Of a DNA stretch of 64,000 nucleotides, positions 1-64,000 are shown one piece after another. The stretch spans positions 3,720,001 to 3,784,000 of the forward strand of contig NZ_CP019285.1 of NCBI RefSeq assembly GCF_000226975.2. The letters run 5' to 3'. The position numbers were made by a program, and so were the translations under genes. A model generated the notes under the pieces. That model was not told the origin of the DNA and searched no databases. It saw only the letters and a program-made list of their open reading frames with translations. Source of the stretch: Halobiforma lacisalsi AJ5 (GTDB taxonomy: Archaea > Halobacteriota > Halobacteria > Halobacteriales > Natrialbaceae). Within the stretch, counting starts at the first letter, position 1, and every line of letters starts with the position of its first letter.

Positions 1-389
1 ACCGCACCGAGGGTGAAACCGTACGCCCAGTGTGCGAACAGCGTGTACGCCCCGAAAAAGACCAGCAGCGGTCCGCCGATGTCGCCCCGCCCCGTGATCA
101 CGAACGGGAGCCAGAGGATCGAAGCGAACACGACCCCTCGGGCGGCGGGATCGGGTCCGCGCGGGAGGTACGGTTCGAGCGCGAGAAACAGGAGCGGCCA
201 GGCGACCGTGCCGGCGACGGAGAACAGCGCGAACCCGACGGCCGGGTCGTCGGGGGTCCCGATGAACCGGGCGATCACGTAGAAAATCTCCAGGGCCGAC
301 CGGGTTTCGACCTCGAGCAACAACAGCAGCAGCGACATCACCGCGGTCCCGGCGACGCCGCCGGCGATCGCGCTCGAGAACCGCTTCAT
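1..389 (-). CDS. DUF6789-like membrane protein (C-terminus outside window)
   Basis: An open frame starts with ATG at 389 on the minus strand and runs off the left edge, so only about 129 residues are visible. The N-terminus (MKRFSSAIAGGVAGT) leads into a hydrophobic segment at about residues 8-25. Two or three further hydrophobic stretches and several Gly/Ala pairs follow, as expected of a small polytopic membrane protein. It resembles the haloarchaeal DUF6789 proteins commonly found beside terminal-oxidase genes. Its start codon overlaps the coxB stop (ATGA), so the two are almost certainly co-transcribed and translationally coupled. The biochemical role is unknown; a part in oxidase assembly is inference from position. 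Confidence 0.72.
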   Translation of the reverse strand, partial: MKRFSSAIAGGVAGTAVMSLLLLLLEVETRSALEIFYVIARFIGTPDDPAVGFALFSVAGTVAWPLLFLALEPYLPRGPDPAARGVVFASILWLPFVITGRGDIGGPLLVFFGAYTLFAHWAYGFTLGA

Positions 390-1225
390 GGACCACCTCC
401 GACACGGTCGGTCGACTCGTTGTCGGACCCGTCGGTCGACTCGGTGCCCGACTCGTCGTCCGAGTCGGAGGCCGCGTCTCCGTCCGCTCGTTCCGTCAGC
501 CACGATTCGTACCCGTCCTCGTCGACCACCCGGACCGTCGACAGCATCTCGGGATGGCCCTCGCCGCACAGTTCGGCACAGTACAGGCGGTACTCCCCGG
601 TTTCCGTCGGTTCCGTACGGATGAGGTGCGTCTCGCCCGGCACGGCGTCCTGTTTCAGTCCCAGCCCGGGCACGTGGACGGAGTGGATCACGTCCTCCGA
701 GGTGACGTACAGGTACACAGGCCGGTTCGCGGGGAGCACCAGTTCGTCGTCGGTCGTCACGTCCTCGTCGAGGTACTCGAAGGTGTACTCCCACTGCTCG
801 GTCGTGACGTTCACTTCGACGGCGCCCTCGGGCGCTCCGCCCGGTTCCTGGCCGCCGTGGGGGCCGTCGGGCAGCGTCGATACCGCCGGGTGGGCCAGCG
901 CGTGGAACGACGCCGTGCCGACGAACAGCAACACGATCGCGGTCGCGATCGTCCAGGTAATCTCGAGTTGTCGGTTCTCACGGGTCGGTCGCGGCTCCTC
1001 GCCGCCGTTCCGGTCGCTACGGAACCGCCAGACCGTGTAGAGGAGGATGACCTCGACGAGGACCGCGATCGGCACCGCGAGATAGAGCAGTTGCCGGTTG
1101 AGCCGCCGGATGAGCTGATTCGTCACCGACCCCGATCCCGAACCGGCGACGGCGACGATCGGGACCGCCGCGAGCGTGAAGCCGAACAGCACGGCCGCGA
1201 CGGCGGCCCGGTGTGTCCGTCTCAT
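386..1225 (-). CDS. coxB: cytochrome c oxidase subunit II, CuA protein
   Basis: This is subunit II of a heme-copper terminal oxidase, which takes electrons from a small donor and passes them through the binuclear CuA centre to subunit I. The 279-residue product has an N-terminal signal-like segment (residues 8-28) and two transmembrane helices (about 47-67 and 91-110). An extracellular cupredoxin domain carries the full CuA set: His181, Cys216, Cys220, His224 and Met227 in CAELCGEGHPEM. A disordered Asp/Ser/Glu tail (about 248-279) is typical of a haloarchaeal surface domain. A TTATG box at 1251-1257 lies 26 bases before the ATG, so the mRNA is probably leaderless. The downstream DUF6789-like gene overlaps its stop codon. 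Subunit I is not in the window. Confidence 0.93.
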   Translation of the reverse strand: MRRTHRAAVAAVLFGFTLAAVPIVAVAGSGSGSVTNQLIRRLNRQLLYLAVPIAVLVEVILLYTVWRFRSDRNGGEEPRPTRENRQLEITWTIATAIVLLFVGTASFHALAHPAVSTLPDGPHGGQEPGGAPEGAVEVNVTTEQWEYTFEYLDEDVTTDDELVLPANRPVYLYVTSEDVIHSVHVPGLGLKQDAVPGETHLIRTEPTETGEYRLYCAELCGEGHPEMLSTVRVVDEDGYESWLTERADGDAASDSDDESGTESTDGSDNESTDRVGGGP

Positions 1226-1362
1226 CCACGGGGTGGCCTACATCAACTCCCGGCATAAGCGTTTGTCCGGGAACAGCCAGTCCCGTTCGGCGGCGCCCGT
1301 ACCGCCTGCGCTACCGGCGATCCGGGGTACGGTTTATTCCGCTCGCAGACGAACGCTGGCGT

Positions 1363-1596
1363 ATGCTCGAGTGGCTCTCTCGAGAAACGGTCGTCGACAT
1401 CTCGATCAACGCGGTCCCGGTGCTCATCCTCGCCTACTTCGCGGTACTCTTCGAGGTGGCGTCGCCCTGGGAGTTCGATCCGCTGGCGGTAGTCCTCACC
1501 CACACGTTGACGCTGTTCCCGCTGCTCGTCCTCGTGTGTGCCACGTACCTCGTCGCCAGAGTGATCGAACGGGACGCGACCCGGTCGTCGGGGTGA
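1363..1596 (+). CDS. small two-helix membrane protein next to coxB (DUF6684-like)
   Basis: This encodes a 77-residue protein starting MLEWLSRETVVD. Two hydrophobic helices at about residues 13-31 and 45-64 are joined by a short acidic loop, and a charged tail follows. The ATG at 1363 is chosen over longer upstream frames because a TTTATT box at 1333-1338 lies 25-30 bases before it, the usual spacing for a leaderless haloarchaeal gene. It is divergent from coxB. Small membrane proteins of this size (DUF6684 type) recur beside haloarchaeal oxidase genes. The family name is from memory and the function is unknown; a role as an accessory oxidase subunit is only inference. Confidence 0.7.
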   Translation: MLEWLSRETVVDISINAVPVLILAYFAVLFEVASPWEFDPLAVVLTHTLTLFPLLVLVCATYLVARVIERDATRSSG

Positions 1597-1702
1597 CCGA
1601 GCGCGGGTCGACGTCGGATCGACGGGTTGCACACGGCGCGCCCGTTGCCGACGACGATTTCCGGTCGGGAGTTTAAGCGGTCGGCGCTCGTATACGTAAC
1701 CG

Positions 1703-1834
1703 ATGGCGCACCCGTTCCCGTCCGTATACACGCCCCAGGGAGCGTTCGCGTACATGATGGCCGTCCTCCTGCTCGCGCTGGTGGCTGGACTCGTCTACCT
1801 CGCAGCGTTTACCGGCGCGAGCGTCCCGTTTTAG
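1703..1834 (+). CDS. 43-residue single-helix membrane protein
   Basis: A very short gene reads MAHPFPSVYTPQGAFAYMMA and continues through one hydrophobic helix (about residues 15-38) to a TAG at 1832-1834. It is supported by a textbook leaderless promoter: TTTAAG at 1672-1677 lies 26 bases before the ATG. The GC-rich third positions and clean helix look coding. It sits just downstream of the other small membrane gene, beside coxB. Tiny subunits of this kind are typical of terminal oxidases, so it may be an oxidase accessory peptide. That is inference, and I do not recognise a named family. Confidence 0.6.
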   Translation: MAHPFPSVYTPQGAFAYMMAVLLLALVAGLVYLAAFTGASVPF

Positions 1835-1835
1835 G

Positions 1836-2181
1836 CTGCGTCGGAACCGCTGCTCGAGGCGATCGGTTGCCGTTCGAACCCCAAACTGCATGAGGCCGGT
1901 ATTTACACCGAAGACACCGTGCTGGAGGGCTTCGACGTCCGGGAGATTGCTACGACTGCGGTTCGTCCGACCTGCGGGGCGAGTACGTCGGCGGCCGGTT
2001 CCGTATCGACTGCCACGAGTGCGACGACAGGGTTCTGAACGTCGGGGTGCCGCCGAGCGCCGCCCGCGAACGGAGTCCGTCGGAGTTCGCCGACGCCTGC
2101 GAACTGTGGCCGACGACTCAGCGTCGAGAACGGCGTTCGGCTGCCCGTCGACTGGCCCGTCGTCTGCGGAGTCCCGAATAG
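1836..2181 (+). pseudogene. remnant of an HTH/zinc-ribbon regulator (frameshifted)
   Basis: Two reading frames together spell the C-terminal half of a haloarchaeal winged-helix protein with a zinc ribbon. The first frame (about 1844-1945) reads PLLEAIGCRSNPKLHEAG and then IYTEDTVLEGFDVRE. After a one-base shift near 1948 the second frame gives CYDCGSSDLRGEYVGGRF, DCHECDDRVLNVGVPP and SPSEFADACELW, ending at TAG 2179-2181. The CxxC...CxxC pattern is a zinc ribbon. No start codon or HTH half is present upstream. Its 3' end overlaps the oppositely oriented small membrane gene at 2118-2342. It is a decayed fragment and the original target is unknown. Confidence 0.6.
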
Positions 2182-2342
2182 ACGACTCCGAGTGCCCGGA
2201 CGGTCCAGAACGCGGTGACACCGAGAGCACCGAAGAACAACAGAGACGCGAGGACCCGAAACAGGTACTCCGTGAAGGTCACCTCCGCGCCGTGGCTCGT
2301 ATGCAGTACGACGAACGCTACTGAGCTAGCGAGCGAAAACAT
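2118..2342 (-). CDS. small two-helix membrane protein, last gene of the OsmC/methyltransferase operon
   Basis: This is a 74-residue protein beginning MFSLASSVAFVVLHTSHGAE. It has hydrophobic helices at about residues 2-14 and 26-50 and a strongly basic, Arg-rich C-terminus (residues 54-74) that should face the cytoplasm. The ATG at 2342 lies 11 bases after the stop of the four-helix membrane protein upstream, so it is read as the fifth gene of that operon. A longer open frame reaches 2564 but runs antisense through the upstream gene and lacks a sensible N-terminus. I recognise no named family. A membrane partner of the preceding protein is plausible inference. Confidence 0.6.
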   Translation of the reverse strand: MFSLASSVAFVVLHTSHGAEVTFTEYLFRVLASLLFFGALGVTAFWTVRALGVVYSGLRRRRASRRAAERRSRR

Positions 2343-2353
2343 GATCGGGGAAA

Positions 2354-2854
2354 TCAGCCGGCGTTCCGAACCCCTGGATACGACAACGCAACCCCGACGA
2401 CGAACACGATCGTCGCCAGGTAGATCGGTCCGAGATGGGTCACCCAGTCGTGAGCGAACGCATCGCCCGTCCAGTGCATCGGTAACGCGAGTGCCAGGCC
2501 GACGACGGCGGCGATGATCGCCGTCGCCCATGCCCAGGTAAGCCGCTGGCGTACCCCGTACCACGAGAGGCTCGCAACGGCGATACCGGTCGAGATGATG
2601 AACGCGGCGGTGGCGACGTGGAGGTGACTGATGTAGTACGCCACCGTCGGCTCGAGATCGGCCGTCGTCATCCCGCCTAACGTACTGACGCCGAGTTCGA
2701 AGCCGCTCCCGACGAAATTCATTACGAGGAACACGACACCGTAGCCGACGAACCCGATCCCCGCGAGGGTCATCAGCAGGGATCCGTTCCGGAGCCGTGA
2801 CTCGTACTGTACACGTTCTTGCTGTTCGTCCGCAGTCGGTTGGTTTGTCGCCAT
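2354..2854 (-). CDS. four-helix membrane protein of the OsmC/methyltransferase operon
   Basis: This encodes a 166-residue integral membrane protein starting MATNQPTADEQQ. It has a soluble N-terminus of about 22 residues and then hydrophobic helices at roughly 25-48, 70-93, 102-124 and 138-158. His residues in the loops (SHLHVAT, MHWTGDAFAHDW) could hold a metal or heme, but no family motif is certain. The start at 2854 is chosen because it leaves a 5-base gap to the upstream methyltransferase; an 18-codon longer frame would overlap that gene. It belongs to a five-gene operon (DUF1059, OsmC, methyltransferase, this gene, small membrane protein). Function unknown. Confidence 0.72.
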   Translation of the reverse strand: MATNQPTADEQQERVQYESRLRNGSLLMTLAGIGFVGYGVVFLVMNFVGSGFELGVSTLGGMTTADLEPTVAYYISHLHVATAAFIISTGIAVASLSWYGVRQRLTWAWATAIIAAVVGLALALPMHWTGDAFAHDWVTHLGPIYLATIVFVVGVALSYPGVRNAG

Positions 2855-2859
2855 AGTGA

Positions 2860-3627
2860 TCACGTGGTTGCTCCGAGCGAGATGCTCTTGACGCCGTACT
2901 TCTCGCACGCGTTGGCCGCCCGCTCCGAGACGAATTCGTACTGCGTGTTCTCCCGGACCTCCGTCACCGAGAAGCCGACTGCCTCGATGGCCGTCGTATA
3001 CCGGTCGATCTGCTGGGCCCCACCGATGCAGGCCGCCCAGAGGTCTTCGTCGTTCTTGATGCTCTCGGGCATCTCCTCCTCGCTGATGATATCGGAGATG
3101 GCCAGCCGACCGCCGGGGGCGAGCACTCGGGAGGCTTCCTCGAACACCCTCGGCTTGTCCGGCGAGAGGTTGATCACCCCGTTCGAGATGACCACGTCGA
3201 AGGTCCCATCGTCGAAGGGAACGTCCTCGATGTACCCGTGCTCGAACGAGACGTGCTCCAGCCCCGCGGCGTCGCGCAACGTCCTGGCTTTCTCGAGTTG
3301 CTTGTCCGTCATTTCCAGCCCGATCACGCGTCCATCCGCTCCGGCGTGGAGGGCCGCGACGAACGCGTCCATCCCCGATCCGCTGCCGAGGTCGAGTACG
3401 TCGTCTCCCTCCTCGATATCGGCCAGGTCGAAATGGTATCCGACGCCGGCGAACGATTCCGTCGCCGCCACGGGAACGTGATCGAGGTGCTCCGGCCGAT
3501 AGCCGAGACGCTCCGCCAGTTCGCGCCCCATCTCGAAGTGATACTCCTCGTCCGGCTCCGCCGCGACGTCCTGATAGACCGACTTGACAGCCCGTTCCAG
3601 TTTGTCGACGTCGAGTGAGTTTGCCAT
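2860..3627 (-). CDS. SAM-dependent methyltransferase, ArsM-like but lacking key Cys
   Basis: The 255-residue class I methyltransferase has its SAM-binding motif DLGSGSGMD at residues 79-87 and an acidic second strand (VIGLEM, 101-106). The fold and phrases such as VINLSPDKPRVFEEASRVL match the arsenite methyltransferase (ArsM) branch. In ArsM a Cys sits in the SNCVINL motif; here it is Gly150 (SNGVINL), and the upstream Cys pair of ArsM is also missing. Only Cys200 (WAACIGGAQ) and Cys241 remain. Methylation of arsenite is therefore doubtful, and another soft nucleophile (sulfide, selenide, a thiol) is conceivable. The start at 3627 lies 11 bases after the OsmC gene in the same operon. Confidence 0.82.
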   Translation of the reverse strand: MANSLDVDKLERAVKSVYQDVAAEPDEEYHFEMGRELAERLGYRPEHLDHVPVAATESFAGVGYHFDLADIEEGDDVLDLGSGSGMDAFVAALHAGADGRVIGLEMTDKQLEKARTLRDAAGLEHVSFEHGYIEDVPFDDGTFDVVISNGVINLSPDKPRVFEEASRVLAPGGRLAISDIISEEEMPESIKNDEDLWAACIGGAQQIDRYTTAIEAVGFSVTEVRENTQYEFVSERAANACEKYGVKSISLGATT

Positions 3628-3638
3628 GTGTCTCCCCC

Positions 3639-4244
3639 CTAGTCGTCGGCGCCCACCTCGGCAGGCGTATTCACCGTGAGGTTGACGTCCTGGTCGAGGG
3701 AGACGAGATTGTAGACCGGCGCCCGCCGGGCCCACTCGTCGACCTCGTCCTTGTCGAGGTCGGGGCTCTCGATCTCGATCTCCGCGGTCAAGTTTTCGAA
3801 CACGGTGTCGGCGTTCCCGAGATCCTCCACGCTGAAGAGGACGCTCGGGTCGAACTCGGTACGAACGCGCGTCTCAAGGTGGTCGATGTCGACGCCGTTC
3901 GCGACGGCATTGATGGTGATGCCGACGTTGATGCACGAGGCGAGTGCGGAGAGCGCGACCTCGATCGGTTCCATCCGATCCGTCGCTTCGACCCAGCCGC
4001 CGGCCTCGAGCACTTCCTTCCACCCGCCGTACGGGATCGTGTACGCGCGGGTACCCCGGTCGATCGTCTCGTTGCCGAGGACGTACGAGTCTATCGTCGC
4101 CAGACTGTGGGCGCACGTCCCTTCGTAGATCGATCGGGCGCTCAGTCCGAGCTGGACGTCCTCGGGGTTTTCGGCGGCGTGTTCCGCGAACGCGTCGAGT
4201 TCCTCGGTATCGACGCCATGGGAGAGGTGTCGTTCGGTTCCCAT
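3639..4244 (-). CDS. OsmC-family thiol peroxidase or thiol-binding protein
   Basis: This encodes a 201-residue OsmC/Ohr-fold protein. The family reduces organic hydroperoxides with a Cys pair regenerated by a dithiol such as lipoamide. Here the central-helix Cys104 sits in ALSALASCINVG, the family position, and a second Cys at 44 lies in an N-terminal extension (EGTCAHSLAT). The distal Cys of classical OsmC is not obvious, so this is closer to the YhfA-like branch. It lies 3 bases after the DUF1059 gene and 11 bases before the methyltransferase, as the second gene of the operon. A redox-linked role for the operon is inference. Confidence 0.82.
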   Translation of the reverse strand: MGTERHLSHGVDTEELDAFAEHAAENPEDVQLGLSARSIYEGTCAHSLATIDSYVLGNETIDRGTRAYTIPYGGWKEVLEAGGWVEATDRMEPIEVALSALASCINVGITINAVANGVDIDHLETRVRTEFDPSVLFSVEDLGNADTVFENLTAEIEIESPDLDKDEVDEWARRAPVYNLVSLDQDVNLTVNTPAEVGADD

Positions 4245-4247
4245 AGA

Positions 4248-4421
4248 TCAGACGACCTGGAGGTGAGCCTCCCGGAGTTCGTCGTCCGAGTAGTCCTGCC
4301 CGTGGTCCTCCTGCATGTGCTTCTTGGCCAGTTCGATCGCTTCGGTTTCGTTCTCCGACTGGATGATGAAGCGGCAATCGGCCGACTCCGATTCACAGTC
4401 GAGTTTGTATGCGTCTGCCAT
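4248..4421 (-). CDS. DUF1059 small protein
   Basis: This encodes 57 residues starting MADAYKLDCESESADCRF. The Cys-x6-Cys pair near the N-terminus, a beta-hairpin and a helix (TEAIELAKKHMQEDHG) match DUF1059, a family of small proteins of unknown function that often sit beside OsmC or stress genes. The ATG at 4421 is chosen over an upstream in-frame start at 4490 because homologues begin at this methionine. It is the first gene of the five-gene operon running down to 2118. The short inverted repeat at 4433-4446 lies directly upstream of it. Confidence 0.85.
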   Translation of the reverse strand: MADAYKLDCESESADCRFIIQSENETEAIELAKKHMQEDHGQDYSDDELREAHLQVV

Positions 4422-4432
4422 CGTAGTCTCCC

Positions 4433-4446
4433 TTGCCTTGCGGCAA
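4433..4446. promoter_or_regulatory. short inverted repeat before the DUF1059 operon
   Basis: TTGCC-N4-GGCAA lies 12 bases upstream of the DUF1059 start codon, in the expected transcription start or early leader region. It could be an operator for the adjacent HTH gene at 4656-5462, but it is short and may be chance. Confidence 0.3.
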
Positions 4447-4655
4447 TGGATGGTAACGAGTTGCAAGGACACATAACTAACCTGTGACATTTGGGCAGGA
4501 GGTACCGCTCTCCGCAGACCCCGCCGGAGTCTGCAGCCGCTGACGATCGCTCAGGTGCTGAAAACCCGCCGTCATAGCTATGGAGGCCGAAAGTACGAGC
4601 GTACGCCATCCACCGCGCCCGCTGTCGATTCCATCACTGACACCCGTTTTCCCCT

Positions 4656-5462
4656 TCACAGATCGTTCTCGAGTGGCAGCGTCGGCGTCTTTCGTCGGTG
4701 GACAGTGAAGGTCGATTCCGCCCACTGGCGTGCGTCGGTCGCGTCGGTATCGACCAGAACCCGAACCGCAACACCCTCTGGATCGTACCCGATTATCGCG
4801 GTTCGGTCGTCGAACAGACCGACCCCGAACGGGGGTAAGTCGTCGTGTAGTCGGAGATCGAGATTGCCGCTCTCGAGTGCCTCGGAGAAGAGATCCGGAC
4901 AGTCCGAGCGGATGTAATCCGCCACTCTCGGCGGGTTGATGAGTTCGGTTTCCATCCCTTCGACGATCCGCCGGCAGAGTTCGGTCTTACACGAGTCGAG
5001 CATGGCGACGTCGAGTCCGGTCACTCGCAACCGATCCGTCTCCTCGAAGAGCGCACAGAACCTGCTAATGGGACGGCTGGGCTCCTCGGGGTCGGCGACG
5101 GTTACGGTCGCGTCCGAACACATGTCGATGGTGAACCCGGTTTCTTCGTCCGGGAGTAATCGCCAGATGCCACGCAGTTGCCGCTCGGTTTCGATCCTGT
5201 CGATCGACTCTGCTATCGCCGAGGCAACGAAGGCGCCCATCTGTGTCGCCTCGTACTGATACCCATCCCTGTACACCCAGTTGCGGTCTTCGAATTCGCT
5301 CAGAGTCCGTCTGATCGTGGACTCCGATACGCCGGTCATTTCCCAGAGCTCGGATCGGCTACGCGGACGAACGCTGAGCGCGATAAGCGCTGGCGCACGG
5401 TGTTCGGATCGCGTAAGGTACGCGATGTCGTCGAGCGGCGAATCCATGTTAGTATTTCCCAT
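4656..5462 (-). CDS. winged-helix transcriptional regulator of the HVO_A0261-like family
   Basis: The 268-residue protein starts MGNTNMDSPLDDIAYLTRSE. An N-terminal winged helix (about residues 8-75: APALIALSVRPRSRSELWEM, then VSESTIRRTLSEFEDRNWVY) is followed by an alpha/beta sensor domain containing a phospholipase-D-like stretch. This layout is common in haloarchaeal regulators of the HVO_A0261 type. Several Cys (about 116, 137, 160, 165 and 188) could be redox or metal sensitive. It lies upstream of and on the same strand as the DUF1059/OsmC/methyltransferase operon, separated by 234 bases, and is the natural candidate to control it. The ligand is unknown; a second in-frame ATG six codons in is also possible. 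Confidence 0.78.
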   Translation of the reverse strand: MGNTNMDSPLDDIAYLTRSEHRAPALIALSVRPRSRSELWEMTGVSESTIRRTLSEFEDRNWVYRDGYQYEATQMGAFVASAIAESIDRIETERQLRGIWRLLPDEETGFTIDMCSDATVTVADPEEPSRPISRFCALFEETDRLRVTGLDVAMLDSCKTELCRRIVEGMETELINPPRVADYIRSDCPDLFSEALESGNLDLRLHDDLPPFGVGLFDDRTAIIGYDPEGVAVRVLVDTDATDARQWAESTFTVHRRKTPTLPLENDL

Positions 5463-5659
5463 ACGTGTCGCTACAGACGATGGATTGAAAAAACCACCCT
5501 ACTTTTGGCGCGGTCTACCTGTAACACGCAACTTCTATCGTCCGAAGGGGCAAAATATTCGTATTACTGACATGCCAGTCGGGTGTCGATTTCAAACGGA
5601 AACTGCGACGTAAACGGTGTTTTCGGATATTCCGTCGGGTACGGCGGGCCCCTTCGAGC
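5463..5659. other. intergenic region between two regulator genes
   Basis: About 197 bases hold the promoter of the winged-helix gene (start 5462) and the downstream end of the HxlR-type gene. The region is more A/T-rich than its surroundings (around 5548-5575). No open frame or clear repeat was seen. Confidence 0.4.
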
Positions 5660-6031
5660 CTAGTTCTCCTCGTTTTCGAACGCCTCGTTTACCTCCGGCC
5701 AGTGTCGTTCAGCCCACACGTGAAGGTCCTTAAAGATCGGATTCAGTTCCTGGGCCTTCGTCGTCGCCTCGTATTCGACCCGTGGTGGAATCTCGTCGTA
5801 GGACCGCCGCGTGAGAAGGCCCGCGTCGGTCAACTCCTCGAGCCGTTTCGACAGCGTGTTCGGCGAGATGTCGAGTTCCGCTTCCAACTCGTTGAATCGC
5901 CACGGTCGCTGTTCCCGCCGCGTCACGTAGTACAGAATCGCCAGCGCGTGGGCCCGGCCGAGGAGATCCATCAGCTCTCGAGCGGGGTGTTCGCCGTCCG
6001 ATAGCGGTGGTGATCGGCTCTCGTGGGCCAT
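5660..6031 (-). CDS. HxlR-family winged-helix regulator
   Basis: The 123-residue protein has the HxlR/MarR-like winged helix across residues 15-100 (LLGRAHALAILYYV, then FNELEAELDISPNTLSKRL and a basic wing near 78-90). HxlR proteins usually bind direct or inverted repeats as dimers and respond to aldehydes, quinones or thiol stress. The gene is divergent from the DUF6069/NmrA pair at 6182-7340. Three copies of a CTTCRAA...GTAGT element lie in the 150-base shared promoter, one of them 8 bases from this ATG. Autorepression together with control of the divergent genes is the natural reading. There is no conserved Cys, so a thiol switch is unlikely. Confidence 0.88.
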   Translation of the reverse strand: MAHESRSPPLSDGEHPARELMDLLGRAHALAILYYVTRREQRPWRFNELEAELDISPNTLSKRLEELTDAGLLTRRSYDEIPPRVEYEATTKAQELNPIFKDLHVWAERHWPEVNEAFENEEN

Positions 6032-6038
6032 ACCGTTG

Positions 6039-6174
6039 CTTCGAAATCCGTAGTGAAAGCAGTTCTGCCGTCCCGCTACAGCTGACGGGGGACAACGCCG
6101 CCTAGCTCGCTTCGAAGCCCGGTAGTGACTCCGATACTGCGAAGTTGAGAGTATATCACTTCAAAGCTCGTAGT
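6039..6174. promoter_or_regulatory. three direct repeats, likely HxlR operators in a divergent promoter
   Basis: Near-identical elements occur at 6039-6054 (CTTCGAAATCCGTAGT), 6110-6126 (CTTCGAAGCCCGGTAGT) and 6159-6174 (CTTCAAAGCTCGTAGT). The first abuts the regulator start. The third sits between the TATA-like AGTATATCA (about 6149-6157) and the GTG start of the DUF6069 gene at 6182. Their position suits repression of both genes. Confidence 0.65.
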
Positions 6175-6181
6175 ATTAGGT

Positions 6182-6601
6182 GTGACTGAAAACATCACCA
6201 CACAAAGGCGGCGTTACGGCCGATCTCTGCCGGTTCGCGGCGGACTCGCCGTCGTACTCGCCGTGCTCGCAAACGCGGCTCTGGTCGTCGGAGCCGAAAC
6301 GTTCGATATCGCCCCCGGATTTCAGGCGTTGACGCTCCCGCCGGTCGCGTTTCTGTCGGCGCTCGGAGCGGTCGGTGCGACCGTCGTCTACGGCCTGATG
6401 GCTCGGTACGGAGCGGACGTCGACCGCACCTTCATACGCGTCGCCGGAGGTGTGTTGATCCTCTCGTTCGTTCCCGACCTCGCCTTGCTCGCTGTCGACC
6501 CGGTAGCCACTGTACTTGGGGTCGTCCTGCTCATGATCATGCACGTCGTCGTCGCCGCGGCGTCGGTCGGCACGCTCGTCTACTGGGGGCGTGAACGTTG
6601 A
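6182..6601 (+). CDS. DUF6069-like four-helix membrane protein
   Basis: The 139-residue product (GTG start, MTENITTQRRR) has four hydrophobic helices at about residues 19-38, 52-73, 85-104 and 110-133, and almost no soluble part. This length and helix pattern fit the DUF6069 membrane family, often found beside NmrA-type oxidoreductases and TetR or HxlR regulators. A TATA-like box 26 bases upstream of the GTG points to a leaderless message. Its stop overlaps the TTG start of the following NmrA-like gene (TTGA), showing an original two-gene operon. Function unknown. Confidence 0.78.
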   Translation: MTENITTQRRRYGRSLPVRGGLAVVLAVLANAALVVGAETFDIAPGFQALTLPPVAFLSALGAVGATVVYGLMARYGADVDRTFIRVAGGVLILSFVPDLALLAVDPVATVLGVVLLMIMHVVVAAASVGTLVYWGRER

Positions 6602-7340
6602 CGAGGACGGTTCTCGTCACGGGAGCGACCGGAACGGTCGGACGACACGTCGTTGGCGCACTTGCGGACCGTCCCGATGACGTCCGAGTCGGCGTTCGTG
6701 ATCCGGAAGCCGCGCAGTCTACGCTCCCGGACGCTGCCACCGCTGACGTCGTGGAGTTCGATTTCGAGAAACCCGAGACGTGGGGACCGACGCTGCCCAC
6801 ACGCTGCTCCGGGCTTCGTTTTTCATGCAAAACCTCCTCGAAGTGCACCGGACCGACGTCGTCGAACACGACGAGATATTCGTCCCCGCCGGCGACGGAA
6901 AAACGAGTTTCGTCGACGCACGGGACCTCGGAGAAATCGCGGCGATCGTACTGACCGAATCGGGCCACGAAAATCGAGCCTACGACCTCACCGGCCCCGA
7001 AGCGTTGGACTATCACGAGGTCGCGAACGTCTTTAGCGACGTTCTCGAGCGGTCGATTACGTATCCGAGGCCCTCCGTGTTAGAGTTCGGTGTGCGCATG
7101 CGTCGGCGCGGAACGGGGCTGGGCTTTATCGTCCTCATGTGTGGCATCTACACGACGGCACGCCTCGGGTTAGCCGGTCGCGTTACCGGGGACAGCCAGC
7201 GGATTCTCGGTCGGCGGCCACGCGATATGCGAGCGTTCGTCGAAGCGTATGCGGACAAATTTCGGGCCGATTCCGAAACCACGACGGTCAGCCAACTGGC
7301 CACGAGTGACGCCGACTCGAGTACGGGCGACGATCGATGA
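6598..7340 (+). pseudogene. NmrA-type NAD(P)-binding oxidoreductase with internal deletion
   Basis: The first frame (TTG at 6598) gives TRTVLVTGATGTVGRHVV and continues to a strand ending ETWGPTL. This is the Rossmann start of an NmrA/NAD(P)H-binding protein. Near 6785-6800 the homology jumps to another frame, which continues HTLLRASFFMQNLLEVH and DARDLGEIAAIVLTE to a stop at 7340. Intact relatives have roughly 80-90 residues between these parts, so a deletion has removed the middle and shifted the frame. The C-terminal 186 codons are open from a GTG at 6780 but cannot form the cofactor domain. The HxlR target pathway is therefore probably inactive here. Confidence 0.8.
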
Positions 7341-7433
7341 AACGGTACGATCGCGGGCAGCGACGACGAGAGTAACGTCGAGACGCGCGGCCCGTCCGTT
7401 CCGGAGGCCGCATACACTGTCATCGATCCGCTA

Positions 7434-7845
7434 ATGGAACTGCTGTTGCGGTCGCCGCTTCACACCCTGGTCAGCGATTCGGTGACGGTGCTGACGTTCA
7501 CCGGCGCAAAGACCTGCAACGAGTACACGACCCCGGTCGGGTACTGGGTGAAAGACGGTCGTATCCTCGTCACCACGCACAGCCCCTGGTGGCGGAATCT
7601 GAAGGGAGGGGCGGAGGGCGAACTTCATCTCCGGGGGAAGGCCCGTTCTCCCGTTCGGGCGTTACAACGCCGTATCCGGAACCGGACGACGTCGCGGAGT
7701 ACGTGAAGGAGTTCGTCGATCGACACGGAACCGACGCCGCTCGGCGTCTCGGCATCCGGATCAACGGTGACAGGGAACCGATCCCGGACGAACTGGAGGA
7801 GGGTGTCACGGGGACCGTCGTCGTCGAGATCGAACTAATCGACAC
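7434..7845 (+). pseudogene. frameshifted deazaflavin/FMN nitroreductase-like gene (DUF385 type)
   Basis: The frame from ATG 7434 reads LLLRSPLHTLVSDSVTVLTF, then EYTTPVGYW and WWRNLKGGAEGELHLRG. This is the split-barrel start of F420/FMN-dependent nitroreductase-like proteins. Between about 7640 and 7690 the homology moves to another frame: PYPEPDDVAEYVKEF, DAARRLGIRI and GTVVVEIEL, ending near 7845 without its own stop. A single frameshift explains this. It lies downstream of the broken NmrA-like gene, so two flavin or nicotinamide oxidoreductases in a row have decayed. The loss of both suggests that the pathway under HxlR control has been abandoned. Confidence 0.72.
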
Positions 7846-7976
7846 AACCCCCCGGTACGCTAAATTCGTCGGTGGAGAGTCGTCCTGCCCCCCCTTTCGG
7901 TATTGGCCCGAAACCACCGCTACACACCCCGTAAGCCGGCACAGCCGGTACGGAAGGCCAGATACCCACGAATTCG

Positions 7977-8010
7977 GTTACCTGTTTTCCCGCTGCTCCA
8001 CTTTGTTCAG
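7977..8010. repeat. displaced copy of the 3' end of the chorismate mutase gene (left repeat)
   Basis: These 34 bases match 9881-9914 at 31 positions in the same orientation. Read on the minus strand both encode LNKVEQRENR followed by TAA. The three differences are all at third codon positions. The homology stops where the upstream part of the mutase gene would begin. The repeat bounds the region holding vapBC on its left, like an attachment-site duplication. Confidence 0.8.
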
Positions 8011-8117
8011 GTCTATAACTCACGTCATACTGTTCCGCATCTTTTGCCGGTTTTCATTACAGAGGCTCATCTTTCTACCGAGAGGAGGGGCTTCGAACCA
8101 GCATTTTTAAGCATGCA

Positions 8118-8136
8118 TGTAGTACTGTGTACTGCA
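8118..8136. promoter_or_regulatory. 19-bp palindrome before vapB, likely autoregulatory operator
   Basis: TGTAGTAC-TGT-GTACTGCA has 8-base arms with one mismatch. It lies between the TATA-like TTTTTAA (8104-8110) and the vapB ATG at 8137. Antitoxin-toxin complexes normally repress their own promoter through such a site. Confidence 0.6.
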
Positions 8137-8397
8137 ATGGCGACGAAAACGATTTCACTCGACGAGGAGGCCTATGAGCGGCTGAAAGCCCGAAAAAAAG
8201 AGGGTGAAAGCTTCAGTGAAACCGTCAAGCGCCTCGCTGGAGAACGGTCGTGGAACGAGGTCACGGGAATCCTCTCCGGGGACGAGGCGGCAGACCTCGA
8301 GGCCGCTATCGAAGAGGGACGAACGAAGTCCAGAGTGCGGAGTGACCGCCTCACAGTAGAGTTAGGCGAGGCCGTAGACGACAAGACGTCGGAATGA
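8137..8397 (+). CDS. vapB: VapB-type antitoxin (DUF217)
   Basis: The 86-residue protein starts MATKTISLDEEAYERLKARK. The N-terminal strand-helix-helix has the ribbon-helix-helix look of archaeal DUF217 antitoxins (residues 1-38, ending SFSETVKRLAG). A charged, flexible C-terminus should wrap the toxin. The stop overlaps the vapC start (ATGA), the classic toxin-antitoxin arrangement. The ATG at 8137 is chosen because the longer frame from 7903 crosses the promoter and operator. The antitoxin is intact although its toxin is interrupted, so it now has no working partner in this locus. Confidence 0.85.
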   Translation: MATKTISLDEEAYERLKARKKEGESFSETVKRLAGERSWNEVTGILSGDEAADLEAAIEEGRTKSRVRSDRLTVELGEAVDDKTSE

Positions 8398-8580
8398 TTC
8401 AGGACACATCGTTCATTATCGACTTACTTCGGGGCGATGAAAGCGCAAAACGACTTCTCAATATTGTCGAAAAAGAAGCGCGACCGCAAAAAGTGTCCTC
8501 TGTGACGGTTTTGGAGCTCTACGAGGGCGTTGCTCGGTCTCGAACACAGGAGACGAAGCGAGACCGCATTCTCGAGGTAC

Positions 8581-9649
8581 GAGGGTGTCATAGAACGATT
8601 ACCACACCAAAGAGCAGGGTGAATGCTGAGATGGTATGGCCTCAGCGACCCTGCAAGATGATCCTTCGGTAGAGTCGTTCTTCAATGTCGCGGAGACCGA
8701 GACGCTAGCGTTGTTCGAGCACCTCTCCTTCGAGTTTCTCGAAGAGTTCGACGTGTTCGCCCCGGCGCAGACGGGGCGAACACGAGAGCATGAACCACCA
8801 GAGTTGATGCGTGGCTTCCTCCACTGCTACTACAAGGACATCTACGGGATTCGTCCGGTTGAGCGAGAGCTTCGGAACACGGTTGTTTGGCTCAGCTGTG
8901 GGTTCGATCGACCGCCGTCCAGAGACGCGGTCGATCGCTTTCTCACCGACCTCGAACACGTCGTTGACGAGGTCTTTGGCCGACTCGTCGAGCAGGCCGC
9001 CCGCCGCGGCCTGCTCGACTTGACTTACTGCATCGATTCAACTGACGTGAGGGCGATGCCTGCCGATCAAGACGCGTCGAAGTGCTACGATCCAACCGAC
9101 GACGAGTACTACCACGGCTACGGCTGTACGATCGTCTCGACCGGACAAAAGATCCCGATTGCGGCGGAGTTCACAGAGAGTAAGCAAGCGCCAGAGGAGA
9201 CGGCGATGCGCGTCACGCGTGACGCGCTCGCCGTCTCCACACCGATCTGGATGCTTGGAGACAGCGCCTACGACACGCTCGACTGGCACGACCACCTGCT
9301 GGCCGCAGGGGTCGTGCCAGTCGCTCCGTACAACGCGCGAAACACCGACGAGCCGAAAGATATCGAGTACAGAGTCGAAGACCGCATCGACGAACACAGC
9401 GAAGACGTTCAACTGAAGCAATCCACGTTGGATGAGACGTACAACCGCCGTACGGGGGTTGAACGAACCAACGAATCAGTCAAGGACTGCGGCCTCGGGC
9501 GAACGCACGCCCGAGGCCGCGTCCACGCACGAGCGCAGGTGTTCCTCGCACTCTGTCTGCGCCTCGTGGTCGCCATCACCAACTATGAACGCGGAGACAA
9601 TCCGGGAAGCACCATCATCACGGTGTGAGAAGAGTTCTATGACACCCTC
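8581..9649. mobile_element. 1,069-bp insertion sequence with one DDE transposase
   Basis: The element begins with GAGGGTGTCATAGAAC (8581-8596) and ends with its exact reverse complement (9634-9649). Similarity between the ends continues inward to a shared CACACC, giving an imperfect 28-base terminal repeat. It holds a single plus-strand transposase gene and has split vapC. Size, ends and the DDE transposase suggest an IS4/IS5-superfamily haloarchaeal element. I cannot name the exact family from sequence alone. Confidence 0.85.
8636..9628 (+). CDS. DDE transposase (IS4/IS5 superfamily type)
   Basis: The 330-residue protein has an N-terminal helical region (LFEHLSFEFLEEFDVF, then RPVERELRNTVVWLSCGFD). 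The RNase H-like core carries a first aspartate in YCIDSTDVRAMP (about residue 139), a second in WMLGDSAYDTLDW (about 218) and a glutamate in TGVERTNESVKD (about 280). The spacing and the R/K residues after the glutamate fit a cut-and-paste DDE enzyme. The frame is undamaged, so the element may still be active. The ATG at 8636 leaves 55 bases from the left end. It is transcribed in the same direction as the vapC it interrupts. Confidence 0.88.
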   Translation: MASATLQDDPSVESFFNVAETETLALFEHLSFEFLEEFDVFAPAQTGRTREHEPPELMRGFLHCYYKDIYGIRPVERELRNTVVWLSCGFDRPPSRDAVDRFLTDLEHVVDEVFGRLVEQAARRGLLDLTYCIDSTDVRAMPADQDASKCYDPTDDEYYHGYGCTIVSTGQKIPIAAEFTESKQAPEETAMRVTRDALAVSTPIWMLGDSAYDTLDWHDHLLAAGVVPVAPYNARNTDEPKDIEYRVEDRIDEHSEDVQLKQSTLDETYNRRTGVERTNESVKDCGLGRTHARGRVHARAQVFLALCLRLVVAITNYERGDNPGSTIITV

Positions 9650-9880
9650 GAGGTACTGGAAACAAAACACGTCGTGAGCGCCGACCACACCGTGATGCGA
9701 AAAGCCGGAAAACTCTCCGGTGAGCTAATCAACGGCGGTGAACGGATCGAGCGAGAAGACTGTATCATCGCTGCGACTGCGCTTCTCAACGACGAACCGG
9801 TTATCACGAGAAACAGCGAGCACTTTGGACGTATCGACGACCTCGAAGTACGGTCGTACTAAGGCGCTATTGTGTGAGCT

Positions 9881-9914
9881 GTTACCTATTTTCACGCTGC
9901 TCAACTTTGTTCAG
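9881..9914. repeat. right repeat: 3' end of the resident chorismate mutase gene
   Basis: This is the in-place copy of the 34-base repeat also found at 7977-8010. It covers the last ten codons and stop of the aroQ-like gene. With the left copy it brackets 8011-9880, which contains vapBC and the insertion sequence. Confidence 0.8.
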
Positions 9915-10211
9915 TTCGATCAACAGCCGGAAGATCGCCTTCACCAGGTTCGCGTCCACGTCGAACCGTTCGGCGTTTTCGCCCGCACGGTCCATCACCT
10001 GCTGTTCCTGCTCCTCGTCGGTCGTCGGCAGCCCCTTCTCGTCTTTGACCTGTGCGATCGTATCCGCGACGTAGGTCCGCTGGGCGATCAACTCGACGAT
10101 CTCGCGGTCGATCGTCTCGATCTCCTCTCGGAGTTCGTCGAGGCTCATCTCGTCGGGGATTCGCGTTTCGGTCCGTTCGTTCCGTTCGTCGTCGGTCGTG
10201 TCTCGAGTCAT
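9882..10211 (-). CDS. aroQ: chorismate mutase, AroQ type
   Basis: The 109-residue all-helical protein converts chorismate to prephenate, the branch step towards phenylalanine and tyrosine. The AroQ pattern is clear: long first helix SLDELREEIETIDREIVELI (about residues 23-42), AQRTYVADTIAQVKDEKGLP with catalytic Arg/Lys residues, and the C-terminal helix NLVKAIFRLLIELNKVEQ. An acidic N-terminal extension of about 20 residues precedes the fold. It starts 16 bases after the shikimate kinase gene and shares its operon. The last codons are duplicated at 7977-8010, marking this 3' end as a possible insertion hot spot. Confidence 0.93.
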   Translation of the reverse strand: MTRDTTDDERNERTETRIPDEMSLDELREEIETIDREIVELIAQRTYVADTIAQVKDEKGLPTTDEEQEQQVMDRAGENAERFDVDANLVKAIFRLLIELNKVEQRENR

Positions 10212-10227
10212 GGTGTACTGTCTCCGT

Positions 10228-11115
10228 TCAGCTACGGGGCCGCGTCCGCGTCCCGTCGGTTCGCGTCGCCAGCAACCGCGTCGTCCCGTTGCGCTCGTCC
10301 CATCGCTCCCGGACCGCCTCGAGTGCGTCCGTCTCGCCGACGGCGACGTAACTCGGTCCCGTCCCGGACAGCGAGACGCCGGCGACGTCGGGAAGGGCGT
10401 CTACCAGCGGTCCAGCCGGAAACTCGAGCGCGCCACAGAAGGCGAAACCGTTGACGGTCATCGCCTCGCCGTAGCGCCCGTCGAGGGCGAGTTCCTCGAC
10501 GAGGGCGGCCATCGGGGCGATCCGCTCGCAGGCGTCGACGTTCGCGTCCGCGCTGAACGACTGCTCGGGCGGCGTGTAGACGAGCGCGTACCAGTCGCCG
10601 TCGAGTTCGTCGCGCGCGAGCAGTTCGTCGGTGCCGTTATCGGTGACCGTCACGCCCCCGAGCATGCTTGCGCTCGCGTCGTCGAACGCGCCGGTGACGG
10701 TGACCCCGGCGTCGCGGGCAGCCCGAACGCCGAGCCGACAGGCGTCGATCCGGTCGACGGCGTCGGCGATCCCGAGCGCGTCGAGCGTCGCGATGACCGT
10801 CGCGTTGGCCGCGGCACTCGAGCTTTTCAGCCCCGAGGCCATCGGCACCTCGCTCTCCGTGCGGACGCGAGCGCCGACCGCGGCGTCGGCCAGTCCCGCA
10901 CGATCGGCGTACTCGTCGATCGCCAGTTCGGCACAGCGCTCGATGAGGGTCGCGTCGGCGTCGGGCTGGCCGTCGATCCGGCCGTGAACGTCGCCGTCGT
11001 CGGTGAGTTCGACCGTGGCTGTCGTCTCGAGGTCGATAGCGAACGCGGAGCCGACTCCGGTCGCAAGTGCGTTGAGAACCGTCCCGGCTGCGGGAGCAAC
11101 GGCGCGGCCGTCCAT
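10228..11115 (-). CDS. aroK: archaeal shikimate kinase (GHMP family)
   Basis: This enzyme phosphorylates shikimate with ATP in the aromatic amino acid pathway. Archaea use a GHMP-superfamily enzyme unrelated to bacterial AroK, and this 295-residue protein fits. An N-terminal strand (GRAVAPAAGTVLNALATGVG) is followed by the ATP-binding PMASGLKSSSAAANA loop at about residues 91-105 and a C-terminal VSLSGTGPSYVAVGE motif. The ATG at 11115 gives the usual length for the family. It is the first gene of an operon with the chorismate mutase. Chorismate synthase (aroC) lies separately at 32213-33364. Confidence 0.93.
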   Translation of the reverse strand: MDGRAVAPAAGTVLNALATGVGSAFAIDLETTATVELTDDGDVHGRIDGQPDADATLIERCAELAIDEYADRAGLADAAVGARVRTESEVPMASGLKSSSAAANATVIATLDALGIADAVDRIDACRLGVRAARDAGVTVTGAFDDASASMLGGVTVTDNGTDELLARDELDGDWYALVYTPPEQSFSADANVDACERIAPMAALVEELALDGRYGEAMTVNGFAFCGALEFPAGPLVDALPDVAGVSLSGTGPSYVAVGETDALEAVRERWDERNGTTRLLATRTDGTRTRPRS

Positions 11116-11269
11116 ATCCGTACACTCGTGGACGGATACTTACGGCTGACGATCCGGGTGAGCACGGCACACGGGTGCGTCACGTGGTCGCGGCGTTCGG
11201 TTTCCGGCTCGGCACCGAACGCGGGCCAGAACGCACGCCTTTTCCCCCATCCGACCGAACGATCGGGCG

Positions 11270-11758
11270 ATGACCACGCGCAGCAACGTCGCCCCGAGTA
11301 CGATCGGCGTCGACCTCGTCGACGGCGGCGTCGTCGTCCAGTACCTCGACGGCCGCGAGGTGTTCTACCACGGGCCGCCGAAACCCGTCGAGGGGTCGAT
11401 CACCACGCCACCGGGGAAGGACGTCCACGTCCTCGTCACCGACCCCGACGGCGTCGAGGGCGTCATGACCTACGTCAACGACCGCGACACTCACGACGGG
11501 ATCCTCGAGACGACCGGCGTCGGGCGAGTCATGCTCGAGAGCGACGACGAGGAGGTGCTGTATCCGGGCGTGACGGTCTCGACGGAGGGGTACTCGATCC
11601 GGGTCGAGGCGGACGTCTCGGCGGTCGACGGTCGGATATTCGTCTTCGCGGAGGACGAATTGAGCGAGCACGCCTACGAACTGGTCGCGGAGACGGACGA
11701 CGGGGAAAACGAGGACGGCGGGGAAGCCGCCGAACCGAACGACGCCACGGAGGAGTGA
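11270..11758 (+). CDS. DUF5796 conserved haloarchaeal protein
   Basis: The 162-residue soluble protein starts MTTRSNVAPSTIGVDLVDGG. Its body is beta-rich (VVVQYLDGREVFYHGPP, then KDVHVLVTDPDGVEGVMTYV) and the C-terminus is a disordered acidic tail (about residues 145-162). This matches DUF5796, found across haloarchaea without known function. It is divergent from the shikimate kinase gene. The next gene starts at or within six bases of its stop, so the two form an operon. Confidence 0.8.
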   Translation: MTTRSNVAPSTIGVDLVDGGVVVQYLDGREVFYHGPPKPVEGSITTPPGKDVHVLVTDPDGVEGVMTYVNDRDTHDGILETTGVGRVMLESDDEEVLYPGVTVSTEGYSIRVEADVSAVDGRIFVFAEDELSEHAYELVAETDDGENEDGGEAAEPNDATEE

Positions 11759-11760
11759 CC

Positions 11761-12006
11761 GTGCCACTGCAGAAACCCTGGACCGATCTCGATCGCGACG
11801 CGGTCGCGAAAGCGCCGGACCGGCCGGGTGTCTACGAACTCGGCGACGCGGACGGTACTGTCCGCTCTATCGGGCATGGCGTCTTGCGCGACGAACTCAA
11901 GACGGCGCTTTCCTACGGCGACGGCGACCGCGTGCGCTGGACCGAGACGCATACCCTCGAGCGGGCCCGCGAACTCGCCGAGGAGCATCGGGAACGCCTC
12001 GAGTAA
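11761..12006 (+). CDS. small conserved haloarchaeal protein (DUF7508-like)
   Basis: The 81-residue protein starts with GTG at 11761; an in-frame GTG at 11755 overlapping the previous stop is equally possible. The sequence runs PLQKPWTDLDRDAVAKAPDR and GVYELGDADGTVRSIGHGVL, with a C-terminal helix rich in Glu/Arg. The GVYEL...SIGHG pattern resembles a GIY-YIG-like small fold, and the protein matches a haloarchaeal family I recall as DUF7508. It lies within a much longer open frame from 10198 that is an antisense artefact. Function unknown. Confidence 0.7.
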   Translation: MPLQKPWTDLDRDAVAKAPDRPGVYELGDADGTVRSIGHGVLRDELKTALSYGDGDRVRWTETHTLERARELAEEHRERLE

Positions 12007-12086
12007 CGGAGGCGTTCGTCGCCGGAGGGAACGGATCGCTACGCTTCACCGTGCCCGTCGCCGGGGCGGGCACGGCGGCGTGGCAG

Positions 12087-12221
12087 TCACTGGATGTACG
12101 ACGGCTCGGTGTCGTCACAGCGCTGCTCGTGTTCGGCGGCGTCCGACTTCTCGTCGAAGAGCAACCCACAGTTTTCACACTCGTACCACGTCGCGTCGTC
12201 CCGCTCGGTCTGGACGACCAT
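12087..12221 (-). CDS. 44-residue zinc-finger-like protein (DUF7128-like)
   Basis: The short gene reads MVVQTERDDATWYECENCGL, then a Glu/Asp helix, and ends RCDDTEPSYIQ. Cys-x2-Cys at about residues 15-18 and His-x4-Cys near 31-36 form a C2H2/C2HC zinc-binding set like a single zinc finger. Haloarchaeal genomes encode families of such micro-zinc-finger proteins (DUF7128 and relatives). The ATG at 12221 is the only start that removes an unrelated, low-complexity N-terminus from the longer open frame. It is transcribed away from cdc48. DNA, RNA or protein binding is possible; the target is unknown. Confidence 0.75.
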   Translation of the reverse strand: MVVQTERDDATWYECENCGLLFDEKSDAAEHEQRCDDTEPSYIQ

Positions 12222-12260
12222 GCGGGAGGATGCGACGCGAACCCTCAAATGCGTTTCTCC

Positions 12261-12332
12261 GACGAGACTGGCGAGGTCGGCGAGACCAGCGAGACCAGCG
12301 AGACCGGCGAGATCGGCGAGGTCGACGAAGTC
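12261..12332. repeat. tandem 9-bp repeat upstream of cdc48
   Basis: Eight 9-base units vary around GGCGAGACC (for example 12270-12278, 12279-12287, 12288-12296 and 12297-12305, the last two identical). They fill most of the gap between the zinc-finger gene and cdc48, where the promoter should be. No clear TATA box is visible between the repeats and the start codon at 12376. Confidence 0.7.
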
Positions 12333-12375
12333 GGCGGGGCAACCCTCAAGGCGACCCGGCCGGAACGTACGCTCC

Positions 12376-14676
12376 ATGAGTGGGTCGGATCCGGACCCGG
12401 ACCCGGGCTCGAGCGCGAACGGCGACGGCGTGGAGCTAACGGTACGGGCCGCCGAGAAACGGGACGCCGGGCGCGGCGTGGCGCGGATCCCGGAGTTCGC
12501 GCGGCGACAGCTGGGCGTTCTGAGCGGCGATACGGTGGTCATCGAGGGCGACGCGACGACCGTCGCGAAGATGTGGCCAGCCGATCCGTCCGTGCCCGAG
12601 AACGTGGTCCAGATCGACGCCGACACGCGGGCGAACGCGGGCGTCCACGTCGGCGACACCGTCGTCGTCCGGACGAAAGACAAGTCGTCGATTCAGGAGG
12701 CCCAGCGAGTGACGCTTATCGCCCCGCCCTCGCTGTCCGACGACGAGCGCCAGGTCGCCGAGCGCAAGGCGACCAAGAAACTTCGGAACCGGCCAGTCCG
12801 GGCCGGCGAACAGATCCGCGTCGAGGGGTTCGGCCAGGAGCCATTCAAGGTGGTCGACACCGATCCCGACGGCGACGTGCGCATCTCGAGTACGACGACG
12901 ATCCGGATCGTCGACACGCAGGGGAGGAAACCCGATCGGGTGAGTTCCGGATCCGGAAGCACGGAGCGTTCCGGGTCCACCGGGTCGACCGATACGTCCG
13001 CCGGCAGCACCGATACTGACACCGACGACGCCGACCTCGAGACCGAACTCGAGGGCGGCGACTCCTCCGAGACGGGCGGCGGCTCCGGGCCGAGTTCCGG
13101 CGTCACCTACGAGGACATCGGCGGGCTCGACGAGGAACTCGAGTTGGTCCGGGAGATGATCGAACTCCCGCTGTCGGAGCCGGAGCTGTTCCAGCGGCTG
13201 GGCGTCGAGCCACCGTCGGGCGTCCTGCTGTACGGCCCGCCGGGCACCGGGAAAACGTTGATCGCCCGCGCGGTGGCCAACGAGGTCGACGCCCACTTCG
13301 AGACGATCTCCGGCCCGGAGATCATGTCCAAGTACAAGGGTGAAAGCGAGGAACAACTGCGCCGAACCTTCGAGCGGGCCCGCGAGGAGGCCCCGACGAT
13401 CATTTTCTTCGACGAGATCGACTCCATCGCGGGCGCTCGCGACGACGAGGGCGACGCCGAGAACCGCATCGTCGGCCAGTTACTGACGCTGATGGACGGT
13501 CTCGATGCCCGCGGCGAAGTGATCGTCATCGGTGCGACCAACCGCGTCGACACGATCGATCCTGCCCTGCGCCGCGGCGGCCGGTTCGACCGCGAGATCC
13601 AGATCGGCGTTCCCGACGAGAAAGGTCGAAAGGAGATCCTCGAGGTTCACACCCGCGGGATGCCCCTTGCTGACAACGTAAGCGTCGACGCCATCGCCCG
13701 CCGGACCCACGGATTCGTCGGCGCCGACCTGGACGCGGTCGCGAGCGAGGCGGCGATGGCGGCGATTCGTGACCGGCCGACCGACGCGGGCGATCGGGTC
13801 GAGTGGAACCGGGATCCGGTCGTCGAGAAGCGCCACTTCGACGAGGCGCTGGCATCCGTCGAACCGTCCGCGATGCGGGAGTACGTCGCCGAATCGCCCG
13901 ATACCGACTTCTCGGACGTCGGCGGCCTCGAGGACGCGAAGGGGACTCTGCGTGAATCGGTCGAGTGGCCCCTGACCTACGATCGGCTGTTCGAGGAGAC
14001 CAACACCCACCCGCCGTCGGGCGTCCTGCTGTACGGCCCGCCGGGGACCGGCAAGACGCTGCTGGCCCGGGCGCTGGCCGGCGAGACGGACGTCAACTTC
14101 GTCCGCGTCGACGGTCCGGAGATCGTCGACCGCTACGTCGGCGAGAGCGAGAAGGCGATCCGGGAGGTGTTCGAACGTGCCCGCCAGTCCGCGCCGTCGA
14201 TCGTCTTCTTCGACGAGATCGATGCAATCACGGCCGCACGCGGGGAAGGCCACGAGGTCACCGAACGCGTCGTCTCGCAACTGCTGACCGAACTCGACGG
14301 AATGCGGGAAAACCCCAACCTCGTCGTGCTCGCCGCCACGAACCGCAAAGAGCAGATCGATCCCGCACTCCTGCGCCCGGGACGACTCGACACCCACGTG
14401 CTGGTCGGCGAACCCGACCGCGAGGCCCGCGAGAAGATCCTCGAGGTTCATACCCGCGGGAAACCGCTGGACGAGGACGTCGACGTGCGCGAACTCGCCG
14501 CCGAACTCGAGGGATACACCGGCGCGGACCTCGAGGCACTGGTCAGAAACGCCTCGATGAAGGCGATCCGCGAGGTCGCGACCGAGTACGATCCCGAGGC
14601 GGCCAACGAACGGGCCGACGAGGTCGTCATCGAGCGTCGTCACCTCGCGGAGGCGAAGGAGTCGATCGACCGCTGA
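12376..14676 (+). CDS. cdc48: CDC48/VCP-type AAA+ ATPase
   Basis: This is a hexameric unfoldase that feeds proteins to the archaeal proteasome and remodels complexes. The 766-residue product has an N-terminal double-psi barrel domain (about 14-190) and an unusually long Ser/Thr/Asp/Gly linker (about 195-243). Two AAA domains follow, each with Walker A GPPGTGKT (about 287 and 554) and Walker B ([10 protein letters not shown] and [10 protein letters not shown]). The second domain has a canonical pore and sensor region. The ATG at 12376 is chosen because upstream in-frame sequence is the antisense of another gene plus a tandem repeat. Haloarchaea usually carry several cdc48 paralogues; the linker may tune substrate access. 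Confidence 0.94.
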
Positions 14677-14869
14677 ATTTCGGTGTCGGCTCGCCTTGGG
14701 TCCGATAGCGGTCTTCATCCCGAAAAGAGACACGAGCACCTGTGGGTCCGAGAAGCGAGCGACGGCCACCCCTGGAGGAGGGCTATGACTGCACGCCGAC
14801 GCGGGACCCCGCTCGACGCAATTGACAACGAAGTAACGGCTTTAACCCCTGGGGGACGAAACGGGAGGT

Positions 14870-15679
14870 ATGCCTTCCGCCCCTGCCGACGGTGACGCCT
14901 CCGCCCCCGCCATCGAGACGTCCGGGCTGACGAAGCGCTACGGCGAGACGACCGCCGTCGCGGACCTCGACCTCGCGGTCGACCGTGGGACCGTCTACGG
15001 CTTTCTGGGCCCGAACGGCGCGGGTAAGACGACGACGATGCGGATGCTGACGACGTTGACCCCGCCGACTGCCGGCACCGCCCGCGTCGCCAGCCACCCC
15101 ATCAGCGACCGGGAACGCGTCACGCCCCACATCGGCTACCTGCCCGAGGAGCCGCCGATCTACGACGAACTCAGCGGGCGCGAACAACTCGAGTACGTCG
15201 CCGGACTGCGGGACCTGCCCGAACGCGAGGTCACGGACCGCATCGAGTCGCTGCTCGACCGGTTCGACTTGCTCGCCGACGCCGACAAACGCATCGAGGA
15301 GTACTCGAAGGGAATGCGCCAGAAGGTGGGCGTCATTCAGGCGGTGTTACACGAACCCGCAGTGGCCTTCCTCGACGAACCCACGAGCGGGCTCGATCCC
15401 CGTGCCGCGCGGACGATGCGGGACACGATCGCCGAACTCGCCGACCGCGAGATGACGATCTTCCTCTCGACGCACATCCTGCCGGTGGTCGACGAACTGG
15501 CCGACGAGATCGGTGTCCTCCACGACGGTCGCCTCGTCGCGGAGGGCGACCCCGAGACGCTGAAATCCCGCGCGGAGACCGGCGACGCTCGCAGCCTCGA
15601 GGACGCGTTCCTCGAGGTGACTCGGGAGTCGCCCGACCGAGGGGCCGACGACGTGGCGGCGAACTCCTCGCCCGAATGA
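14870..15679 (+). CDS. ABC transporter ATP-binding protein (ABC-2 type)
   Basis: The 269-residue nucleotide-binding subunit has Walker A GPNGAGKTTT (about residues 48-57), a signature region with EYSKGMRQKV (about 145-154), Walker B AVAFLDEPTSGLD (about 164-176) and a switch histidine in STHILPVV. The class is that of ABC-2 exporters such as NatA or drug/bacteriocin exporters. No ABC-2 permease follows; the next gene is an unrelated membrane protein, so the partner is encoded elsewhere. A TTTAAC box at 14839-14844 suits a leaderless or very short leader. GGAGGT touches the ATG directly and so cannot act as a Shine-Dalgarno site. Confidence 0.9.
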   Translation: MPSAPADGDASAPAIETSGLTKRYGETTAVADLDLAVDRGTVYGFLGPNGAGKTTTMRMLTTLTPPTAGTARVASHPISDRERVTPHIGYLPEEPPIYDELSGREQLEYVAGLRDLPEREVTDRIESLLDRFDLLADADKRIEEYSKGMRQKVGVIQAVLHEPAVAFLDEPTSGLDPRAARTMRDTIAELADREMTIFLSTHILPVVDELADEIGVLHDGRLVAEGDPETLKSRAETGDARSLEDAFLEVTRESPDRGADDVAANSSPE

Positions 15680-15734
15680 GTCGTCACGAACGTGGTGGTA
15701 AATCTACAGGTGATCGGCCGTGGAAGCTCCGTGC

Positions 15735-16562
15735 ATGGTCCCTTCGCTTCCTCGTCCCTCCCCGGCGGCGGTCGCGACCGGCCTCGTCGGCGGCGTCGGC
15801 AACGCCGCCGTCGCCGTCGCGCTGTACGCCCGTGCTGACTATCCCGCCCTCGAGTCGACGGGCGAAACCGCGCTCGTCGTACTGGCCGCGTTTCTGGTCG
15901 GCTTCGTCCCGCTGTTTCTCGCGGCCTCCGCCCGACTCGTCGCTCCTGCCCTCGGCTTCCTCGGACTCGTCGCCGGAACGGTCCGGCTCGAGGTGACCAC
16001 TCCCGCTCCCGAGTGGGGCGAACTGGGGGAGTACGTCGTCGTCGACGGGCCGACGCACGTCGGCAGCTACGTCGATGCCTGGTACCTCTGGCTCGCGCTG
16101 GCCGCACTGTTGGCCGTCGCGGAGTTCGGGCTCCGTCGGCGGTACAGCATCGGCGACGGGCGGCTCCGGAACCTGCCCGATGGGCCGCTCGAGCGGTCGA
16201 GCCGCTACGCGGTCGTCGTTGGAACCGCCGTCCTCGTCGGCATCGCGACGTCATTGCTGGTCGTCGACGCGGGGATCAGGCCGCCCGCGCTGACGTCCGT
16301 CGTCTTCGCGTTCGCAGCCGCCGTGACGGCCGTTCCGCTCGCCGCGCTGTTCGAGGACGGCGCGCTCGCGCCGCTTGCCCTCTTCCCGGCGGTCCCGTAC
16401 GTCCTCGTCCTCGAGGTCTTCGTGACGACCGACAGCCCCGTTCACATCCTGCTGTTCGGGCCTTACGCCGTCGTTCTGGCCGTCGTCTGGGCGCTCGAGC
16501 GCCGGCTCCGGTCCCGGCTGCGGGCAAGCGGGGGTTCGGTCGGGGCGGACGAGCCGGTCTGA
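15735..16562 (+). CDS. polytopic membrane protein, unknown family
   Basis: The 275-residue protein starts MVPSLPRPSPAAVATGLVGG. About seven hydrophobic helices are seen (roughly residues 12-32, 42-62, 64-84, 112-132, 158-178, 186-208 and 215-255). A soluble loop after the third helix contains EVTTPAPEWGELGEYVVVDG. The ATG at 15735 follows an A/T-rich GGTAAATC stretch by about 30 bases; an in-frame GTG five codons earlier is also possible. It lies after the ABC ATPase gene but does not resemble an ABC-2 permease and seems to have its own promoter. Function unknown. Confidence 0.62.
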   Translation: MVPSLPRPSPAAVATGLVGGVGNAAVAVALYARADYPALESTGETALVVLAAFLVGFVPLFLAASARLVAPALGFLGLVAGTVRLEVTTPAPEWGELGEYVVVDGPTHVGSYVDAWYLWLALAALLAVAEFGLRRRYSIGDGRLRNLPDGPLERSSRYAVVVGTAVLVGIATSLLVVDAGIRPPALTSVVFAFAAAVTAVPLAALFEDGALAPLALFPAVPYVLVLEVFVTTDSPVHILLFGPYAVVLAVVWALERRLRSRLRASGGSVGADEPV

Positions 16563-16599
16563 ACCGCGAAAACGGTACCGTTGTCTCCAGTAGCGCGAC

Positions 16600-16971
16600 T
16601 CAGGGATCGAACACGCCGCGGCGCAGCCCCTCGCGGACGGGGTCGTGCTCGGCGTCGGTCGGGGGCGGGCTCGTCACGAGCATCGCCTCGAGCCGTTCGT
16701 CCTCGTCGGCGCGGACGCCGCGGTCGACGTCGGCGGGGACGACGACCACGTCGTCGGGTTCGACCCGGTGTTCCTCGTCCCCTTCCCGGACGACGCCGGA
16801 TCCGTCGCGGACACAGATGGCGACGTCGCTGCCCGGCGCGTGAACGGGGATGAACTGGCCGGGCTCGAAGTAGCCGAGGACGACTTTGATCCGGTCGTTC
16901 GCGAAGACGGGCTGTGCGGAGAACTGTTCGTCGTCGTACTGCCGTTCGGCGTCGAAGTCTGTCGCTGGCAT
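16600..16971 (-). CDS. cupin-domain protein under an iron-box promoter
   Basis: The 123-residue single-domain cupin starts MPATDFDAERQYDDEQF. The first cupin motif (GYFEPGQFIPVHAPGSDVAI, about residues 38-57) keeps one His but lacks the usual HxH pair. The second motif includes EPDDVVVVPADVDRG. Metal binding is therefore uncertain. The start at 16971 removes 26 unlikely upstream codons and places the DtxR-type palindrome at 16982-17001 just before the start. Control by iron or manganese suggests a role in metal-dependent metabolism or stress, but the substrate is unknown. Confidence 0.78.
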   Translation of the reverse strand: MPATDFDAERQYDDEQFSAQPVFANDRIKVVLGYFEPGQFIPVHAPGSDVAICVRDGSGVVREGDEEHRVEPDDVVVVPADVDRGVRADEDERLEAMLVTSPPPTDAEHDPVREGLRRGVFDP

Positions 16972-16981
16972 GGGTATCGAC

Positions 16982-17001
16982 TGTTTAGGTTGGCCTAAAC
17001 A
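16982..17001. promoter_or_regulatory. DtxR/IdeR-type metal box over the cupin promoter
   Basis: TGTTTAGG-TTGG-CCTAAACA is a perfect 8-base inverted repeat with a 4-base spacer. Its core TTAGG-N4-CCTAA matches the known DtxR/IdeR iron-box consensus, and haloarchaea have DtxR-family iron regulators. The site overlaps the TTTAGG TATA element about 25 bases before the cupin ATG, ideal for repression. Confidence 0.72.
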
Positions 17002-17183
17002 AGCGTGCGAACGTTGGTCGGTTCGCCACGTCGGCCTTCCGCCGAACATGTCGGACGTCCGTGGACCGCGGACCGGGATGACGACCCACGAACCGCGGGA
17101 CGGTCCGGCAACCGGACGGTCGACCCGACCGACGCTGGACCCGAGTCCGACACGCTAAAGCGGCCGGACTGGCTGGTTCGGGT
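17002..17183. other. divergent promoter region between cupin and folCP
   Basis: These 182 bases hold the folCP promoter. ACGCTAAAGCG at 17153-17163 is the most TATA-like element, about 25 bases before its ATG. No further gene or repeat was seen. Confidence 0.35.
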
Positions 17184-19724
17184 ATGGAGTATCACGAGGC
17201 GGCGGACTTTTGCTTCGGTCTGCGGCGGTTCCGTCCGAAGCCGGGGACGGAGTCGACCGCACGGTTGCTCGCCCACCTCGAGGATCCCCACGAGGACGTC
17301 GATTTCGTGCAGATCGCCGGCTCGAACGGCAAAGGGAGCACGGCCCGGATGCTCGAGCGGACGCTCCGGGAGGCCGGGCTAACCGTCGGGCTCTACACCT
17401 CGCCGCACCTCGAGGACCTGCGCGAGCGGATCCGCGTCGACGGGCGCAAGATCCCCCGCTCGGCGGTCACCGACTACGTCGAGGCGGTCCGGGAGTACGT
17501 AACCGAGCGGGCAGCGGACGGCGACTCCCCGACGTTCTTCGAGGTGATGACCGGAATGGCGCTGTGGCACTTCGGCCGCGAAGAGGTCGACGTGGCCGTC
17601 CTCGAGGTCGGCATCGGCGGCCGCTACGACGCGACCAGCGTCGTCGATCCGGTCGCCAGCGCGGTGACCAGCGTCACCTTAGAGCACACGGGCATCATCG
17701 GCGAGACCGAGGTCGAGATCGCCGAGGACAAGGCTCACGTGGCCCCGGACGACGCGCCGCTGGTCACCGGCGTCTCGGGCGACCCGCTCGAGGCGATCCG
17801 GGAGGTCGCCGGCGAAGTGGTGACGGTCGGTCGTGAAAGCGGGACCGATCCCGACGTCAGGGTCACCTACGACGGTCGCCGGAACCACACCGAAGCCGCC
17901 GTCTCGATCGCCGGCGACGGCTGGGACATAGAGACCAGGATCCCGCTCCCGGGCGCCCACCAGGCCGCGAACGCGGGCATCGCCGCGACGCTCGCCCGGC
18001 AGGTCGCCGACGTCTCGACCGACGAGATCGCCCGCGGCCTCCGGAGCGCCCACTGGCCCGGCCGGTTCGAGGTGATGGACACCGAGCCGCTTGTCGTCCT
18101 CGACGGCGCGCACAACCCCGGCGCCTGCGAGACCCTCGCCGAGACGCTCGGCACCTACGAGTACGACGACCTCCACTTCGTCGTCGGCGCGATGCACGAC
18201 AAGGACCACCGGGAGATGGCCGCCGCGCTCCCGACGCCGACGACCGTCGTCGCCGCCGAACCGCCCCTCGACCGCGCCGAGGACCGGGAGGTGCTCGCCC
18301 GCGTGTTCGACGATGCCGGTGCCGGAGACGTCCGAACCGAGGCGTCGATCCCGGACGCGCTCGCCGCGGCCCTCGAGACCGCCGACGCCGACGACTGCGT
18401 GCTCGTGGCCGGATCGCTGTTCGCGGTCGCGGAGGCCCGCTCGCGCTGGACCGTCGACGGCGTCCCCAAACGGATCCAGGATCTCGAGGACGCCCGCGAG
18501 ACCCTCGAGGAGGCGAACGTCCCGGCCGAGGACGCCGACCGAACCGGCGAGAACGCCGTCCACCGCGTCGTCAAGACGAACCTGAGCTATCGGGGGGCCA
18601 CCCGCCTGAAGGAGGAACTGCTCCGGCTCGGGGGGGACTGTGCCCTCTCCGGACACGGCCACAGCCCCGGCAACGACGACGAGCGCGTCGACGCCGTCCT
18701 GATGGGCACCCTCGCACAGTTCGAGGAGCTGCTCGAGTCGATCGACGACGAGTCGGGGCCATCCGGGCTCGCGGACGTCGCACGGGAACTCCGATCGACG
18801 CTCGAAATCGAGAGTCAGGACGTGGACGACGCTACCGTCACCGCGCCGGGAACGGACGACACCACGAAGCGGACCGACGACGCTGGAGTCACGGCGGCCG
18901 ACCGCTGGCCCTGGGCGGACCGCACCGCCGTCATGGGGATCCTCAACGTCACGCCGGACAGCTTCCACGACGGCGGCGAGTACGACGCCCTCGAGGATGC
19001 GCTCGCCCGCGCCGAGGCGATGGTCGAGGCCGGCGTCGACGTGATCGACGTCGGCGGGGAGTCGACCCGTCCCGGTGCCGACCCCGTCCCGATCGAGGAG
19101 GAGATCGACCGCGTCGTCCCCGTGATCGAGGGGATCCGCGACCGCGGTCTCGATGCCCACGTGTCGGTCGACACGCGCAAGGCGGCCGTCGCCGACGCCG
19201 CCCTCGAGGCCGGCGCGGACATCGTCAACGACGTCTCCGGCCTCGAGGACCCCGAGATGCGGTTCGTCGCGGCCGAGCACGACGCCGGTCTGGTCGTGAT
19301 GCACAGCATCGACGCGCCGGTCGTCCCGGACCGTGACGTCGAGTACGACGACGTCGTCGAGGACGTCATCGACCAGCTCTCGGAACGGATCCTGCTCGCC
19401 GAGAAGGCCGGCCTCGACCGCGAGAACGTCGTCGTCGATCCGGGGCTCGGCTTCGGCAAATCCCCTCGGGAGAGCTTCGAACTGCTCGGTCGCACTGACG
19501 AGTTGCGCGCGCTGGGCTGTCCGATCCTCGTCGGCCACTCTCACAAGTCGATGTTCGGTCACGTCGACCGCGAAGCGGGCGATCGACTCGAGGCGACAGT
19601 GGCGGCGACGGCCCTCGCGGCCGACCGGGGTGCCGACGTCGTCCGGGTCCACGACGTCCCCGAGAACGTCGCGGCGGTACGGACGGCCCTCGCGGCGCGG
19701 GATCCGGACCGCTTCGAGTGGTAG
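17184..19724 (+). CDS. folCP: FolC-FolP fusion: dihydrofolate/folylpolyglutamate synthase and dihydropteroate synthase
   Basis: The 846-residue bifunctional folate enzyme has an N-terminal Mur-ligase-like FolC domain (about 1-430) with the P-loop GSNGKGST (about 49-56) and EVGIGGRYDATS. A linker domain (about 470-520, LKEELLRLGGDCALSG and VLMGTLAQFEELL) resembles the extension found on some dihydropteroate synthases. The C-terminal FolP barrel (about 575-846) has GILNVTPDSFHDGG, GGESTRPGA and VDPGLGFGKS. The pterin-site motif reads GHSHKSMF, with His where bacterial enzymes have Arg. Together they join pterin to p-aminobenzoate and add glutamate. This fusion is known in haloarchaea; the start at 17184 fits. 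Confidence 0.92.
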   Translation: MEYHEAADFCFGLRRFRPKPGTESTARLLAHLEDPHEDVDFVQIAGSNGKGSTARMLERTLREAGLTVGLYTSPHLEDLRERIRVDGRKIPRSAVTDYVEAVREYVTERAADGDSPTFFEVMTGMALWHFGREEVDVAVLEVGIGGRYDATSVVDPVASAVTSVTLEHTGIIGETEVEIAEDKAHVAPDDAPLVTGVSGDPLEAIREVAGEVVTVGRESGTDPDVRVTYDGRRNHTEAAVSIAGDGWDIETRIPLPGAHQAANAGIAATLARQVADVSTDEIARGLRSAHWPGRFEVMDTEPLVVLDGAHNPGACETLAETLGTYEYDDLHFVVGAMHDKDHREMAAALPTPTTVVAAEPPLDRAEDREVLARVFDDAGAGDVRTEASIPDALAAALETADADDCVLVAGSLFAVAEARSRWTVDGVPKRIQDLEDARETLEEANVPAEDADRTGENAVHRVVKTNLSYRGATRLKEELLRLGGDCALSGHGHSPGNDDERVDAVLMGTLAQFEELLESIDDESGPSGLADVARELRSTLEIESQDVDDATVTAPGTDDTTKRTDDAGVTAADRWPWADRTAVMGILNVTPDSFHDGGEYDALEDALARAEAMVEAGVDVIDVGGESTRPGADPVPIEEEIDRVVPVIEGIRDRGLDAHVSVDTRKAAVADAALEAGADIVNDVSGLEDPEMRFVAAEHDAGLVVMHSIDAPVVPDRDVEYDDVVEDVIDQLSERILLAEKAGLDRENVVVDPGLGFGKSPRESFELLGRTDELRALGCPILVGHSHKSMFGHVDREAGDRLEATVAATALAADRGADVVRVHDVPENVAAVRTALAARDPDRFEW

Positions 19725-19751
19725 CGCAGGCCGGAACGCCCTCGGTCGTTC

Positions 19752-20828
19752 TCACTCCCGTTCGTCGGTCAGCCGTTCTGACGGGTCCGCAGCCGTTTCC
19801 CGATCGAGTTCGTCCAGGCTCGGCCTCGAGTCGCGGTCGTCGACCCCTGCCGGCCCCGCGGCGGTCCCGAAGAGATCCGTCTCGGCACAGTCGGGACAGT
19901 AGTGGTTGTACCGCATCGCGTGCGTTCGGACGGGGACTCCCGCGACGACCGTCTCGTCCCGGCGTCGGCGGACCACGCCCCCGTCGAACGGGCCGTTACA
20001 GACCACACACCGTTCGTCGTCGGTCTCACCGGGACCGACCACCCGGTGGTCCACAGTCCGGACCCGGCCGAAGGCCGTGATCCCGTGTCTGCGCTCGAGG
20101 CGTCGCCTGAACGCGGGTGCGGCGTAGAGTCCGAGCGCGGCGAACGCGAGGCCGAAGAGCCCGGCTGCGATAGAGCCGCCTGTGAGCCCCGCCATCAGGA
20201 GGACGCCGCCGATCAGCAGGAAGAACGCCGTCAGCAGGTAGGCCGAGAGCGTCGCCAGCGCGTTCCCGCCGGTCGCGTCCGATCCCTCCGCGGACCGCTC
20301 CCGCGCCCCCGGAGCCCGGACTGACCGGCCGTCGACGGAGAGGTGCCGGCGCTCGGCCAGTTCGGAGTAGTGGTACCAGCCGTAGAGGAGGTTGCCCAGC
20401 CCGCCGGTGAGAACGAGGAGGACGACGTGGACGGGGATCGAGCCAACGTCGCGGTCGACGAGGACGACTCGGTCGCCGTAATCGTGCTCGAGTGTCCAGC
20501 CGGCCTCGAGGTAGCGACGCACCCGCCGGCGAAACGCCCGGCGGGCCGCCCGATCCCGATCGACGCCGGAGTTCGCGTTCGAGCGGGAGGTCCGCGAGGA
20601 CGACGTCGACCTCCCGCTCGAGTCGAGGCCGGTCCGGGGCTCCCCGCAGTTCGAACAGAACTCGTCGCCGCGGTCGAACGGCTCACCACACGACGGGCAG
20701 TACGTCGGCAGCGACGACTCCTCGAGTACCGTGCCACACTGGAGACAGAAGTTCGCGTCGGGGGCCGCGTCGGCTCCGCAGTCGGGGCACTCGCGGGGCG
20801 AACCGGCCGCCGGGTTCTCGGAGGGCAT
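19752..20828 (-). CDS. zinc-ribbon membrane protein
   Basis: The 358-residue protein starts with two zinc ribbons (CPDCGADA...CLQCG at about 14-34 and CPSCGEPF...CSNCGEP at about 43-63) and an Arg/Ser-rich linker. A soluble segment like DUF2510/SHOCT-adjacent membrane sensors follows (YLEAGWTLEHDYGDRVVLVD), then helices near 133-152, 188-208 and 213-232. The C-terminal part has another ribbon (CVVCNG...YCPDCAE). The many CxxC pairs imply zinc-stabilised cytoplasmic domains on both sides of a membrane core. The start at 20828 discards 196 out-of-character upstream codons. Function unknown. Confidence 0.72.
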   Translation of the reverse strand: MPSENPAAGSPRECPDCGADAAPDANFCLQCGTVLEESSLPTYCPSCGEPFDRGDEFCSNCGEPRTGLDSSGRSTSSSRTSRSNANSGVDRDRAARRAFRRRVRRYLEAGWTLEHDYGDRVVLVDRDVGSIPVHVVLLVLTGGLGNLLYGWYHYSELAERRHLSVDGRSVRAPGARERSAEGSDATGGNALATLSAYLLTAFFLLIGGVLLMAGLTGGSIAAGLFGLAFAALGLYAAPAFRRRLERRHGITAFGRVRTVDHRVVGPGETDDERCVVCNGPFDGGVVRRRRDETVVAGVPVRTHAMRYNHYCPDCAETDLFGTAAGPAGVDDRDSRPSLDELDRETAADPSERLTDERE

Positions 20829-21112
20829 GTGTTGGGTTCCCGTTCGACCTATTGATCTGCTATCAATTAATACCCCCGTTGACGTCCGGGTGCGACCGGG
20901 AGACGTTCTCGGTAACAATCTACAGGCGGAGCAGGCCGAGTGCCTCGGCGTCGTTCGAAAATCTTCGATTTTCGTGATGACGAGACGCCAGAGGCGTCTC
21001 GAACCACTTGACCCGAGGCGGTTCACCGGCCGACGACACGCAGGACTCGCGGAGAGCGACCGACGAACGAAGGACGCGAAAACGGAGAACCGACGTCTCG
21101 TCGTCGACGGCG
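20829..21112. other. intergenic region with paired hairpins
   Basis: This 284-base gap lies between porB and the zinc-ribbon membrane gene. It contains two adjacent perfect hairpins (20956-21001). An A/T-rich ATCTGCTATCAATTAATACC stretch at 20857-20876 is probably the promoter of the zinc-ribbon gene. No open frame was credible. Confidence 0.5.
20956..21001. repeat. two adjacent perfect stem-loops, REP-like unit
   Basis: CGAAAATC-TTC-GATTTTCG (20956-20974) is followed after six bases by CGAGACGCC-AGA-GGCGTCTCG (20981-21001). Both have three-base loops and fully paired arms. They lie downstream of porB. Such units recur in haloarchaeal intergenic DNA as I recall, and may act as a transcript end or as a dispersed repeat. 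Confidence 0.65.
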
Positions 21113-22048
21113 TTATTTGTGGCGCTCGAGCAGGTCGTAGCTCCGCTCCCACTCGGCGTCGTCGTCGAAGTAGCGCTCGGCTAGCGGTTCGTCGGGCATC
21201 TCGCCGACGGCGCGCTTCTCCTCGGTGTAGGACGGACGGTCCTCGTCGACGTAGTACCGGCCGGTGAGGACGGTCCCCTCGTTGAGGACGTTCTCGGTCT
21301 CGCGCATCATCTCGGCGGCTTCCTCCCGGTCCGTGACGTCGAAGTCGTAGTCGTCGGACTCCTGGACGTCGACGTACGGGACGTACTGACGGGCGTCCTT
21401 GTTCCAGGTCGGACACTGGGTGAGGAAGTCGACGTGTGCGAACCCGTCGTGTTCGATCGCTTCCGCGATAATCTCCTTGGCCTGGTTAGGGTTGACCGCG
21501 GCCGTACGAGCGACGTAGCTCGCGCCAGCGGTCAGCGACTGCGACAGCGGCCGGATCGGCGTCTTCGCGCTCCCCGAGGGCTGGGTCTTGGACTTGTGGC
21601 CCTTCGGGCTCGTCGGCGAGGTCTGGCCCTTCGTCAGGCCGAAGATCTCGTTGTTGAAGACGATGTACGTGATGTCGTGGTTCTCGCGGGCAGAGTGGAT
21701 GAAGTGGTTCCCACCGATCCCGTAGCCGTCGCCGTCCCCACCCGCGGCGATGACCTCGAGGTCCGGATTCGCGAGCTTCGCTGCGCGGGCGACCGGCAGC
21801 GCTCGGCCGTGGATCGTGTGGAAGCCGTACGTGTCCAGGTAGCTGTTCAGCTTGCCCGAACAGCCGATCCCGGTGACGGTCAGTACTTCTTCGGGGTTGC
21901 GACCGACTTCCGGGAGCGCCTGCTTCAGCGATTTGAGGACGCTGAAGTCGCCACAGCCCGGACACCAGGTCGGCTGCGGTTCGACACCGGGCGTATACTC
22001 TTCCCGGTCGGTCTCTCGTTCGTCTCCGATCGCGTTGAATGCACTCAT
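21113..22048 (-). CDS. porB: pyruvate (2-oxoacid):ferredoxin oxidoreductase beta subunit
   Basis: The 311-residue thiamine-diphosphate-binding subunit starts MSAFNAIGDERETDREEYTP. Key parts are PTWCPGCGDFSVLKSL (about 26-41), the TPP/Mg motif GGDGDGYGIGG (about 103-113) and FNNEIFGLTKGQ (about 130-141). With the alpha subunit it splits pyruvate to acetyl-CoA, CO2 and reduced ferredoxin. Length (311 and 634 residues for the pair) fits haloarchaeal PorAB better than the shorter 2-oxoglutarate pair KorAB, but substrate choice is not proven by sequence. It starts 3 bases after porA. Confidence 0.85.
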   Translation of the reverse strand: MSAFNAIGDERETDREEYTPGVEPQPTWCPGCGDFSVLKSLKQALPEVGRNPEEVLTVTGIGCSGKLNSYLDTYGFHTIHGRALPVARAAKLANPDLEVIAAGGDGDGYGIGGNHFIHSARENHDITYIVFNNEIFGLTKGQTSPTSPKGHKSKTQPSGSAKTPIRPLSQSLTAGASYVARTAAVNPNQAKEIIAEAIEHDGFAHVDFLTQCPTWNKDARQYVPYVDVQESDDYDFDVTDREEAAEMMRETENVLNEGTVLTGRYYVDEDRPSYTEEKRAVGEMPDEPLAERYFDDDAEWERSYDLLERHK

Positions 22049-22051
22049 GGG

Positions 22052-23956
22052 TTAGTCACCTGCAGCGGGTTCGATTCGTACCTGTGCAGTCGGTTCGCGG
22101 TCCTCGTCGGCGATGTTGACCTCGAATCCCTCGACGATCTCCGCGGGCTCGAAGGGGTTGCCGTTGTACTTCAGCAGGCTCGTCATCTTCTCGCCGAAGC
22201 GGCCGAGTTCCTTCTGGACGAGGCCGCGGAACTGGGCGGTAGCGTTCATCTCGACGACGATCGCCTCGTCGACGCTCTCGAGGAACTCCGTCATCTCGGC
22301 CTCGGGGAACGGCATCATGTCGGAGACGCTGATGCCCTTTACCGAGTGACCCTGCTCGTTCAGGCGGCCAACGGCTTCCTCGACGGCACCCTGGCTCGAG
22401 CCCCAGGTGATGATACCGTAGTCGGCCTCCTCGTCGCCGAAGTAGGTCTGGGTGGACTCGCGTTCCTCGTCGAGTTCCTCCCGGATCGACTCGAGTTTCT
22501 CGAGGCGTCGGTCCATCTGGTAGACGCGGTTGTCGGGGTCCTCGCTGATGTGACCGACGGGGCTGTGTTCGTTCCCCGTCGCGAGGTAGCGACCGTTCTG
22601 CTGGCCGGGTAGCGAGCGCGGCGCGACGCCGTTCTCGGCGTTCTCGTAGTCGAAGCGCTTGAACTTCCCGGAGTTATCGTGTGCGGCCTCGCGAAGCTCT
22701 TCCTCGGTCAGCGTCGAGCCCAGGTCCGGCGACGGTTCGCGGTCGAAAAAGTCGACGTCGACGTTCTTGTTCTCGCCGGAGAGCTTCTGGTCGTAGATGA
22801 GGATGACCGGGATCTGGTAGTCCCAGGCGATGTCGAAGGCCAGTCGGGTCTGCTCGTAGGCCTCCTCGATCGTCCCCGGCGCGAAGACGACGCGCTGGGA
22901 GTCGCCCTGGCTCGTGTAGAGGACGTGCTCTAGGTCACCCTGCTCGGGCTTGGTCGGCATCCCGGTCGAGGGACCGGCACGCATCGCCTCGACAAGGACG
23001 AGCGGCGTCTCGGTCATCTCGGCGAGGCCGAGCGGTTCGCTCATCAGGGCAAAGCCGCCGCCCGAGGAACCGGACATGGCCTTGACGCCGGCGTGGCTCG
23101 CGCCGACCGCGAGCGCCGCCGCGGCGATCTCGTCCTCGACCTGTTCGGAGACGCCGCCCATGTCGGGGAAGTTCTGGCTGAGGATGGTGAACACGTCGGT
23201 CCACGGCGTCATCGGGTAGCCGGAGATGAACCGACAGCCGGCGTCGATCGCGCCGTAAGCGATCGCGTTCGATCCCGACAGCAGCGCCTGCTCGGTCTCG
23301 TGGGTGCCCTCGGGGGCACGGAGGTCGTGCTCGAACTCGTACTCGTCCTCGACGATCTCGTAGGCCTCGTGGAGGATCTCGAGGTTGGACTCGAGGACGT
23401 CCCCGCTCATGGCGTCGGACATCAGGTCCTCGATGTGCTCGAGTTCCATGTCGAGCAACGCGGCGGTAACGCCGACCCCGGCCGTGTTTCGCATGACCTC
23501 GCGACCGTGTTCCTTCGCCAGTCCGCGCAGGTCCATCGGGTAGACGTGCCAGCCGTTCTCCTCGGCACGTTCCTCGAGGTTCAGTTCCTCGACGTCCTCC
23601 TCGCTGATGAGGCCCTCGTCGTAGACGATGACGCCGCCCTCGCGGAGGTCGTCCAGGTTCTCCGAGAGGGGCTTGAGTTCCTCGTTGCCGTAGTAGGCGT
23701 CCTCGCTGGGGTTGCGGGCGAACGAGTCACCGAGCGCCAGCAGGAAGTTGTAGCCGTCCCCCCGCGACTGTACTTCGTGGTCTGCGGCCCGGATCTCGAC
23801 GTACGTGTGGCCACCCCGTATCCGTGACGGATAGTGGCGGTGTGTAAATACGTCGAGCCCCGAACGCATCAACGCTTTCGCGAAGTTCTGGCTCGTCGAG
23901 TCGATTCCGTCTCCGGAACCGCCTGCGATTCGCCAGATGAGTTCGTCGTCGCTCAT
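22052..23956 (-). CDS. porA: pyruvate (2-oxoacid):ferredoxin oxidoreductase alpha (fused gamma-alpha) subunit
   Basis: The 634-residue subunit joins a gamma domain (about 1-200, with IAGGSGDGIDSTSQNFAKAL) to the alpha pyrimidine-binding domain (about 225-600, with GSNAIAYGAIDAGCRFISGY and EDEIAAAALAVGASHAGV). It forms a heterotetramer with PorB and passes electrons to ferredoxin, replacing the NAD-linked pyruvate dehydrogenase in haloarchaea. The ATG at 23956 begins MSDDELIWRIAGG, the family start. The CTTTAGGTT element near 24005-24015 may be its TATA box with a leader of about 45 bases. The TPP-binding glutamate region looks intact. Confidence 0.87.
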   Translation of the reverse strand: MSDDELIWRIAGGSGDGIDSTSQNFAKALMRSGLDVFTHRHYPSRIRGGHTYVEIRAADHEVQSRGDGYNFLLALGDSFARNPSEDAYYGNEELKPLSENLDDLREGGVIVYDEGLISEEDVEELNLEERAEENGWHVYPMDLRGLAKEHGREVMRNTAGVGVTAALLDMELEHIEDLMSDAMSGDVLESNLEILHEAYEIVEDEYEFEHDLRAPEGTHETEQALLSGSNAIAYGAIDAGCRFISGYPMTPWTDVFTILSQNFPDMGGVSEQVEDEIAAAALAVGASHAGVKAMSGSSGGGFALMSEPLGLAEMTETPLVLVEAMRAGPSTGMPTKPEQGDLEHVLYTSQGDSQRVVFAPGTIEEAYEQTRLAFDIAWDYQIPVILIYDQKLSGENKNVDVDFFDREPSPDLGSTLTEEELREAAHDNSGKFKRFDYENAENGVAPRSLPGQQNGRYLATGNEHSPVGHISEDPDNRVYQMDRRLEKLESIREELDEERESTQTYFGDEEADYGIITWGSSQGAVEEAVGRLNEQGHSVKGISVSDMMPFPEAEMTEFLESVDEAIVVEMNATAQFRGLVQKELGRFGEKMTSLLKYNGNPFEPAEIVEGFEVNIADEDREPTAQVRIEPAAGD

Positions 23957-24215
23957 AGGTAAATCAGTGGCCGGTGGGCCAACCGTACCTGTGATTTCCC
24001 CTACTGAACCTAAAGCCTTTGCTATACATTACCAAGAATTTTTCGTGAAGAATGGGCAGTCGTTCAGAATTACGAATGAAAGATTATTACTGTACCGCTA
24101 ACTGCCGACCTCGATTTCCGTTCATCGACGGACGGATCCGTGAGTTGGACGCCATCGGCCAACCACATTGTGGGTCGACGATATCTTTTACCGTCCGTTC
24201 GTGGTACCTTCACGC
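23957..24215. promoter_or_regulatory. divergent promoter region of porAB and the E2-OsmC gene
   Basis: In these 259 bases, A/T-rich sequence at 24000-24095 contains the porA promoter. TCTTTTACCG at 24184-24193 lies about 25 bases before the E2 ATG at 24216, fitting a leaderless transcript. No palindrome stood out. Confidence 0.45.
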
Positions 24216-26084
24216 ATGGGGTACATCGTCCGGATGCCGAAACTCGGCCTCGAGATGGAACGCGGGACCTTGCTCGAGTGGCACGTCGAATCGGGGGAGT
24301 CGATCGAAGAGGGGGACCTCGTCGCCGAGGTGGAGTCCGAAAAGAGCGTCGGCGAAGTCGACGCCAGGGAAGACGGCGTCCTCCGGCGCACCTATCTCGA
24401 GGCGGGGGCAGAGGTTCCGCCGGGGACGCCGATCGGGATCGTCGCACCGGAAGACGAGTCGATCGACGACCTCGAGGCCGAAGCCGAGGCGGATCTCGAC
24501 CTCGAGGAGGGCAGCGAGGCCGACGCGGAGGAGACGGCCGAACCGGGCAGCGTCGAAGCCGGGCGGGCAAGCACTGCTGCGGCGGACGAGAGCACCGCCG
24601 GCGGCGATGACGGGGACGTGCGTGCGTCCCCGCGCGCTCGAGAGCGTGCAAAGGAGCTGGGGGTTGCCCTGGAGACCGTCGAGGGGACGGGCTACCAGGG
24701 TGCGATCACGGAAGACGACGTCGAGGCGGCCGCGGAGGCAGCCGACGTCGGCCAGCCAAACGCCTCCCCGCGCGCCCGAAAGCGAGCGGAGGAACTGGGC
24801 GTCGACCTCGCGTCCGTCGAGGGAACGGGTTACCAGAGTGCGATCACGGAAGACGACGTCGAGGCCGCGGCCGAAGCCGCGGAGACGGCGGCCGGCGGCA
24901 GGACCCTCGCCGAAGAACGCGCCTTCGACGGGATGCGTCGCACGATCGCCTCGCGGCTGAGCGAGAGTTACCGCGAGGCCGTCCACGTGACCGTCCATCG
25001 CGAGGCCGACGCCGAAGCGCTGTTCGCCGCGGTCGACGCCGCCGACGACGCCCTCGAGACCGACGTCTCCCTCCAGGACCTCCTCCTGCTGGCGGTGTCG
25101 GCGACGCTCGAGGACCACTCCGCGTTCAACGCGACTTTCGAGGACGACGCTCACCGGATCTGGGCGGAGCACAACCTCGGGGTCGCCGTCGACGTCGAAC
25201 AGGGGTTGATCGCGCCGGTCCTGCGCGACGTCGGCTCGAAGTCCCTGTCGGAGGTCGCCGAGGAACGCCGCGACCTCGTGGACGACGCCCTGAGCGGCGA
25301 CTACACGATGGACGACCTGCGCGGCGGGACGTTCACGGTGACGAACCTGGGCGTCCTCGGCGTCGAGTCGTTCGATCCGATCATCAACCCGCCGCAGGTG
25401 GCGATCCTCGGCGTCGATGCGATCGAGGAGGAGCCGGTCCGTACCGAAGCCGGCGACGTCGAGTGGCGACGTCACCTCCCGCTCGACCTCTCGTTCGACC
25501 ACCGGGTCGTCGACGGCGCGGACGCCGCCCGGTTCCTCGAGACGCTGGTCGGCCACCTCGAGGAGCCGACGTCGCTGCTGCCGGCGGAGGTCGACCTCGA
25601 GGCCGGGGGAGCGACCGCCGCCGGAATCGCCGACGGAGCCGGTTCCAGCAGCGGGACGACTGGCTCGAGCGATGGGACGGAGATGCCCGGCCGCACCGTC
25701 ACCGCGACGAACCCCGACGGCATGCGCGGCCGGATCGAAGCGGGCTCGTTCGAGTGGGGGTACGACGAACCCGCGGACAGGGGCGGCACCGAAACCGATC
25801 CGACGCCGGTCGACGTCTTCCTCGGGGGGCTGGCCTCCTGTCTCTCCCTGAGCACGCGCTACCAGGCCGACAAGCGCGACGCCGACGTCGGGGAGATCTC
25901 TGTGACGACCGACGCCGACCCCGAACACGGGAGCGTCGAGTCGATCGAGGCGACGATCCACCTCGAGTCCGACGAGGACGACGAGACCGTAGAGCGGATC
26001 GTCGAACTCGGCGAGCGGGGCTGTCACGTCTCGCAACTGCTCCGGGAAGACCTCGAGTTGGACCTCTCGTGGGACCGCCACTGA
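24216..26084 (+). CDS. dihydrolipoamide acyltransferase (E2) fused to an OsmC peroxidase domain
   Basis: This 622-residue protein has an N-terminal lipoyl domain with the lipoyl lysine K43 (ESEKS). Two tandem E3/E1-binding domains follow (about 136-175 and 181-222, each SPRAR..A.ELGV...VEGTGYQ.AITEDDVEAA). The E2 catalytic domain (about 230-455) carries SFDHRVVDGA. A Gly/Ser linker (about 462-489) leads to a complete OsmC domain (490-622) with both conserved cysteines, C542 (LASCLSLS) and C603 (GCHVSQLL). E2 transfers acyl groups from lipoamide to CoA; OsmC/Ohr enzymes reduce peroxides using dihydrolipoamide. The gene converges on the E1 alpha/E1 beta/AcoX-like genes. The ATG at 24216 matches the lipoyl-domain start. 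The fusion suggests intramolecular peroxide reduction by the lipoyl arm. Confidence 0.9.
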   Translation: MGYIVRMPKLGLEMERGTLLEWHVESGESIEEGDLVAEVESEKSVGEVDAREDGVLRRTYLEAGAEVPPGTPIGIVAPEDESIDDLEAEAEADLDLEEGSEADAEETAEPGSVEAGRASTAAADESTAGGDDGDVRASPRARERAKELGVALETVEGTGYQGAITEDDVEAAAEAADVGQPNASPRARKRAEELGVDLASVEGTGYQSAITEDDVEAAAEAAETAAGGRTLAEERAFDGMRRTIASRLSESYREAVHVTVHREADAEALFAAVDAADDALETDVSLQDLLLLAVSATLEDHSAFNATFEDDAHRIWAEHNLGVAVDVEQGLIAPVLRDVGSKSLSEVAEERRDLVDDALSGDYTMDDLRGGTFTVTNLGVLGVESFDPIINPPQVAILGVDAIEEEPVRTEAGDVEWRRHLPLDLSFDHRVVDGADAARFLETLVGHLEEPTSLLPAEVDLEAGGATAAGIADGAGSSSGTTGSSDGTEMPGRTVTATNPDGMRGRIEAGSFEWGYDEPADRGGTETDPTPVDVFLGGLASCLSLSTRYQADKRDADVGEISVTTDADPEHGSVESIEATIHLESDEDDETVERIVELGERGCHVSQLLREDLELDLSWDRH

Positions 26085-26099
26085 ATCCGTGTCGGGGGT

Positions 26100-26333
26100 T
26101 CACTGCCGGGGCGCTGGTACCTCCGTTTCGACGGTGATAGAACGGACGATTCCCCAGAGCAAGAGCCGCACCGCCCGCTTGTGATCCCGCTTCGCCCGGT
26201 GGACGTGCATCGGGCGCGTTCGCTGGTGGTCGTAGGCCGCGAACGCTTCCGGGTGGACGTCGCCACGATCCGCCATCGCTCCTCGAATCTCGCGCAACAG
26301 GGCATGCAGGTTGATCAGTTCGTCGCGACGCAT
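26100..26333 (-). CDS. UPF0058 family protein
   Basis: The 77-residue protein starts MRRDELINLHALLREIRGAM and continues with PEAFAAYDHQRTRPMHVHRA, then KRDHKRAVRLLLWGI. The HLHxLL and HRxKxxHKRAV patterns match UPF0058, a small helical family widespread in haloarchaea that may bind metal through its His residues. It lies between the 3' end of the E2 gene and the AcoX-like gene, convergent with E2. The start at 26333 is the first Met giving the family length. Function unknown. Confidence 0.85.
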   Translation of the reverse strand: MRRDELINLHALLREIRGAMADRGDVHPEAFAAYDHQRTRPMHVHRAKRDHKRAVRLLLWGIVRSITVETEVPAPRQ

Positions 26334-26401
26334 TGGACCCACCAACCGTCGCCCCCGGCAAAACCGTTGCCCTGAAAACGAAACCCGGGGCCGGCGACCG
26401 G

Positions 26402-27466
26402 CTATTCGGGCCCCGACGACGCCGTCGAACCGACGTCGAACCCGCCGTTTCGGGCGCCGATCTCGAGGGCCCGCGACGCGTCGACCAGACGCGGGCCGTC
26501 CTCGATCGGCCGCAGCTCGGCCGTCGCGTCGGTGGCCTCGAGTTCGCGCTCGCCGTCCGCGCCGACGACGCCGTCCGCGAGGTCGAACGTCACGGACTCG
26601 CCGGGTTCGAGCCATCGCCAGGACTCGATCCCGACCGTCGCGAGGACGCCGGGCGCGACGACCGCGCGAACGGTCCGGTCGGCCGTGGACGGCTCCTCGA
26701 GGCGAACCGCGACGCCGCCGGGATCCTCCCCGGCGACGGGTGAGTCCACGAGCGCGCCGGCGACTGCCGGGAGGCCGACGTCTCCCGGATGCGCCCGGGA
26801 GACGACGCCGCCCCGCAGGTCGGCCGGATCGAGCAGCGCGCGGGTTCCGACGAACGACCGCGACGAGAGTTCGGCGGACGCGAGCGCGGTCAGCCGGCGG
26901 CCGTCGCCTGATGCGGTGCCGGATCGCAATTCGGCTTCGACCCGCCCGTGGCGCGTCGTCACCGCGTCGGCCGGCACGGCCCCGGAAGCGACGAGCGCGG
27001 CCGCAGCACCCGCGAGCGTGCCGTCGATCGGGGTGGGAACGACGTTGTTCGTCCCCGTCGACACGGCGACGACGGGCACCGGACCGATCTCACCGGCGAC
27101 GTCGCGGGTCGTCCCGTCGCCGCCGAGGACGACCGCCGCGTCAACAGTCTCGCGGAAACGCGCCGCCGCGGTCCGGGTATCGGCCGCCGTCCCCTCGAGG
27201 TCCATCTCGAGGAGATCCGTCGCCAGCGACTCGTCGGCGGTCTCTATGGCGTCGACGGCGATGCCGGTCCGATCGGGCATCGCGACCACCTCGACCGGCG
27301 GGTCGGCGAGGGTCAGCCCCTCGAGGACGCACTCGGCGACCCGACGTTTCGCGTAGTTGTCGACGACGCTCGCGCCGCCGGTGAGCCGGCGGACGTCCCG
27401 GCCCGCGGCGGGGTTGACGAGCAGGCCGACCCGGGCGCTGGACCGGGACCGATCGGCGTCGACCAC
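26402..27466 (-). CDS. acoX: AcoX-like ATP-NAD kinase family protein
   Basis: The 354-residue protein has the NAD-kinase/diacylglycerol-kinase fold: GLLVNPAAGRDVRRL at the N-terminus, the nucleotide motif VVLGGDGTTRDVA (about 110-122) and VVAVSTGTNNVVPTPIDG (about 131-148). The GTNNV form, not GTxGFL, is the mark of AcoX proteins encoded in acetoin-dehydrogenase operons. It begins with GTG at 27466, one base from the E1 beta stop, so it is the third gene of the E1 alpha-E1 beta operon. AcoX proteins are not needed for the dehydrogenase reaction; their exact phosphorylation target is unknown. Confidence 0.85.
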   Translation of the reverse strand: MVDADRSRSSARVGLLVNPAAGRDVRRLTGGASVVDNYAKRRVAECVLEGLTLADPPVEVVAMPDRTGIAVDAIETADESLATDLLEMDLEGTAADTRTAAARFRETVDAAVVLGGDGTTRDVAGEIGPVPVVAVSTGTNNVVPTPIDGTLAGAAAALVASGAVPADAVTTRHGRVEAELRSGTASGDGRRLTALASAELSSRSFVGTRALLDPADLRGGVVSRAHPGDVGLPAVAGALVDSPVAGEDPGGVAVRLEEPSTADRTVRAVVAPGVLATVGIESWRWLEPGESVTFDLADGVVGADGERELEATDATAELRPIEDGPRLVDASRALEIGARNGGFDVGSTASSGPE

Positions 27467-27467
27467 G

Positions 27468-28475
27468 CTACGAGATCCGTTCGATCGCCGCCCGTACGTC
27501 GTCGCCGTCGGGCAACACCTCGGTCTCGAGCGGCGGGCTGAACGGCATGTGCGTGTCGGGCGTACCGACTCGCTGGATCGGCGCGTCGAGGCTGAAGAAC
27601 GCCTCCTCCTGGACGCGGGCGACGATCTCGGCGTGGGTCCCGTACGAGAGCGGGCTCTCGTCGGCGACGATCAGCCGACCGGTCTTGCGAACGCTCTCGA
27701 CGATCGTCTCCGTGTCGAGCGGGTACAGCGAGCGGGTGTCGATCACCTCGACGTCGACGTCGTCGGCGATGCTCTCGGCGGTCTCGAGCGACTCGCCGAC
27801 GAGCCGCTGGGTCGCGACGACGGTGACGTCCTCGCCCTCGCGTTCGACTGCAGCCTCGCCGATGGGGGCGGTGAAGTCCTCGTCGGTCGGAACCTGGCCG
27901 GTCTGCTCGTAGATCATCTTGTTCTCGAAGACGAAGACCGGATCGTTCGACCGGATCGCGGCCTTCGTCAGCCCCTTCGCCGCCGCGGCGGTCCCGGGAG
28001 CGACGGCTTTCAGCCCGGGGAAGTGAGCGATCCAGGAGTGGACCGTCCCCGAGTGCTGGCTGGCGGCACCCATGCCGCCGCCCTCGGTCGTTCGGACGGT
28101 GATCGGCATCTCCGCCTTTCCGCCGAACATGTACCGCATCTTCGCCATCTGGTTCATGATCTGTTCCATCGCGACGCCGCTGAAATCCGAGAACATCAGT
28201 TCGACGACGGGCCGGGTTCCAGTCGCCGCCGCACCCGTCGCTGCCCCGGTGAAGCCGGCCTCGCTGATCGGGGTGTCCTTGATTCGCTCGTCGCCGAACT
28301 CCTCGTAGAGGTCGCCGGTCACCTCGAGGACGCCGCCGAACTTCCCGATGTCCTCCCCGATGAGGAAGACGTCCTCGTCGCGGTCGAGTTCCTCGCGCAG
28401 GGCCTGGCGAATCGCTTCCCTGACGGTCAGTTCCTCGGTTTCGGTCTCGAGTTCGCGTTCGACCTGTGCGGTCAT
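27468..28475 (-). CDS. 2-oxoacid (acetoin-type) dehydrogenase E1 beta subunit
   Basis: The 335-residue E1 beta starts MTAQVERELETETEELTVRE. Family motifs include DEDVFLIGEDIGKFGGV, DTPISEAGFTGAATGAA and the C-terminal DTRSLYPLDTETI. With E1 alpha it uses thiamine diphosphate to decarboxylate a 2-oxoacid, or to cleave acetoin, and loads the acyl group on the E2 lipoyl arm. Its start overlaps the E1 alpha stop by four bases (ATGA). The AcoX-like partner favours an acetoin-type substrate, while branched-chain 2-oxoacids remain possible; haloarchaea carry several such complexes with uncertain substrates. Confidence 0.9.
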   Translation of the reverse strand: MTAQVERELETETEELTVREAIRQALREELDRDEDVFLIGEDIGKFGGVLEVTGDLYEEFGDERIKDTPISEAGFTGAATGAAATGTRPVVELMFSDFSGVAMEQIMNQMAKMRYMFGGKAEMPITVRTTEGGGMGAASQHSGTVHSWIAHFPGLKAVAPGTAAAAKGLTKAAIRSNDPVFVFENKMIYEQTGQVPTDEDFTAPIGEAAVEREGEDVTVVATQRLVGESLETAESIADDVDVEVIDTRSLYPLDTETIVESVRKTGRLIVADESPLSYGTHAEIVARVQEEAFFSLDAPIQRVGTPDTHMPFSPPLETEVLPDGDDVRAAIERIS

Positions 28476-29518
28476 GGTCGGTCACCCCCTGGACGGCCGC
28501 CATCGGTCCGAGCGGCGCTGGCGAACTGTTCGATCTCCGGCGGCATCTCGGCGAACATGTCGTCGTACGCCTCGCGCGGTTCCGGCGGGTCGGCGTCCTG
28601 GGCGTACTCGATCGCGGCTTCGATCTCGGCTTCGGCCTCGGCCTGCATCTCCTCGAACTCGGATTCGGTCAGTTCGCCGCGGTCGATCAGTCGCTCCGTG
28701 AACGATTCGATCGGGTCGCGGTCCTTCCAGCGCTCGATCTCCTCCTCGTCGCGGTACGGCTCCTCGTCGCCCTCGTAGTGGCCGCGGTACCGGTAGGTCT
28801 CGGCCTCCACGAGCGTCGGGCCCTCGCCGGCGCGGGCCCGCGAGCGTGCCTCGGAAACGGCTTCGGAGACTGCGATGACGTCCATCCCGTCGACGGTCAG
28901 CCCGGGAATGTCGTAGGCCTGGGCCGTGTCGCTCAGGTTGTCGACGTTGTGTTGCTCCTCGACCGGCGTCCCCTCGCCGTACTGGTTGTTCTCGACGACG
29001 AAGACGGCCGGCAGATCCCACGTCGATGCGAGATTGATCGCCTCGTGGACCTGCCCCTGGGCGACGGCCCCGTCGCCGAGGAACCCGACCGCGACCTGAT
29101 CGCGGTCCTGATAGTCGATCGACAGCGCCGCGCCCGTCGCGAGCGGCGGCCCCGCGCCGACGATGCCGTTCGCCCCGAGCATGCCGGCGTCGACGTCCGC
29201 GATGTGCATCGATCCTCCTTTGCCGTTGCAGTAGCCCTCCGACTTGCCGTACAGTTCGGCCATCATGTACTTCGGATCGAGCCCCTTCGCGATACAGTGG
29301 CCGTGCCCGCGGTGGGTGCTCGCGATGTAGTCGTCCGGCTCGAGGGCCCCGCAGGTGCCGACGCCGACCGCCTCTTCCCCGATGTAAAGGTGGACGAACC
29401 CCGGTATTTCTCCGTCCGCGAATCTATCCCCCGCCTCCTCGTCGAACGCACGGATGAGTACCATCCGGCGCAACGCCTCGACTCGTCCCTCCGCACTCTC
29501 GAGGTCGTAGTCTGCCAT
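28472..29518 (-). CDS. 2-oxoacid (acetoin-type) dehydrogenase E1 alpha subunit
   Basis: The 348-residue E1 alpha has the TPP motif GDGAVAQGQVHEAINLAS followed by VFVVENN (about 149-178), and THRGHGHCIAKG (about 68-79) for active-site contacts. The acidic C-terminal third is typical of a salt-in protein. It is the first gene of the E1 alpha-E1 beta-AcoX operon. A TATA-like ATATAT (29549-29553) lies about 30 bases upstream, with an inverted repeat (TACCA-N5-TGGTA) behind it. E2 is on the opposite strand at 24216-26084. A candidate E3 is the disulfide reductase at 48627-50162. Confidence 0.92.
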   Translation of the reverse strand: MADYDLESAEGRVEALRRMVLIRAFDEEAGDRFADGEIPGFVHLYIGEEAVGVGTCGALEPDDYIASTHRGHGHCIAKGLDPKYMMAELYGKSEGYCNGKGGSMHIADVDAGMLGANGIVGAGPPLATGAALSIDYQDRDQVAVGFLGDGAVAQGQVHEAINLASTWDLPAVFVVENNQYGEGTPVEEQHNVDNLSDTAQAYDIPGLTVDGMDVIAVSEAVSEARSRARAGEGPTLVEAETYRYRGHYEGDEEPYRDEEEIERWKDRDPIESFTERLIDRGELTESEFEEMQAEAEAEIEAAIEYAQDADPPEPREAYDDMFAEMPPEIEQFASAARTDGGRPGGDRP

Positions 29519-29548
29519 GCGGCAACTCGGAGCTACAACGGCATCCGA

Positions 29549-29579
29549 TATATGTGCTAGCGTCTACCATACCGTGGTA
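29549..29579. promoter_or_regulatory. promoter and possible activator site of the E1 operon
   Basis: ATATATC-type TATA element at 29548-29554 on the minus strand, with TACCA-TACCG-TGGTA at 29565-29579 directly upstream of it. The palindrome position suits an activator or a repressor of the E1 alpha gene. Confidence 0.4.
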
Positions 29580-29758
29580 AAATTCGATTATCGATCCATC
29601 AAACACGATCGATGGTGAAGAAATTCGAAGTCTCAGTTTCACTCGAGCATCGGCGGATCGCCGCGCTCGAGCGGACCTTCCGGGCACGTTACCGATCCCG
29701 TCGGTATGTCCGCATCGGTTCGCGAAAGAGGAGGTCCCGCTCGCCAACCGCCGATGTG

Positions 29759-30439
29759 CTATCCGTCCGGGACCCACGGCGGCGAAGACAACTCCCCGAC
29801 CGAGCCGACGCGGTAAGTCGGGTCGTACCGCCGGGGATCGGTACCGTCGGAGACCCAGACCGACTCGAGTCCGGCAGCGGTCGCGCCGGCGACGTCCGTC
29901 TCGAGGGAGTCCCCGACGTGGACCGTCCTCTCCGCTGTCGCCTCGAGCGCCCGTACCGCCCGTTCGAACGGTTCCGGGTCCGGTTTCGGCGGGGCGTCGT
30001 GGCCGGCGACGACGACTGTGTCGACCCACCGCTCGAGGTCGACGGCGGCGACTTTCCGCCGCTGTGCGTCCCGCGCCCCGTTGGTGACGACGCCGAGCCG
30101 GTAGTCGTCGGCGAGGTCGTCGAGTACGTCGGCCGCCGACGGCAACAGTTCGACGTTCGACTGGTCGCGTTCTTCGGCGAACGCCGCCGCGACGTCTCTC
30201 CCCAGCCGACGGTCGTACCCGTTCTCCTCGGCGAGCGCGGCGAAACACTCGTGCCGGAGTTCGTCCATCGAGTCACACTGTCGAGCGAACTCGTCGTAGC
30301 GGTCGTAGTACTCCTCGACGGCGAACAGCGGCTCGATTCCCGAGCGTTCGAACGAGGCTCGCAACACCTCGCCCGGCGACCGCTCGTACCGGAGCAGCGT
30401 GTCGTCGAGGTCGAAAAGGACGGTGTCGACTCGTGTCAC
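29759..30439 (-). CDS. HAD-superfamily hydrolase
   Basis: The 226-residue HAD-like phosphatase starts with GTG at 30439 (VTRVDTVLFDLDDTLLRYER). The nucleophile motif DLDDTLL (DxDxT), motif II VVTNG, Lys in AGHDAPPKPDPEPF and motif III HVGDSLETDVAGA are all intact, with a helical cap after motif I. Substrates of this subfamily include small phosphate esters such as phosphoglycolate or nucleotides, and the exact one cannot be told. A TTG nine codons upstream could also serve as start. It lies 57 bases after the PHP-domain gene on the same strand. Confidence 0.85.
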   Translation of the reverse strand: MTRVDTVLFDLDDTLLRYERSPGEVLRASFERSGIEPLFAVEEYYDRYDEFARQCDSMDELRHECFAALAEENGYDRRLGRDVAAAFAEERDQSNVELLPSAADVLDDLADDYRLGVVTNGARDAQRRKVAAVDLERWVDTVVVAGHDAPPKPDPEPFERAVRALEATAERTVHVGDSLETDVAGATAAGLESVWVSDGTDPRRYDPTYRVGSVGELSSPPWVPDG

Positions 30440-30496
30440 GCGTTCGTTCTTTCGTTCACCCTGCAAAAAAGGAATCGACGTCGGCGGCGTCCGCGA

Positions 30497-31273
30497 TCAC
30501 TCGAGCGCCGGCGGGTCGACCGGCTCGAGCCCCCACTCGTCGAAAAACTCGGAGAGGAACTCGGCCCGATCGCCGATCTCCCCCGGGGCGTGGGAGTCCG
30601 TCCCGACGGTGACGGCCACGTCGTGCTCGCGCAGGACCTCGAGGAACGCCTCCGCGGGATGAACGACACTCGCGTCGGTCAGGGCGCGACCGGCGTTGAT
30701 CTCGGGAACCGTACGGGAGTCGGCGAGCGCGCGGGCGACCCGGCGGTAGTGGTCGCGGGTCGCACGGCCCCGCAACGGTCTCGTCCGCTCGAGCAGATCG
30801 ACGTGGGCAGCGACGTCGAACAGTTCCGACTCGATCAGGGCGACGAGCCGGTCGAAGTACTCGTCGACGATCCGGTCGCGTTCGGCCTCCGGGCGGTCGG
30901 TAAACTGCGAGGCGACCTGGACGTTCGCCCCCGCGACCTCGTGGACGCTCCCGATGGCGTAGTCGAAGCCGGCTTCCTCGAGGAACTCCCGGATCGCCTC
31001 CTCGTCTCGCGGATCGTAGTCCATCTCGACGGCGTCGTAGACCTGGATCGACGCCTCCTCGCGCAGGCGCTCGAGCGCGCGGCGTCGCCGCTCGTAGGTG
31101 AGATCGAGGTTGAACCCGTAAACGCTGCGGACCCACTCCATCCGGTCCCGCGGTGCGACGTTGCAGTGGTCGGCGAACCCGACGCCGTCGAGATCGGCGG
31201 CCTCGGCGGCCCGGACCATCCCCTCGAGGAACTCGCCGTCGGAGTAGTTCGAGTGGACGTGGAAGTCCTCCAT
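30497..31273 (-). CDS. PHP-domain metal-dependent phosphoesterase
   Basis: The 258-residue protein starts MEDFHVHSNYSDGEFLEGMV, with the PHP metal ligands HVHSNYSDG. It continues FADHCNV, AIGSVHEVAG, DVAAHVDLLERT and VGTDSHAPGEIGD, so all His/Asp metal-binding motifs are present. PHP enzymes hydrolyse phosphate esters; histidinol-phosphate phosphatase is the nearest known relative by motif layout. The gene is followed by the HAD-type hydrolase in the same direction, so the two may act on related metabolites, though that is inference. Confidence 0.87.
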   Translation of the reverse strand: MEDFHVHSNYSDGEFLEGMVRAAEAADLDGVGFADHCNVAPRDRMEWVRSVYGFNLDLTYERRRRALERLREEASIQVYDAVEMDYDPRDEEAIREFLEEAGFDYAIGSVHEVAGANVQVASQFTDRPEAERDRIVDEYFDRLVALIESELFDVAAHVDLLERTRPLRGRATRDHYRRVARALADSRTVPEINAGRALTDASVVHPAEAFLEVLREHDVAVTVGTDSHAPGEIGDRAEFLSEFFDEWGLEPVDPPALE

Positions 31274-31341
31274 ACCCCGTTCACGTCGATGCGAGAGTTA
31301 GGCGTTACGCCGGCTTCGGACGACGGCTTCCTACGTGACAG

Positions 31342-32127
31342 TTAGGCCGCGGCGGTCTGGCCCCGCTCGATCAGACTTCGGTAATAGGCTACGAAGTACG
31401 TGTAAGCGTAGGCCAGCCCGAGCGTTCCGAAGACGACCGTCGCTGCAGCCGAGAGCAGTAACGTCGATTCGGAGGCGACCATGGTCTCGCCGGTTTCGGT
31501 GAACTCGAGGGCCATCGTGTACAACACCATTCCCGGTCCCTGCCCGAGCAGGCTGATCACGACGAAAACGATGGAGAAGCCGACGACGCCGAGGAAGTTC
31601 CGCCGGACGAGGCTAATGCTCTGCAAGAACGAGTCGAACGCGCTGGCGTCACTGACGACGATCGCAGCATCGTAGAACTGCAGACACAGGAGGACGACGG
31701 CGAACAGGCCCAGTAGAAGAATGCCGGCGACCAGGAACCCACCTCCCCCACCACCGGCGGCGGCCGTACCGATTCCGATGAACGCCATCAGGAGGAGTCC
31801 GCCGAACCCGAGACCGGTGAAAATCGCGAAAAAGAGGATCGTCGCACCGAGCAGCGACACGTAGTTCTCCTTCCCGCCACGGACGAACGACCCGAGACGG
31901 GTCGAGCCCTCGAGCCCTTCGTCGACCATCGTGATGAATCCCCCGAGGAAAAACGGCGTGACGAAGATCGATACGGGAACCGAAAGCAGTTGTGCGATCG
32001 GACCCGCGTAGGCGTCGAGAAGCACGTAGCTCTCGCTGAACAGCGTGAAGAGTAGCGCTCCCACCAGAATGACAGGGTTCTTTCGAATCGTAGCTAGCGC
32101 GGTCGACAACGCCCCAATGACGCTCAT
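31342..32127 (-). CDS. haloarchaeal polytopic membrane protein (DUF7847-like)
   Basis: The 261-residue protein starts MSVIGALSTALATIRKNPVI. Six hydrophobic helices are visible (about 18-38, 45-66, 88-112, 119-145, 168-194 and 218-245), with a Gly-rich turn (TAAAGGGGGGF). The N-terminal helix containing IRKNP and the layout resemble haloarchaeal DUF7847-type proteins distantly like glycerophosphoryl diester phosphodiesterase membrane domains. The family label is tentative. It stands alone between the PHP gene and aroC, with 68 and 85 bases of intergenic DNA. Function unknown. Confidence 0.7.
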   Translation of the reverse strand: MSVIGALSTALATIRKNPVILVGALLFTLFSESYVLLDAYAGPIAQLLSVPVSIFVTPFFLGGFITMVDEGLEGSTRLGSFVRGGKENYVSLLGATILFFAIFTGLGFGGLLLMAFIGIGTAAAGGGGGGFLVAGILLLGLFAVVLLCLQFYDAAIVVSDASAFDSFLQSISLVRRNFLGVVGFSIVFVVISLLGQGPGMVLYTMALEFTETGETMVASESTLLLSAAATVVFGTLGLAYAYTYFVAYYRSLIERGQTAAA

Positions 32128-32212
32128 ACCCGTGACCTCTCACGGGCGTCTCTTGAAGCGACGAGCAGATTCTCCGACCGAGAAAACGCCACAGCGTCGC
32201 GTTACGTTCTGG

Positions 32213-33364
32213 TTACTCGTTTCGCGGGTTGCTCGGGTGGTAATCGGTGTCGTACTCGCCGGGCTGGTCGTCGACGCGGTCGGGATTGATCCGGCCCGAC
32301 AGCAGCATGAAGTCCACGAGCGTCAGCGCGAGCATCGCCTCGACGACGGGCACGCCCCGGGGCGGCAGAACGGGGTCGTGGCGGCCGATGACCTGCTCCT
32401 CCTTGATCTCGCCCGTCTCCCAGTCGGCGGTCTGCTGGCTCTTGGGGATCGACGTCGGTGCGTGCAGCGTCACCTCGCCGTAGATCGGCTCGCCGCTCGA
32501 GATGCCGCCCTGGATGCCGCCGTGGTCGTTCTCGACGGGGGTCGGGTTACCCTCGTCGTCGAACTCCCAGTCGTCGTTGCGTTCCTTGCCGGTCCACTCT
32601 CGAGCCTCCCGGCCGAGCCCGAACTCGAAGGCCGTCGTCGCCGGCACCGACATCATGGCCTGCCCGAGTCGCGCGGAGAGGGAGTCGAAGCGGGGCGCGC
32701 CCAGCCCCGCCGGGACACCCTGGGCCTCGAAGTAGATCGAGCCGCCGATGGAGTCGCCCTCTTGCTGGTATTCCTCGATCAACTCCTGCATCCGCTCGGC
32801 GGTTTCGGGATGGGCACACCGGACGTCGTTCTCCTCGCTGTGTTCCTTGATCTCCTCGAAGCTCACGTCGGGCGCCTCGACGTTGCCGATCTGGTTCACG
32901 TGGGCCTTGAGTTCGATCCCTTCCCGCTCGAGCAGTTTCTTCGCGATCGCCCCTGCGGCGACCCAGTTGACCGTCTCGCGGGCCGACGAGCGGCCGCCGC
33001 CGCCCCAGTTGCGCGTCCCGAATTTCGCTGAATAGGTGAAGTCGCCGTGACTGGGTCGTGGCGCGGTGATGAAGGGTTCGTACTTCTCCGAACGCGCGTC
33101 CTTGTTCTGGATGACCAGTCCGATCGGCGTTCCCGTGGTGTAACCGTCCTGGATGCCGGACTTGATCGAGACGTCGTCGGGTTCCCCGCGGCTCGTGGTG
33201 ATCATCGACTGGCCCGGCTTGCGCCGATCGAGGTCCCCCTGGATGTCCTCCTCCGAGAGCTCGAGGCCGGCAGGACAGCCCGAGACGGTACAGCCCATCG
33301 CCTCGCCGTGGCTCTCGCCGAACGTGGTCACCTGGAAGAGGCGACCGAAACGGTTGCCGTTCAT
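32213..33364 (-). CDS. aroC: chorismate synthase
   Basis: The 383-residue enzyme makes chorismate from 5-enolpyruvylshikimate-3-phosphate with reduced FMN. Signatures are GRLFQVTTFGESHGEAMGCT at the N-terminus, FTYSAKFGTRNWGGGGRSSA and GISSGEPI. The ATG at 33364 (MNGNRFGRLFQ) gives the usual family start, while eleven upstream codons of the open frame are discarded. It completes the chorismate route together with the shikimate kinase and chorismate mutase genes at 9882-11115, but is unlinked to them. Confidence 0.95.
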   Translation of the reverse strand: MNGNRFGRLFQVTTFGESHGEAMGCTVSGCPAGLELSEEDIQGDLDRRKPGQSMITTSRGEPDDVSIKSGIQDGYTTGTPIGLVIQNKDARSEKYEPFITAPRPSHGDFTYSAKFGTRNWGGGGRSSARETVNWVAAGAIAKKLLEREGIELKAHVNQIGNVEAPDVSFEEIKEHSEENDVRCAHPETAERMQELIEEYQQEGDSIGGSIYFEAQGVPAGLGAPRFDSLSARLGQAMMSVPATTAFEFGLGREAREWTGKERNDDWEFDDEGNPTPVENDHGGIQGGISSGEPIYGEVTLHAPTSIPKSQQTADWETGEIKEEQVIGRHDPVLPPRGVPVVEAMLALTLVDFMLLSGRINPDRVDDQPGEYDTDYHPSNPRNE

Positions 33365-33804
33365 TACCGCCCCCTCGGGGACGGGGACACTTAGCAACCC
33401 AGGATTCCTGCAAGTGCTGGCACGGCAGGAGCTACAGCGCTCCGAGTTCGACCGCCGCGAACGGCACCGGCATCTCGTCGGGGGTGAACCCCTGTGCAGT
33501 CCAACCAGGTCGAGTCTGTCCCGGCCGGAGCCCTACCGGGTTGACAGTTCGCCGTAGCGGCCGACGGGATCACCCAGCCGGCGCCGAACGCAGTCGCTTC
33601 CTTCGCTCGAGTCCCGTGGGCCGAACAGCCGCCGCTCGAGGATCCCTCGCAGGTGAAAATCCGCACTCCCGATCGAGATCGGGCCGCATGCGCCTCACGA
33701 CGGGGTCGGAGGAACCCCCCTCGAGGTCGGCGACGGGACTGGACCGAAAAATCGCACGAACGACGCTGTGCGCAAGCGAGCGTGCCCTGTCGACCCGCCG
33801 GGAG
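33365..33804. other. 440-base region with no intact gene
   Basis: Between aroC and the universal stress gene, only traces of a decayed frame on the minus strand are visible (33430-33666). The rest, including the short A/T-rich start of the aroC promoter, holds no recognised feature. Confidence 0.5.
33430..33666 (-). pseudogene. decayed gene fragment, family not recognised
   Basis: Read in three alternating minus-strand frames, this stretch gives protein-like pieces: FHLRGILERRLFGPRDSSEG, then CVRRRLGDPVGRYGELSTR before a stop, and after a frame change GFTPDEMPVPFAAVELGAL followed by TAG near 33430. The composition (acidic, with GDPVGRYGE and TPDEMPVPF) looks like old coding DNA rather than chance. 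At least two frameshifts and no start codon show that it is dead. I cannot assign a family. Confidence 0.35.
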
Positions 33805-34296
33805 TCAGTCGGACTCCTCGTCGTAGAACTCCTCGTGGGGCTCGAGGACCTCGAGTTTCGGCGGCTCCGCTTGGCGAACGATGAACACGTCGTAGTCCTG
33901 CTCCGACGCGACGTGGACGCCGACGCTGGTCAGCGGCGTCACCACACGGCCGACGTTATCGCTCCCGAGGAAGACCACGCTGGGGTCGTGCTCGCGGGCC
34001 AGTCGCTCGACGTGGTCGGCGATCCGGTCTTCGGGCGGAAACTCCCGGATTCGCTCGTACTCGAACGCCGCGTCGGGGGCTAGCGTGTGGACCCGCTCCC
34101 GGAGCCGACCGATGGTCACCTCGACATTGTAGGGTTCGTCCTCGTCGATCCACCCTTTCTCCCGGGCGTACCGCTTTCGTTCGGGGACGACGGTGACGGT
34201 CGTGATCTCCTGGTCGAGCGCCCGCGCGTACTCGACTGCTCTGACGAGGGCGGCTTCCGCGAGTTCCGATCCGTCGAAGGGGACGACGAACGTCAT
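33805..34296 (-). CDS. universal stress protein (UspA family)
   Basis: This encodes 163 residues of UspA fold starting MTFVVPFDGSELAEAALVRA, with the strand-1 aspartate and a C-terminal VVFLGSDNVGRVVTPLTSVG. The usual ATP-binding G-x2-G-x9-G[ST] is degenerate (GSDNVGRVVTPLTS), so this may be a non-ATP-binding member. An acidic tail (FYDEESD) closes it. The ATG at 34296 is the start of the fold. The gene follows the TIM-barrel gene on the same strand after 68 bases. Its role is probably general stress tolerance; the partner is unknown. Confidence 0.83.
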   Translation of the reverse strand: MTFVVPFDGSELAEAALVRAVEYARALDQEITTVTVVPERKRYAREKGWIDEDEPYNVEVTIGRLRERVHTLAPDAAFEYERIREFPPEDRIADHVERLAREHDPSVVFLGSDNVGRVVTPLTSVGVHVASEQDYDVFIVRQAEPPKLEVLEPHEEFYDEESD

Positions 34297-34364
34297 GCGC
34301 AGGCCTTCGACGGCCTCCGCATTAACACCGCAGGGCGGTTCCCGCTCACCGAGGAGGCAGACGC

Positions 34365-35207
34365 CTATGCGTCGCTCCCCGAGTCGACCGTGAGCGCGGC
34401 CGCCGCACGCTCGGCGGTGTCCCGCAACAGCGGCCGATCGTCGGTGAAGACCTCGACGGCGACGGTTCCCTCGAAGCCCGCGAGGTGGTCGGCGACGATG
34501 CCGTAATCCACCTCCCCCGCGCCGATCGGGAGGTGCGTGTCCCCCCGACTCCGGACGTCGTGGACGTGCAGGTGCGAGACTGACGCGCCGTAGTCCGAGA
34601 GGAACCGGTCGACGCCGTCGTCGCCGTCCTCCATGTAGGCGTGGCCCACGTCGAAGCAGACGGCCGTCTCCGTCTCGCGCGCCAGATCGCCAAGCACCGA
34701 CAGCGGCAGCCCCCGCCGCTGGTGGCCGACGTTTTCGACGACGAGTTCGACGCCGGCCTCGTCGGCAGCCGCTCCGATCGCCTCGAGCTGGTCCCCGAAG
34801 ACCGGTCGCAGATCGGTGTCGTGGGGATTCCGGGCGGTCCCGTGGAGAACGGCCTTCCGCGCGCCGACGGTCCCGGCCCACGAGAGCAGTCGCGAGAGGG
34901 AGTCGATGATCGCGTCGTTGATCTCCGGGACCGGGGTCGCGACGACCTGTTCGAACGGCAGGTGAACGCAGAGATCGGCGTCCGCGTCGGCCAGGAGCGC
35001 CTCGAGTCGGTCCTCGTCGATGTCGTCGGGGACGGTGCCCTCACCGATCGACAGTTCCGCGAAGTCGAAGCCCGAAATCGTGTCCGCCAGCCGCTCGAGC
35101 GAGTCGCCGACGGTGAGTCCGATTTCGGCGTTCGCAGGCAGGTCCATCTGGGTGTCAGCGTCGGAGTCTGGGTTCGGGTCCGAGTCCTGATCCGTATCCG
35201 CGCCCAT
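34365..35207 (-). CDS. sugar-phosphate isomerase/epimerase-like TIM-barrel protein
   Basis: The 280-residue protein has an N-terminal Asp-rich leader (about 1-20) and then an AP-endonuclease-2/xylose-isomerase-like barrel. Diagnostic pieces are GLTVGDSLERLADTI, CVHLPFEQ, ENVGHQRRGLPLSVL, CFDVGHAYMEDG, SHLHVHDVRSRGDTHLPIGA and AVEVFTDDRPLL. These give the metal-ligand Glu, Asp, His and Glu of the family. Substrates are not predictable; relatives include hydroxypyruvate isomerase and inosose dehydratase. A second Met at residue 21 could be the true start. Confidence 0.82.
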   Translation of the reverse strand: MGADTDQDSDPNPDSDADTQMDLPANAEIGLTVGDSLERLADTISGFDFAELSIGEGTVPDDIDEDRLEALLADADADLCVHLPFEQVVATPVPEINDAIIDSLSRLLSWAGTVGARKAVLHGTARNPHDTDLRPVFGDQLEAIGAAADEAGVELVVENVGHQRRGLPLSVLGDLARETETAVCFDVGHAYMEDGDDGVDRFLSDYGASVSHLHVHDVRSRGDTHLPIGAGEVDYGIVADHLAGFEGTVAVEVFTDDRPLLRDTAERAAAALTVDSGSDA

Positions 35208-35386
35208 ACCGACGCACAGGCCGGAAGCCCCATAGCTGTGGTGACGGTTCTCGCCGGCTCGAGCGTCGGGTCATGACTCTCACGCGTAACCGACTCGTCC
35301 GCTCGAGGTCAAACAGCGCCGCGATACTGCCAGCGCACGTGACTGTAGGTGAACCCTTTTTCCCGTCGCCGTGGTAGCGAATCCGG

Positions 35387-35830
35387 ATGGAGGGACTTCG
35401 CTGGGTCACCCTGTCCGAGGAGGAGCGCAACGAGTTCCTGGGCAACGGCGGCACCGGCGTCCTCTCGTTCGGGACGGACGCCGGGGAGTCGCCGGCATCG
35501 CTCCCAGTGTCGTACGGCTACTACGCCGACGCCGGGAACTTCTACTTCAGGCTCTCGTTCCCGCCCGGAACGCGAAAGGAAGAGGCCGTCGACGACCCCG
35601 TCTCGTTCGTCACCTACGGCGAGGTCGACGACGGCTGGCGAAGCGTGATCGCGACCGGCGAACTCGAGGAACTGACCGACGTCGAAGGGGAGTCGGCGGC
35701 GGTCCAGGGGATGTGGGCAGTCCACATCCCCACGGTCGACGTCTTCGACCGCCCGAGGGACGAGATCGACTTCGTCGACTTCCGGCTCGTTCCGGACGAA
35801 CTGACCGGACGGAAGAGCGTGCCCGAATGA
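35387..35830 (+). CDS. pyridoxamine 5'-phosphate oxidase-like FMN-binding protein
   Basis: The 147-residue split-barrel protein starts MEGLRWVTLSEEERNEFLGN. It has GTGVLSFGTDAGESPASLPV, YYADAGNFYFRLSF and VSFVTYGEVDDGWRSVIATG, typical of the haloarchaeal PPOX-like FMN-binding family. The WRSV...GxLEEL motif lies on the dimer interface. These proteins bind FMN, F420 or heme and act as small oxidoreductases or sensors; the substrate is unknown. The gene is divergent from the TIM-barrel gene and ends 87 bases before the IS630-type element. Confidence 0.84.
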   Translation: MEGLRWVTLSEEERNEFLGNGGTGVLSFGTDAGESPASLPVSYGYYADAGNFYFRLSFPPGTRKEEAVDDPVSFVTYGEVDDGWRSVIATGELEELTDVEGESAAVQGMWAVHIPTVDVFDRPRDEIDFVDFRLVPDELTGRKSVPE

Positions 35831-35924
35831 GTGTTCGCCGACCGATTCGAATAGCGATATCGGTCGCGTAGCTGTGGTACGTGTGTCGAAATCGGCCGAA
35901 CGATTATCGTCGCTTAGTGTAGCT

Positions 35925-36655
35925 TCAACCCTGGACTTGCCGGTCTTCTTCGACTTCAATTTCGACCGGGTAGAGCCGGCGTAGCTTGATTCGTGCGTCG
36001 TCGATGGTGAATTGCCAGTCGATGAGTCGGTCAGCCGCGTTCCGATGATCTTGCCACGCAGCGACCTCCGACCGGAGAGTCGCTGCGTGGTAGATTCGAC
36101 GGTCGAGACACTGCCGTTTGAGCACACCCAGTTCGATCTCGGCCATATTCAACCAGCTTCCTTTCTTGGGCGTGTAGTGGAACTCGAATCGATCCAAGTA
36201 CGCTTGAGCTTCATCCGGCGGAAAGAACTGATAGAAGCCGGCAGGATTGTGCGTGTTGAGCTGGTCGACCACCACCCGGATGCAGTCCGCATCCGGGTAG
36301 TGGTCATCTGCGAGTTCAACCATCCGGTCGACGAACTCGGTGGTGCGTCGCCGCTCGGTGACTTCGACGTTCACCCAGCCAGTCAACGGTTCCGTGGCGA
36401 AGTGAATCCGCTGTTTTCCGTTGCGTTCGTAGCGGTGATCGACACGGGCGACCGCTCCCGGTCGCGCCGGGAGCGGGTCGCTCTCGTGGCCACGGAGTGC
36501 TTTGCTGGACTCGTCGAAGCAGATGACTGGACGCGTCTCATCGTACGGTTCGTGGTAGAGGTCGAGAACGTCCTCCATGTGGTAGACGAAGTCAGCGTCA
36601 TTCTCGGCTGGGATCGACCAGTAGTCAGAGAGATGCGGTTTCAGGGTGTTTTTTT
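35925..36655 (-). CDS. IS630-type transposase, C-terminal catalytic part
   Basis: This frame encodes the DDE domain: VICFDESSKALRGHE with the first aspartate, VRVVVDQLNTHNP with the second, and NMAEIELGVLKRQCLD with the glutamate. That order and spacing are those of IS630/Tc1-mariner transposases. Its first ATG is at 36578, but homology continues upstream (TLKPHLSDYWSIPAENDADF) to the A7 run at 36649-36655. The native protein is therefore a fusion with the N-terminal frame. By itself it lacks the DNA-binding domain. Confidence 0.78.
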
Positions 36656-37077
36656 AGACGCTGTCGGACGGTTTCGTGAGAGATCGACTCGAAGTCGATC
36701 TCGTCAAGCGTCACGAGTTCGTCAGCAAGGAGATGGAGCGTCCAGCGAGCGTGTCCTTCCGGGGGTTCGCTACAGGCGAGTCGAATGAGATGGGCTTCAG
36801 CGTGGCCATCCATTTTGACATCGTATTCGCGGTCGGGCTTGCGGCGATGAATCGCCGCGAGCCCTCGGTCACAGTAGGCTTCGCGCGTGTTGGCAACTGT
36901 CTTGGGATGACAGCCGACGTGCTCACTGATTTCTGAATCAGTGAGCCCGTCATCTGCTTTCAGCAGAATCCGTGCTCGGGTGTTATCCTCAGACTTCCGC
37001 TCCCCGGTCGAAATGAACCACTCAAGCGTGTTGCGGTCTTCCTCGGACAGCTCAACGACGTATTTCTTCGCTCCCAT
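36625..37077 (-). CDS. IS630-type transposase, N-terminal DNA-binding part
   Basis: The 150-residue frame starts MGAKKYVVELSEEDRNTLEW and carries two helix-turn-helix units, typified by LTDSEISEHVGCHPKTVANT. It ends in RQRLKKHPETASL. Its last coding bases include seven consecutive A residues (36649-36655 on the opposite strand). Six As would continue in frame into the catalytic part; seven stop after ETASL. This may be a disabling indel or a slippage site that yields some full-length transposase. The pair therefore behaves as one gene of about 370 codons. Confidence 0.8.
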   Translation of the reverse strand: MGAKKYVVELSEEDRNTLEWFISTGERKSEDNTRARILLKADDGLTDSEISEHVGCHPKTVANTREAYCDRGLAAIHRRKPDREYDVKMDGHAEAHLIRLACSEPPEGHARWTLHLLADELVTLDEIDFESISHETVRQRLKKHPETASL

Positions 37078-37156
37078 TCCAGTAGATACGCGTTCAGAGG
37101 AGATAAGCAGGTACGTTCACAGTTGAAGCTACACTTAGTCGCTAGATCGACCTACG

Positions 37157-37678
37157 ATGTGGAACCGCCGCAGATTCGTCGCAACCGCTGGGATGACGGC
37201 GGCGCTCGGCGGCTGTCTCGGAGACGGGAACGGGGACGGAAACGGGAACGGGAACGACGACGGCCAGAACGGGGCGGATACCGACGGTACGAGCGCCGAC
37301 GAAGACGACAACGCCACCGGATACGACACCGGGCTCGACGAACTCGAGGCGTACGATCCGGTCGACCGGACCGGCGAGGACGAAGTGAATATCCGGGTCG
37401 ATCCCGACGGAGAAGGGCGGTTCGAGCCGGATCCGGTCGTGGTCGAACGGCTGGCGACGGTCAAGTGGACGTGGGGTGAACCCGGCTACGAGATTTACCC
37501 GATCGACATCCCCGACCCATGCCGGTGGAGCGGCAACGACACCGGAGCCGCCCACGCCTGGCAGTTCCCGTTCGTCGGCAAGTACGAGATCGGCTGCTCG
37601 AGGCCTGACGGAGACGACTTTACCGGCGTCATGTTCGTCGTCGAGCCCGGGTTCGATCTCGAGTCCGAGTCCGACTAA
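37157..37678 (+). CDS. Tat-exported cupredoxin-like lipoprotein with altered copper site
   Basis: The 173-residue protein starts MWNRRRFVATAGMTAALGGC: a twin-arginine motif (RRRF), a hydrophobic core and a lipobox Cys20. A Gly/Asn/Asp linker leads to a cupredoxin-like domain (about 75-165) with VVVERLATVKWTWGEPGYE and KYEIGCSRPDGDDFTGVMFV. In halocyanins Cys is followed by Pro-His and a His binds copper earlier; here the histidines are absent (CSRPDGDD), with extra Cys in DPCRWSG. Blue-copper function is therefore doubtful. The IS630 element ends 22 bases before the ATG and has probably cut off its promoter. Confidence 0.78.
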   Translation: MWNRRRFVATAGMTAALGGCLGDGNGDGNGNGNDDGQNGADTDGTSADEDDNATGYDTGLDELEAYDPVDRTGEDEVNIRVDPDGEGRFEPDPVVVERLATVKWTWGEPGYEIYPIDIPDPCRWSGNDTGAAHAWQFPFVGKYEIGCSRPDGDDFTGVMFVVEPGFDLESESD

Positions 37679-37770
37679 CCGCCCGCCACCGGATCGGAGC
37701 GATTCGAGAGCGCCGTCTCAGCGCCGTTAAGTGGCCGGAAGGGAAACCGGCTGTCGACCGAACCCGTGTT

Positions 37771-38166
37771 CTACTCCTCTCGAGTCTCTGCCCAGGCGAA
37801 CGCCTCCGTCCGCTCCTCCGTTGTACAGACGTCCAGGTCACCGACGTCGATCCGTCCCCGCAGCGAGAGGGCCTTGGCCCCGTCGGCGACGAGCGCCCAC
37901 CGGTCGACGCCCGCGTCACTCGCCTTCAGGGCGGCACGCTCCCAGACCTCGAAGGCCTCCCTGGTGAACGGTTCCTCGAGTTCGACGACCGTTACGAGCG
38001 TTTCGACGTCGCGCTCGGCGAGCAGGTCCTCGTAGACTGGGTAGGCTTCGGTTTCGAACGCCTCGAGGTCCATCCCCGGACGGAATACCCAGGTCATCAC
38101 GCCCTCTTCGACCTCGACCGTCCAGCCGCTTCCGGAGCGTGCCCGTTTCGAACGAAATTCGCTCAT
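37771..38166 (-). CDS. STAS/SpoIIAA-like domain protein
   Basis: The 131-residue soluble protein starts MSEFRSKRARSGSGWTVEVE. It has strands EEGVMTWVFRPGMDLEAFET and VETLVTVVELEEPFTREAFE, with a helix VWERAALKASDAGVDRWALV, typical of SpoIIAA-like/CRAL-TRIO-related STAS folds in haloarchaea. A C-terminal strand-helix carries one Cys (DLDVCTTEERT). The ATG at 38166 is chosen because the 17 extra upstream codons read a promoter-like A/T-rich stretch. The partner is unknown. Confidence 0.65.
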   Translation of the reverse strand: MSEFRSKRARSGSGWTVEVEEGVMTWVFRPGMDLEAFETEAYPVYEDLLAERDVETLVTVVELEEPFTREAFEVWERAALKASDAGVDRWALVADGAKALSLRGRIDVGDLDVCTTEERTEAFAWAETREE

Positions 38167-38347
38167 CGTACGCCGAAATAGACTGAACACGAATATAGTA
38201 TTTTGTGGTTTTCCCATTACTATGTAACGGAGGGAAACCCATCAGAAAGGGATCCGCTCGGAGTCACCGGTAGCGGTCGAAGCAACGAGCAGGAAACCGA
38301 CAGTAAACGACGGTTACCGATCGAGTATCGGATCGGGAGCTACCCCG

Positions 38348-39388
38348 TCAATCGTCCGCCTGCGCCTCGGCGACGGCAGGGGCATCGCTGCGCGCCTCCC
38401 ACTCGTCGAGCCACTCTTCCGCGTCGAGCGCGGCCATGCTCCCCGTTCCGGCCGACGTGATCGCCTGCCGGTAGTCGGGGTCCATCACGTCACCCGCGGC
38501 GAAGACGCCGTCGACGGTCGTCTCGGTCGTCATCCCCTCGAGCGTCTCGAGGTGGTCCGACTCGGCCAGGTCGATCGGCGTGTCCTCGAGGAACGCGGTG
38601 TTGGGCTCGTGGCCGACGGCGTAGAAGATCCCGCCGACGTCGACCTCCTCGCGGTCGACGTCCGCGCCGTCTCCCAGTTTCTCCGTCGGATAGCCGTCCG
38701 GGTGATGGACCAGCGTCGCCCCCGTAACGCCCTCCTCCTGGGAGCCGCGGATCTCGAGCAGTTCCGTGTTCCAGCGGAACTCGACGTCCTCGTGTTCGCG
38801 GGCACGCTTGGCCATCAGTTCGGAGGCCCGCAGCTCCTCGCGTCGGTGGACGACGGTGACGCTGTCGGCGAACTTCGCGAGGAACAGCGCCTCTTCCATC
38901 GCCGAGTCGCCACCGCCGATCACGAGCACGTCGTCGCCGCGGTGGAACGCGCCGTCGCAGGTCGCACACGTCGAGAGGCCGTAGCCCATCAACTCCTCCT
39001 CGTTCTCAGCGCCGACCCAGCGGGCGCTCGCGCCCGTCGCGACGATCAGCGCTCGCGTTCGAACCACGTCGCCGTTCGAGAGCGCGAGTTCGAACGGCCG
39101 CTCCGCGAGCGTCGCGTCCTCGACCGTCCCGTGGGCGAACTCCGCGCCGAACCGCTCGGCTTGCTCTTTCCCGCGCTGGATCAGTTCCATCCCGCCGACC
39201 CCCTCGGGGAAGCCGAGGAAGTTCTCGACGTCGGTCGTCAGCGTCAACTGGCCGCCCGGTTCGGGGCCCTCGAGCACGAGCGGCTCGAGGTCGGCACGCG
39301 CGGCGTAGACGGCCGCCGAGAGACCCGCGACGCCGGACCCGACGATCACTACGTCCCGAACCTCGGTGGTGTCGCTTGCCTCGTTCAT
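38348..39388 (-). CDS. trxB: thioredoxin-disulfide reductase
   Basis: The 346-residue flavoprotein reduces thioredoxin with NAD(P)H. FAD motif GSGVAGLSAAVYAARADLEP (about 18-37), nucleotide motif VLVIGGGDSAMEEALFLAKF (about 155-174) and the redox pair CATC at residues 141-144 (GLSTCATCDGAF) are intact. C-terminal FAD motif GVFAAGDVMDP follows. Its start overlaps the trxA stop (ATGA), so the reductase is made in step with its substrate. The promoter lies before trxA and carries a TTGT/ACAA palindrome shared with other thiol genes in this window. Confidence 0.94.
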   Translation of the reverse strand: MNEASDTTEVRDVVIVGSGVAGLSAAVYAARADLEPLVLEGPEPGGQLTLTTDVENFLGFPEGVGGMELIQRGKEQAERFGAEFAHGTVEDATLAERPFELALSNGDVVRTRALIVATGASARWVGAENEEELMGYGLSTCATCDGAFHRGDDVLVIGGGDSAMEEALFLAKFADSVTVVHRREELRASELMAKRAREHEDVEFRWNTELLEIRGSQEEGVTGATLVHHPDGYPTEKLGDGADVDREEVDVGGIFYAVGHEPNTAFLEDTPIDLAESDHLETLEGMTTETTVDGVFAAGDVMDPDYRQAITSAGTGSMAALDAEEWLDEWEARSDAPAVAEAQADD

Positions 39389-39744
39389 TCGGTGTACTCG
39401 TCGATCATGTTCCGCAGTCGGTCCGCCGGCAGTGCGCCGACGTGCTGTTCGACCTGGTTGCCTCCCGCGAAAAGCAGGAGGGTCGGAACCCCCCGGACGC
39501 CGTACTCGCCGGCGAGGGGCTGGTTCTCGTCGACGTCGACCTTCGCGATCACGGCGTCGGTCTCGCTCGCCAGCCGCTCGAGGACGGGCTCGAGCATCTG
39601 ACAGGGGCCACACCAGTCGGCGTAGAAGTCCACGAGGACGACGTCGTGTTCGTCGACGACGTCGTCGAGGTGTGCCCCGCCGTCGACGTGGACGGGGTCG
39701 TCCGGAGACGTACCGCTCGATCCGCTGTGTGCATCAGTTGCCAT
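39385..39744 (-). CDS. trxA: thioredoxin
   Basis: The 119-residue thioredoxin starts MATDAHSGSSGTSPDDPVHV, and the active site WCGPC has Cys45 and Cys48 (VDFYADWCGPCQMLEPVL). The cis-proline motif VRGVPTLLLF is present. A short acidic N-terminal extension precedes the fold. It supplies reducing power to disulfides in reductases and peroxidases. It is the first gene of the trxA-trxB operon; TTTAAA at 39770-39775 lies 26 bases before the ATG, so the message is leaderless. The palindrome at 39786-39799 lies just upstream of that box. Confidence 0.95.
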   Translation of the reverse strand: MATDAHSGSSGTSPDDPVHVDGGAHLDDVVDEHDVVLVDFYADWCGPCQMLEPVLERLASETDAVIAKVDVDENQPLAGEYGVRGVPTLLLFAGGNQVEQHVGALPADRLRNMIDEYTE

Positions 39745-39779
39745 CAGTTCCCGATAGGGGTCGGTAGTGTTTAAAGGTT

Positions 39780-39799
39780 TTGTGTGTATTGTACAATAC
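39780..39799. promoter_or_regulatory. TTGT-N9-ACAA site with perfect palindrome before trxA
   Basis: TTGTGTGTATTGTACAA (39780-39796) contains the perfect 14-base palindrome GTATTGTACAATAC at 39786-39799, immediately upstream of the trxA TATA box. Related TTGT/ACAA elements precede both HTH regulator genes, tusA and a second thioredoxin gene. Confidence 0.65.
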
Positions 39800-39830
39800 C
39801 GTATGGTAAAGGGTGGTCCGTCGCCGGCGG

Positions 39831-40181
39831 TCACTCGCCCTCGCTTTCGGCCATCGCTACCGGGTCGGGGTACGCCTCGAGGTCCCGGACCTCGACCGTC
39901 GTCTCCTCGCCCCCGATCTCCTGGTAGTGGCGTCGCTGGATCCACTCCCTGCGCCTGTCGTACCGGATCGCTACGCGTTCCCAGATCTCCTCGTCCCGGT
40001 CGGGGTCGATCCGGATCGAGATCGTCTCGTAGGCCTCGATCCGGTAGTCGCCGTCGGCGTAGCCGGTCACCTCGAGCGTCGTCCGTTCGGGATCGAGCTC
40101 CGCCACGGCGTGCTCGAGGATCCGGTCGGCCAACTCGTCGAGCGTCTCGAGCGAGGGGATTCCGACGCTCTCGTCCGTCAT
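39831..40181 (-). CDS. conserved haloarchaeal protein of unknown function
   Basis: The 116-residue acidic soluble protein starts MTDESVGIPSLETLDELADR. Helix ILEHAVAELDPERTTLEVTG is followed by a beta-rich half (YADGDYRIEAYETISIRIDP, WERVAIRYDRRREWIQRRHY). There are no Cys residues, metal motif or membrane segment. The ATG at 40181 removes a long Arg-rich upstream frame. It is transcribed towards the shared trxA upstream region, ending 32 bases from the trxA operator. I recognise it only as haloarchaeal. Confidence 0.6.
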   Translation of the reverse strand: MTDESVGIPSLETLDELADRILEHAVAELDPERTTLEVTGYADGDYRIEAYETISIRIDPDRDEEIWERVAIRYDRRREWIQRRHYQEIGGEETTVEVRDLEAYPDPVAMAESEGE

Positions 40182-40531
40182 CGTCGTATCGCCGGCCGGA
40201 GTTTCGATCCGGCCGCAGTGACGTGGCCGGGAATCGGCCACGGCGGACCGGATCGGCTGACTGCCCCGCCGCCGGGTCCGAGTCGGTCGTTCGTGAGGGC
40301 GATCCGCTGTACCACGTTCATAGGTACCACTGCACGGAGTTAACCGTTCGCCCGAATCGATGCTCTGGATGCGGTACCGACGGTCGTACCTGATGAGCCG
40401 AATACGAGCCGAATCGTGTCGTCGGGTCGTCTGCCCCTGTCGCCGGAAACCTCGCGAGGAGGTCCCACAAGCGTCACACCGACCCGGATCGGAACGCCGG
40501 CAGGCCGAAGACCCCCCGATAACGGCATCGG
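40182..40531. other. 350-base gap with a strong hairpin
   Basis: No credible gene was seen. CGTGGCCG-GGAAT-CGGCCACG (40222-40242) is a perfect 8-base-arm hairpin. The A/T-richer part near 40320-40345 could hold the promoter of the gene at 39831-40181, which begins at the left edge of this gap. Confidence 0.4.
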
Positions 40532-41428
40532 CTACCGCGACCCATCGCTCCGCGACCGGTTCGAGGCCGTCGCAGCCCCATCGCCGGTCGTCGGGACTGA
40601 CGGGTCGTCTCCGTCTCGGGGCTCGATCGAGTGCAAGAATCGGGCCAGCAGCACGAGACTCGTCAGGGTCAGGAGCCCGAAGATGGCGAGGACGGGGACG
40701 GGAACCACCTGCCCGTCGCGGAGTTGGAACACAGCCATCACCAGTACGGCCAACCCCAGGGTCGCCGCCTTCACGAGGAGGACGGCGGTGAACGCGTAGC
40801 CCCACGCGCGGCGCTGTCGGAGCCAGTACGCCGAGAGCACGAACGCCGGGAGGACGATCCCCAGATCCAGCGAATAGATGACCGAGGTCGGGAGTTCCGC
40901 CTCGGCGACGCTCACCGGGGTCGTGCCCTCGAGGGTTGCCGGAACGATCTCCGCCAGCCACAGGAATGCGACCAAGACCGCAAGCAGCGCCTGAAACGCG
41001 ACGTACGGGCGAACGGACAGGCCCTCTGCGGTCCGTTTCACGCGGGTCACGTCAAGTCGAACCAGCCCACCGACGAACGTGTACAGGGTGAGCCACAGCA
41101 ACGTCGTGTAGACCAGGTACAGTTCGTTGAACGCCGTCATGAACGCGTAGGAGGCGTAGGTGTACAGGAGGTAGCCGTCGACGCCGAGCCAGACGACGTA
41201 TCCTCGCAGCGAGCCCCGGGCGGCGTAGTACAACGCGACCGCGAAGACCGGCAGGGCGACGACCAGCGTCAGCAGGTCCTGGCCGTAGACCTGCGGCAGG
41301 AGCACGGGCGCGTCGCGGTAGAAGCCGGGGACGAACAGGCCGACGGTCGTCGCGATCCCCGTGAGGACGATCGTCGCGAGGGAAGCGAGCACGTACGGCC
41401 GCGGGAGCGTGCCGGCGGTGTGAGTCAC
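40532..41428 (-). CDS. polytopic membrane protein, paralogue of the gene at 42745
   Basis: This encodes about 298 residues with GTG at 41428 as the likeliest start (VTHTAGTLPRPYVLASLATI); an ATG at 41536 would add 36 charged residues. There are eight or nine hydrophobic helices. Typical lines are GLFVPGFYRDAPVLLPQVYG, QDLLTLVVALPVFAVALYYA, RGSLRGYVVWLGVDGYLLYT, LWLAEIVPATLEGTTPV and a C-terminal acidic tail. The same pattern, with GSLRG.IVWLG and WLAELVPATL.G, occurs in the protein at 42745-43605, so they are paralogues. No named family; transport or sensing are possibilities only. Confidence 0.68.
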   Translation of the reverse strand: MTHTAGTLPRPYVLASLATIVLTGIATTVGLFVPGFYRDAPVLLPQVYGQDLLTLVVALPVFAVALYYAARGSLRGYVVWLGVDGYLLYTYASYAFMTAFNELYLVYTTLLWLTLYTFVGGLVRLDVTRVKRTAEGLSVRPYVAFQALLAVLVAFLWLAEIVPATLEGTTPVSVAEAELPTSVIYSLDLGIVLPAFVLSAYWLRQRRAWGYAFTAVLLVKAATLGLAVLVMAVFQLRDGQVVPVPVLAIFGLLTLTSLVLLARFLHSIEPRDGDDPSVPTTGDGAATASNRSRSDGSR

Positions 41429-41683
41429 GGTCGACCTCGTGGGACGCCGAACGCGGTCCCGAATGCAGTCTTCGTCACCGCCGTTCTCTCGCCGAACTCG
41501 GGACGGGGTGGGGAGAAGTACATCGTTGCTCACCATCTCTAGGCCGTCGAACAGGATAAAGAAGGAACCCGATTCTCGACCGTCGAGAGCGGACGCGTCG
41601 GCGTTCGGTCCGGCGTCCCTCGCACGCGATTCGTCCGCGTCCTCGAGTCACGCACTCAGCGTCGGCCCCACGGCGAGAGCGGT

Positions 41684-42106
41684 TCACCGGCCGTGATCCG
41701 CTCGGCGGCGACGTACCTGTCGTGTGCGACGCAGGCGACGGTCGCGAGGAGCGCCAAAGGCCGCGTAGTCGGTCGTCAGCGAGACGTCCGGGACGACGAG
41801 CCCGACGCCGATCGTCGCCGCGAGGAGTCCGACGGGGGCGACCAAGGCGAGGAGGACCCAGCGGAGCCGCCCGAGCGAGAGCCCGCACCCGGCTCGAACG
41901 GATTCCTCGGCCCACCGCTGGACGACGATCGCCGCGATCGCGGGAGCCCACATGAACACGAGGACGACGAGGACGGTCCCGAGGGTCGAGTTCAGTTCGA
42001 TCCCGGAGAGAAACAGGCCGGCCGCGCCGGTCCACGAGATGCCGAACGCGAGGGCCAGAAACAGCCCCGTTTTGCGGCCGTCGACGGCTGTCGTCACGGG
42101 CGTCAC
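41684..42106 (-). pseudogene. CPBP intramembrane protease, truncated
   Basis: The N-terminal part of a CPBP-family membrane protein reads TAVDGRKTGLFLALAFGISW, VLVVLVFMWAPAIAAIVVQR, RAGCGLSLGRLRWVLLAL and SLTTDYAAF. It then turns into Arg-rich non-homologous sequence (GAPRDRRLRRTRQV) and stops. The catalytic EExxxR and FxxxH motifs of CPBP proteases should follow and are missing. The start may be GTG 42106 or ATG 42145. The gene is a fragment inside a cluster with two complete CPBP genes, so it is likely a dead relic. Confidence 0.72.
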
Positions 42107-42170
42107 TACGAACGCGACCGTAATAACTGTCGTCGATAGTGACACTCGAGAAGAGCCGTCGGAGAGGGGG

Positions 42171-42620
42171 TCACGACGAGTTCGCCGGAGGCGAACCGGG
42201 TGCAGTGCGGTCCGATCGGCCGCGCCGGGAGGCGAGGAATGCGGCCACCGCCGCGACGACGAGGCCGACGGGGAGCCCGCCGAAGAGCATCGCCGTCGCG
42301 AGGCCGACCGCCCCCGTCGAGAGAGCCGCCGTCGCGAGGCCGCCGCCGACGACGAAACCGGCGATCCCCGCGACCGTCGCTCGGAGGCGCCGCGCCGTTC
42401 GTTCGGACGCCTGGCCGGTGGCGGCGACCTCCTCGCGGTAGGTGAAGCCCAGGTAGGTGAGCGGGATCAGGGCGATCCCGGCGACGAGTCCGGCGGGGAG
42501 TCCCAGCATCAGGGATGGCCAGACGTAGGGGTCGAGCGCTTCGGTCACGCCGATCCCGACCACCAGGAAGGCGAGGACGCCGACGAACAGGCTGCCGACG
42601 AGTTTGAGTACGGTGTTCAT
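42171..42620 (-). CDS. four-helix membrane protein
   Basis: The 149-residue membrane protein starts MNTVLKLVGSLFVGVLAFLV. Helices lie at about 5-24, 36-57, 83-104 and 106-127. A cytoplasmic loop (TYREEVAATGQASERTARRL) separates the pairs, and a Ser/Pro tail ends it. Gly-x3-Gly spacing in the helices hints at tight packing. No family was recognised. It lies between the truncated CPBP gene and a polytopic paralogue in the 40-46 kb membrane cluster, and the A/T-rich stretch at 42622-42660 should be its promoter. Confidence 0.66.
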   Translation of the reverse strand: MNTVLKLVGSLFVGVLAFLVVGIGVTEALDPYVWPSLMLGLPAGLVAGIALIPLTYLGFTYREEVAATGQASERTARRLRATVAGIAGFVVGGGLATAALSTGAVGLATAMLFGGLPVGLVVAAVAAFLASRRGRSDRTAPGSPPANSS

Positions 42621-42744
42621 GCTCTATATACGACGATCTTGACTATATCTCTACCTGCTAATTCCCGGCTGCGGAGAACGTCCGGCCGCTACACGCCCTG
42701 CGAGCAGCGTGAAACGCCGCTCGCAGTCGTCCTCGAGGGTGGGA

Positions 42745-43605
42745 TCAGCCGTCTGCCGTGCTCGGCTGGCTCCCCTCGTCGCTCGAGGCGACCCGTTCGG
42801 CGCCCGACAGCAGGGAGACGTACCGTCCCGCGAGGACGGCGGCGAGCAGGATCGGGGCCATCGTGAAGACGAGCGCCACGGGCGGCACCGTCACGTCGCC
42901 CCCGAGGACGAGCACGACGGTCATGCCCGCGATCGTCGGGGCGAGCAACGCGCCGAACACCAGCCCGACGCCGGCGAAGACGTAACCCCAGGGACGGCCC
43001 CGCCAGAGCCAGCCACCGGCGATCAGGAGGGCCGGCACGACGATGGCGAGGTCGACGAAGTGCGAGACAAGCGCCTGCGCCCCCATCTCCTCGACGAGCA
43101 GCGGCGGCGTCCCGGTGAGGGTCGCGGGGACGAGTTCGGCCAGCCACAGGGTCGCGAGGCCGATGGCGATTACGATCAGGACGGCGCCGTAGACGCGCTC
43201 GGAAACCCGGTCGGCGAGCGACCGGCGAACGGCGTCGGCGTCGGCGGACACTGCCCCGCCGACAAAGGTGAACATCGAGAGGGAAAAGAGGGCGACGTAC
43301 CCGAGGAAGAACCGGTTGAAGGGGACCTGCAGGGCGATCGAGATCCACATGTAGGTCATGTAGGCGAGCGCGCCGAGCCAGACGATCCGGCCCCGCAGCG
43401 AACCGGCCATCGCGTACCTGAGCGCGACGGCCAGGACCGGCACGGCGAGTACGAGGAGCAAGAGATCCTGCACGTAGAACGCGGGGAGCAGCGCAGGCGG
43501 ATAGTGTCCCGGTCGGAACAGGCCGAGCAGGCTCGAGACGGCCGACAGGATCACGATCCCGATCGTCGCGGCGACCTGCCAACGCTGGAGGGGAGCAGGC
43601 GTCAT
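42745..43605 (-). CDS. polytopic membrane protein, paralogue of the gene at 40532
   Basis: The 286-residue protein starts MTPAPLQRWQVAATIGIVIL, with eight or nine hydrophobic helices. GLFRPGHYPPALLPAFYVQD, LLLLVLAVPVLAVALRYAMA, GSLRGRIVWLGALAYMTYMW and LWLAELVPATLTGTPPLLVE align line by line with the 40532-41428 protein. The two flank the truncated CPBP gene and a four-helix gene, suggesting local duplication. The ATG at 43605 has GATAAAGGG about 30 bases upstream as a promoter candidate. Function unknown. Confidence 0.7.
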   Translation of the reverse strand: MTPAPLQRWQVAATIGIVILSAVSSLLGLFRPGHYPPALLPAFYVQDLLLLVLAVPVLAVALRYAMAGSLRGRIVWLGALAYMTYMWISIALQVPFNRFFLGYVALFSLSMFTFVGGAVSADADAVRRSLADRVSERVYGAVLIVIAIGLATLWLAELVPATLTGTPPLLVEEMGAQALVSHFVDLAIVVPALLIAGGWLWRGRPWGYVFAGVGLVFGALLAPTIAGMTVVLVLGGDVTVPPVALVFTMAPILLAAVLAGRYVSLLSGAERVASSDEGSQPSTADG

Positions 43606-43869
43606 CGGTCTTCGGTCGTACGGACGCCTCGAGCGCCGATAAAGGGTATGTGTGCTCCGGATTTCCGGTCGTCCTCGAGTCGGCGATCAGTGTGTCGCTC
43701 CGCGTGTCGGCTACCGGTCGTCACGAGAACTCCTGACGCTGGTAGCCCCGTCTCGAGCGGCGCCATCCTGTAGTGCGCTTGACGCCCCGGTCAGCGCGAG
43801 GTATCGGCGTCTGGTATACCAACCGTGCGTTGCGGCTTTCGGATCGCGGGATCGTCAGCGGTCGACGGA

Positions 43870-44769
43870 TTACCGGTGTCCGCTCGAGGTCGACTCGCCG
43901 TTGTCCTCCGGTCGGGGGAGCGGCGTCTCCCATCCACGCAACGAGTAAGGGCCGAACGCGAGGACGACGATCAGGGCCGCCCCGCCGTAGCCCACGAGAA
44001 CGAACGGGTACATCTCCGGACCGAAGCCCATCACCTCGCCGGTCATGTTCCCGAACGCGTGGAAACAGAGCACCGCGAGGATGCTTCGCCCCGTATTGTT
44101 GTACACCCAGACGGTGACGAGCGTGCCCAGGACGATGCTCGGGATCCACCACGACAGGTCGGGATCGAAGGTAGTGTTCGCGTAGTAGCCGGGGAAGAGC
44201 ACGAACGGCGCGTGCCATATCCCCCACGTCGTCCCGTTTATCACGCCCGCGGTGAGAGCGCTGAACCGCTCCTGCAGCCGGTCGAGCCAGTACCCGCGCA
44301 GCCCGATCTCCTCGACCAGGGGGAAGACGAACGCGAAGGCGACGATCGCGGCCGTCGCCGCCGGATCGAACAGCCGATCCGTCGAGATGAACTCGAGCGG
44401 ATCGGACGTGACGCCGACCAGGAGCGCAGCGCCCGCGACGAGAAGGTTGAAGATCGGCCAGTACAGCAGGACGAGCAGCGCCCAGCGCGCGTCGATCCGC
44501 CCGAGATCGATCAGCCGGTGACCGAGGTCCCTGATCCCGGCCCCGCCCTCGGTGAGCCACGAAAGCAGGAGGGCGGCCAGCAGCGGACTCAGTCCGCCGA
44601 CGACGAACAGCGCGACGTTGGGGAACGTCCACACCGACTGGTCGGAGCCGACGATCGGTGCCCACCAGACGTACGCCCAGCCCAGGTAGACGAGCGGGAA
44701 CCCCCACGGCGTCATCCTGCGTGCGAGCCTGCCGAACCGCCCCCTTGGGAGTGACTCGCTCGAGGTCAT
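43870..44769 (-). CDS. CPBP-family intramembrane metalloprotease
   Basis: The 299-residue protein has about eight helices. The CPBP (Abi/CAAX) active-site motifs are present: PLVEEIGLRGYWLDRL (EExxxR), GIWHAPFVL with its His, and FHAFGNMTGE (FxxxN/H). These membrane glutamate proteases cleave substrates inside the bilayer; in bacteria relatives give immunity to self-made peptides or process prenylated proteins. In haloarchaea their substrates are unknown. The ATG at 44769 (MTSSESLPRGRFGRLARRMT) leaves a basic N-terminus before helix 1. A second complete member lies divergently at 45039-45890. Confidence 0.87.
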   Translation of the reverse strand: MTSSESLPRGRFGRLARRMTPWGFPLVYLGWAYVWWAPIVGSDQSVWTFPNVALFVVGGLSPLLAALLLSWLTEGGAGIRDLGHRLIDLGRIDARWALLVLLYWPIFNLLVAGAALLVGVTSDPLEFISTDRLFDPAATAAIVAFAFVFPLVEEIGLRGYWLDRLQERFSALTAGVINGTTWGIWHAPFVLFPGYYANTTFDPDLSWWIPSIVLGTLVTVWVYNNTGRSILAVLCFHAFGNMTGEVMGFGPEMYPFVLVGYGGAALIVVLAFGPYSLRGWETPLPRPEDNGESTSSGHR

Positions 44770-45038
44770 GTGATTTCGTCACCTCCGCGCTGGAGGAACG
44801 GTCCGGTCGGTCCCGTACGTACCCGGCACGGAGAGAAGTCGGGACATCGACGGCTGCTCTCGCGCATAAGAGAGGTTTCGTGGACCGACAAAAATTCCTA
44901 CGCTACGATTCTCACGCCGTAAGAACGTCGAACACGTTCTCTCGGGGGGATCGTGCAACCCGAACGAGCCCGAAGCGGTGGATGCCCCCCGCCGGGGTTT
45001 CAGGAGGCCGCCCGAAGAACCCATACGTGAGGTGAACG
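44770..45038. promoter_or_regulatory. divergent promoter region between two CPBP genes
   Basis: These 269 bases have A/T-rich parts at 44885-44905 and 45015-45035. No palindrome or small open frame was convincing. Both CPBP genes start from this region. Confidence 0.35.
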
Positions 45039-45890
45039 ATGAGCCCTGGAACACGACTCTCGGCGATCGTCCCGCGCACGACGAACCCATATTTTTTCGT
45101 CATCATCTACCTCGGCTGGGCGTGGTTCTTCTGGGCGTTCATCGTGCTGTCGGGGGAGGTCGTCTGGACGGTTCCGTACTCGCTGCTGTTCTACGTCGGG
45201 GCGCTCAGCCCGTTGCTGGGCGGCATCCTCCTGACGTACCGGTTGGGAGCGTGGTCGGGACTGCGAGACCTCTGGGATCGGACCGTCAACGTCCGTCGGA
45301 TCAGCCGCCGGTGGTACGCCATCTGCATCTTCCTCCAGCCGGCGATGACGCTCCTCGCCGCCGGAATCGCGCTGCTCGCCGGCACGTCGGGGCAACCGCT
45401 GAACCCCTCGATTTCCGGGTTGCTTTCCCCGAACGCGCTGGCGTTTTTCCTGACGTTTACGCTACTGGCCGGAACGGTCGAGGAGATCGGGTTGACCGGC
45501 TACTTCGTCCACCGACTCCTCGAGGTCCGCGGCGTCGTCGCGGTCGGCCTGATCACGGGAGTCGTCTGGGCCGTCTGGCACGTCCCTCTGTTCCTGATGG
45601 AGGGCTACTACGGCCCAGCCACGGCCGATCCGGATCCGGCATTCTTTTTTCCCGGGTTGCTGTTCACCCAGATCATCTACGCCTGGATCTACGACAACAC
45701 GGCCGAAAGCGTCCTCGCGGCGATCATCTACCACACGGCCATCAACGTCACCGGAGAGACGCTCGGTCCGTCGGAGGTGGTCGGTCGGTACACGTTCTAC
45801 CTTACGGTCGTTCTCTGCCTATTGATACTGCTACACGAGGAATGGGTGACACCCTCGGGTTTGGGGAACCGGTTGGTCAACCGAGACTAG
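45039..45890 (+). CDS. CPBP-family intramembrane metalloprotease
   Basis: The 283-residue protein starts MSPGTRLSAIVPRTTNPYFF, with eight helices. Active-site motifs are GTVEEIGLTGYFVHRL (EExxx with Thr where Arg is usual), AVWHVPLFLMEG and IYHTAINVTGE. The Arg-to-Thr change in EExxxR is noteworthy and might alter or abolish catalysis. It otherwise follows the 43870-44769 protein closely (EVVWT, GGxLSPLL, YWxDRL-like stretches). It is divergent from that gene, so both may share control. Confidence 0.84.
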   Translation: MSPGTRLSAIVPRTTNPYFFVIIYLGWAWFFWAFIVLSGEVVWTVPYSLLFYVGALSPLLGGILLTYRLGAWSGLRDLWDRTVNVRRISRRWYAICIFLQPAMTLLAAGIALLAGTSGQPLNPSISGLLSPNALAFFLTFTLLAGTVEEIGLTGYFVHRLLEVRGVVAVGLITGVVWAVWHVPLFLMEGYYGPATADPDPAFFFPGLLFTQIIYAWIYDNTAESVLAAIIYHTAINVTGETLGPSEVVGRYTFYLTVVLCLLILLHEEWVTPSGLGNRLVNRD

Positions 45891-45946
45891 GGGCCAGCGG
45901 CAACGGTCCGACGCGTGCTCACCTCTCAACCTCCTCACTCCCCAGG

Positions 45947-47425
45947 TCACGACGTCTCGGCACCGTCCGTACGCGGGAACAGCGCCGTCAGGACCGCCAG
46001 GGCGGCGATCGCGGCCAGCACCAGCCCGAGCCAGTCGGCGATCACGGGCAGGAAGTAGCCCAAGAACTCCCGGCCGACCGCCCACCACAGGCCGGCCGCC
46101 GCGACCGCGAGGCCGGCTAACGCGGCTCGAGCGATCCGGTCACGTTCCGACAGCGGGGCGAACGAACGTACCCCCGAAAACAGGCCGTAACCGAGTCGCA
46201 GGGCTAGCCCGAGGGCGATCCCACCGAGGATCCAGACCGGGAACCGAATCCAGCGTGCGGTGCTGGCGAGGGCGGGCGTCGACAGCCCGCTCCGATCGGC
46301 CCACGCATCGACTATGTCGGCGATGAGCTGGACGCTGCGCTCGCTGTTGGTGAGGATCACGATCCCATCGCCCGTCGACGGGACCGCGTGAAACCAGTTC
46401 CACGAGCCGGGGCCCTGTCCCCCGTTCATGACCGCTCGCTCGCCGCCCGAGAGGGTCTCGGCGAAGTGGCCAAGCCCGGCACCGTCGGTCGCGAGGTCGT
46501 AGAATCCGGTCGTCTCGACGGCCGGCTCGTGCATCTTCGCGACGGATTCGGGCTCGAGCACGTCCCGGCCCGGTTGCTCCCCGTCGGCCCCTGCCGTGCT
46601 CGCGGCGACGAACCGAGCGACGTCTTCGGCGGTCGCGTACAGCCCGCCGTGGGCCCTGACCGGCCCCGGAGCCGTCTCTACCGGCGTTCCGTCGACGTAG
46701 TGTTCGATCGCCAGGTCTGCCTCGAGGTCGTCCCGGTCGAACGTAGCGTCGTCCATCCCGAGCGGCGTCAGAATCTCGTCGTCCACGTAGGCCGCGAAGT
46801 CCCGCCCCGTGACGTCCTCGACCAGAAGCTCGAGCAGCGCGTAGCCGGGGTTCGAGTACCGGAACGTGCCGGGCTCCTCGACGGGTCGAGCGGCCGGCGT
46901 GCCGGCCGCGCCGGAGAGCACCGTCTGGATCGACGGCGGCTCCCCGCCGGATTCGACTTCGCCGCCGCCTCCCGGCGGAATGCCGGCGCTGTGGGAGAGC
47001 AGCCGCCGGACAGTCACCTCGTCCCACGGGTGAGGGGCGTCCGGCAGCTCCCAGCTCGTGACGTGGCGCTCGATCGGATCCTCGAGGTCGATCTCGCCTG
47101 TCTCGACGAGCTTCATCACGGCCCACGCTGTGACCGACTTCGTGATCGACTGGACCCGGAACGGCGTGTCCTCGGTCGTCGGACGGCCGGCCGCGGGATC
47201 CGCCTCGCCGTACGCTCCGGTCCAGGTCACCGCCCCGTCTTCGACGAGAGCGACGCTCGTACCGGGGACGTCGTAGCGCTCGAGCAGCGTCGGGATCCGC
47301 TCCTCGAGGTGGGCGGGGAGCGACTCCGAACCGTCACCGCCGAGGCCGAGACAGCCCGCGAGGGACGCGGTCAGCCCGAGTGCAGACGTCCCGAGGAAGC
47401 GCCGTCGGGACGGGTCGCTTGCCAC
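45947..47425 (-). CDS. Tat-exported serine hydrolase lipoprotein (beta-lactamase class C fold)
   Basis: The 492-residue protein starts MASDPSRRRFLGTSALGLTA, with a twin-arginine signal and lipobox Cys25. The serine hydrolase domain has S93-ITK96 (VQSITKSVTA), RYSNPGYALLE (Tyr-x-Asn) and VRAHGGLYATAEDVA (KTG-equivalent HGG). The family includes DD-peptidases, esterases and beta-lactamases. After it come four helices (about residues 385-490), unusual for the family, which anchor the C-terminus. It starts one base after the stop of the polymer-forming membrane gene and shares its operon. Natural substrate unknown. Confidence 0.87.
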   Translation of the reverse strand: MASDPSRRRFLGTSALGLTASLAGCLGLGGDGSESLPAHLEERIPTLLERYDVPGTSVALVEDGAVTWTGAYGEADPAAGRPTTEDTPFRVQSITKSVTAWAVMKLVETGEIDLEDPIERHVTSWELPDAPHPWDEVTVRRLLSHSAGIPPGGGGEVESGGEPPSIQTVLSGAAGTPAARPVEEPGTFRYSNPGYALLELLVEDVTGRDFAAYVDDEILTPLGMDDATFDRDDLEADLAIEHYVDGTPVETAPGPVRAHGGLYATAEDVARFVAASTAGADGEQPGRDVLEPESVAKMHEPAVETTGFYDLATDGAGLGHFAETLSGGERAVMNGGQGPGSWNWFHAVPSTGDGIVILTNSERSVQLIADIVDAWADRSGLSTPALASTARWIRFPVWILGGIALGLALRLGYGLFSGVRSFAPLSERDRIARAALAGLAVAAAGLWWAVGREFLGYFLPVIADWLGLVLAAIAALAVLTALFPRTDGAETS

Positions 47426-47426
47426 G

Positions 47427-48557
47427 TCAGGAACTCACCTCGGAGCCGGCACCCTCGTCTCCGACCTCGTCGAGCGTCGTCTGGCGACCGCGGGCGGATC
47501 CGCCGCGGCGCGCCCGGTAGGCGTCCCGCAGGCCGAACGCGAGCGCACCCAGCCCGAGCAGCAACGCGACGAACTCGAGGAGCCCCCCGAGGATCGGGAC
47601 CAGGCCGAGGAGCGCGAAGGCGACGAGGCCGACCACGAGCGCGAGCCACCGGTTGTCCGCGCCGGCGAGGCCCAGCGCCCACGTAGCGATCGCGAACTGG
47701 CCGTAGACCGCGGCGACCCAGATCGCGAGCCCGAAGGCGAACGCACCGAGGATGGCCAGCGGGATCCCGACGATCGTGATGGCGGCGGCGGCCAGGGTGA
47801 TCGGCACGGCGATCAGCGTCAGGAACCCGACGCCGCCGGACGCGACCGGTCCGTCCGCGACGCGGCCGGCGATGCCCGAAGAGAAAACCGGGAAGACCGC
47901 GAGCAGGATCGCCCCGAGCAGCAGGTTTGCGAGGAGCCCGTACACCGTTCCGACCCAGTCGGGGACGGTGAAACCCCCGCCGATCCCGCCGACGTCGTCG
48001 CCGATCCCGGGGTCCTGTACGACGCCGTTCGCAACGGTCGCGTCCGGATCCTCGGTGAAGCTGTCGGCGTCGTAGCGGAACTCACCGCCGACGTCGGCGT
48101 TCGGCCCCAGCACGATCGTCTCGGCGCCGGCACGCACGTCGCCGTCGATCGTCCCGTCGACCGAGAGGTAACCGGTCCCGGCCTCGAGGTCGCCGCCGAT
48201 CCGGCCCGTCTCACTGACGTCGACGTGACCGCCGCCGACGGCGACGTCGCCGCCGACGTCACCGTCGATGCGGAGGCTCCCCGCGGCGGCTTCGATCGAT
48301 CCCTCGACGGTTCCACCCTCGACGACGTGGATGCTTCCGGCGGCGCCCGAGATATCGCCCGTGATCGTGCCACGAACGACGACCGATCCGGCGATGCCGT
48401 CGATACCGTCGACGGTTTCGCCGTCCTCGACGACGACCGTCCCGGAGACGCCCTCGAACGACTGGGCGGCGGCGACGCCCGCACCGAGCGAGAGCGACAG
48501 CATAGCGACGAAGGCGAGCACGACGATCCGACGGCGAAGCGAACGACTGCGGTTCAT
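47427..48557 (-). CDS. polymer-forming (bactofilin-like) membrane protein
   Basis: The 376-residue protein has a signal peptide (residues 1-31, ending AAAQS). A right-handed beta-helical repeat region follows (about 35-165), with short repeats such as GSVVVRGTITGDISGAAGSI, GDVGGDVAVGGGHVDV and GTIDGDVRAGAETIVLGP. The polymer-forming cytoskeletal (bactofilin-like) fold is built from such units. C-terminal to it are five or six helices (about 200-345) and a soluble tail. Exported beta-helix plus membrane domain suggests a surface scaffold. It is the first gene of an operon with the serine hydrolase, which might act on the same surface layer. Confidence 0.82.
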   Translation of the reverse strand: MNRSRSLRRRIVVLAFVAMLSLSLGAGVAAAQSFEGVSGTVVVEDGETVDGIDGIAGSVVVRGTITGDISGAAGSIHVVEGGTVEGSIEAAAGSLRIDGDVGGDVAVGGGHVDVSETGRIGGDLEAGTGYLSVDGTIDGDVRAGAETIVLGPNADVGGEFRYDADSFTEDPDATVANGVVQDPGIGDDVGGIGGGFTVPDWVGTVYGLLANLLLGAILLAVFPVFSSGIAGRVADGPVASGGVGFLTLIAVPITLAAAAITIVGIPLAILGAFAFGLAIWVAAVYGQFAIATWALGLAGADNRWLALVVGLVAFALLGLVPILGGLLEFVALLLGLGALAFGLRDAYRARRGGSARGRQTTLDEVGDEGAGSEVSS

Positions 48558-48626
48558 ACTGATCGGTTCGACCGCATCGCATATGTATCTGTGTTGACGT
48601 TCTCGAGCGGCGGGAAACCGTTTCGC

Positions 48627-50162
48627 TCACTCGTGGTCGTGGCTGTGCTCGTCCTCGTGGTCGTGATTGTGGTTATGATGGGTATGCTCGTGCCCGTGCC
48701 CGTGTCCGCGCTCGTGCTCGTGCTCGTGCTCGTGAGCACCCGGACCCCGACGCGTAAACTGGCCCGCGAACCCTCGATCGACCACCTCCGACAGCGCGGG
48801 ATGGATATGGACCGACTCCCGGATGTCCCACACCGTCCCCGTACCGGCCGTCATCGCCACGACGACCTCCTCGATGAGGTTCGACGCCTCGGGACCGAGG
48901 ATGTGACAGCCCAGGATCTCGCCCTCCGGCTCGATGATCGCCTTGACGAACCCCTCGGCGTTCATCGCCTGGCCGCGGGCGGTGTCCTCGTACCGATACG
49001 TCCGCGTCGCGTACTCCCGGTCCGCCTCCCGGAGCTCCCCCTCTCGAGCGCCGACGCCGGCCACCTCGGGCGAGCCGAACACGGCGAAAGGCATCGCCGA
49101 GTAGTCGACCGGCTCGAGTCCCTCGCTGAACAGGTTCCGGGCGACGGCGCGGGCCTCGTGGTTTGCGTTGTGTTTCAGCAGGTACTCGCCGACGATGTCG
49201 CCCAGCGCCCAGACGCCGTCGGCGCTCGTCCGCAGGTACTCGTCGGTCTCGACGAACCCGCGCTCGTCGGTGTCGACGCCCGTGGCCTCGAGGTCGAGCA
49301 GGTCCGAGTTGGGCCGACGGCCGGCCGCGATCAGGAGGGTGTCGCCGGTCACCGTCACCGGGTCGTGTGCGTCGGGGTCGTCCCACACCGGCGGATAGGG
49401 GCGCGCGTCGACGGCGACCTCGCCGCCGGACTCGCTCGCGGCGACGGCTTCGTATCCGGTGTGGACCTCGAACCGGTCGGCGTACCGCTCGGTGAACGCG
49501 GCGCCGACCTCCTCGTCCGCCGCTGGGAGCAGGTGCGGCCGCCGGCCGACGATCGACACCTCGCTACCGAAGGTACCGAAGAAGTGCGCGAGTTCCGCCG
49601 CGATGTAGCCGCCGCCGACGATCATCAGCCGATCGGGCGGCGACTCGAGTTCCAGCGCCTCGCGACTCGTGAGATAGTCGACGTCCTCGATCCCCTCGAT
49701 CGGCGGGATCGCCGGACGGGTACCGGCCGCGACGAGAACCGTCTCCGCGCTGAGACGTCGGCCCGCGTCGGGCCCGTCGACGACCTCGAGGGTTCGATCG
49801 TCGACGAAGCTGCCCTCGCCGCGCAGCAAGTCGTGTCGGTCGGAGGACCGCAAGCCCCGCTCGATCGACTCGGCACTGTCGGCGACGTCGTCGTTGACCT
49901 CGCGGACGATCTCCGCGAACTCGACGTCGGAGACCTCGGCGTGGATGCCGAACTCCTCGGCTCGCTCGACGGTCTCGAGCACTTCCGCGTGATACAACAG
50001 TTGCTTCGACGGGATGCAGCCGCGGTTGAGACAGGTCCCCCCGAGCGGCCCCTTCTCGACGACGGCGACCGACTGGCCGCGGTTCGCCGCCGCGTTCGCG
50101 ACGTCGAGGCCGGAGCCGGAGCCGACGACCAGGAAGTCGACTTCCGTGTCGTGCGTTTCCAT
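48627..50162 (-). CDS. flavin disulfide reductase (dihydrolipoyl dehydrogenase/mercuric reductase-like) with His-rich tail
   Basis: The 511-residue class I pyridine nucleotide-disulfide oxidoreductase has FAD motif VVGSGSGLDVANAAA, redox pair Cys44/Cys49 (GGTCLNRGCIPSK), NAD motif MIVGGGYIAAELAHFFGTFG and the C-terminal His-Glu pair in HIHPALSEVVD. These make it competent as a dihydrolipoyl dehydrogenase, mercuric reductase or related enzyme. Its last 35 residues hold 16 His alternating with Glu, Gly, Asn or Asp, a strong metal-binding tail encoded by a CGTGCT-rich repeat. It could serve as E3 for the E1/E2 complex at 24-29.5 kb or handle a metal. The start is at 50162. Confidence 0.87.
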   Translation of the reverse strand: METHDTEVDFLVVGSGSGLDVANAAANRGQSVAVVEKGPLGGTCLNRGCIPSKQLLYHAEVLETVERAEEFGIHAEVSDVEFAEIVREVNDDVADSAESIERGLRSSDRHDLLRGEGSFVDDRTLEVVDGPDAGRRLSAETVLVAAGTRPAIPPIEGIEDVDYLTSREALELESPPDRLMIVGGGYIAAELAHFFGTFGSEVSIVGRRPHLLPAADEEVGAAFTERYADRFEVHTGYEAVAASESGGEVAVDARPYPPVWDDPDAHDPVTVTGDTLLIAAGRRPNSDLLDLEATGVDTDERGFVETDEYLRTSADGVWALGDIVGEYLLKHNANHEARAVARNLFSEGLEPVDYSAMPFAVFGSPEVAGVGAREGELREADREYATRTYRYEDTARGQAMNAEGFVKAIIEPEGEILGCHILGPEASNLIEEVVVAMTAGTGTVWDIRESVHIHPALSEVVDRGFAGQFTRRGPGAHEHEHEHERGHGHGHEHTHHNHNHDHEDEHSHDHE

Positions 50163-50226
50163 ATCTCTATCACAGCCGCCGACGGTCGTTAAACCGAGGG
50201 CTGAAAGCGCCGCCGAACGGTTACGA

Positions 50227-51471
50227 TTACGAAAAAGACGCGAATGCGCCGGGGAGCCGGGCGTACGCCTCGGCCGTCGCGGCGAGGGCGTCGACGGTCG
50301 TGTACTCGTCGCAGGCGTGGGCCGTGTCGGTTGCGACGGCGAACTCGACGGTCGGAATCCCGGCGTTTCGCAGTTGCTTGGCGTCGCCACCGCCGGTCGC
50401 ACTGCGTCGGAAGACGTCCTCCTCGAGGACGTCCGTCGCGACGCTCCGGGTCGCCGCGACGACCGGCGCGTCGGGGTCCTCGTAGGTGCCGACGCTCCAG
50501 CCGACGTCCGCGATCGAGACGCCCTCGTGGTCCACGAGCCACTCGCGAACGTCGGCGAGGACGGCCGGGGTCTCGACGCCGGGTGCCAGCCGGACGTCGA
50601 GTTGGGCCGTCGCTTCCCGCGGCACGCTGTTTACCGCCTCGCCGCCCTCGAGCGTCCCCAGGTTGACCGTCGGTCGCTCGAACAGCCGGCGTGCGGTCCT
50701 CTCGCCCATCGCCGGGGCGTAGTAGTCGACCGACTCCTCGAGGACGGGTTCGACGGCCCCGGGGACGGATAGCCGGCGGGACTCGAGTCGACCGCGGACG
50801 TCCTCGAGGGCCGCCCAGAGGCGATCGATCGCGTTCTCGCCCAGCATCGGACGTGAGCCGTGGGCGGCCTCCCCGGTAGCCTCGAGGGTGAGCCAGATGC
50901 TCCCGCGGTCTGCGACCGTGATCGACGCTCGCTCCGCGTCGCAGGTCGGTTCGCCGATGACGCAGGCGTCGGCCGCGAGCCGATCGCGCTCGAGGAGGGC
51001 CCTGACACCCGCCTCGCCCGCGATTTCCTCGTCGCTGACGAACACGAACGAAAGCGTCACGGGCGGCGTCGTTCCGGTCTCGACGTACGCGCGGGCGACT
51101 TCGACCATCGCGGCGACCGCGCCCTTCATGTCGGTGGTGCCGCGACCGTAGATTCGATCGCCGACGCGCTCCCCGAGCGGGTCGTACGACCAGCCGTCGG
51201 GATCGTAGGGGACCGTATCGAGGTGCCCGAGGAAAAGCAGCGTTCGCTCGCCGTCGCCCGGCAGGGTCGCGAGCAGGTTCGGCTTTTCAGGGTCGGTCGC
51301 CACCCGGTCGGTCTCGAGGCCGAGGTCGTCGAACCACGACTCGAGGAGGGCGACGCTCTCGCGGGTGTTTCCGGGTGGATTCGTGGTCTCGAGGCCGACG
51401 AGCTCGAGCGTGCGGTCGGCGACCGCGTCGCGTCGGTCCTGAAGGGAAGAGATGGTCGAAGGGGACCTCAT
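50227..51471 (-). CDS. M20-family metallopeptidase (ArgE/DapE/carboxypeptidase-like)
   Basis: The 414-residue protein starts MRSPSTISSLQDRRDAVADR. Zn-binding motifs: FLGHLDTVPYDP (first His-Asp), YGRGTTDMKGAVAAM (bridging Asp), VSDEEIAGEAG (catalytic Glu pair) and a C-terminal CDEYTT. Acyl-amino acid deacylases and dipeptidases share this layout; the dimerisation domain begins near ITVADRGSIWLTLEATGEAA. Substrate unknown, although ArgE/DapE enzymes are closest. Its ATG overlaps the stop of the upstream HTH regulator (ATGA), so the regulator and enzyme are in one operon. Confidence 0.88.
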   Translation of the reverse strand: MRSPSTISSLQDRRDAVADRTLELVGLETTNPPGNTRESVALLESWFDDLGLETDRVATDPEKPNLLATLPGDGERTLLFLGHLDTVPYDPDGWSYDPLGERVGDRIYGRGTTDMKGAVAAMVEVARAYVETGTTPPVTLSFVFVSDEEIAGEAGVRALLERDRLAADACVIGEPTCDAERASITVADRGSIWLTLEATGEAAHGSRPMLGENAIDRLWAALEDVRGRLESRRLSVPGAVEPVLEESVDYYAPAMGERTARRLFERPTVNLGTLEGGEAVNSVPREATAQLDVRLAPGVETPAVLADVREWLVDHEGVSIADVGWSVGTYEDPDAPVVAATRSVATDVLEEDVFRRSATGGGDAKQLRNAGIPTVEFAVATDTAHACDEYTTVDALAATAEAYARLPGAFASFS

Positions 51472-51989
51472 GGGTTGCGGTCCGTGTCCGTGTCCGTGTC
51501 CGTGTCCGTGTCCGTGTCCGTATCCGTGTTCGCGTTCACGTTCACGTCGGTCCCAGCTTCCGTTCCCGTTCCCGTTCCTGTTTCCGTTCGTTTTCTGGTC
51601 GCTTCTATCCCGTCCGCGTCCCCGTACTTGTCCTCGAACTCCCGGACGAGCTGGGCCATCTTCGCGTACCAGTCGTTGAGTTTGCGCTGCATGTCCGCGG
51701 CGACCTGAGAGGGATCGGCCGGCGAGTAGACGTGATAGTAGCCGCCCTGGTCGTAGTTGACCTGCGTCTTCCGGACGATTCCGCTCTGGAGCAGTCGCTG
51801 GACCGAGCGGTACGCGGTGGATCGCTCCCGTCCGACCCGGTCGGCCACCTCGTCGATCGTCAGCGGATCGTCCGCCTCGACGAGGGCCCGAAAGCAGTCC
51901 CTGTCGAGTCCCTTGAGGCCGTGGATACACTCCAGTAGCCCCTCACACGCCATCTCCCCCTGGAGTTGGTCGGCCATCGAGTTTGCCAT
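51468..51989 (-). CDS. Cys-rich TrmB/HTH-type transcriptional regulator with repeat tail
   Basis: The 173-residue protein starts MANSMADQLQGEMACEGLLE. Cys residues at about 15, 21 and 32 lie before and in a winged helix (DPLTIDEVADRVGRERSTAY), and a long helix follows (PSQVAADMQRKLNDWYAKMA). It is a paralogue of the regulator at 54575-54982. From memory both resemble OxsR, a thiol-sensing TrmB-type regulator in Haloferax. An extra tail of about 37 residues consists mostly of Thr-Asp pairs, from TCCGTG hexamer repeats. A TTGT-N11-ACAA palindrome sits directly upstream of its TATA box, so it may regulate itself. The downstream gene is an M20 peptidase. Confidence 0.82.
   Translation of the reverse strand: MANSMADQLQGEMACEGLLECIHGLKGLDRDCFRALVEADDPLTIDEVADRVGRERSTAYRSVQRLLQSGIVRKTQVNYDQGGYYHVYSPADPSQVAADMQRKLNDWYAKMAQLVREFEDKYGDADGIEATRKRTETGTGTGTEAGTDVNVNANTDTDTDTDTDTDTDTDRNP
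51481..51546. repeat. TCCGTG hexamer repeat coding for a Thr-Asp tail
   Basis: Eleven in-frame 6-base units (eight TCCGTG-type, the rest TTCGCG/TTCACG) at the 3' end of the HTH regulator gene. Copy number should be prone to slippage, so tail length may vary among strains. Confidence 0.8.
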
Positions 51990-52027
51990 GATCGTACGAT
52001 ACGGTACGTTCCCGTCCCTGATAATAG

Positions 52028-52046
52028 TTGTGTGCGTTCTACACAA
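52028..52046. promoter_or_regulatory. TTGT-N11-ACAA palindrome before the HTH regulator gene
   Basis: TTGTGTGCGTTCTACACAA: six bases pair at each end. It starts 39 bases upstream of the ATG (51989) and directly abuts the TATA-like TGATAATAG (52020-52027). The same spacing and arms recur at 55015-55037 and 63228-63246. Confidence 0.65.
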
Positions 52047-52083
52047 TTTAGTACAATTCGAATTGGAGACGGCGCGTGGGGAG

Positions 52084-52464
52084 TCAGTCCGCATCGTCGC
52101 CGGTCGTCGCTTCGGTCCCACACCACGGGCAAAACGCCAGGTCCGCCTCGAGTTCGCGATAGCAGTTCGAGCACCGGACCGCGCGTTCGGCCTCGAGACG
52201 GAGATTGTGTCTTGTAGCGAGCGCGTAGGCATCGATGGCGCTTGCGAGACCGACGGCGGCGATCGGAGCAACGTCCCGTACTCCGGCCGTCCCGGGGTTC
52301 GCGAGCGCCGATTCGGGGACGAAGGCGACTCCAACCAGTAGCGACAGGGCGACCCATCCCACCGCACGCAACCATCGGCGGACGTACACTTGGCCGAGTC
52401 CCGTTGCCAGCAGCGTGAGAATGGCGGCGAGCCACGGCCGCTTCGCGGACGAGCGTCCATCCAT
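52084..52464 (-). CDS. small membrane protein with C-terminal zinc ribbon
   Basis: The 126-residue protein starts MDGRSSAKRPWLAAILTLLA. Three hydrophobic helices (about 11-29, 34-51 and 65-84) are followed by a zinc ribbon CSNCYRELEADLAFCPWCG (about 98-116). The haloarchaeal DUF7575-type proteins combine a DUF4870/TM2-like membrane part with such a ribbon (label from memory). An inverted repeat TGACT-N8-AGTCA (52469-52486) ends four bases before its start region and shares CAGTTAG with the one before the FNT gene. Function unknown. Confidence 0.72.
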   Translation of the reverse strand: MDGRSSAKRPWLAAILTLLATGLGQVYVRRWLRAVGWVALSLLVGVAFVPESALANPGTAGVRDVAPIAAVGLASAIDAYALATRHNLRLEAERAVRCSNCYRELEADLAFCPWCGTEATTGDDAD

Positions 52465-52468
52465 GTAT

Positions 52469-52486
52469 TGACTGAACAGTTAGTCA
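52469..52486. promoter_or_regulatory. TetR-like inverted repeat before the zinc-ribbon membrane gene
   Basis: TGACT-GAACAGTT-AGTCA (arms at 52469-52473 and 52482-52486) begins five bases upstream of the start codon at 52464. The right half contains CAGTTAG, also present in the site at 53653-53672. Confidence 0.4.
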
Positions 52487-52523
52487 GTAGTAAGCCTTCT
52501 GCCCTCCGATCGGGTCCTCCCGA

Positions 52524-53564
52524 CTACTCCGCATTCTCCCGGCCGGCCGCCTCGAGCAGGGGAACGTATGCTCGACCGACGAGGCTGCCGAACGCCCACT
52601 CGCGGAGCGAGAGGCGACGCGTGATCCCCTCGAAGCGGGCCGACTCGAGCCGGCGTTCGCTCGTCTGGTTGTAGTTGACGACGGCGACGAGGAGGACGCC
52701 GCCGAGCGTGTTCCCGAGCAACACCGGCAGCACGAACCCGACCAGTCCGGTTGAAAAGGCAACCTCCCCGGCGAGTGTCGCGTACGAAAGCTCGGTGAAG
52801 GCGGTCACCACGTGAAACAGGTTTCCCACTGGAATCGCCAGAAACGCCATGTACACGACGACGATCCGGGACAGCGTGTCCCGAACGGCGAACGAGACCC
52901 AGACGACGCCCGCGACGATTAGCCCGGCGAACGCGGCCTTGAAGAACAGGCTCCACCAGCCGACCTCGAGCCCGTGGGTTCCGAGGTGGACGCCGGCCTC
53001 GGCTGCCTCCCCGGAGAGGACGCCACCCCACGCGAGTGCTGCCGCGCCGAGGAACGCGCCGAGGAAGTTACTCCCCAGGACGACCAGCCAGTGGTGCAGG
53101 AGCGCCGGCACGCTCGCGAACCGCTCGAGCGTCAGCGCGACCGGCGGGAGCGTGTTCTCAGTGTACAGCTGATAGTCGCCGATGATGATGTTGATGAAGC
53201 CGAGCGGATACAACAGCGCGCTCAGTATCGGGTGGCCGTCGGTCGTCCCGTACAGGGACGCATAGAGGAGGAAGGTAAGCGTGATCGCAAACCCCGCCGC
53301 GAGCCCGCTGAAGAACAGTTCGCGAGTCCCGGACGTAATCTCCTCGTCTGCAGCGGCGACGATCCGCTGGAACACCTCGTCCGACGAGAACCGATCGTGA
53401 ACGACCGAACCGGCCGCCGGAGCACCGCTTCTGGAGCGCTCGACGGCGTTTCGAACGGTCTCCTCTCGACCGGTCGTACTCCCCGTCGCTTTTCCGTTCG
53501 TCGTGTCGGTATCGGTCCGCCAGTCCGCCGGCGAACCGGTGTGATCGTCTTCAGGAGAACCCAT
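52524..53564 (-). CDS. formate/nitrite/hydrosulfide (FNT) channel family protein
   Basis: The 346-residue protein has an N-terminal soluble extension of about 75 residues and then the six-helix FNT pore: EITSGTRELFFSGLAAGFAI, IGDYQLYTENTLPP, LGSNFLGAFLGAA, KAAFAGLIVAGVVWV, GLVGFVLPVLLGNTLGGVLL and NYNQTSE. The repeats PL/F...GN and N-G...L form the two constrictions of FNT channels, which pass formate, nitrite or hydrosulfide as acids. Given neighbouring sulfur genes, hydrosulfide is attractive but unproven. The start at 53564 (MGSPEDDHTG) removes 38 codons that overlap the putative operator. Confidence 0.88.
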   Translation of the reverse strand: MGSPEDDHTGSPADWRTDTDTTNGKATGSTTGREETVRNAVERSRSGAPAAGSVVHDRFSSDEVFQRIVAAADEEITSGTRELFFSGLAAGFAITLTFLLYASLYGTTDGHPILSALLYPLGFINIIIGDYQLYTENTLPPVALTLERFASVPALLHHWLVVLGSNFLGAFLGAAALAWGGVLSGEAAEAGVHLGTHGLEVGWWSLFFKAAFAGLIVAGVVWVSFAVRDTLSRIVVVYMAFLAIPVGNLFHVVTAFTELSYATLAGEVAFSTGLVGFVLPVLLGNTLGGVLLVAVVNYNQTSERRLESARFEGITRRLSLREWAFGSLVGRAYVPLLEAAGRENAE

Positions 53565-53652
53565 GATAGATCCGAATCCGAGGATTTCTACCGCCTGATC
53601 GTCCGGATCCGGGCAACGACGGAGCCGGAACCCGGCCGGCGGATCGAATTCA

Positions 53653-53672
53653 CTAACTAATCGGTCAGTTAG
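53653..53672. promoter_or_regulatory. inverted repeat upstream of the FNT channel gene
   Basis: CTAACT-N8-AGTTAG lies 89 bases before the FNT start. It shares CAGTTAG with 52477-52483. It looks like a TetR- or AcrR-type operator, but no TetR-family gene was seen in this window. Confidence 0.4.
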
Positions 53673-53853
53673 CGGCATAAATGGTTCGATCGGCTCCTCG
53701 ATGTGGTAGCCAGGAGGAAAACCGAGATCACACGATTCGACGGATCGATTCCGACGACCACCGTGCCGCCGACGTGAGCCCCGATGCGCGGCGACTCGGA
53801 TCCCTGTGACTCACCGCGACGATCGGGGCCGACACACCGGAATCTCGAACGGG

Positions 53854-54387
53854 TCAATCGCTTGCTGCAGGGTCCTCCCGCGGTCCGGCGACGGTCCGGT
53901 CGTCGAGTCGGATCACGGCGTACCCGCCGGCGATGAAGAGGACCCCGGACAGCAGGAAACCGACGTCCCAGAGGAGGGCACCGCCCGGCCCGTCCGGCCG
54001 GACGTGGTGGATCCCGAGCAGGTGGTGGTTGACGATCCCCTCCACGAGGTTGAATACGCCCCAGCCGGCGATCGTCGATCCCAGGAGCGCCCGTCCGGAG
54101 GACGGGACGTTCGACCGCTGCCACGCACGTACCAGGAGGACGACCCCGCCGACCGTAAAGAAGAACGTGGCGGCATGAAAGAACCCGTCAGCGACGACGT
54201 TCAGCCGTAGATCGGCGAGGACGGTTGGATCCGTCCGTGCCGAAAGCATGTGATGCCACTGCAAAATCTGGTGCAGCACGATCCCATCGACGAACCCGCC
54301 CAGTCCGATCCCGAGGACGAGACCGGCCCGGACGAGCGGTTTCACCCGTTCGTGCAGTCCGAACCACGTATTGTCGTCGCTGGCCAT
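53854..54387 (-). CDS. DUF2243 membrane protein
   Basis: The 177-residue protein starts MASDDNTWFGLHERVKPLVR. Typical DUF2243 parts are GLVLGIGLGGFVDGIVLHQI, LQWHHMLSARTDPTVLADLR, ADGFFHAATFFFTVGGVVLL and NLVEGIVNHHLLGIHHVRP, giving four to five helices with conserved His residues in the HQILQWHH and NHHLLGIHH motifs. The conserved His suggest heme or metal binding; DUF2243 has no firm function. The ATG at 54387 discards 30 unlikely upstream codons. It stands 187 bases before the HTH regulator gene on the same strand. Confidence 0.88.
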   Translation of the reverse strand: MASDDNTWFGLHERVKPLVRAGLVLGIGLGGFVDGIVLHQILQWHHMLSARTDPTVLADLRLNVVADGFFHAATFFFTVGGVVLLVRAWQRSNVPSSGRALLGSTIAGWGVFNLVEGIVNHHLLGIHHVRPDGPGGALLWDVGFLLSGVLFIAGGYAVIRLDDRTVAGPREDPAASD

Positions 54388-54574
54388 ACCGAACCGTCGC
54401 GGGTGAGCAAAAAGCGTACACTGCTGTCTGGTGCAAGCGTTTCTCGGACGCGAAGAAATAGCGCTCTCGAGTTCCACTTACCGATCACCGGTCACCGGAT
54501 GACCGAAGTCCCGTATCGGATCGCGACAGTGCCTGCTCGAGCCTCGAGCCCCAGCTTCACCCTCGAGGGCGGCG

Positions 54575-54982
54575 TTATCCCCCGGCGGGAATCTCGGTGC
54601 CAGCGTCGGCGTCTTCGTACTTGTCCTCGAACTCCTGGATGAGCTGGCCCATCTTCGCGTACCAGTCGTTGAGCTTGCGCTGCATGTCGTCGGCGATCTG
54701 GGACGGGTCCGTCGGGTAGTAGACGTGATAGTAGCCGCCCTGGTCGTAGTTGATCTGTTCCTTCTGGATGAAGCCGCTCTGGAGCAGTCGCTGGATCGAG
54801 CGATACGCCGTCGAGCGTTCGCGGTCGACCCGCTCGGCGACCTCGTCGATCGTCAGGGCCTCGTCGCTCTCGACCATCACCCGGAAACACTCCTTGTCCA
54901 GCTGTTTCAATCCGTGGATACACTCCAGCAGACCCTCACACTCCATGTCCTGCTGAAGCTGTTCCGCCATCGAACTAGCCAT
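54575..54982 (-). CDS. Cys-rich TrmB/HTH-type transcriptional regulator (OxsR-like)
   Basis: The 135-residue protein starts MASSMAEQLQQDMECEGLLE. It has Cys15, Cys21 and Cys32 ahead of the winged helix (ALTIDEVAERVDRERSTAY) and the C-terminal helix DDMQRKLNDWYAKMGQLIQE. It shares most of its sequence with the 51468-51989 regulator but lacks the Thr-Asp tail. I recall OxsR of Haloferax as a thiol-sensitive TrmB-type regulator of the same length. A 23-base palindrome (55015-55037) lies right upstream of TTATACC and 33 bases before the ATG, so autoregulation is likely. It lies just downstream of the TauE/SafE gene, with its own promoter. Confidence 0.85.
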   Translation of the reverse strand: MASSMAEQLQQDMECEGLLECIHGLKQLDKECFRVMVESDEALTIDEVAERVDRERSTAYRSIQRLLQSGFIQKEQINYDQGGYYHVYYPTDPSQIADDMQRKLNDWYAKMGQLIQEFEDKYEDADAGTEIPAGG

Positions 54983-55014
54983 CTTACCAGGGGTAGGGGC
55001 CGAGCCGGTATAAG

Positions 55015-55037
55015 GGTTGTGCGAATATTGTACAACC
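55015..55037. promoter_or_regulatory. 23-bp TTGT-N11-ACAA palindrome before the OxsR-like gene
   Basis: GGTTGTGCGAATATTGTACAACC pairs at six outer positions on each side plus two inner ones. It directly abuts the TATA element TTATACC (55007-55014) on the minus strand. This is the most complete copy of the element found in the window. Confidence 0.7.
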
Positions 55038-55078
55038 TCGAGAAACCGCTTAAATAGCGGTGGATACCGTCGAATCGG

Positions 55079-56122
55079 TCAGTCTGCGGAGGCCGCGGCC
55101 GTCTTCGCCTGGCGTCGCATCGTCATAACCGTGCTGTAGATCACGGCACCGCCGACCATGAACGCCGAGAGCAGGATCAGGGCGAAGCCGACCGTGTTGA
55201 ACGCCTCGATCCCGAAGTAGTCCCCGGCCTGCTGGAACGCAACGGCGACCGCGCCGCCCAGCAGCATCAGCCCGAAGTAGATCTTGATGTCGTCCTCGTT
55301 GACGATGCTGGTCGCGGCCGAGCCGATCCGTGCGCCGAGCGCGCTCCCCGCGAGCAGCGGCGCGACGATCGAGAGGTCGACGCCGCCGTTGAGCCCGTAG
55401 GTGAACGCCCCGAACCCGCCCGAGAAGACGATCTCGAACAGATCGGTCCCGACGGCCACGGGTACCGGAACCCCGATGAGGTAGAACATCGCGGGCATCC
55501 GGATGAATCCGCCGCCGACGCCGAGGAAACCCGACAGCAGTCCCGTGGCGAACGCGACGCCGAGGATCATCCACAGCGAAACCTGGATACCGCCCGCGAT
55601 CGTCATCATCGGCGGCACGCGGTACGACTGGATCTTCTTGGCGATATCCGGGATATCGTCGGCATCGATCTCCTCGTTTGCGGCCTCGTGGTGGCCACCT
55701 CCGCCGGAGCCGTCACCGCCGTCGTCTTTGAGTGCGTTTCGGGTGACGAACAGTCCGATCGTCCCCAACAGCCCGACGTACGTGATACCGATGACCCCGC
55801 CGGCGAGCCCGAGGTCCTCGAGCCGATAGACGAGGAGGCTACCGACCTCGATGCCGGCGGTCGTGCCGACGATCATCAACCCGCCGAGCTTGTAGTCGAC
55901 CTGCCCGAGGTCGTGGTGTTTCAGCGTCGCGATCACGGCCGTCCCGAAGACGAAAGCCATACCGCTCCCGACGGCGACACGGGCGGGATACCCCATCACG
56001 AGCAACGCGGGCGTGACGAGGAACGAGCCGCCCATGCCGAAGAAGCCGAACAGCACGCCGACCATGAAGCCGAAGCTCACGAACAGCGCGAGCGTCGTCA
56101 GTGCGATTCCAAACGGTTCCAT
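55079..56122 (-). CDS. TauE/SafE-family sulfur-anion permease
   Basis: The 347-residue protein starts MEPFGIALTTLALFVSFGFM, with eight helices. Pfam TauE/SafE features: FFGMGGSFLVTPALLVMGYP, AVGSGMAFVFGTAVIATLKH, GFLGVGGGFIRMPAMFYLIG and AVGTDLFEIVFSGGFGAFTY (duplicated halves). A cytosolic loop carries Gly/His/Glu (about 140-170). Family members move sulfite, sulfoacetate or other organosulfur anions, probably outward. It begins right after the stop of the small DUF7512-like gene. It sits beside the OxsR-like gene and near the TusA-SQR operon. Confidence 0.9.
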   Translation of the reverse strand: MEPFGIALTTLALFVSFGFMVGVLFGFFGMGGSFLVTPALLVMGYPARVAVGSGMAFVFGTAVIATLKHHDLGQVDYKLGGLMIVGTTAGIEVGSLLVYRLEDLGLAGGVIGITYVGLLGTIGLFVTRNALKDDGGDGSGGGGHHEAANEEIDADDIPDIAKKIQSYRVPPMMTIAGGIQVSLWMILGVAFATGLLSGFLGVGGGFIRMPAMFYLIGVPVPVAVGTDLFEIVFSGGFGAFTYGLNGGVDLSIVAPLLAGSALGARIGSAATSIVNEDDIKIYFGLMLLGGAVAVAFQQAGDYFGIEAFNTVGFALILLSAFMVGGAVIYSTVMTMRRQAKTAAASAD

Positions 56123-56269
56123 CTATGCGTGCTTGAGTCGGTCGACGACTGGCGTTGCGACCCGCTCGAGCGCACCGTACCCCACGTAGAGGACGATCGC
56201 CTCGAGGAGGACGGCACCCACGAGAGCGCCTGCCTGTACCGGTTCCGAATACGTTGCGAGGTCAATCAT
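56123..56269 (-). CDS. small single-helix membrane protein (DUF7512-like) before tauE
   Basis: This is a 48-residue protein starting MIDLATYSEPVQAGALVGAV, with one hydrophobic helix (about residues 15-35) and a short charged tail (ERVATPVVDRLKHA). The TAG at 56123-56125 touches the tauE ATG (56122), so it is its operon leader. I recall such tiny genes beside haloarchaeal TauE as DUF7512. It is too short for long-frame searches but has a clean start and a promoter region upstream (56270-56420). A transporter accessory is plausible inference. Confidence 0.72.
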   Translation of the reverse strand: MIDLATYSEPVQAGALVGAVLLEAIVLYVGYGALERVATPVVDRLKHA

Positions 56270-56362
56270 CGGTATCGACCTCCGTGACTCAGTTGTGTGC
56301 GGATCATGGTTTTCTGCTCAGTTCCGTCTACCCGTGGGATGCCTATAACGCTTTTGGGCTAA

Positions 56363-56376
56363 GTGTACAATATTAC
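56363..56376. promoter_or_regulatory. half-site GTAATATTGTACAC upstream of the DUF7512-tauE operon
   Basis: Read on the minus strand this matches the inner half of the palindrome at 55015-55037 (AATATTGTAC). It lies 12 bases beyond the candidate TATA box of the operon. The left arm TTGT is not present at the standard distance. Confidence 0.4.
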
Positions 56377-56591
56377 TGCGATCAATCACACGGCTATCCA
56401 ACGGAGATATTCGGATAAGTTATGGAGATACCGGGGATCGACTTTCGCCGGCCCCTGATCGTCGCGCGCGCTACCTGGGGAAAGGCTATCGAGCGGCGGA
56501 AAAACTAATCGGGTTACAAACCAGTTCGGCCTCGTCCGGTCGTACTAAACGGCTTTCGTGGCGAATCGCGGCCCCAGTATTGAATCACCGA

Positions 56592-56603
56592 AACAATATT
56601 GTT
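56592..56603. promoter_or_regulatory. AACAATATTGTT palindrome in the UspA promoter
   Basis: This is a perfect 12-base palindrome ending 21 bases before the ATG at 56625. It shares AATATTGT with the other thiol-regulon candidates but lacks the ACAA partner at the usual spacing, so membership is uncertain. Confidence 0.35.
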
Positions 56604-56624
56604 ACGTCGTCACGTACGACGCGT

Positions 56625-57470
56625 ATGAAAGCGCTCTGTGCAACCGACCTCTCGGCCGCCAGCGAGGCGACGATCGAGAACGAAACCTGCCTCGAGTGTC
56701 TCGGTCGGATCGGCGTCGAAGAGATCCACCTCGTGACCGTCATCCCGTCGAACGTCCACGTGGGGATGCCCGGAATGGACTTCGAGAAGCGACGCGAAGA
56801 GGCGCTGTCACGGTACCGACAGGTCATCGAGGACGCCGGCTTCGACGTCGAAACGCACGTGGTGCGGGGGACCCCGCACCGTCGGATCACCGGTATCGCC
56901 GAGACGATCGGCGCAAGCATGACGATCGTCGGCTCACGGGGGAAGAGTCCGCTCGAGAACCGGGTGATCGGCTCGACGGCCCGCAACCTCGCGCGGACGA
57001 CGGTGACGCCACTGCTCGTCAACCGGGTCGAACGCGAGGCCGACGACCCCGACGTGGTTCGCCAGCACCTCTTCCAGCGGATGCTGTACGCGACGGACTT
57101 CTCGGAGAACGCCGACCGGGCGTTCGAGGCGTTCTCGTACCTCCGTCACGCGACCGATGAGGCGACCCTCGTTCACGTCGACACGCCGAAGGATCCCGGC
57201 CTCCCCGAGGACCAGGAGCCGGCGGACCGCCTCAGGGAACTGGCCGGTCGGCTCGAGGACTGGGGGATCGAGACGCGAACGGACGTGCGGACGGGGGATC
57301 CAGCGGACGAGATCCTCGCCGCCGAAACCGAATACGACCCGACGACGATTCTCGTCGGCTCCCGCGGACACAGTCGGCTCCGACGTCTGCTGCTTGGCAG
57401 CGTCTCCGAGGACATCGTGGCTCGAGCCGACGGCAACGTGTTGCTCGTGCCGCCGGAGCGGACGGCCTGA
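56625..57470 (+). CDS. tandem universal stress protein (two UspA domains)
   Basis: The 281-residue protein starts MKALCATDLSAASEATIENE. Both halves are UspA domains: the first has VGSRGKSPLENRVIGSTARN (G-x2-G-x9-G[ST]) near residues 105-125, the second begins MLYATDFSENADRAFEAFSY and ends VGSRGHSRLRRLLLGSVSED. Two complete ATP-binding motifs imply ATP-binding stress signalling. The chosen ATG removes 15 codons in the promoter region. It is divergent from the tauE operon and shares the promoter region that holds the AATATTGT motifs. Confidence 0.88.
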   Translation: MKALCATDLSAASEATIENETCLECLGRIGVEEIHLVTVIPSNVHVGMPGMDFEKRREEALSRYRQVIEDAGFDVETHVVRGTPHRRITGIAETIGASMTIVGSRGKSPLENRVIGSTARNLARTTVTPLLVNRVEREADDPDVVRQHLFQRMLYATDFSENADRAFEAFSYLRHATDEATLVHVDTPKDPGLPEDQEPADRLRELAGRLEDWGIETRTDVRTGDPADEILAAETEYDPTTILVGSRGHSRLRRLLLGSVSEDIVARADGNVLLVPPERTA

Positions 57471-57477
57471 ACGGCCG

Positions 57478-58032
57478 TCAACGACGGGCGACGACTGCCA
57501 GCGTCTCCGGCCGGTCGTGGACCCGCTCGACCGTGAACCCCGCCCGCTCGAGTTGTGCCACCACCTCGTCGGGACCGAACCGCTCCTCGACCGGCGGCCC
57601 GTCCTCGCCGTCCCCCGTGGCGGACCAGTCGACCGTGACGAGTCGCCCGTCCGGCCGGATCACTCGGGCGAGTTCCGCGAGCGTCTCGTCGTCGGCGTAC
57701 TCGTGGTGGGTCATCGTCGAGAACGCGCCGTCGAGGCCGTCGTCGTCGAACGGCAGCGCGGCGACGCCGCCCGTGACGAGTTCCACGTTCTCCGCCAGTC
57801 CAGCCTCGCGGTGGTACTCGTGCATCTCCTCTTGAACGTCGACGGCGTACAGCGTCCCGACGAAGGGAGCGACGTCCCGCGAATAAAAGCCCGTTCCCGA
57901 GCCCAGGTCGGCGACGACGTCGTCGCCGGATGGATCGAGCATCTCGAGCAGTTCCTCTCGCGAACAAAACCGGTACCGCGACGGGTCCTCGAGCGCGTCG
58001 GCGCGATCGACGGGAAACGTATGAAAGCCCAT
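57478..58032 (-). CDS. class I SAM-dependent methyltransferase
   Basis: The 184-residue protein starts MGFHTFPVDRADALEDPSRY. SAM motif VVADLGSGTGFYSRDV (about 38-53), then AVDVQEEM (acidic loop), ALPFDDDGLDGAFSTMTHHE and the late strand GRLVTVDWSA. The UbiE/small-molecule type is the closest by layout. It lies between the tandem UspA gene (convergent, 7 bases apart) and the small CydB-linked gene. The substrate is unknown. Confidence 0.85.
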   Translation of the reverse strand: MGFHTFPVDRADALEDPSRYRFCSREELLEMLDPSGDDVVADLGSGTGFYSRDVAPFVGTLYAVDVQEEMHEYHREAGLAENVELVTGGVAALPFDDDGLDGAFSTMTHHEYADDETLAELARVIRPDGRLVTVDWSATGDGEDGPPVEERFGPDEVVAQLERAGFTVERVHDRPETLAVVARR

Positions 58033-58107
58033 GCGTGGTAGTCGAGGGCCGAGTGCAATACGGTACCGATCTGATGGGAACGGACGGTCTCACCGCCACT
58101 GCCACCG

Positions 58108-58395
58108 TCACTCGGGAGCCCGGGTGCTCGAGGCGCGAAGCCATCCCTTGACGAGTTCGTTCACGTTATGAAAGACGATACCGACGGTGAGCAGCGACAC
58201 CGCCAGATAAATCACGAATCCGGGCGGCCCCTCGACTGCGGCCCCGAGGAATCCGCCAGCGAGACCGACGAGGGTAAGCTCGAACCAGGTCACAAGAATC
58301 CGGGAACTCAGTCGCGGCGGTGTGGCGACGGGCTCGAGCGACGATCCGTCATCGGGGCCAGTGGGGGCGTCGCCGCGGTCGGTGTCGGGGCACAT
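58108..58395 (-). CDS. small membrane protein downstream of cydB
   Basis: The 95-residue protein starts MCPDTDRGDAPTGPDDGSSL, with a soluble N-terminus of about 32 residues and two helices (about 37-58 and 60-79: WFELTLVGLAGGFLGAAVEG, VIYLAVSLLTVGIVFHNVNE). Its ATG overlaps the cydB stop (TGATG), so it is the last gene of the cytochrome bd operon. Small extra subunits such as CydX are known for bd oxidases in bacteria; this protein is larger and unrelated by sequence, so an assembly or stability role is only inference. Confidence 0.76.
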   Translation of the reverse strand: MCPDTDRGDAPTGPDDGSSLEPVATPPRLSSRILVTWFELTLVGLAGGFLGAAVEGPPGFVIYLAVSLLTVGIVFHNVNELVKGWLRASSTRAPE

Positions 58396-59396
58396 CAGTA
58401 CGACTCACCCGCTTCGATCGGGCCGCTGAACGCGGAGTAGAGGACCACGAAGTAGACGAACACGAGCGGAAGCAGGACGGCCGCTCCGATCGACATGAGG
58501 TTGAGCGGCAGCGTCGAGACGATGGCCGACTCGACAGTCAGTCCCGCGACCGGATCGATCGTCGGATACAGCAGGCCGGCGACGATCGCGACCAGGGCGA
58601 AGACGAGCCCTGCGGCGGCGCCGAACGCGACGTAGTAGCGGTCCGTTCGCGTCGCCGCCGCGTACACCCCGGCGAACGCGAGCGTAGCGACGACGAGTGC
58701 GGCGATCGGAACGGAAAACAGGTCAGGGCGCAACGCGGGCGCCGTCCAGTAGACGGCACCCAACGTCACCACGACCAGTGCGAGATATGCCGCGAGCGCG
58801 TAGTAGCCGGCCGTCTTGAGATCGACCCGGAGCTCACCTCGCGTCTTCAGCCGGAGGAACGCGACGCCGTCGACGACGGTCAGCGCGACGACGGCGAGGC
58901 CGACGACGATTCCGGGGAGTGTGACGATCGCCGTCGCGCCGAACAGCCAGTTCGCGGTGAACATGCCCAGGAAAAACGGAGCCGTGAGACTGCCGACGAC
59001 GAAGGATCGGCCCCACCAGCGTTGCCAGGCCTCGTCGTGGCGCTGCTCGTACATTTCGGGGGCGAGTCCACGGAGGATGAGCGCCCCCAGGATAGCGAAC
59101 ATCAACAGGTAGTGGCGGCTGAACAGGTTGGCATAGACCGCCGGGAACGCAGCGAACATGGCGCCGCCGAAGACGACGAGCCACACCTCGTTGCCGTCCC
59201 AGAACGGCCCGATCGCGGCCAGCAACCGTTCCCGCTCCTCCTCGTCGTCGCGGGTCGCGAACAGGACGCCGACGCCGAAGTCGAACCCGTCGAGGAACAG
59301 GAACAGAGCGAAGATGAAAAACAACAGTCCGAACCAGAGGTCGGGAAGGGGAAGCCCGAATAGCGGCTCACTCGAGAGCGACGCCGGATCAGTCAT
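58395..59396 (-). CDS. cydB: cytochrome bd quinol oxidase subunit II
   Basis: The 333-residue polytopic subunit has the standard CydB pattern: LFLFLDGFDFGVGVLFATRD, GPFWDGNEVWLVVFGGAMFA, AFPAVYANLFSRHYLLMFAI, LALVVVTLGAVYWTAPALRP and PLVFVYFVVLYSAFSGPIEA. It pairs with CydA to reduce O2 with quinol electrons without pumping, and bd oxidases are notably resistant to sulfide and other inhibitors. It overlaps the cydA stop by eight bases. Oxygen limitation and sulfide exposure would suit the neighbouring SQR-like gene. Confidence 0.95.
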   Translation of the reverse strand: MTDPASLSSEPLFGLPLPDLWFGLLFFIFALFLFLDGFDFGVGVLFATRDDEEERERLLAAIGPFWDGNEVWLVVFGGAMFAAFPAVYANLFSRHYLLMFAILGALILRGLAPEMYEQRHDEAWQRWWGRSFVVGSLTAPFFLGMFTANWLFGATAIVTLPGIVVGLAVVALTVVDGVAFLRLKTRGELRVDLKTAGYYALAAYLALVVVTLGAVYWTAPALRPDLFSVPIAALVVATLAFAGVYAAATRTDRYYVAFGAAAGLVFALVAIVAGLLYPTIDPVAGLTVESAIVSTLPLNLMSIGAAVLLPLVFVYFVVLYSAFSGPIEAGESY

Positions 59397-60813
59397 CGCC
59401 GCTCACCTCTGGTGCGGTCGCGTCCGATCCCTCGGTGGGGGTCACCGACGCCACGTCCGGCGGACCGGCCCGGACGATACGGACGACGACGTACGTATAC
59501 AGCGCGAGCAGTCCGAGGTAGACGACGGCGAAGCCGACGAGTGTCACCGTCGCTTCGGTCCCGCTCAAGCCTGACGAGACGCCCTCGCTCGTCCGCAGCA
59601 CGTCCTGAATGACCCACGGCTGGCGGCCGACCTCCGTGACGATCCATCCCAGTTCGACCGCGACGATTCCGAGCAGCGTCGATCCCATCAGCGCCTTGTG
59701 GAGCAGGTCGTCCTCGAGCAGTTCGCCACGCCACCAGCGGTAGCCGCCCCAGACGGCGAGCAGGACGAACCAGAACCCGAGCGCGACCATGATCCGAAAC
59801 GCCCAGAAGACGAGTGCGACCGGCGGCTGCGGGCCTTCGAACTCGTTCAGTCCCTGGATCGTCGCCTGCGGATCGCCGCCGCTGGCGAGCCACGACGCGC
59901 CGCCGGGGATGCCGATGCCGAAGATATCCTTGGCTCGCGGATCGAGCAGGTCCTGAAGGCTCGTCGGAAAGGCGACGATATACTCCGGAACGTACGCATC
60001 GGTCTCCCAGACGGCCTCCATCGCGGCGAACTTCTGGGGCTGGGTCTCGAAGACGTGTCGGGCGTAGAGGTCGCCATGAAGCACCTGCAACGGAGCGGTG
60101 ATGAGCAACGCGACGATCCCGATTTTGAGCGTCGTTTCCCAGAACTCGACGTCCTCGATGGGGTAGCCCCAGACGTGGTGGCGGAAGATGAAGTAGGCAC
60201 CGAGTCCTGCCATGAACAGGGCGACCGACTCGACGGCCGCGTTCTGCATGTGAACGAACATCCACGGGAACCTGGGGTTTGCGTAGGCAGCGATCGGATC
60301 GACCAGGTGAACGATCGTCTGTCCGTTCTCCGTCGCCAGTTCGTAGCCCCTCGGCGTCTGCATCCAGGAGTTGGCGATCAGGATCCAGACGGCCGAGAGC
60401 CACGTTCCGACGCCGACCGCGACTGCCGAGATCATGTACAGGACGTTGCCCACCCGGTCACGTCCGAACACGAAGATGCCGAGGAACGTCGCCTCGAGCA
60501 TAAACGCCATCATCCCCTCGAGAGCGAGCGGACCGCCGAACAGTTCCCCGGCAGTCGTCGAGAACGCCGCGAAGTTGGTTCCGAACTCGAACTCGAGGAC
60601 GATGCCGGTTACCGTGCCGACGACGAAACTGACGGCGAAGATTCGCGTCCAGAACCTGCGCAACTGCTCGTAGATCGGCTTCCCGGTTCGAATGTCTTTC
60701 CACGTGAAGTAGACGAGAAACGGGGCAAGCCCCATGCTCATCACGGGAAAGATGATGTGCACGATGGTCGTGAGCGCGAACTGCAGCCGACTTCCGGTGA
60801 CTGGATCGATCAT
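59389..60813 (-). CDS. cydA: cytochrome bd quinol oxidase subunit I
   Basis: The 474-residue subunit carries the hemes b558, b595 and d. The high-spin heme His19 (TTIVHIIFPVMSMGL), the second-heme His and Met region (VHMQNAAVESVALF, LKIGIVALLITAPLQVLHGD) and the quinol-loop motif GRQPWVIQDVLRTSEGVSSG are all present. The short Q-loop is of the cyanide-insensitive (CIO/CydA-short) type. The ATG at 60813 (MIDPVTGSRLQFALTT) is right. It is the first gene of cydA-cydB-small membrane gene; CGATTCGAATCG at 60846-60857 lies upstream. Confidence 0.95.
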   Translation of the reverse strand: MIDPVTGSRLQFALTTIVHIIFPVMSMGLAPFLVYFTWKDIRTGKPIYEQLRRFWTRIFAVSFVVGTVTGIVLEFEFGTNFAAFSTTAGELFGGPLALEGMMAFMLEATFLGIFVFGRDRVGNVLYMISAVAVGVGTWLSAVWILIANSWMQTPRGYELATENGQTIVHLVDPIAAYANPRFPWMFVHMQNAAVESVALFMAGLGAYFIFRHHVWGYPIEDVEFWETTLKIGIVALLITAPLQVLHGDLYARHVFETQPQKFAAMEAVWETDAYVPEYIVAFPTSLQDLLDPRAKDIFGIGIPGGASWLASGGDPQATIQGLNEFEGPQPPVALVFWAFRIMVALGFWFVLLAVWGGYRWWRGELLEDDLLHKALMGSTLLGIVAVELGWIVTEVGRQPWVIQDVLRTSEGVSSGLSGTEATVTLVGFAVVYLGLLALYTYVVVRIVRAGPPDVASVTPTEGSDATAPEVSGDD

Positions 60814-61027
60814 GTCGTGAATGTGAACCGTGGCCGGAAACGATGCGATTCGAATCGGAACTGCCGTCGGCTAACGGTAGGGGTCGGTCGGGAGTAGCGT
60901 TTCGGGTTCGAACGTCGAAATAGGAAGTTTTGACGCCCTATACGCGAGTTTGGTCCGAAAGCCGTCGACGAGCCATGGGAGGAATGGGGAGGACCGGCGG
61001 AATAGCGGGTAGTGGCTCAACGCTGAA
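60814..61027. other. intergenic region between cydA and DUF1641
   Basis: These 214 bases contain the perfect palindrome CGATTCGAATCG (60846-60857), about 35 bases upstream of cydA. It may mark a cyd operator, but palindromes of this composition arise easily in this G+C-rich DNA. Confidence 0.35.
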
Positions 61028-61672
61028 CTATCGTCCGAGCCGTTTCCCGATCCCGCGGGCGACGGCGATCGCGAATCCGAGGCCCCGGCGGACGTTCAGG
61101 TCCCGGAGGGCGCTCACCAGCCCGCGGAATCCGACCGGTTCCGGTGGGTCGGCGCTCGCCTCGCCGACGGCCTCGAGCAGCGACTCGAGCGTTCGAACCG
61201 TGTCCTCGTCGCTCGCGGTGTCCGCCAGTTCGCCGAGTCGCGTCCCGGTCGCCGCGAGGTCGGTCACCATCCCGTCGTCCATCGCGTTCGAGGCCAGCGC
61301 GGCGAGGTCCGCCAGCGCGACGAGGTCGTCGAGCGTCCCCGACCGCTGTAGCCGGGCGAGCGTCTCGAGTGCGTCCGCGAGGTCGTCGGCGTTCTCCCCG
61401 GTCGCCTCGCCGAGCCGTGCGACCTCGTCCGTCGCCAGCCCGTCCGCCGCGGCACCGAGGTTCGTCGCGGTACCGGACAGTTCCTGGACCATGCGGTCGT
61501 CCATCGCGGCCGTCGCCAGGTCCGCCGTGTCGAGGAGGTCGTTGACGACGTCGAGTCGCTCGAGGAACCGCGCGACTTCGTCGGGGTGCTCGGCGATCAG
61601 TTCATCGAGTTCCGCCGGCGGTTCGGTCCCGGCGTCGGCCCCGGGTTCGGACTCGGCTTCGGTCTCGGACAT
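61028..61672 (-). CDS. DUF1641 protein
   Basis: The 214-residue protein starts MSETEAESEPGADAGTEPPA, an acidic leader, followed by four or more amphipathic helical units (ERLDVVNDLLDTADLATAAM, SGTATNLGAAADGLATDEVA, DALETLARLQRSGTLDDLVA, LASNAMDDGMVTDLAATGTR). DUF1641 is often next to sulfide:quinone-type reductases and formate dehydrogenases in archaea and bacteria. The start overlaps the upstream reductase stop (TGATG), so it is the last gene of tusA-reductase-DUF1641. It may stabilise or regulate the reductase; unproven. Confidence 0.87.
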   Translation of the reverse strand: MSETEAESEPGADAGTEPPAELDELIAEHPDEVARFLERLDVVNDLLDTADLATAAMDDRMVQELSGTATNLGAAADGLATDEVARLGEATGENADDLADALETLARLQRSGTLDDLVALADLAALASNAMDDGMVTDLAATGTRLGELADTASDEDTVRTLESLLEAVGEASADPPEPVGFRGLVSALRDLNVRRGLGFAIAVARGIGKRLGR

Positions 61673-62814
61673 CAGAGTAACCCCCGTGCGGTCAGCCAGT
61701 ACGACTCGTTGTACCCCAGTTTCGCCCAGTGCAGCGGCGTCGACGGCTCACGGACGTACGGCTCCTCCCCGTAGCCGAACTCGATGAACGTCGCCTCGTC
61801 CATCCCGGCCTCGAGGAAGCAGACGGTCTTCCCGTCGTAGGTCGCCGTCGGAACCGTCCCGCGGACGCGGCTGGCGATCCGGTCGGCGACGACGCCCGCC
61901 TCGTAGTGGGCGACGCTGCCGGCCTTGCTCGTCGGGACGTCGGCGGTGTCGCCGATCGCATAGACGTCCTCGGCCGCCGTGGCCTCGAGCGTGTGCCTGT
62001 CGACGTCGACCCAGCCGTCCTCGCCGAGGCCGGCCGCGGTTACGAGGTCGCTCCCCCGGTGGGGCGGGATCGCCACGAGCAGGTCGTACGCGAGTTCCTT
62101 GCCTTCGACGGTCTCGATGACCTCGGCGTCGGGATCGACCTCGTCGACGTTGAAGAACGTCTCGAGGTTCACGTCGCGCTCTTCGAACAGGTCGCTCGCC
62201 CAGTCGGCGATCGGCTCGAGGCCGTGGGCGCGGTTGATCGGGTAGGTGTAGGTGAGTTCGACCTCCTCCCGCAGACCGCGCTCGCGGAGCCAGTCGTCGA
62301 CCATCAGGACGAACTCGACGGGTGCGGCCGGGCACATGTGCGGGACGCCGACGACGCTCAACACGAGGTGTCCCTCGGTGAACGCGGCCAGTTCGTCCCG
62401 CAGCGCCTCGGCACCGTCGGGGCCGTAGAAGTGGTGGCCACCCTCCGCCAGGCCGGGAACGGCTTCGGGCTCGAGGGTCGCGCCGGTCGCCAGCACGAGC
62501 TGATCGTAGGATAGTGCGGTCGCCCTCTCGGCCAGCGACAGCTGCTTTCGCTCGGTGTCGACGTCGGTGACTTCGTCGATCGTCAGCGTCACGCGCCGGT
62601 CGACCAGCTCCTCGATCGGCCGTTTCGCGTCGTCGACCGTCTTCTTTCCGAACGGGACGTACAGGAAGGTCGGCTTGTAGACGTGGTGCTCGTCGGCCGT
62701 GATCAGCCGGACGTCGACCTCGCCGGCCTCGATCTCCGGCTGAAGTTCGTCGGCGAGCCGGTTCGCGAGCACGGTACCGCCGGTTCCGCCGCCGACGATG
62801 GCGACTCGGTGCAT
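61672..62814 (-). CDS. sulfide:quinone oxidoreductase-like flavoprotein
   Basis: The 380-residue protein has FAD motif IVGGGTGGTVLANRL, second motif LVLATGATLEPEAVPG and the C-terminal FAD motif VYAIGDTADVPTSKAG. Potential catalytic thiols are Cys161 (PHMCPAAPVEF) and Cys332 (KTVCFLEAGMDEA). The CxxxP motif plus a second distal Cys suits SQR, which oxidises sulfide to sulfur species and reduces quinone; a general NADH dehydrogenase role cannot be excluded. It starts one base after the tusA stop. CydAB encoded nearby can re-oxidise the quinol. Confidence 0.84.
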   Translation of the reverse strand: MHRVAIVGGGTGGTVLANRLADELQPEIEAGEVDVRLITADEHHVYKPTFLYVPFGKKTVDDAKRPIEELVDRRVTLTIDEVTDVDTERKQLSLAERATALSYDQLVLATGATLEPEAVPGLAEGGHHFYGPDGAEALRDELAAFTEGHLVLSVVGVPHMCPAAPVEFVLMVDDWLRERGLREEVELTYTYPINRAHGLEPIADWASDLFEERDVNLETFFNVDEVDPDAEVIETVEGKELAYDLLVAIPPHRGSDLVTAAGLGEDGWVDVDRHTLEATAAEDVYAIGDTADVPTSKAGSVAHYEAGVVADRIASRVRGTVPTATYDGKTVCFLEAGMDEATFIEFGYGEEPYVREPSTPLHWAKLGYNESYWLTARGLL

Positions 62815-62815
62815 C

Positions 62816-63055
62816 TCAGTTCACCTCCAGGTAGATACGCCACTCATCGTCCAGTTCCTCGATCTCGAGCAGGTCGTGGCCTGCCTCCTCGAGCCACTCC
62901 GGAACGTCGGTCGTGGAGTTGCGGGCCGTGGTCTGCAGTTCGACCACGGTGCCCGGCTCGAGCGTTTTCACCTTCCCGATGAGGTCCATCAGCGGGCCGG
63001 GACACGTCGCACCACGCGAGTCGATCGTTACGTCAGGGGATATTGCGTTGGACAT
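62816..63055 (-). CDS. tusA: TusA/SirA-family sulfur carrier protein
   Basis: The 79-residue protein starts MSNAISPDVTIDSRGATCPG. TusA-like proteins carry sulfur as a persulfide on the Cys of CPxP; here Cys18 is in ATCPGPLMDLIGKV, followed by PGTVVELQTTARNSTTDVPE and the beta strand EWRIYLEV. In sulfur-oxidising archaea TusA passes sulfur from rhodaneses or DsrE-type proteins. It is the first gene of tusA-SQR-like-DUF1641. A TTGT/ACAA element (63083-63099) abuts its TATA element CTATAG (63075-63080). Confidence 0.92.
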   Translation of the reverse strand: MSNAISPDVTIDSRGATCPGPLMDLIGKVKTLEPGTVVELQTTARNSTTDVPEWLEEAGHDLLEIEELDDEWRIYLEVN

Positions 63056-63082
63056 CGTTCGATCACGTTTGTGTCTATAGTT

Positions 63083-63099
63083 TTGTGCAATATAAACAA
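63083..63099. promoter_or_regulatory. TTGT-N9-ACAA element upstream of tusA
   Basis: TTGTGCAATATAAACAA lies immediately upstream of the tusA TATA element (63075-63080 on the minus strand). The inner bases are not symmetrical, but position and arms follow the trxA site. Confidence 0.5.
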
Positions 63100-63227
63100 T
63101 CTCAGTAACCCCTGTCGGCTGGAATCGTCGAAGGGTATATGAGGTCCTCCTCGGATATCACGAACGACCACGGATACGGAGGGCTGGATCAGTCGGCTGC
63201 TTCTTCGGTCCGTTCCTGCGACAGATA

Positions 63228-63246
63228 TTGTTTCCTTTGTACACAA
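63228..63246. promoter_or_regulatory. TTGT-N11-ACAA element upstream of the second thioredoxin gene
   Basis: TTGTTTCCTTTGTACACAA aligns base for base with TTGTGTGCGTTCTACACAA at 52028 in 13 of 19 positions, including all of TTGT and ACACAA. It abuts the TATA element ATTATAG (63249-63255). Confidence 0.6.
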
Positions 63247-63279
63247 CCATTATAGTGATCGAGTGCGAACGACTGCGTG

Positions 63280-63720
63280 ATGGCTGACTCCCAGAACGGA
63301 AATCTCGACGACGAACGACAGCGGATTCGCGAAAAGAAAAAGCGCGAACTCCAGAAGCGCCTCGAGGACGGCGAGGAGTCGCTCGAGGACGCCGACGGGA
63401 CACCCGAAGAGCCGATCCACATCGAGGGGAGCGACCACCTCGACGAGGTCGTCGACGAGTACGACGTCGTGCTCGTGGACTGTTACGCCGACTGGTGTGG
63501 CCCCTGTCAGATGCTCGAGCCGACGATCGAAGCGCTGGCCGCCGAGACCGGCGCTGCGGTCGCGAAAGTCGACGTCGACGCTCACCAGCGACTGGCCCAG
63601 CAACTCGGCGCGCGCGGGGTCCCGACGCTGGTCCTCTACGCGGACGGCGAGCCGGTCGAGCGGATGGTCGGGGCACAGAACCGCGGGACGCTCGAGGGCC
63701 TGATCGAACAACACACGTAA
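63280..63720 (+). CDS. thioredoxin with charged N-terminal extension
   Basis: The 146-residue protein starts MADSQNGNLDDERQRIREKK. An N-terminal amphipathic, highly charged helix (about 10-40) is followed by a thioredoxin fold with WCGPC (Cys73, Cys76, plus Cys68 in LVDCYADWCGPCQM) and ARGVPTLVLYADGEPVERMV. A TATA element 25 bases upstream implies a leaderless message; the TTGT-N11-ACAA site abuts it. It is divergent from the tusA operon. The helical extension may target it to a partner; otherwise it acts as a disulfide reductase. Confidence 0.9.
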   Translation: MADSQNGNLDDERQRIREKKKRELQKRLEDGEESLEDADGTPEEPIHIEGSDHLDEVVDEYDVVLVDCYADWCGPCQMLEPTIEALAAETGAAVAKVDVDAHQRLAQQLGARGVPTLVLYADGEPVERMVGAQNRGTLEGLIEQHT

Positions 63721-63789
63721 CGGCGAGGGCTCGACTCGGCCCGAGGAACGAATCGGACGGACGACCGACGATACGACCACTGCACCACC

Positions 63790-64000
63790 ATGACCACCGA
63801 CTGGCGACGGGCGCTCGAGACGCAACGCGAGGAGAAAGACCAGTACTTCGGCGAACATCCGCGCTCGCCGTTGCCCGATGGCGAGCGCGAGTCCTTCGAC
63901 GGCCTCGAGTACTACCCGGTCGACGGCGACTACCGGTTCGAACTCCCCCTCGAGGAGTACGACGATCCCGAACGGGTCACCGTCGGGACGAGCACCGACG
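63790..64000 (+). CDS. DUF1684-like protein (C-terminus outside window)
   Basis: The reading frame starts with ATG at 63790 and runs off the right edge, so 70 residues are visible (MTTDWRRALETQREEKDQYF, then GEHPRSPLPDGERESFDGLE and YRFELPLEEYDDPERVTVG). The K/D-x-F...PRSPLP...F.GL.Y.P pattern is that of DUF1684, a family of unknown function. The previous stop lies 67 bases upstream. The context (thioredoxin neighbour) does not settle the function. Confidence 0.8.
   Translation, partial: MTTDWRRALETQREEKDQYFGEHPRSPLPDGERESFDGLEYYPVDGDYRFELPLEEYDDPERVTVGTSTD

What the first reader, a model, noticed from the sequence alone, without database searches (positions are those of the whole stretch)
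24216..26084. E2 acyltransferase fused to a full OsmC peroxidase domain
The sequence shows one open frame with a lipoyl domain (K43), two E3/E1-binding domains, an E2 catalytic core and then a complete OsmC domain (490-622) with both conserved cysteines (C542, C603). OsmC/Ohr enzymes are known to use dihydrolipoamide as reductant. A tethered lipoyl arm could reduce the OsmC cysteines directly, making the dehydrogenase complex its own peroxide-detoxifying machine, or letting oxidants shut down acyl transfer. I know of no described system with this architecture.
Basis: partly seen in the sequence, partly recalled or inferred. Interest (0 to 1): 0.88.

Follow-up and report, generated by a model that had tools for sequence, protein, structure and literature searches.

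The report
Acyltransferase carrying an OsmC-like redox domain
Many salt-loving archaea make one protein that joins the acyl-carrying core of a dehydrogenase complex to an OsmC-like two-cysteine redox domain, and in at least seven lineages that lost the rest of the complex the redox domain was kept, which suggests that it does a separable job of its own.

Summary
Window 24216-26084 (+) is one uninterrupted 622-aa frame: lipoyl domain (K43), two E3-binding domains, an intact E2 core (H429) and a complete OsmC fold (490-622; C542, C603). It is not an artefact: about 50 of 391 haloarchaeal genomes carry such a frame, usually convergent with an acoX-E1beta-E1alpha operon (acetoin-dehydrogenase-like). 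K43, H429, C542 and C603 are invariant in 34 aligned fusions.

(1) The Arg and Glu that Ohr peroxidases need are absent, as in YhfA-type OsmC proteins, so peroxidase activity cannot be read from the two cysteines. (2) At least seven times, a lipoyl-fold-OsmC remnant replaced the fusion, often in the same chromosomal slot with E1/acoX gone; all 11 remnants lost the lipoyl lysine and kept both cysteines. One further lineage keeps OsmC as a free gene. OsmC function therefore does not require a lipoyl arm on its own chain. Nine remnant genomes tested keep another E2 and lipoate ligases, so reduction in trans stays possible.

Best reading: a separable OsmC-like two-cysteine redox module added to an E2, probably reduced by dihydrolipoyl groups, substrate unknown. 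No earlier description found.

The parts
24216..26084 (+). E2-OsmC fusion gene, 622 aa, one frame
   Evidence: conserved in about 50 of 391 Halobacteria
24216..24443 (+). lipoyl domain (residues 1-76); lipoyl lysine K43 at 24342-24344 in VESEKS
   Evidence: Pfam PF00364 3.4e-13; K43 invariant in 34 of 34 aligned fusions
24618..24725 (+). first E3/E1-subunit-binding domain (residues 135-170)
   Evidence: Pfam PF02817; helices 139-148 and 166-177 in the AF2 model
24756..24863 (+). second E3/E1-subunit-binding domain (about residues 181-216)
   Evidence: second matched stretch of PF02817; helices 185-194 and 212-225; many but not all homologues have two
24915..25580 (+). E2 acyltransferase catalytic core (residues 234-455); motif DHRVVDG, H429 at 25500-25502
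   Evidence: Pfam PF00198 7.5e-67; H429 invariant in 34 of 34, position 433 D in 31 and N in 3
25581..25682 (+). low-complexity linker between E2 core and OsmC (residues 456-489)
   Evidence: pLDDT under 50 at 467-486
25683..26081 (+). OsmC-like domain (residues 490-622); C542 at 25839-25841, C603 at 26022-26024
   Evidence: Pfam PF02566 2e-15; AF2 pLDDT 95.8 and PDB fold matches; both Cys in 45 of 45 homologues
26103..26333 (-). small UPF0058 gene between the fusion and the acoX operon; no role assigned
   Evidence: Pfam PF01893 4.3e-14
26402..27466 (-). AcoX-like protein of the ATP-NAD kinase superfamily, third gene of the convergent operon
   Evidence: Pfam PF01513; next to E1 in most fusion loci; bacterial homologue lies in an operon with an annotated acetoin dehydrogenase E2
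27468..28475 (-). E1 beta subunit
   Evidence: Pfam PF02779 and PF02780; NCBIfam NF006667 over cut-off
28472..29518 (-). E1 alpha subunit
   Evidence: Pfam PF00676 2e-93

Best explanation
The gene encodes the E2 component of an acetoin-dehydrogenase-like (acoA-acoB-acoX) 2-oxoacid-dehydrogenase-type complex of a haloarchaeon close to Halobiforma, with a separable OsmC-like two-cysteine redox module added at its C-terminus. Shown: one frame, intact lipoylation and acyltransferase motifs, an OsmC fold with two invariant cysteines, conservation, and dissociation in both directions during evolution. Inferred: C542 attacks a small oxidant or electrophile (an organic hydroperoxide, peracid or similar) and closes a disulfide with C603, which dihydrolipoyl groups of E2 complexes, recharged by a shared E3, reopen. 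In the fusion the arm on the same or a neighbouring chain is the handiest donor. In the remnants the donor must be another lipoylated protein or another thiol. The acyltransferase and redox jobs are independent enough that each has been kept without the other.
For: E2-OsmC frames in about 50 of 391 Halobacteria, 42 of these 50 genomes also holding acoX, against 39 of 341 others (Fisher p about 8e-26; related genomes are not independent, so p overstates). K43, H429, C542 and C603 invariant in 34 fusions. OsmC fold confirmed. At least seven separate changes between fused and lipoyl-fold-OsmC forms on well-supported branches; five remnants lie in the slot where a relative has the fusion and the acoX-E1 operon (L076 and L077 against the window, L078 against L039, L082 against L043; L073 against L060). 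Lipoyl Lys lost in all 11 remnants, both cysteines kept. OsmC as a free gene beside E1alpha in Haloterrigena-like genomes. Intact-core E2s without OsmC in the same operon type form two groups in the E2 tree. Nine remnant genomes keep another E2 and lipoate ligases. Characterised Ohr and OsmC are reduced by lipoyl systems (PMC8945050).
Against: No activity can be shown here. The Ohr Arg and Glu are missing, and a related esterase-OsmC fusion with both cysteines showed no peroxidase activity in a DTT assay (PMC5113044), so the substrate may not be a peroxide. Retention of the two cysteines fits any thiol chemistry. A dihydrolipoyl donor is by analogy with Ohr/OsmC only. The acetoin assignment rests on operon order and homology.
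Confidence: 0.5

Rival explanations
1. Self-contained lipoyl-dependent peroxidase: the tethered lipoyl arm swings from the E2 site to OsmC and reduces the C542-C603 disulfide, so the complex removes organic peroxides or peracids formed at its own E1/E3 or arriving from outside.
For: Lipoyl lysine and both OsmC cysteines in one chain in all 34 aligned fusions; Ohr-dihydrolipoamide crystal structures (6ebg, 6ebd); an E3 gene lies convergent to E2-OsmC-E1a-E1b in L067 and L068.
Against: Catalytic Arg and Glu of Ohr absent, and single loss of either leaves residual activity in XfOhr. In at least seven lineages the cis arm was lost and OsmC kept, so the cis arm is not what OsmC is selected for there. 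Most fusion loci have no E3 gene nearby.
Confidence: 0.25
2. Redox sensor: oxidation of the OsmC cysteines, or OsmC drawing off dihydrolipoyl electrons, slows acyl transfer under oxidative stress.
For: Physical tethering by a flexible linker; removal of the OsmC domain raised the activity of bacterial esterase-OsmC fusions (PMC5113044).
Against: OsmC kept after the enzyme it would regulate was lost; E2, E1 and acoX occur without OsmC.
Confidence: 0.1
3. Non-peroxide thiol chemistry (for example handling of a persulfide, an acyl or thiol adduct, or a protein disulfide) by a YhfA-like OsmC domain that only travels with the lipoyl gene for co-expression.
For: YhfA-type residue pattern, whose biochemistry is unknown (PMC8945050); retention of OsmC as a free gene in the cluster.
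Against: Nearest curated model is the OsmC-related (seleno)protein family; a selenocysteine in an OsmC-like family (motif UxxT, COG1765; PMC9312934) points to redox chemistry of some kind.
Confidence: 0.15

Closest known systems
Ohr / OsmC lipoyl-dependent peroxidases (TIGR03561, TIGR03562)
   Same: Same fold, two cysteines in the two family motifs, plausible dihydrolipoyl reductant.
   Different: Here fused to an E2; catalytic Arg and Glu absent; far below the curated score cut-offs (19.8 of 88.85 bits and 12.5 of 85.8 bits).
YhfA-type OsmC proteins and NF041052 OsmC-related (seleno)protein
   Same: Two Cys without the Ohr Arg and Glu; second best PDB fold match is 1ml8 (which I take from memory to be E. 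coli YhfA); NF041052 is the best curated model (63.9 bits).
   Different: Below the NF041052 cut-off of 95 bits; E. coli equivalog model PRK10738 not hit by the window domain; those proteins stand alone.
Carboxyl esterases with a C-terminal OsmC domain (EstRM family, PMC5113044)
   Same: [quoted passage not shown] the domain's function is unknown.
   Different: Partner is a serine esterase without lipoate; no peroxidase activity was found in a DTT assay. [quoted passage not shown]
OsmC-YcaO domain proteins (TIGR03549)
   Same: OsmC fused to another enzyme domain.
   Different: Unrelated partner; only a weak match here.
Bacterial acetoin dehydrogenase system (acoX-acoA-acoB-acoC)
   Same: AcoX and E1alpha/E1beta in one operon, lipoylated E2.
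   Different: The AcoC model NF011457 is matched here only over residues 5-179: the haloarchaeal E2 has a 2-oxoacid_dh catalytic core plus OsmC.
Haloferax volcanii oadh complexes (HVO_0669/0668, oadhAB3)
   Same: Haloarchaeal E1 pair 54% and 47% identical to B. subtilis AcoA/AcoB; substrate unidentified (PMC8305020).
   Different: I did not verify the E2 of H. volcanii; OsmC is not mentioned in that paper.

Membership tests
Dihydrolipoyl acyltransferase (E2) | N-terminal lipoyl domain with the modified lysine | tested here: met
   PF00364 over cut-off; K43 in 34 of 34 fusions
Dihydrolipoyl acyltransferase (E2) | peripheral-subunit (E3) binding domain | tested here: met
   PF02817, two stretches
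Dihydrolipoyl acyltransferase (E2) | catalytic core with His and Asp of DHRxxDG | tested here: met
   H429 34 of 34; D or N at 433
Dihydrolipoyl acyltransferase (E2) | assembly into an E2 core particle and acyltransferase activity | not testable with these tools
   needs protein
Ohr/OsmC thiol peroxidases | OsmC fold | tested here: met
   PF02566; pLDDT 95.8; best PDB match TM 0.83 to 2onf
Ohr/OsmC thiol peroxidases | peroxidatic and resolving cysteines | tested here: met
   45 of 45 for both
Ohr/OsmC thiol peroxidases | catalytic Arg (Arg19 of XfOhr) and Glu (Glu51) | tested here: not met
   Aligned through the Vibrio Ohr (3eer) row: Arg column R in 3 of 45, Glu column V/I/P in 45 of 45. The Arg alignment could slip by a residue or two; neighbouring columns hold R in at most 14 of 45
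Ohr/OsmC thiol peroxidases | curated subfamily models TIGR03561 and TIGR03562 | tested here: not met
   19.8 and 12.5 bits against cut-offs of 88.85 and 85.8
Ohr/OsmC thiol peroxidases | lipoyl-dependent hydroperoxide reduction | not testable with these tools
   needs assay
YhfA-type OsmC proteins | two cysteines without the Arg/Glu pair | tested here: met
   definition from PMC8945050
YhfA-type OsmC proteins | match to curated models (PRK10738; NF041052) | tested here: not met
   PRK10738 not hit by the window domain; NF041052 63.9 of 95 bits
Acetoin dehydrogenase system | E1alpha, E1beta and AcoX in one operon | tested here: met
   bacterial counterpart
Acetoin dehydrogenase system | E2 of AcoC type over its full length | tested here: not met
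   NF011457 matched only over residues 5-179, 73 of 307 bits
Acetoin dehydrogenase system | acetoin as substrate | not testable with these tools
   needs assay

The most novel reading that the evidence does not exclude
A 2-oxoacid/acetoin dehydrogenase complex with a built-in thiol-redox enzyme served by its own swinging lipoyl arm, coupling E2-bound dihydrolipoyl electrons directly to removal of an oxidant, by an OsmC variant that works without the Ohr Arg/Glu pair.
Probability: 0.25. Interest if true: 0.85.

Novelty: new variant of a known kind. Interest (0 to 1): 0.62.

Why it matters
It fuses two activities known so far to meet between separate proteins: a lipoylated E2, and a fold whose characterised members take electrons from dihydrolipoyl groups. 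The repeated reductions are a natural experiment that separates what acyl transfer needs (lipoyl lysine, E2 core, E1, acoX) from what OsmC needs (two cysteines). They make the unanswered question of what YhfA-like OsmC domains do directly testable in haloarchaea.

Tried and rejected
Frameshift or misannotation: rejected by repeated one-frame architecture. Ohr- or OsmC-subfamily membership: rejected by curated models and catalytic columns. Lipoyl-OsmC proteins as one ancient separate paralogue: rejected for most, since they fall in at least seven places inside the fused clade, five lie in the slot of a relative's fusion, and in L076 and L078 both domains are nearest to fused copies of close relatives. 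L072 and L074 are long branches with no shared slot found, and L072 lies in a genome (G317) that also has a fusion, so it may be a separate paralogue. My first E3 query was an antisense frame, so the E3 labels are void for strand and frame; redone. A related-loci search with the broad alignment failed and was repeated with a closer one; it used two strict peptide patterns, so its silence outside Halobacteria means no close relative only. Sigma-70-type promoter and terminator scans gave nothing above chance, and haloarchaea use other promoters. Literature: no E2-OsmC fusion found; the archaeal fusion survey PMC11237513 mentions a lipoamide dehydrogenase fusion but no OsmC; supplementary files were not searched. 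Cussiol et al. 2010 was not held, so its result is cited through PMC8945050.

Full report
1. What is in the window. The frame at 24216-26084 (+) is real and uninterrupted. Pfam places a lipoyl domain, two E3-binding domains, a 2-oxoacid dehydrogenase acyltransferase core and an OsmC domain in it, all above the curated cut-offs. AlphaFold2 models the whole chain as separate domains on flexible linkers, with a disordered stretch at 467-486 just before OsmC; the OsmC part alone reaches pLDDT 95.8. Foldseek against PDB returns OsmC/Ohr-family structures at the top: Thermoplasma Ta0195 (2onf, TM 0.83), 1ml8, and many Ohr proteins, including 6ebg and 6ebd, which hold dihydrolipoamide.

2. Surroundings. 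Downstream on the other strand lie a UPF0058 gene, an AcoX-like NAD-kinase-superfamily protein, E1beta and E1alpha. Upstream and divergent is a 2-oxoacid:ferredoxin oxidoreductase pair. The same genome has a second, ordinary E1-E2-E3 operon elsewhere (G000:C1:1264012-1269189), so an E3 can be shared. In Caballeronia an AcoX homologue precedes E1alpha, E1beta and an annotated acetoin dehydrogenase E2. In Haloferax volcanii an E1 pair is 54% and 47% identical to B. subtilis AcoA/AcoB, but its substrate is unidentified (PMC8305020). I therefore call the complex acetoin-dehydrogenase-like; the substrate is inferred. The nearest named relative of the fusion is Halobiforma haloterrestris (96% over the OsmC part).

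3. Conservation. A search of 391 Halobacteria with the OsmC tail found about 50 genomes with a frame of 493-700 aa ending in it. I checked domain content in 37 loci by BLAST against the window's domains and in about 20 loci of named genomes (partly the same organisms). Of the 50 genomes 42 also have acoX, against 39 of 341 others; the p value of about 8e-26 treats genomes as independent and so is too strong. In 34 aligned fusions K43, H429, C542 and C603 are invariant. In 45 OsmC domains down to 30% identity the only four invariant residues are P531, C542, P569 and C603.

4. Not an Ohr-type active site. Aligned through the profile match to Vibrio Ohr, the column of the catalytic Arg holds Arg in 3 of 45 sequences, and the column of the catalytic Glu holds V, I or P in all 45; an acidic residue (D or E) sits one position further on in all 45. 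In XfOhr, R19A or E51A leaves only residual dihydrolipoamide-dependent activity and raises the cysteine pKa (PMC5962072). Two cysteines without this Arg and Glu is the pattern of the YhfA subfamily, whose activity is not known (PMC8945050). Curated Ohr and OsmC models score far below their cut-offs; the best model is the OsmC-related (seleno)protein family, itself below cut-off. A precedent for caution: esterase-OsmC fusions keep both cysteines but showed no peroxidase activity with DTT (PMC5113044). The call 'peroxidase' is thus unproven.

5. A natural experiment. Besides the fusions I found 11 short proteins of lipoyl-like fold plus OsmC without E3-binding domains or E2 core. All 11 lack the lipoyl lysine and keep both OsmC cysteines. 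In the OsmC tree they need at least seven separate changes on well-supported branches, inside the fused set. L076 and L077, from the window's own genus, sit exactly between the ferredoxin oxidoreductase genes and the HAD/PHP genes, where the window has the fusion and the acoX-E1 operon; L078 matches the slot of the fused locus L039, and L082 that of L043. In another place and family, L073 has the remnant exactly where L060, of the same genus, has the fusion with its acoX-E1 operon. L079 shares its slot with L077, L112 with L078, and L081 with L085. L072 and L074 showed no shared slot. None of nine remnant genomes has acoX or an E1alpha better than about 42% identical to the window's. G317 is an exception, carrying both a fusion (L052) and a remnant-like protein (L072). 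In L076 and L078 both domains are nearest to fused copies of close relatives, which fits excision in place. In Haloterrigena-like genomes OsmC is a free gene next to E1alpha, while the E2-like protein has lost the DHRxxDG motif. Conversely, E2s with an intact core but no OsmC occur in the same operon type, as two groups in the E2 tree.

6. What follows. The acyl-transfer set (E1, acoX, E2 core, lipoyl lysine) disappears together; the OsmC cysteines do not go with it. So OsmC is selected for something that does not need a lipoyl group on its own chain. This weakens the tethered-arm model but does not exclude it for the fused form. All nine remnant genomes tested keep another E2 and lipoate ligases, so a dihydrolipoyl donor in trans remains available; haloarchaeal low-molecular thiols are another possibility (general knowledge, not tested).

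7. Mechanism, with status of each step. Lipoylation at K43: inferred from motif. Acyl transfer at H429: inferred from motif. Two-cysteine redox cycle at C542/C603: inferred from fold and invariance. Electron donor dihydrolipoyl: inferred by analogy with Ohr and OsmC. Substrate: unknown; an organic hydroperoxide, peracid or related electrophile is my first guess. My confidence is 0.5 for a dihydrolipoyl-served OsmC redox module, and 0.25 for obligatory or main use of the tethered arm to reduce peroxides.

8. Novelty. I found no description of an E2-OsmC fusion in open-access literature. The parts and the lipoyl-Ohr link are known; their covalent union and its repeated dissolution appear new. 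I file it as a new variant of a known kind.

9. Limits. The trees rest on 137 and 224 columns, and the E2 tree is a quick one. The genomes are a sample of one class. The collection scan for relatives used strict patterns. The polarity of the fused-to-remnant changes rests on the remnants being scattered among fused relatives and on the lost lysine; regain of a whole E2 core in place seems far less likely.

Noticed in passing
L126-L130, L135-L137, L143-L145; also L080, L083, L084, L086: E2-like proteins in acoX-E1 operons with lipoyl domain and E3-binding domains but a degenerate catalytic core (DHRxxDG replaced by forms such as YDTRAI or YDARAIGG); they form one clade in the E2 tree. A complex without a canonical acyltransferase site is unexplained.
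   Followed up: partly
window 3639-4244 (-): A second OsmC-like gene in the window that has the first cysteine (ALASC) but APVYN where the second cysteine is expected.
   Followed up: no
window 17184-19724 (+): One frame joins Mur-ligase domains to a pterin-binding (dihydropteroate synthase) domain.
   Followed up: no
L065:5542-7668 (-): E1alpha and E1beta are fused in one 709-aa frame next to an E2-OsmC fusion.
   Followed up: no
L059:8191-9669 (-): A 493-aa frame with E2 core and OsmC but no lipoyl domain in the frame; a frameshift upstream was not checked.
   Followed up: no
window 48630-50630 (-): A flavoprotein frame 38% identical to the genome's lipoamide dehydrogenase; whether it serves this complex is unknown.
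   Followed up: no
L067:10533-11960 (-), L068:4723-6189 (+): An E3 gene lies convergent to an E2-OsmC, E1alpha, E1beta operon in these two loci.
   Followed up: partly

Follow-up and report, generated by a model that had tools for sequence, protein, structure and literature searches.

The gene at 48627-50162 on the minus strand of the 64,000-nucleotide stretch of the Halobiforma lacisalsi AJ5 genome analysed here (the window) raises two questions: what is the role of a flavoprotein disulfide reductase that ends in a run of histidines, and is this tail a functional part of the enzyme or a product of repetitive DNA? The reading frame is unbroken from ATG to stop, and its translation is a class-I flavoprotein disulfide reductase of 511 aa. 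The redox-active motif GGTCLNRGCIPSK (50004-50042, minus strand; residues 41-53) contains the pair Cys44-Cys49 (CxxxxC), and the catalytic dyad is His454-Glu459 within HPALSE (48786-48803, minus strand). All four residues are invariant in a 30-row alignment. An initial annotation had described both the cysteine pair and the dyad as intact, which they are; it had also written the dyad as HxxxxxE, where the actual spacing is HxxxxE. Its count of 16 His among the last 35 residues was borne out by the translation. This tail (48630-48734, minus strand; residues 477-511) is rich in Asp, Gly and Glu besides His, and structure prediction makes it disordered from residue 477 onwards.

To place the enzyme, we scored it against family models and solved structures. 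Pfam finds Pyr_redox_2 and Pyr_redox_dim domains, and NCBIfam assigns the protein to NF004946 (815.6 bits against a cut-off of 634), a subfamily that carries the name 'dihydrolipoyl dehydrogenase'; close relatives are annotated with the same name in public records. However, the enzyme scores below every NCBIfam equivalog cut-off that we compared: lipoamide dehydrogenase (TIGR01350, LpdA; 342.6 against 408.8), mercuric reductase (TIGR02053, MerA; 327.7 against 454.45), mycothione reductase (TIGR03452, 371.6 against 635.65; NF005884, 404.8 against 501), RclA (NF040477; 203.6 against 740) and glutathione reductase. The original description as 'lipoamide dehydrogenase or mercuric-reductase-like' was thus too broad. 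Among solved structures the best sequence match was a mycothione reductase (8qcj, E 3e-91), and using the predicted model (mean pLDDT 86.5) the best fold match was also mycothione reductase (TM 0.83 on the query, 38% identity). That enzyme (8qcj, 8rx5) has the same fold and motifs as the window enzyme and an Arg in the NADP site, but the alignment runs to the last 3 residues of its solved chain or closer, leaving no room for a His tail. Archaea are reported to be without mycothiol (PMC7278568).

Three more class-I reductases of clear similarity are encoded in the same genome (L002, L003 and L004; 53%, 39% and 27% identical, respectively). L003 passes the LpdA model (527.3), as does L067 of Halobacterium salinarum (532.5), and each adjoins an E2 gene, that of L003 being canonical. 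The genome that we take to be H. salinarum (G182; its bacteriorhodopsin is 100% identical to the query) has only L067 and L068 of these reductases. The bis-gamma-glutamylcystine reductase (GCR) of H. salinarum has been shown to be a different enzyme from LpdA (reviewed in PMC7278568), which by exclusion leaves L068 as the probable GCR; L004 is the counterpart of L068 in the genome of the window. GCR resembles the window enzyme in being a haloarchaeal class-I enzyme, and its substrate is a low-molecular-weight disulfide (PMC7278568). Both L068 and L004 contain GGGLCILRGCMPSK and lack a His tail, and their identity to the window enzyme is 27-29%. We rejected an identification of the window enzyme itself as GCR, the presumed H. 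salinarum enzyme being on a different branch and not orthologous. The window enzyme belongs to a third group, distinct from both the operon E3 and the presumed GCR, and we found no characterised member of this group.

The nucleotide specificity was considered from the alignment. Where the second strand of the NAD(P) domain ends (GRRPHLL, 49527-49547, minus strand; residues 206-212), the window enzyme has Arg-Arg where the LpdA proteins L003 and L067 have Glu (VVE); mycothione reductase reads IIGR. This weakly suggests that the window enzyme may use NADPH, the indication being weak because L068 has Glu at this position, yet GCR uses NADPH.

We also considered the proposal, made in the initial annotation, that the enzyme is the E3 (dihydrolipoyl dehydrogenase) of a complex formed with an E2-OsmC fusion protein (24201-26084, plus strand), an E2 acyltransferase with lipoyl and E3-binding domains and a C-terminal OsmC domain. 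The presence of both genes in the window, the E3-binding domain and the public name of the close relatives all speak for such a pairing. However, the two genes are 22 kb apart, the reductase gene does not lie beside 2-oxoacid dehydrogenase genes, and it is L003, not the window enzyme, that passes the LpdA cut-off and stands next to a canonical E2; the replacement of the LpdA Glu by Arg-Arg in the NAD site is a further point against it. Co-occurrence gave the same answer. E2-OsmC is found at high similarity in 34 of the 125 genomes of the family, and the tailed enzyme is present in 24 of these 34 and in 50 of the 91 genomes without E2-OsmC (Fisher p = 0.15), with ten E2-OsmC genomes having no tailed enzyme; nothing here points to a dedicated pair. 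We rejected the E3 assignment, which we regard as extremely unlikely, in view of the co-occurrence counts, the family score and the separate LpdA.

If the tail has a function, it should be visible in the relatives of the enzyme. An orthologue (about 69% identity or more) was counted in 74 of the 125 genomes of the family, and orthologues are also widespread in the order and on haloarchaeal plasmids and megaplasmids, the named records of relatives coming mainly from a plasmid collection. At least two His are present in the C-terminal tail of 92 of 95 distinct haloarchaeal orthologues, and across these 95 His makes up 39% of the tails versus 2.6% of the core. For a survey of tails and gene context we retrieved 80 orthologue neighbourhoods. 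At least two His within the last 12 residues were seen at 74 of 81 orthologous loci, compared with nine of 457 neighbouring genes of those loci (Fisher p = 5e-72, a value that overstates independence since the loci are related). Across the orthologues the His content is retained and the alternating residues drift. Between L001 and L007, which share 96% core identity, the aligned tails have 15 His in common, with 4 changes at His versus 13 other changes, in an alignment whose scoring matrix favours matching His.

The tails range from short (SGQFSRGGHSH, ...GGHSH) to ~100 residues with 31 His. In a tree of the core sequences, read for its topology, short H-x-H tails are scattered over the orthologue group, whilst long tails are found in the clade of the window and, on at least four more occasions, outside it (L089/L035/L097/L096; L109; L098; L139). 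The repeat units differ between these expansions, and each has kept the His frame and a high His content. Three orthologues (L093, L134 and L147) are without a tail, which is therefore not essential for catalysis. No His tail is present in the paralogue L002 or in L036, nor was one seen in relatives from other archaea (20 retrieved, of which 11 were readable by motif). As judged from these comparisons of sequence, the tail characterises the enzyme group as a whole: it is ancestral, is kept by selection and has been lengthened repeatedly. Its conservation across orthologues lends support to the earlier idea of a real functional element that probably binds metal. Our literature search returned no description of a His-rich tail on such enzymes.

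The tail-coding DNA consists of a hexanucleotide repeat in degenerate form (48631-48673, 70% match; 48685-48734, 86% match), and repeat slippage therefore helped to build it. Slippage could in principle be the entire explanation, with functionless low-complexity residues added by neutral expansion; the adjacent TrmB-type gene ends in (TD)n encoded by an almost perfect repeat, and His repeats also turn up in unrelated proteins encoded by the genome. A genome-wide search for the His-codon pattern found it at about the same frequency as a reversed control, and hexanucleotide repeats are common in this genome. What neutral expansion fails to account for is the retention of His in nearly all orthologues when their neighbours are without it, and the independent expansions from different units that all ended up His-rich and in the His frame. 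We thus rejected the neutral reading for the composition of the tail and accepted it for the length; as an account of the tail as a whole it is very improbable. We conclude that tail length is due to slippage and tail composition to selection.

Other repeats of this general kind were noted in the course of the analysis. The C-terminal (TD)n of the TrmB-type regulator (51468-52100, minus strand) derives from a repeat at 51480-51529 (95% match, 8.3 copies) that looks like a recent expansion in comparison with the older, degenerate repeat of the enzyme tail. Elsewhere in the same genome, L155 (C1:1035152) and L158 (C1:1285049) have (HD)n stretches, one internal and one C-terminal. L151 (C1:792413-792529), a membrane protein and possibly a metal transporter, has hydrophobic segments separated by a very long loop rich in His.

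To explore the function of the enzyme we turned to its gene neighbourhoods. At 31 of 57 short-tail loci outside the clade of the window, a DsrE-like gene lies directly downstream on the same strand with a gap of 7-164 nt. The encoded protein has 118 aa with invariant Cys75 and Cys78 (alignment A2); its score against Pfam DsrE is sub-threshold (17.2 bits against a cut-off of 22.7), and it has no NCBIfam match. A profile search against PDB sequences gave nothing useful. In a fold search against the PDB, the first match was 2fb6, for which no function is assigned, and the second and third were the DsrE/DsrF-like 3mc3 and DsrEFH 2hy5. As an observation in its own right, L133:5463-5819:- and 31 relatives form an uncharacterised DsrE-fold family of 118 aa with an invariant CxxC, encoded beside short-tail orthologues. 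The DsrE-like partner is absent from the genome of the window and from the whole clade of the window, and the two context signals therefore stem from different lineages.

The second of these signals comes from the clade of the window. Among its 24 loci, a gene for a rhodanese-MBL protein lies within 3.5 kb of the enzyme gene at 12, one for a TrmB-type regulator at 13, one for a thioredoxin at seven and one for TauE at seven. In the window itself, a formate/nitrite-transporter-family channel (52524-53678, minus strand; PF01226) is a neighbour. Further along, 55079-63720 holds a sulfide/sulfane-sulfur group: a TauE/SafE sulfite-exporter-family membrane protein (55079-56122, minus strand), a cytochrome bd oxidase pair (58395-60813), a DUF1641 protein, a sulfide:quinone-reductase-like (SQR-like) flavoprotein (61672-62814, minus strand; best NCBIfam match type III SQR, below the cut-off), a TusA-family sulfurtransferase (62816-63055, minus strand) and a thioredoxin. 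The neighbourhoods point to a role in sulfane-sulfur or thiol redox, by association and not as proof.

The position of the tail can be compared with that of the metal-binding arm of mercuric reductase. From Glu459 to His477, the first residue of the tail, is 18 residues, and from Glu446 to Cys464 in Tn501 MerA is also 18 residues. In MerA, the C-terminal Cys pair passes Hg2+ across to the other monomer (PMC10587081). The window enzyme thus resembles MerA (1zk7) in where the C-terminal arm starts, the parallel being one of sequence position, but differs from it in that the Cys-Cys pair is missing, the tail being His-rich without any Cys, and in that the His-Glu dyad of disulfide reductases is retained.

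Taken together, our best explanation is that the window enzyme may be an NADPH disulfide/persulfide reductase in sulfur/thiol redox, a class-I enzyme of a haloarchaeal subfamily adjoining mycothione reductase, with a selected metal-binding C-terminal arm. We give this explanation as a whole a probability of about 0.45. It is built on the enzyme class, the conservation of the tail, its sequence position and the gene context, all of which were observed directly. From knowledge of the class we infer that NAD(P)H would reduce FAD, which would in turn reduce the Cys44/Cys49 pair, and that the final electron acceptor would be a small disulfide or persulfide; His454'/Glu459' from the other subunit would be the acid-base catalyst. 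The substrate field would likely be low-molecular-weight thiol or sulfane-sulfur redox, because a DsrE-fold partner is found in most short-tail genomes and persulfide/sulfide genes are found in the clade of the window. The tail is probably metal-binding, with Ni, Cu, Zn or Co as candidate transition metals; since it starts where MerA has its metal-delivering Cys pair, the arm could keep a metal close to the opposite subunit's active site or at a distance from it. We think that a metal which buffers or regulates the thiol chemistry is more likely than a metal as the main substrate. A bolder version, in which this is an unrecognised haloarchaeal metal/sulfur flavoenzyme whose His arm, replacing the MerA Cys pair, delivers metal to the active site of the partner subunit together with a DsrE-fold sulfur carrier, would be a long shot.

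Histidine is a good ligand for Cu(II), and a serious rival to the favoured disulfide/persulfide reading is that Cu(II), or some other metal ion, is caught by the arm and reduced by the dithiol of the opposite subunit, as MerA does with Hg or RclA with Cu. The suggestion of reductive metal detoxification in the initial annotation keeps some plausibility because Cu(II) is reduced by the related RclA (PMC7464077, PMC10587081), a class-I enzyme that also has the His-Glu pair and whose C-terminal loop carries no Cys-Cys motif; the start of the arm at the MerA Cys-pair position (PMC10587081) would fit as well. However, the MerA and RclA cut-offs are clearly missed, the disulfide-reductase dyad is retained, and the usual neighbours are sulfur/thiol genes rather than metal genes, with a ZIP gene within 3.5 kb of the enzyme at just 4 of 81 loci. 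We consider a metal reductase unlikely. The tail may alternatively serve in docking, oligomerisation, solubility or pH sensing, with no metal bound in the cell, as its predicted disorder, its wealth of Asp, Gly and Glu beside the His, and its very variable length might suggest. Acidic residues alone would suffice for solubility at high salt, whereas it is His that is the retained component of the tail, even in the shortest examples (...GGHSH); such a metal-free role is also rather unlikely.

Natural His-rich stretches have been met in haloarchaea before, in PitA and Cdc48d, which are unrelated to the window enzyme by name and size; PitA binds nickel resin (PMC8576121, PMC11169840), and the natural tail of the reductase may likewise do so and appear as a contaminant of His-tag purifications. 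The enzyme is encoded in dozens of haloarchaeal genomes, where its common label, 'dihydrolipoyl dehydrogenase', finds no support in the evidence presented here. With a selected His arm at the delivery position of MerA, the idea that a disulfide reductase handles metal can be put to a direct test, and the pairing with a DsrE-like protein points to a thiol/persulfide pathway in archaea that use gamma-glutamylcysteine and not glutathione.
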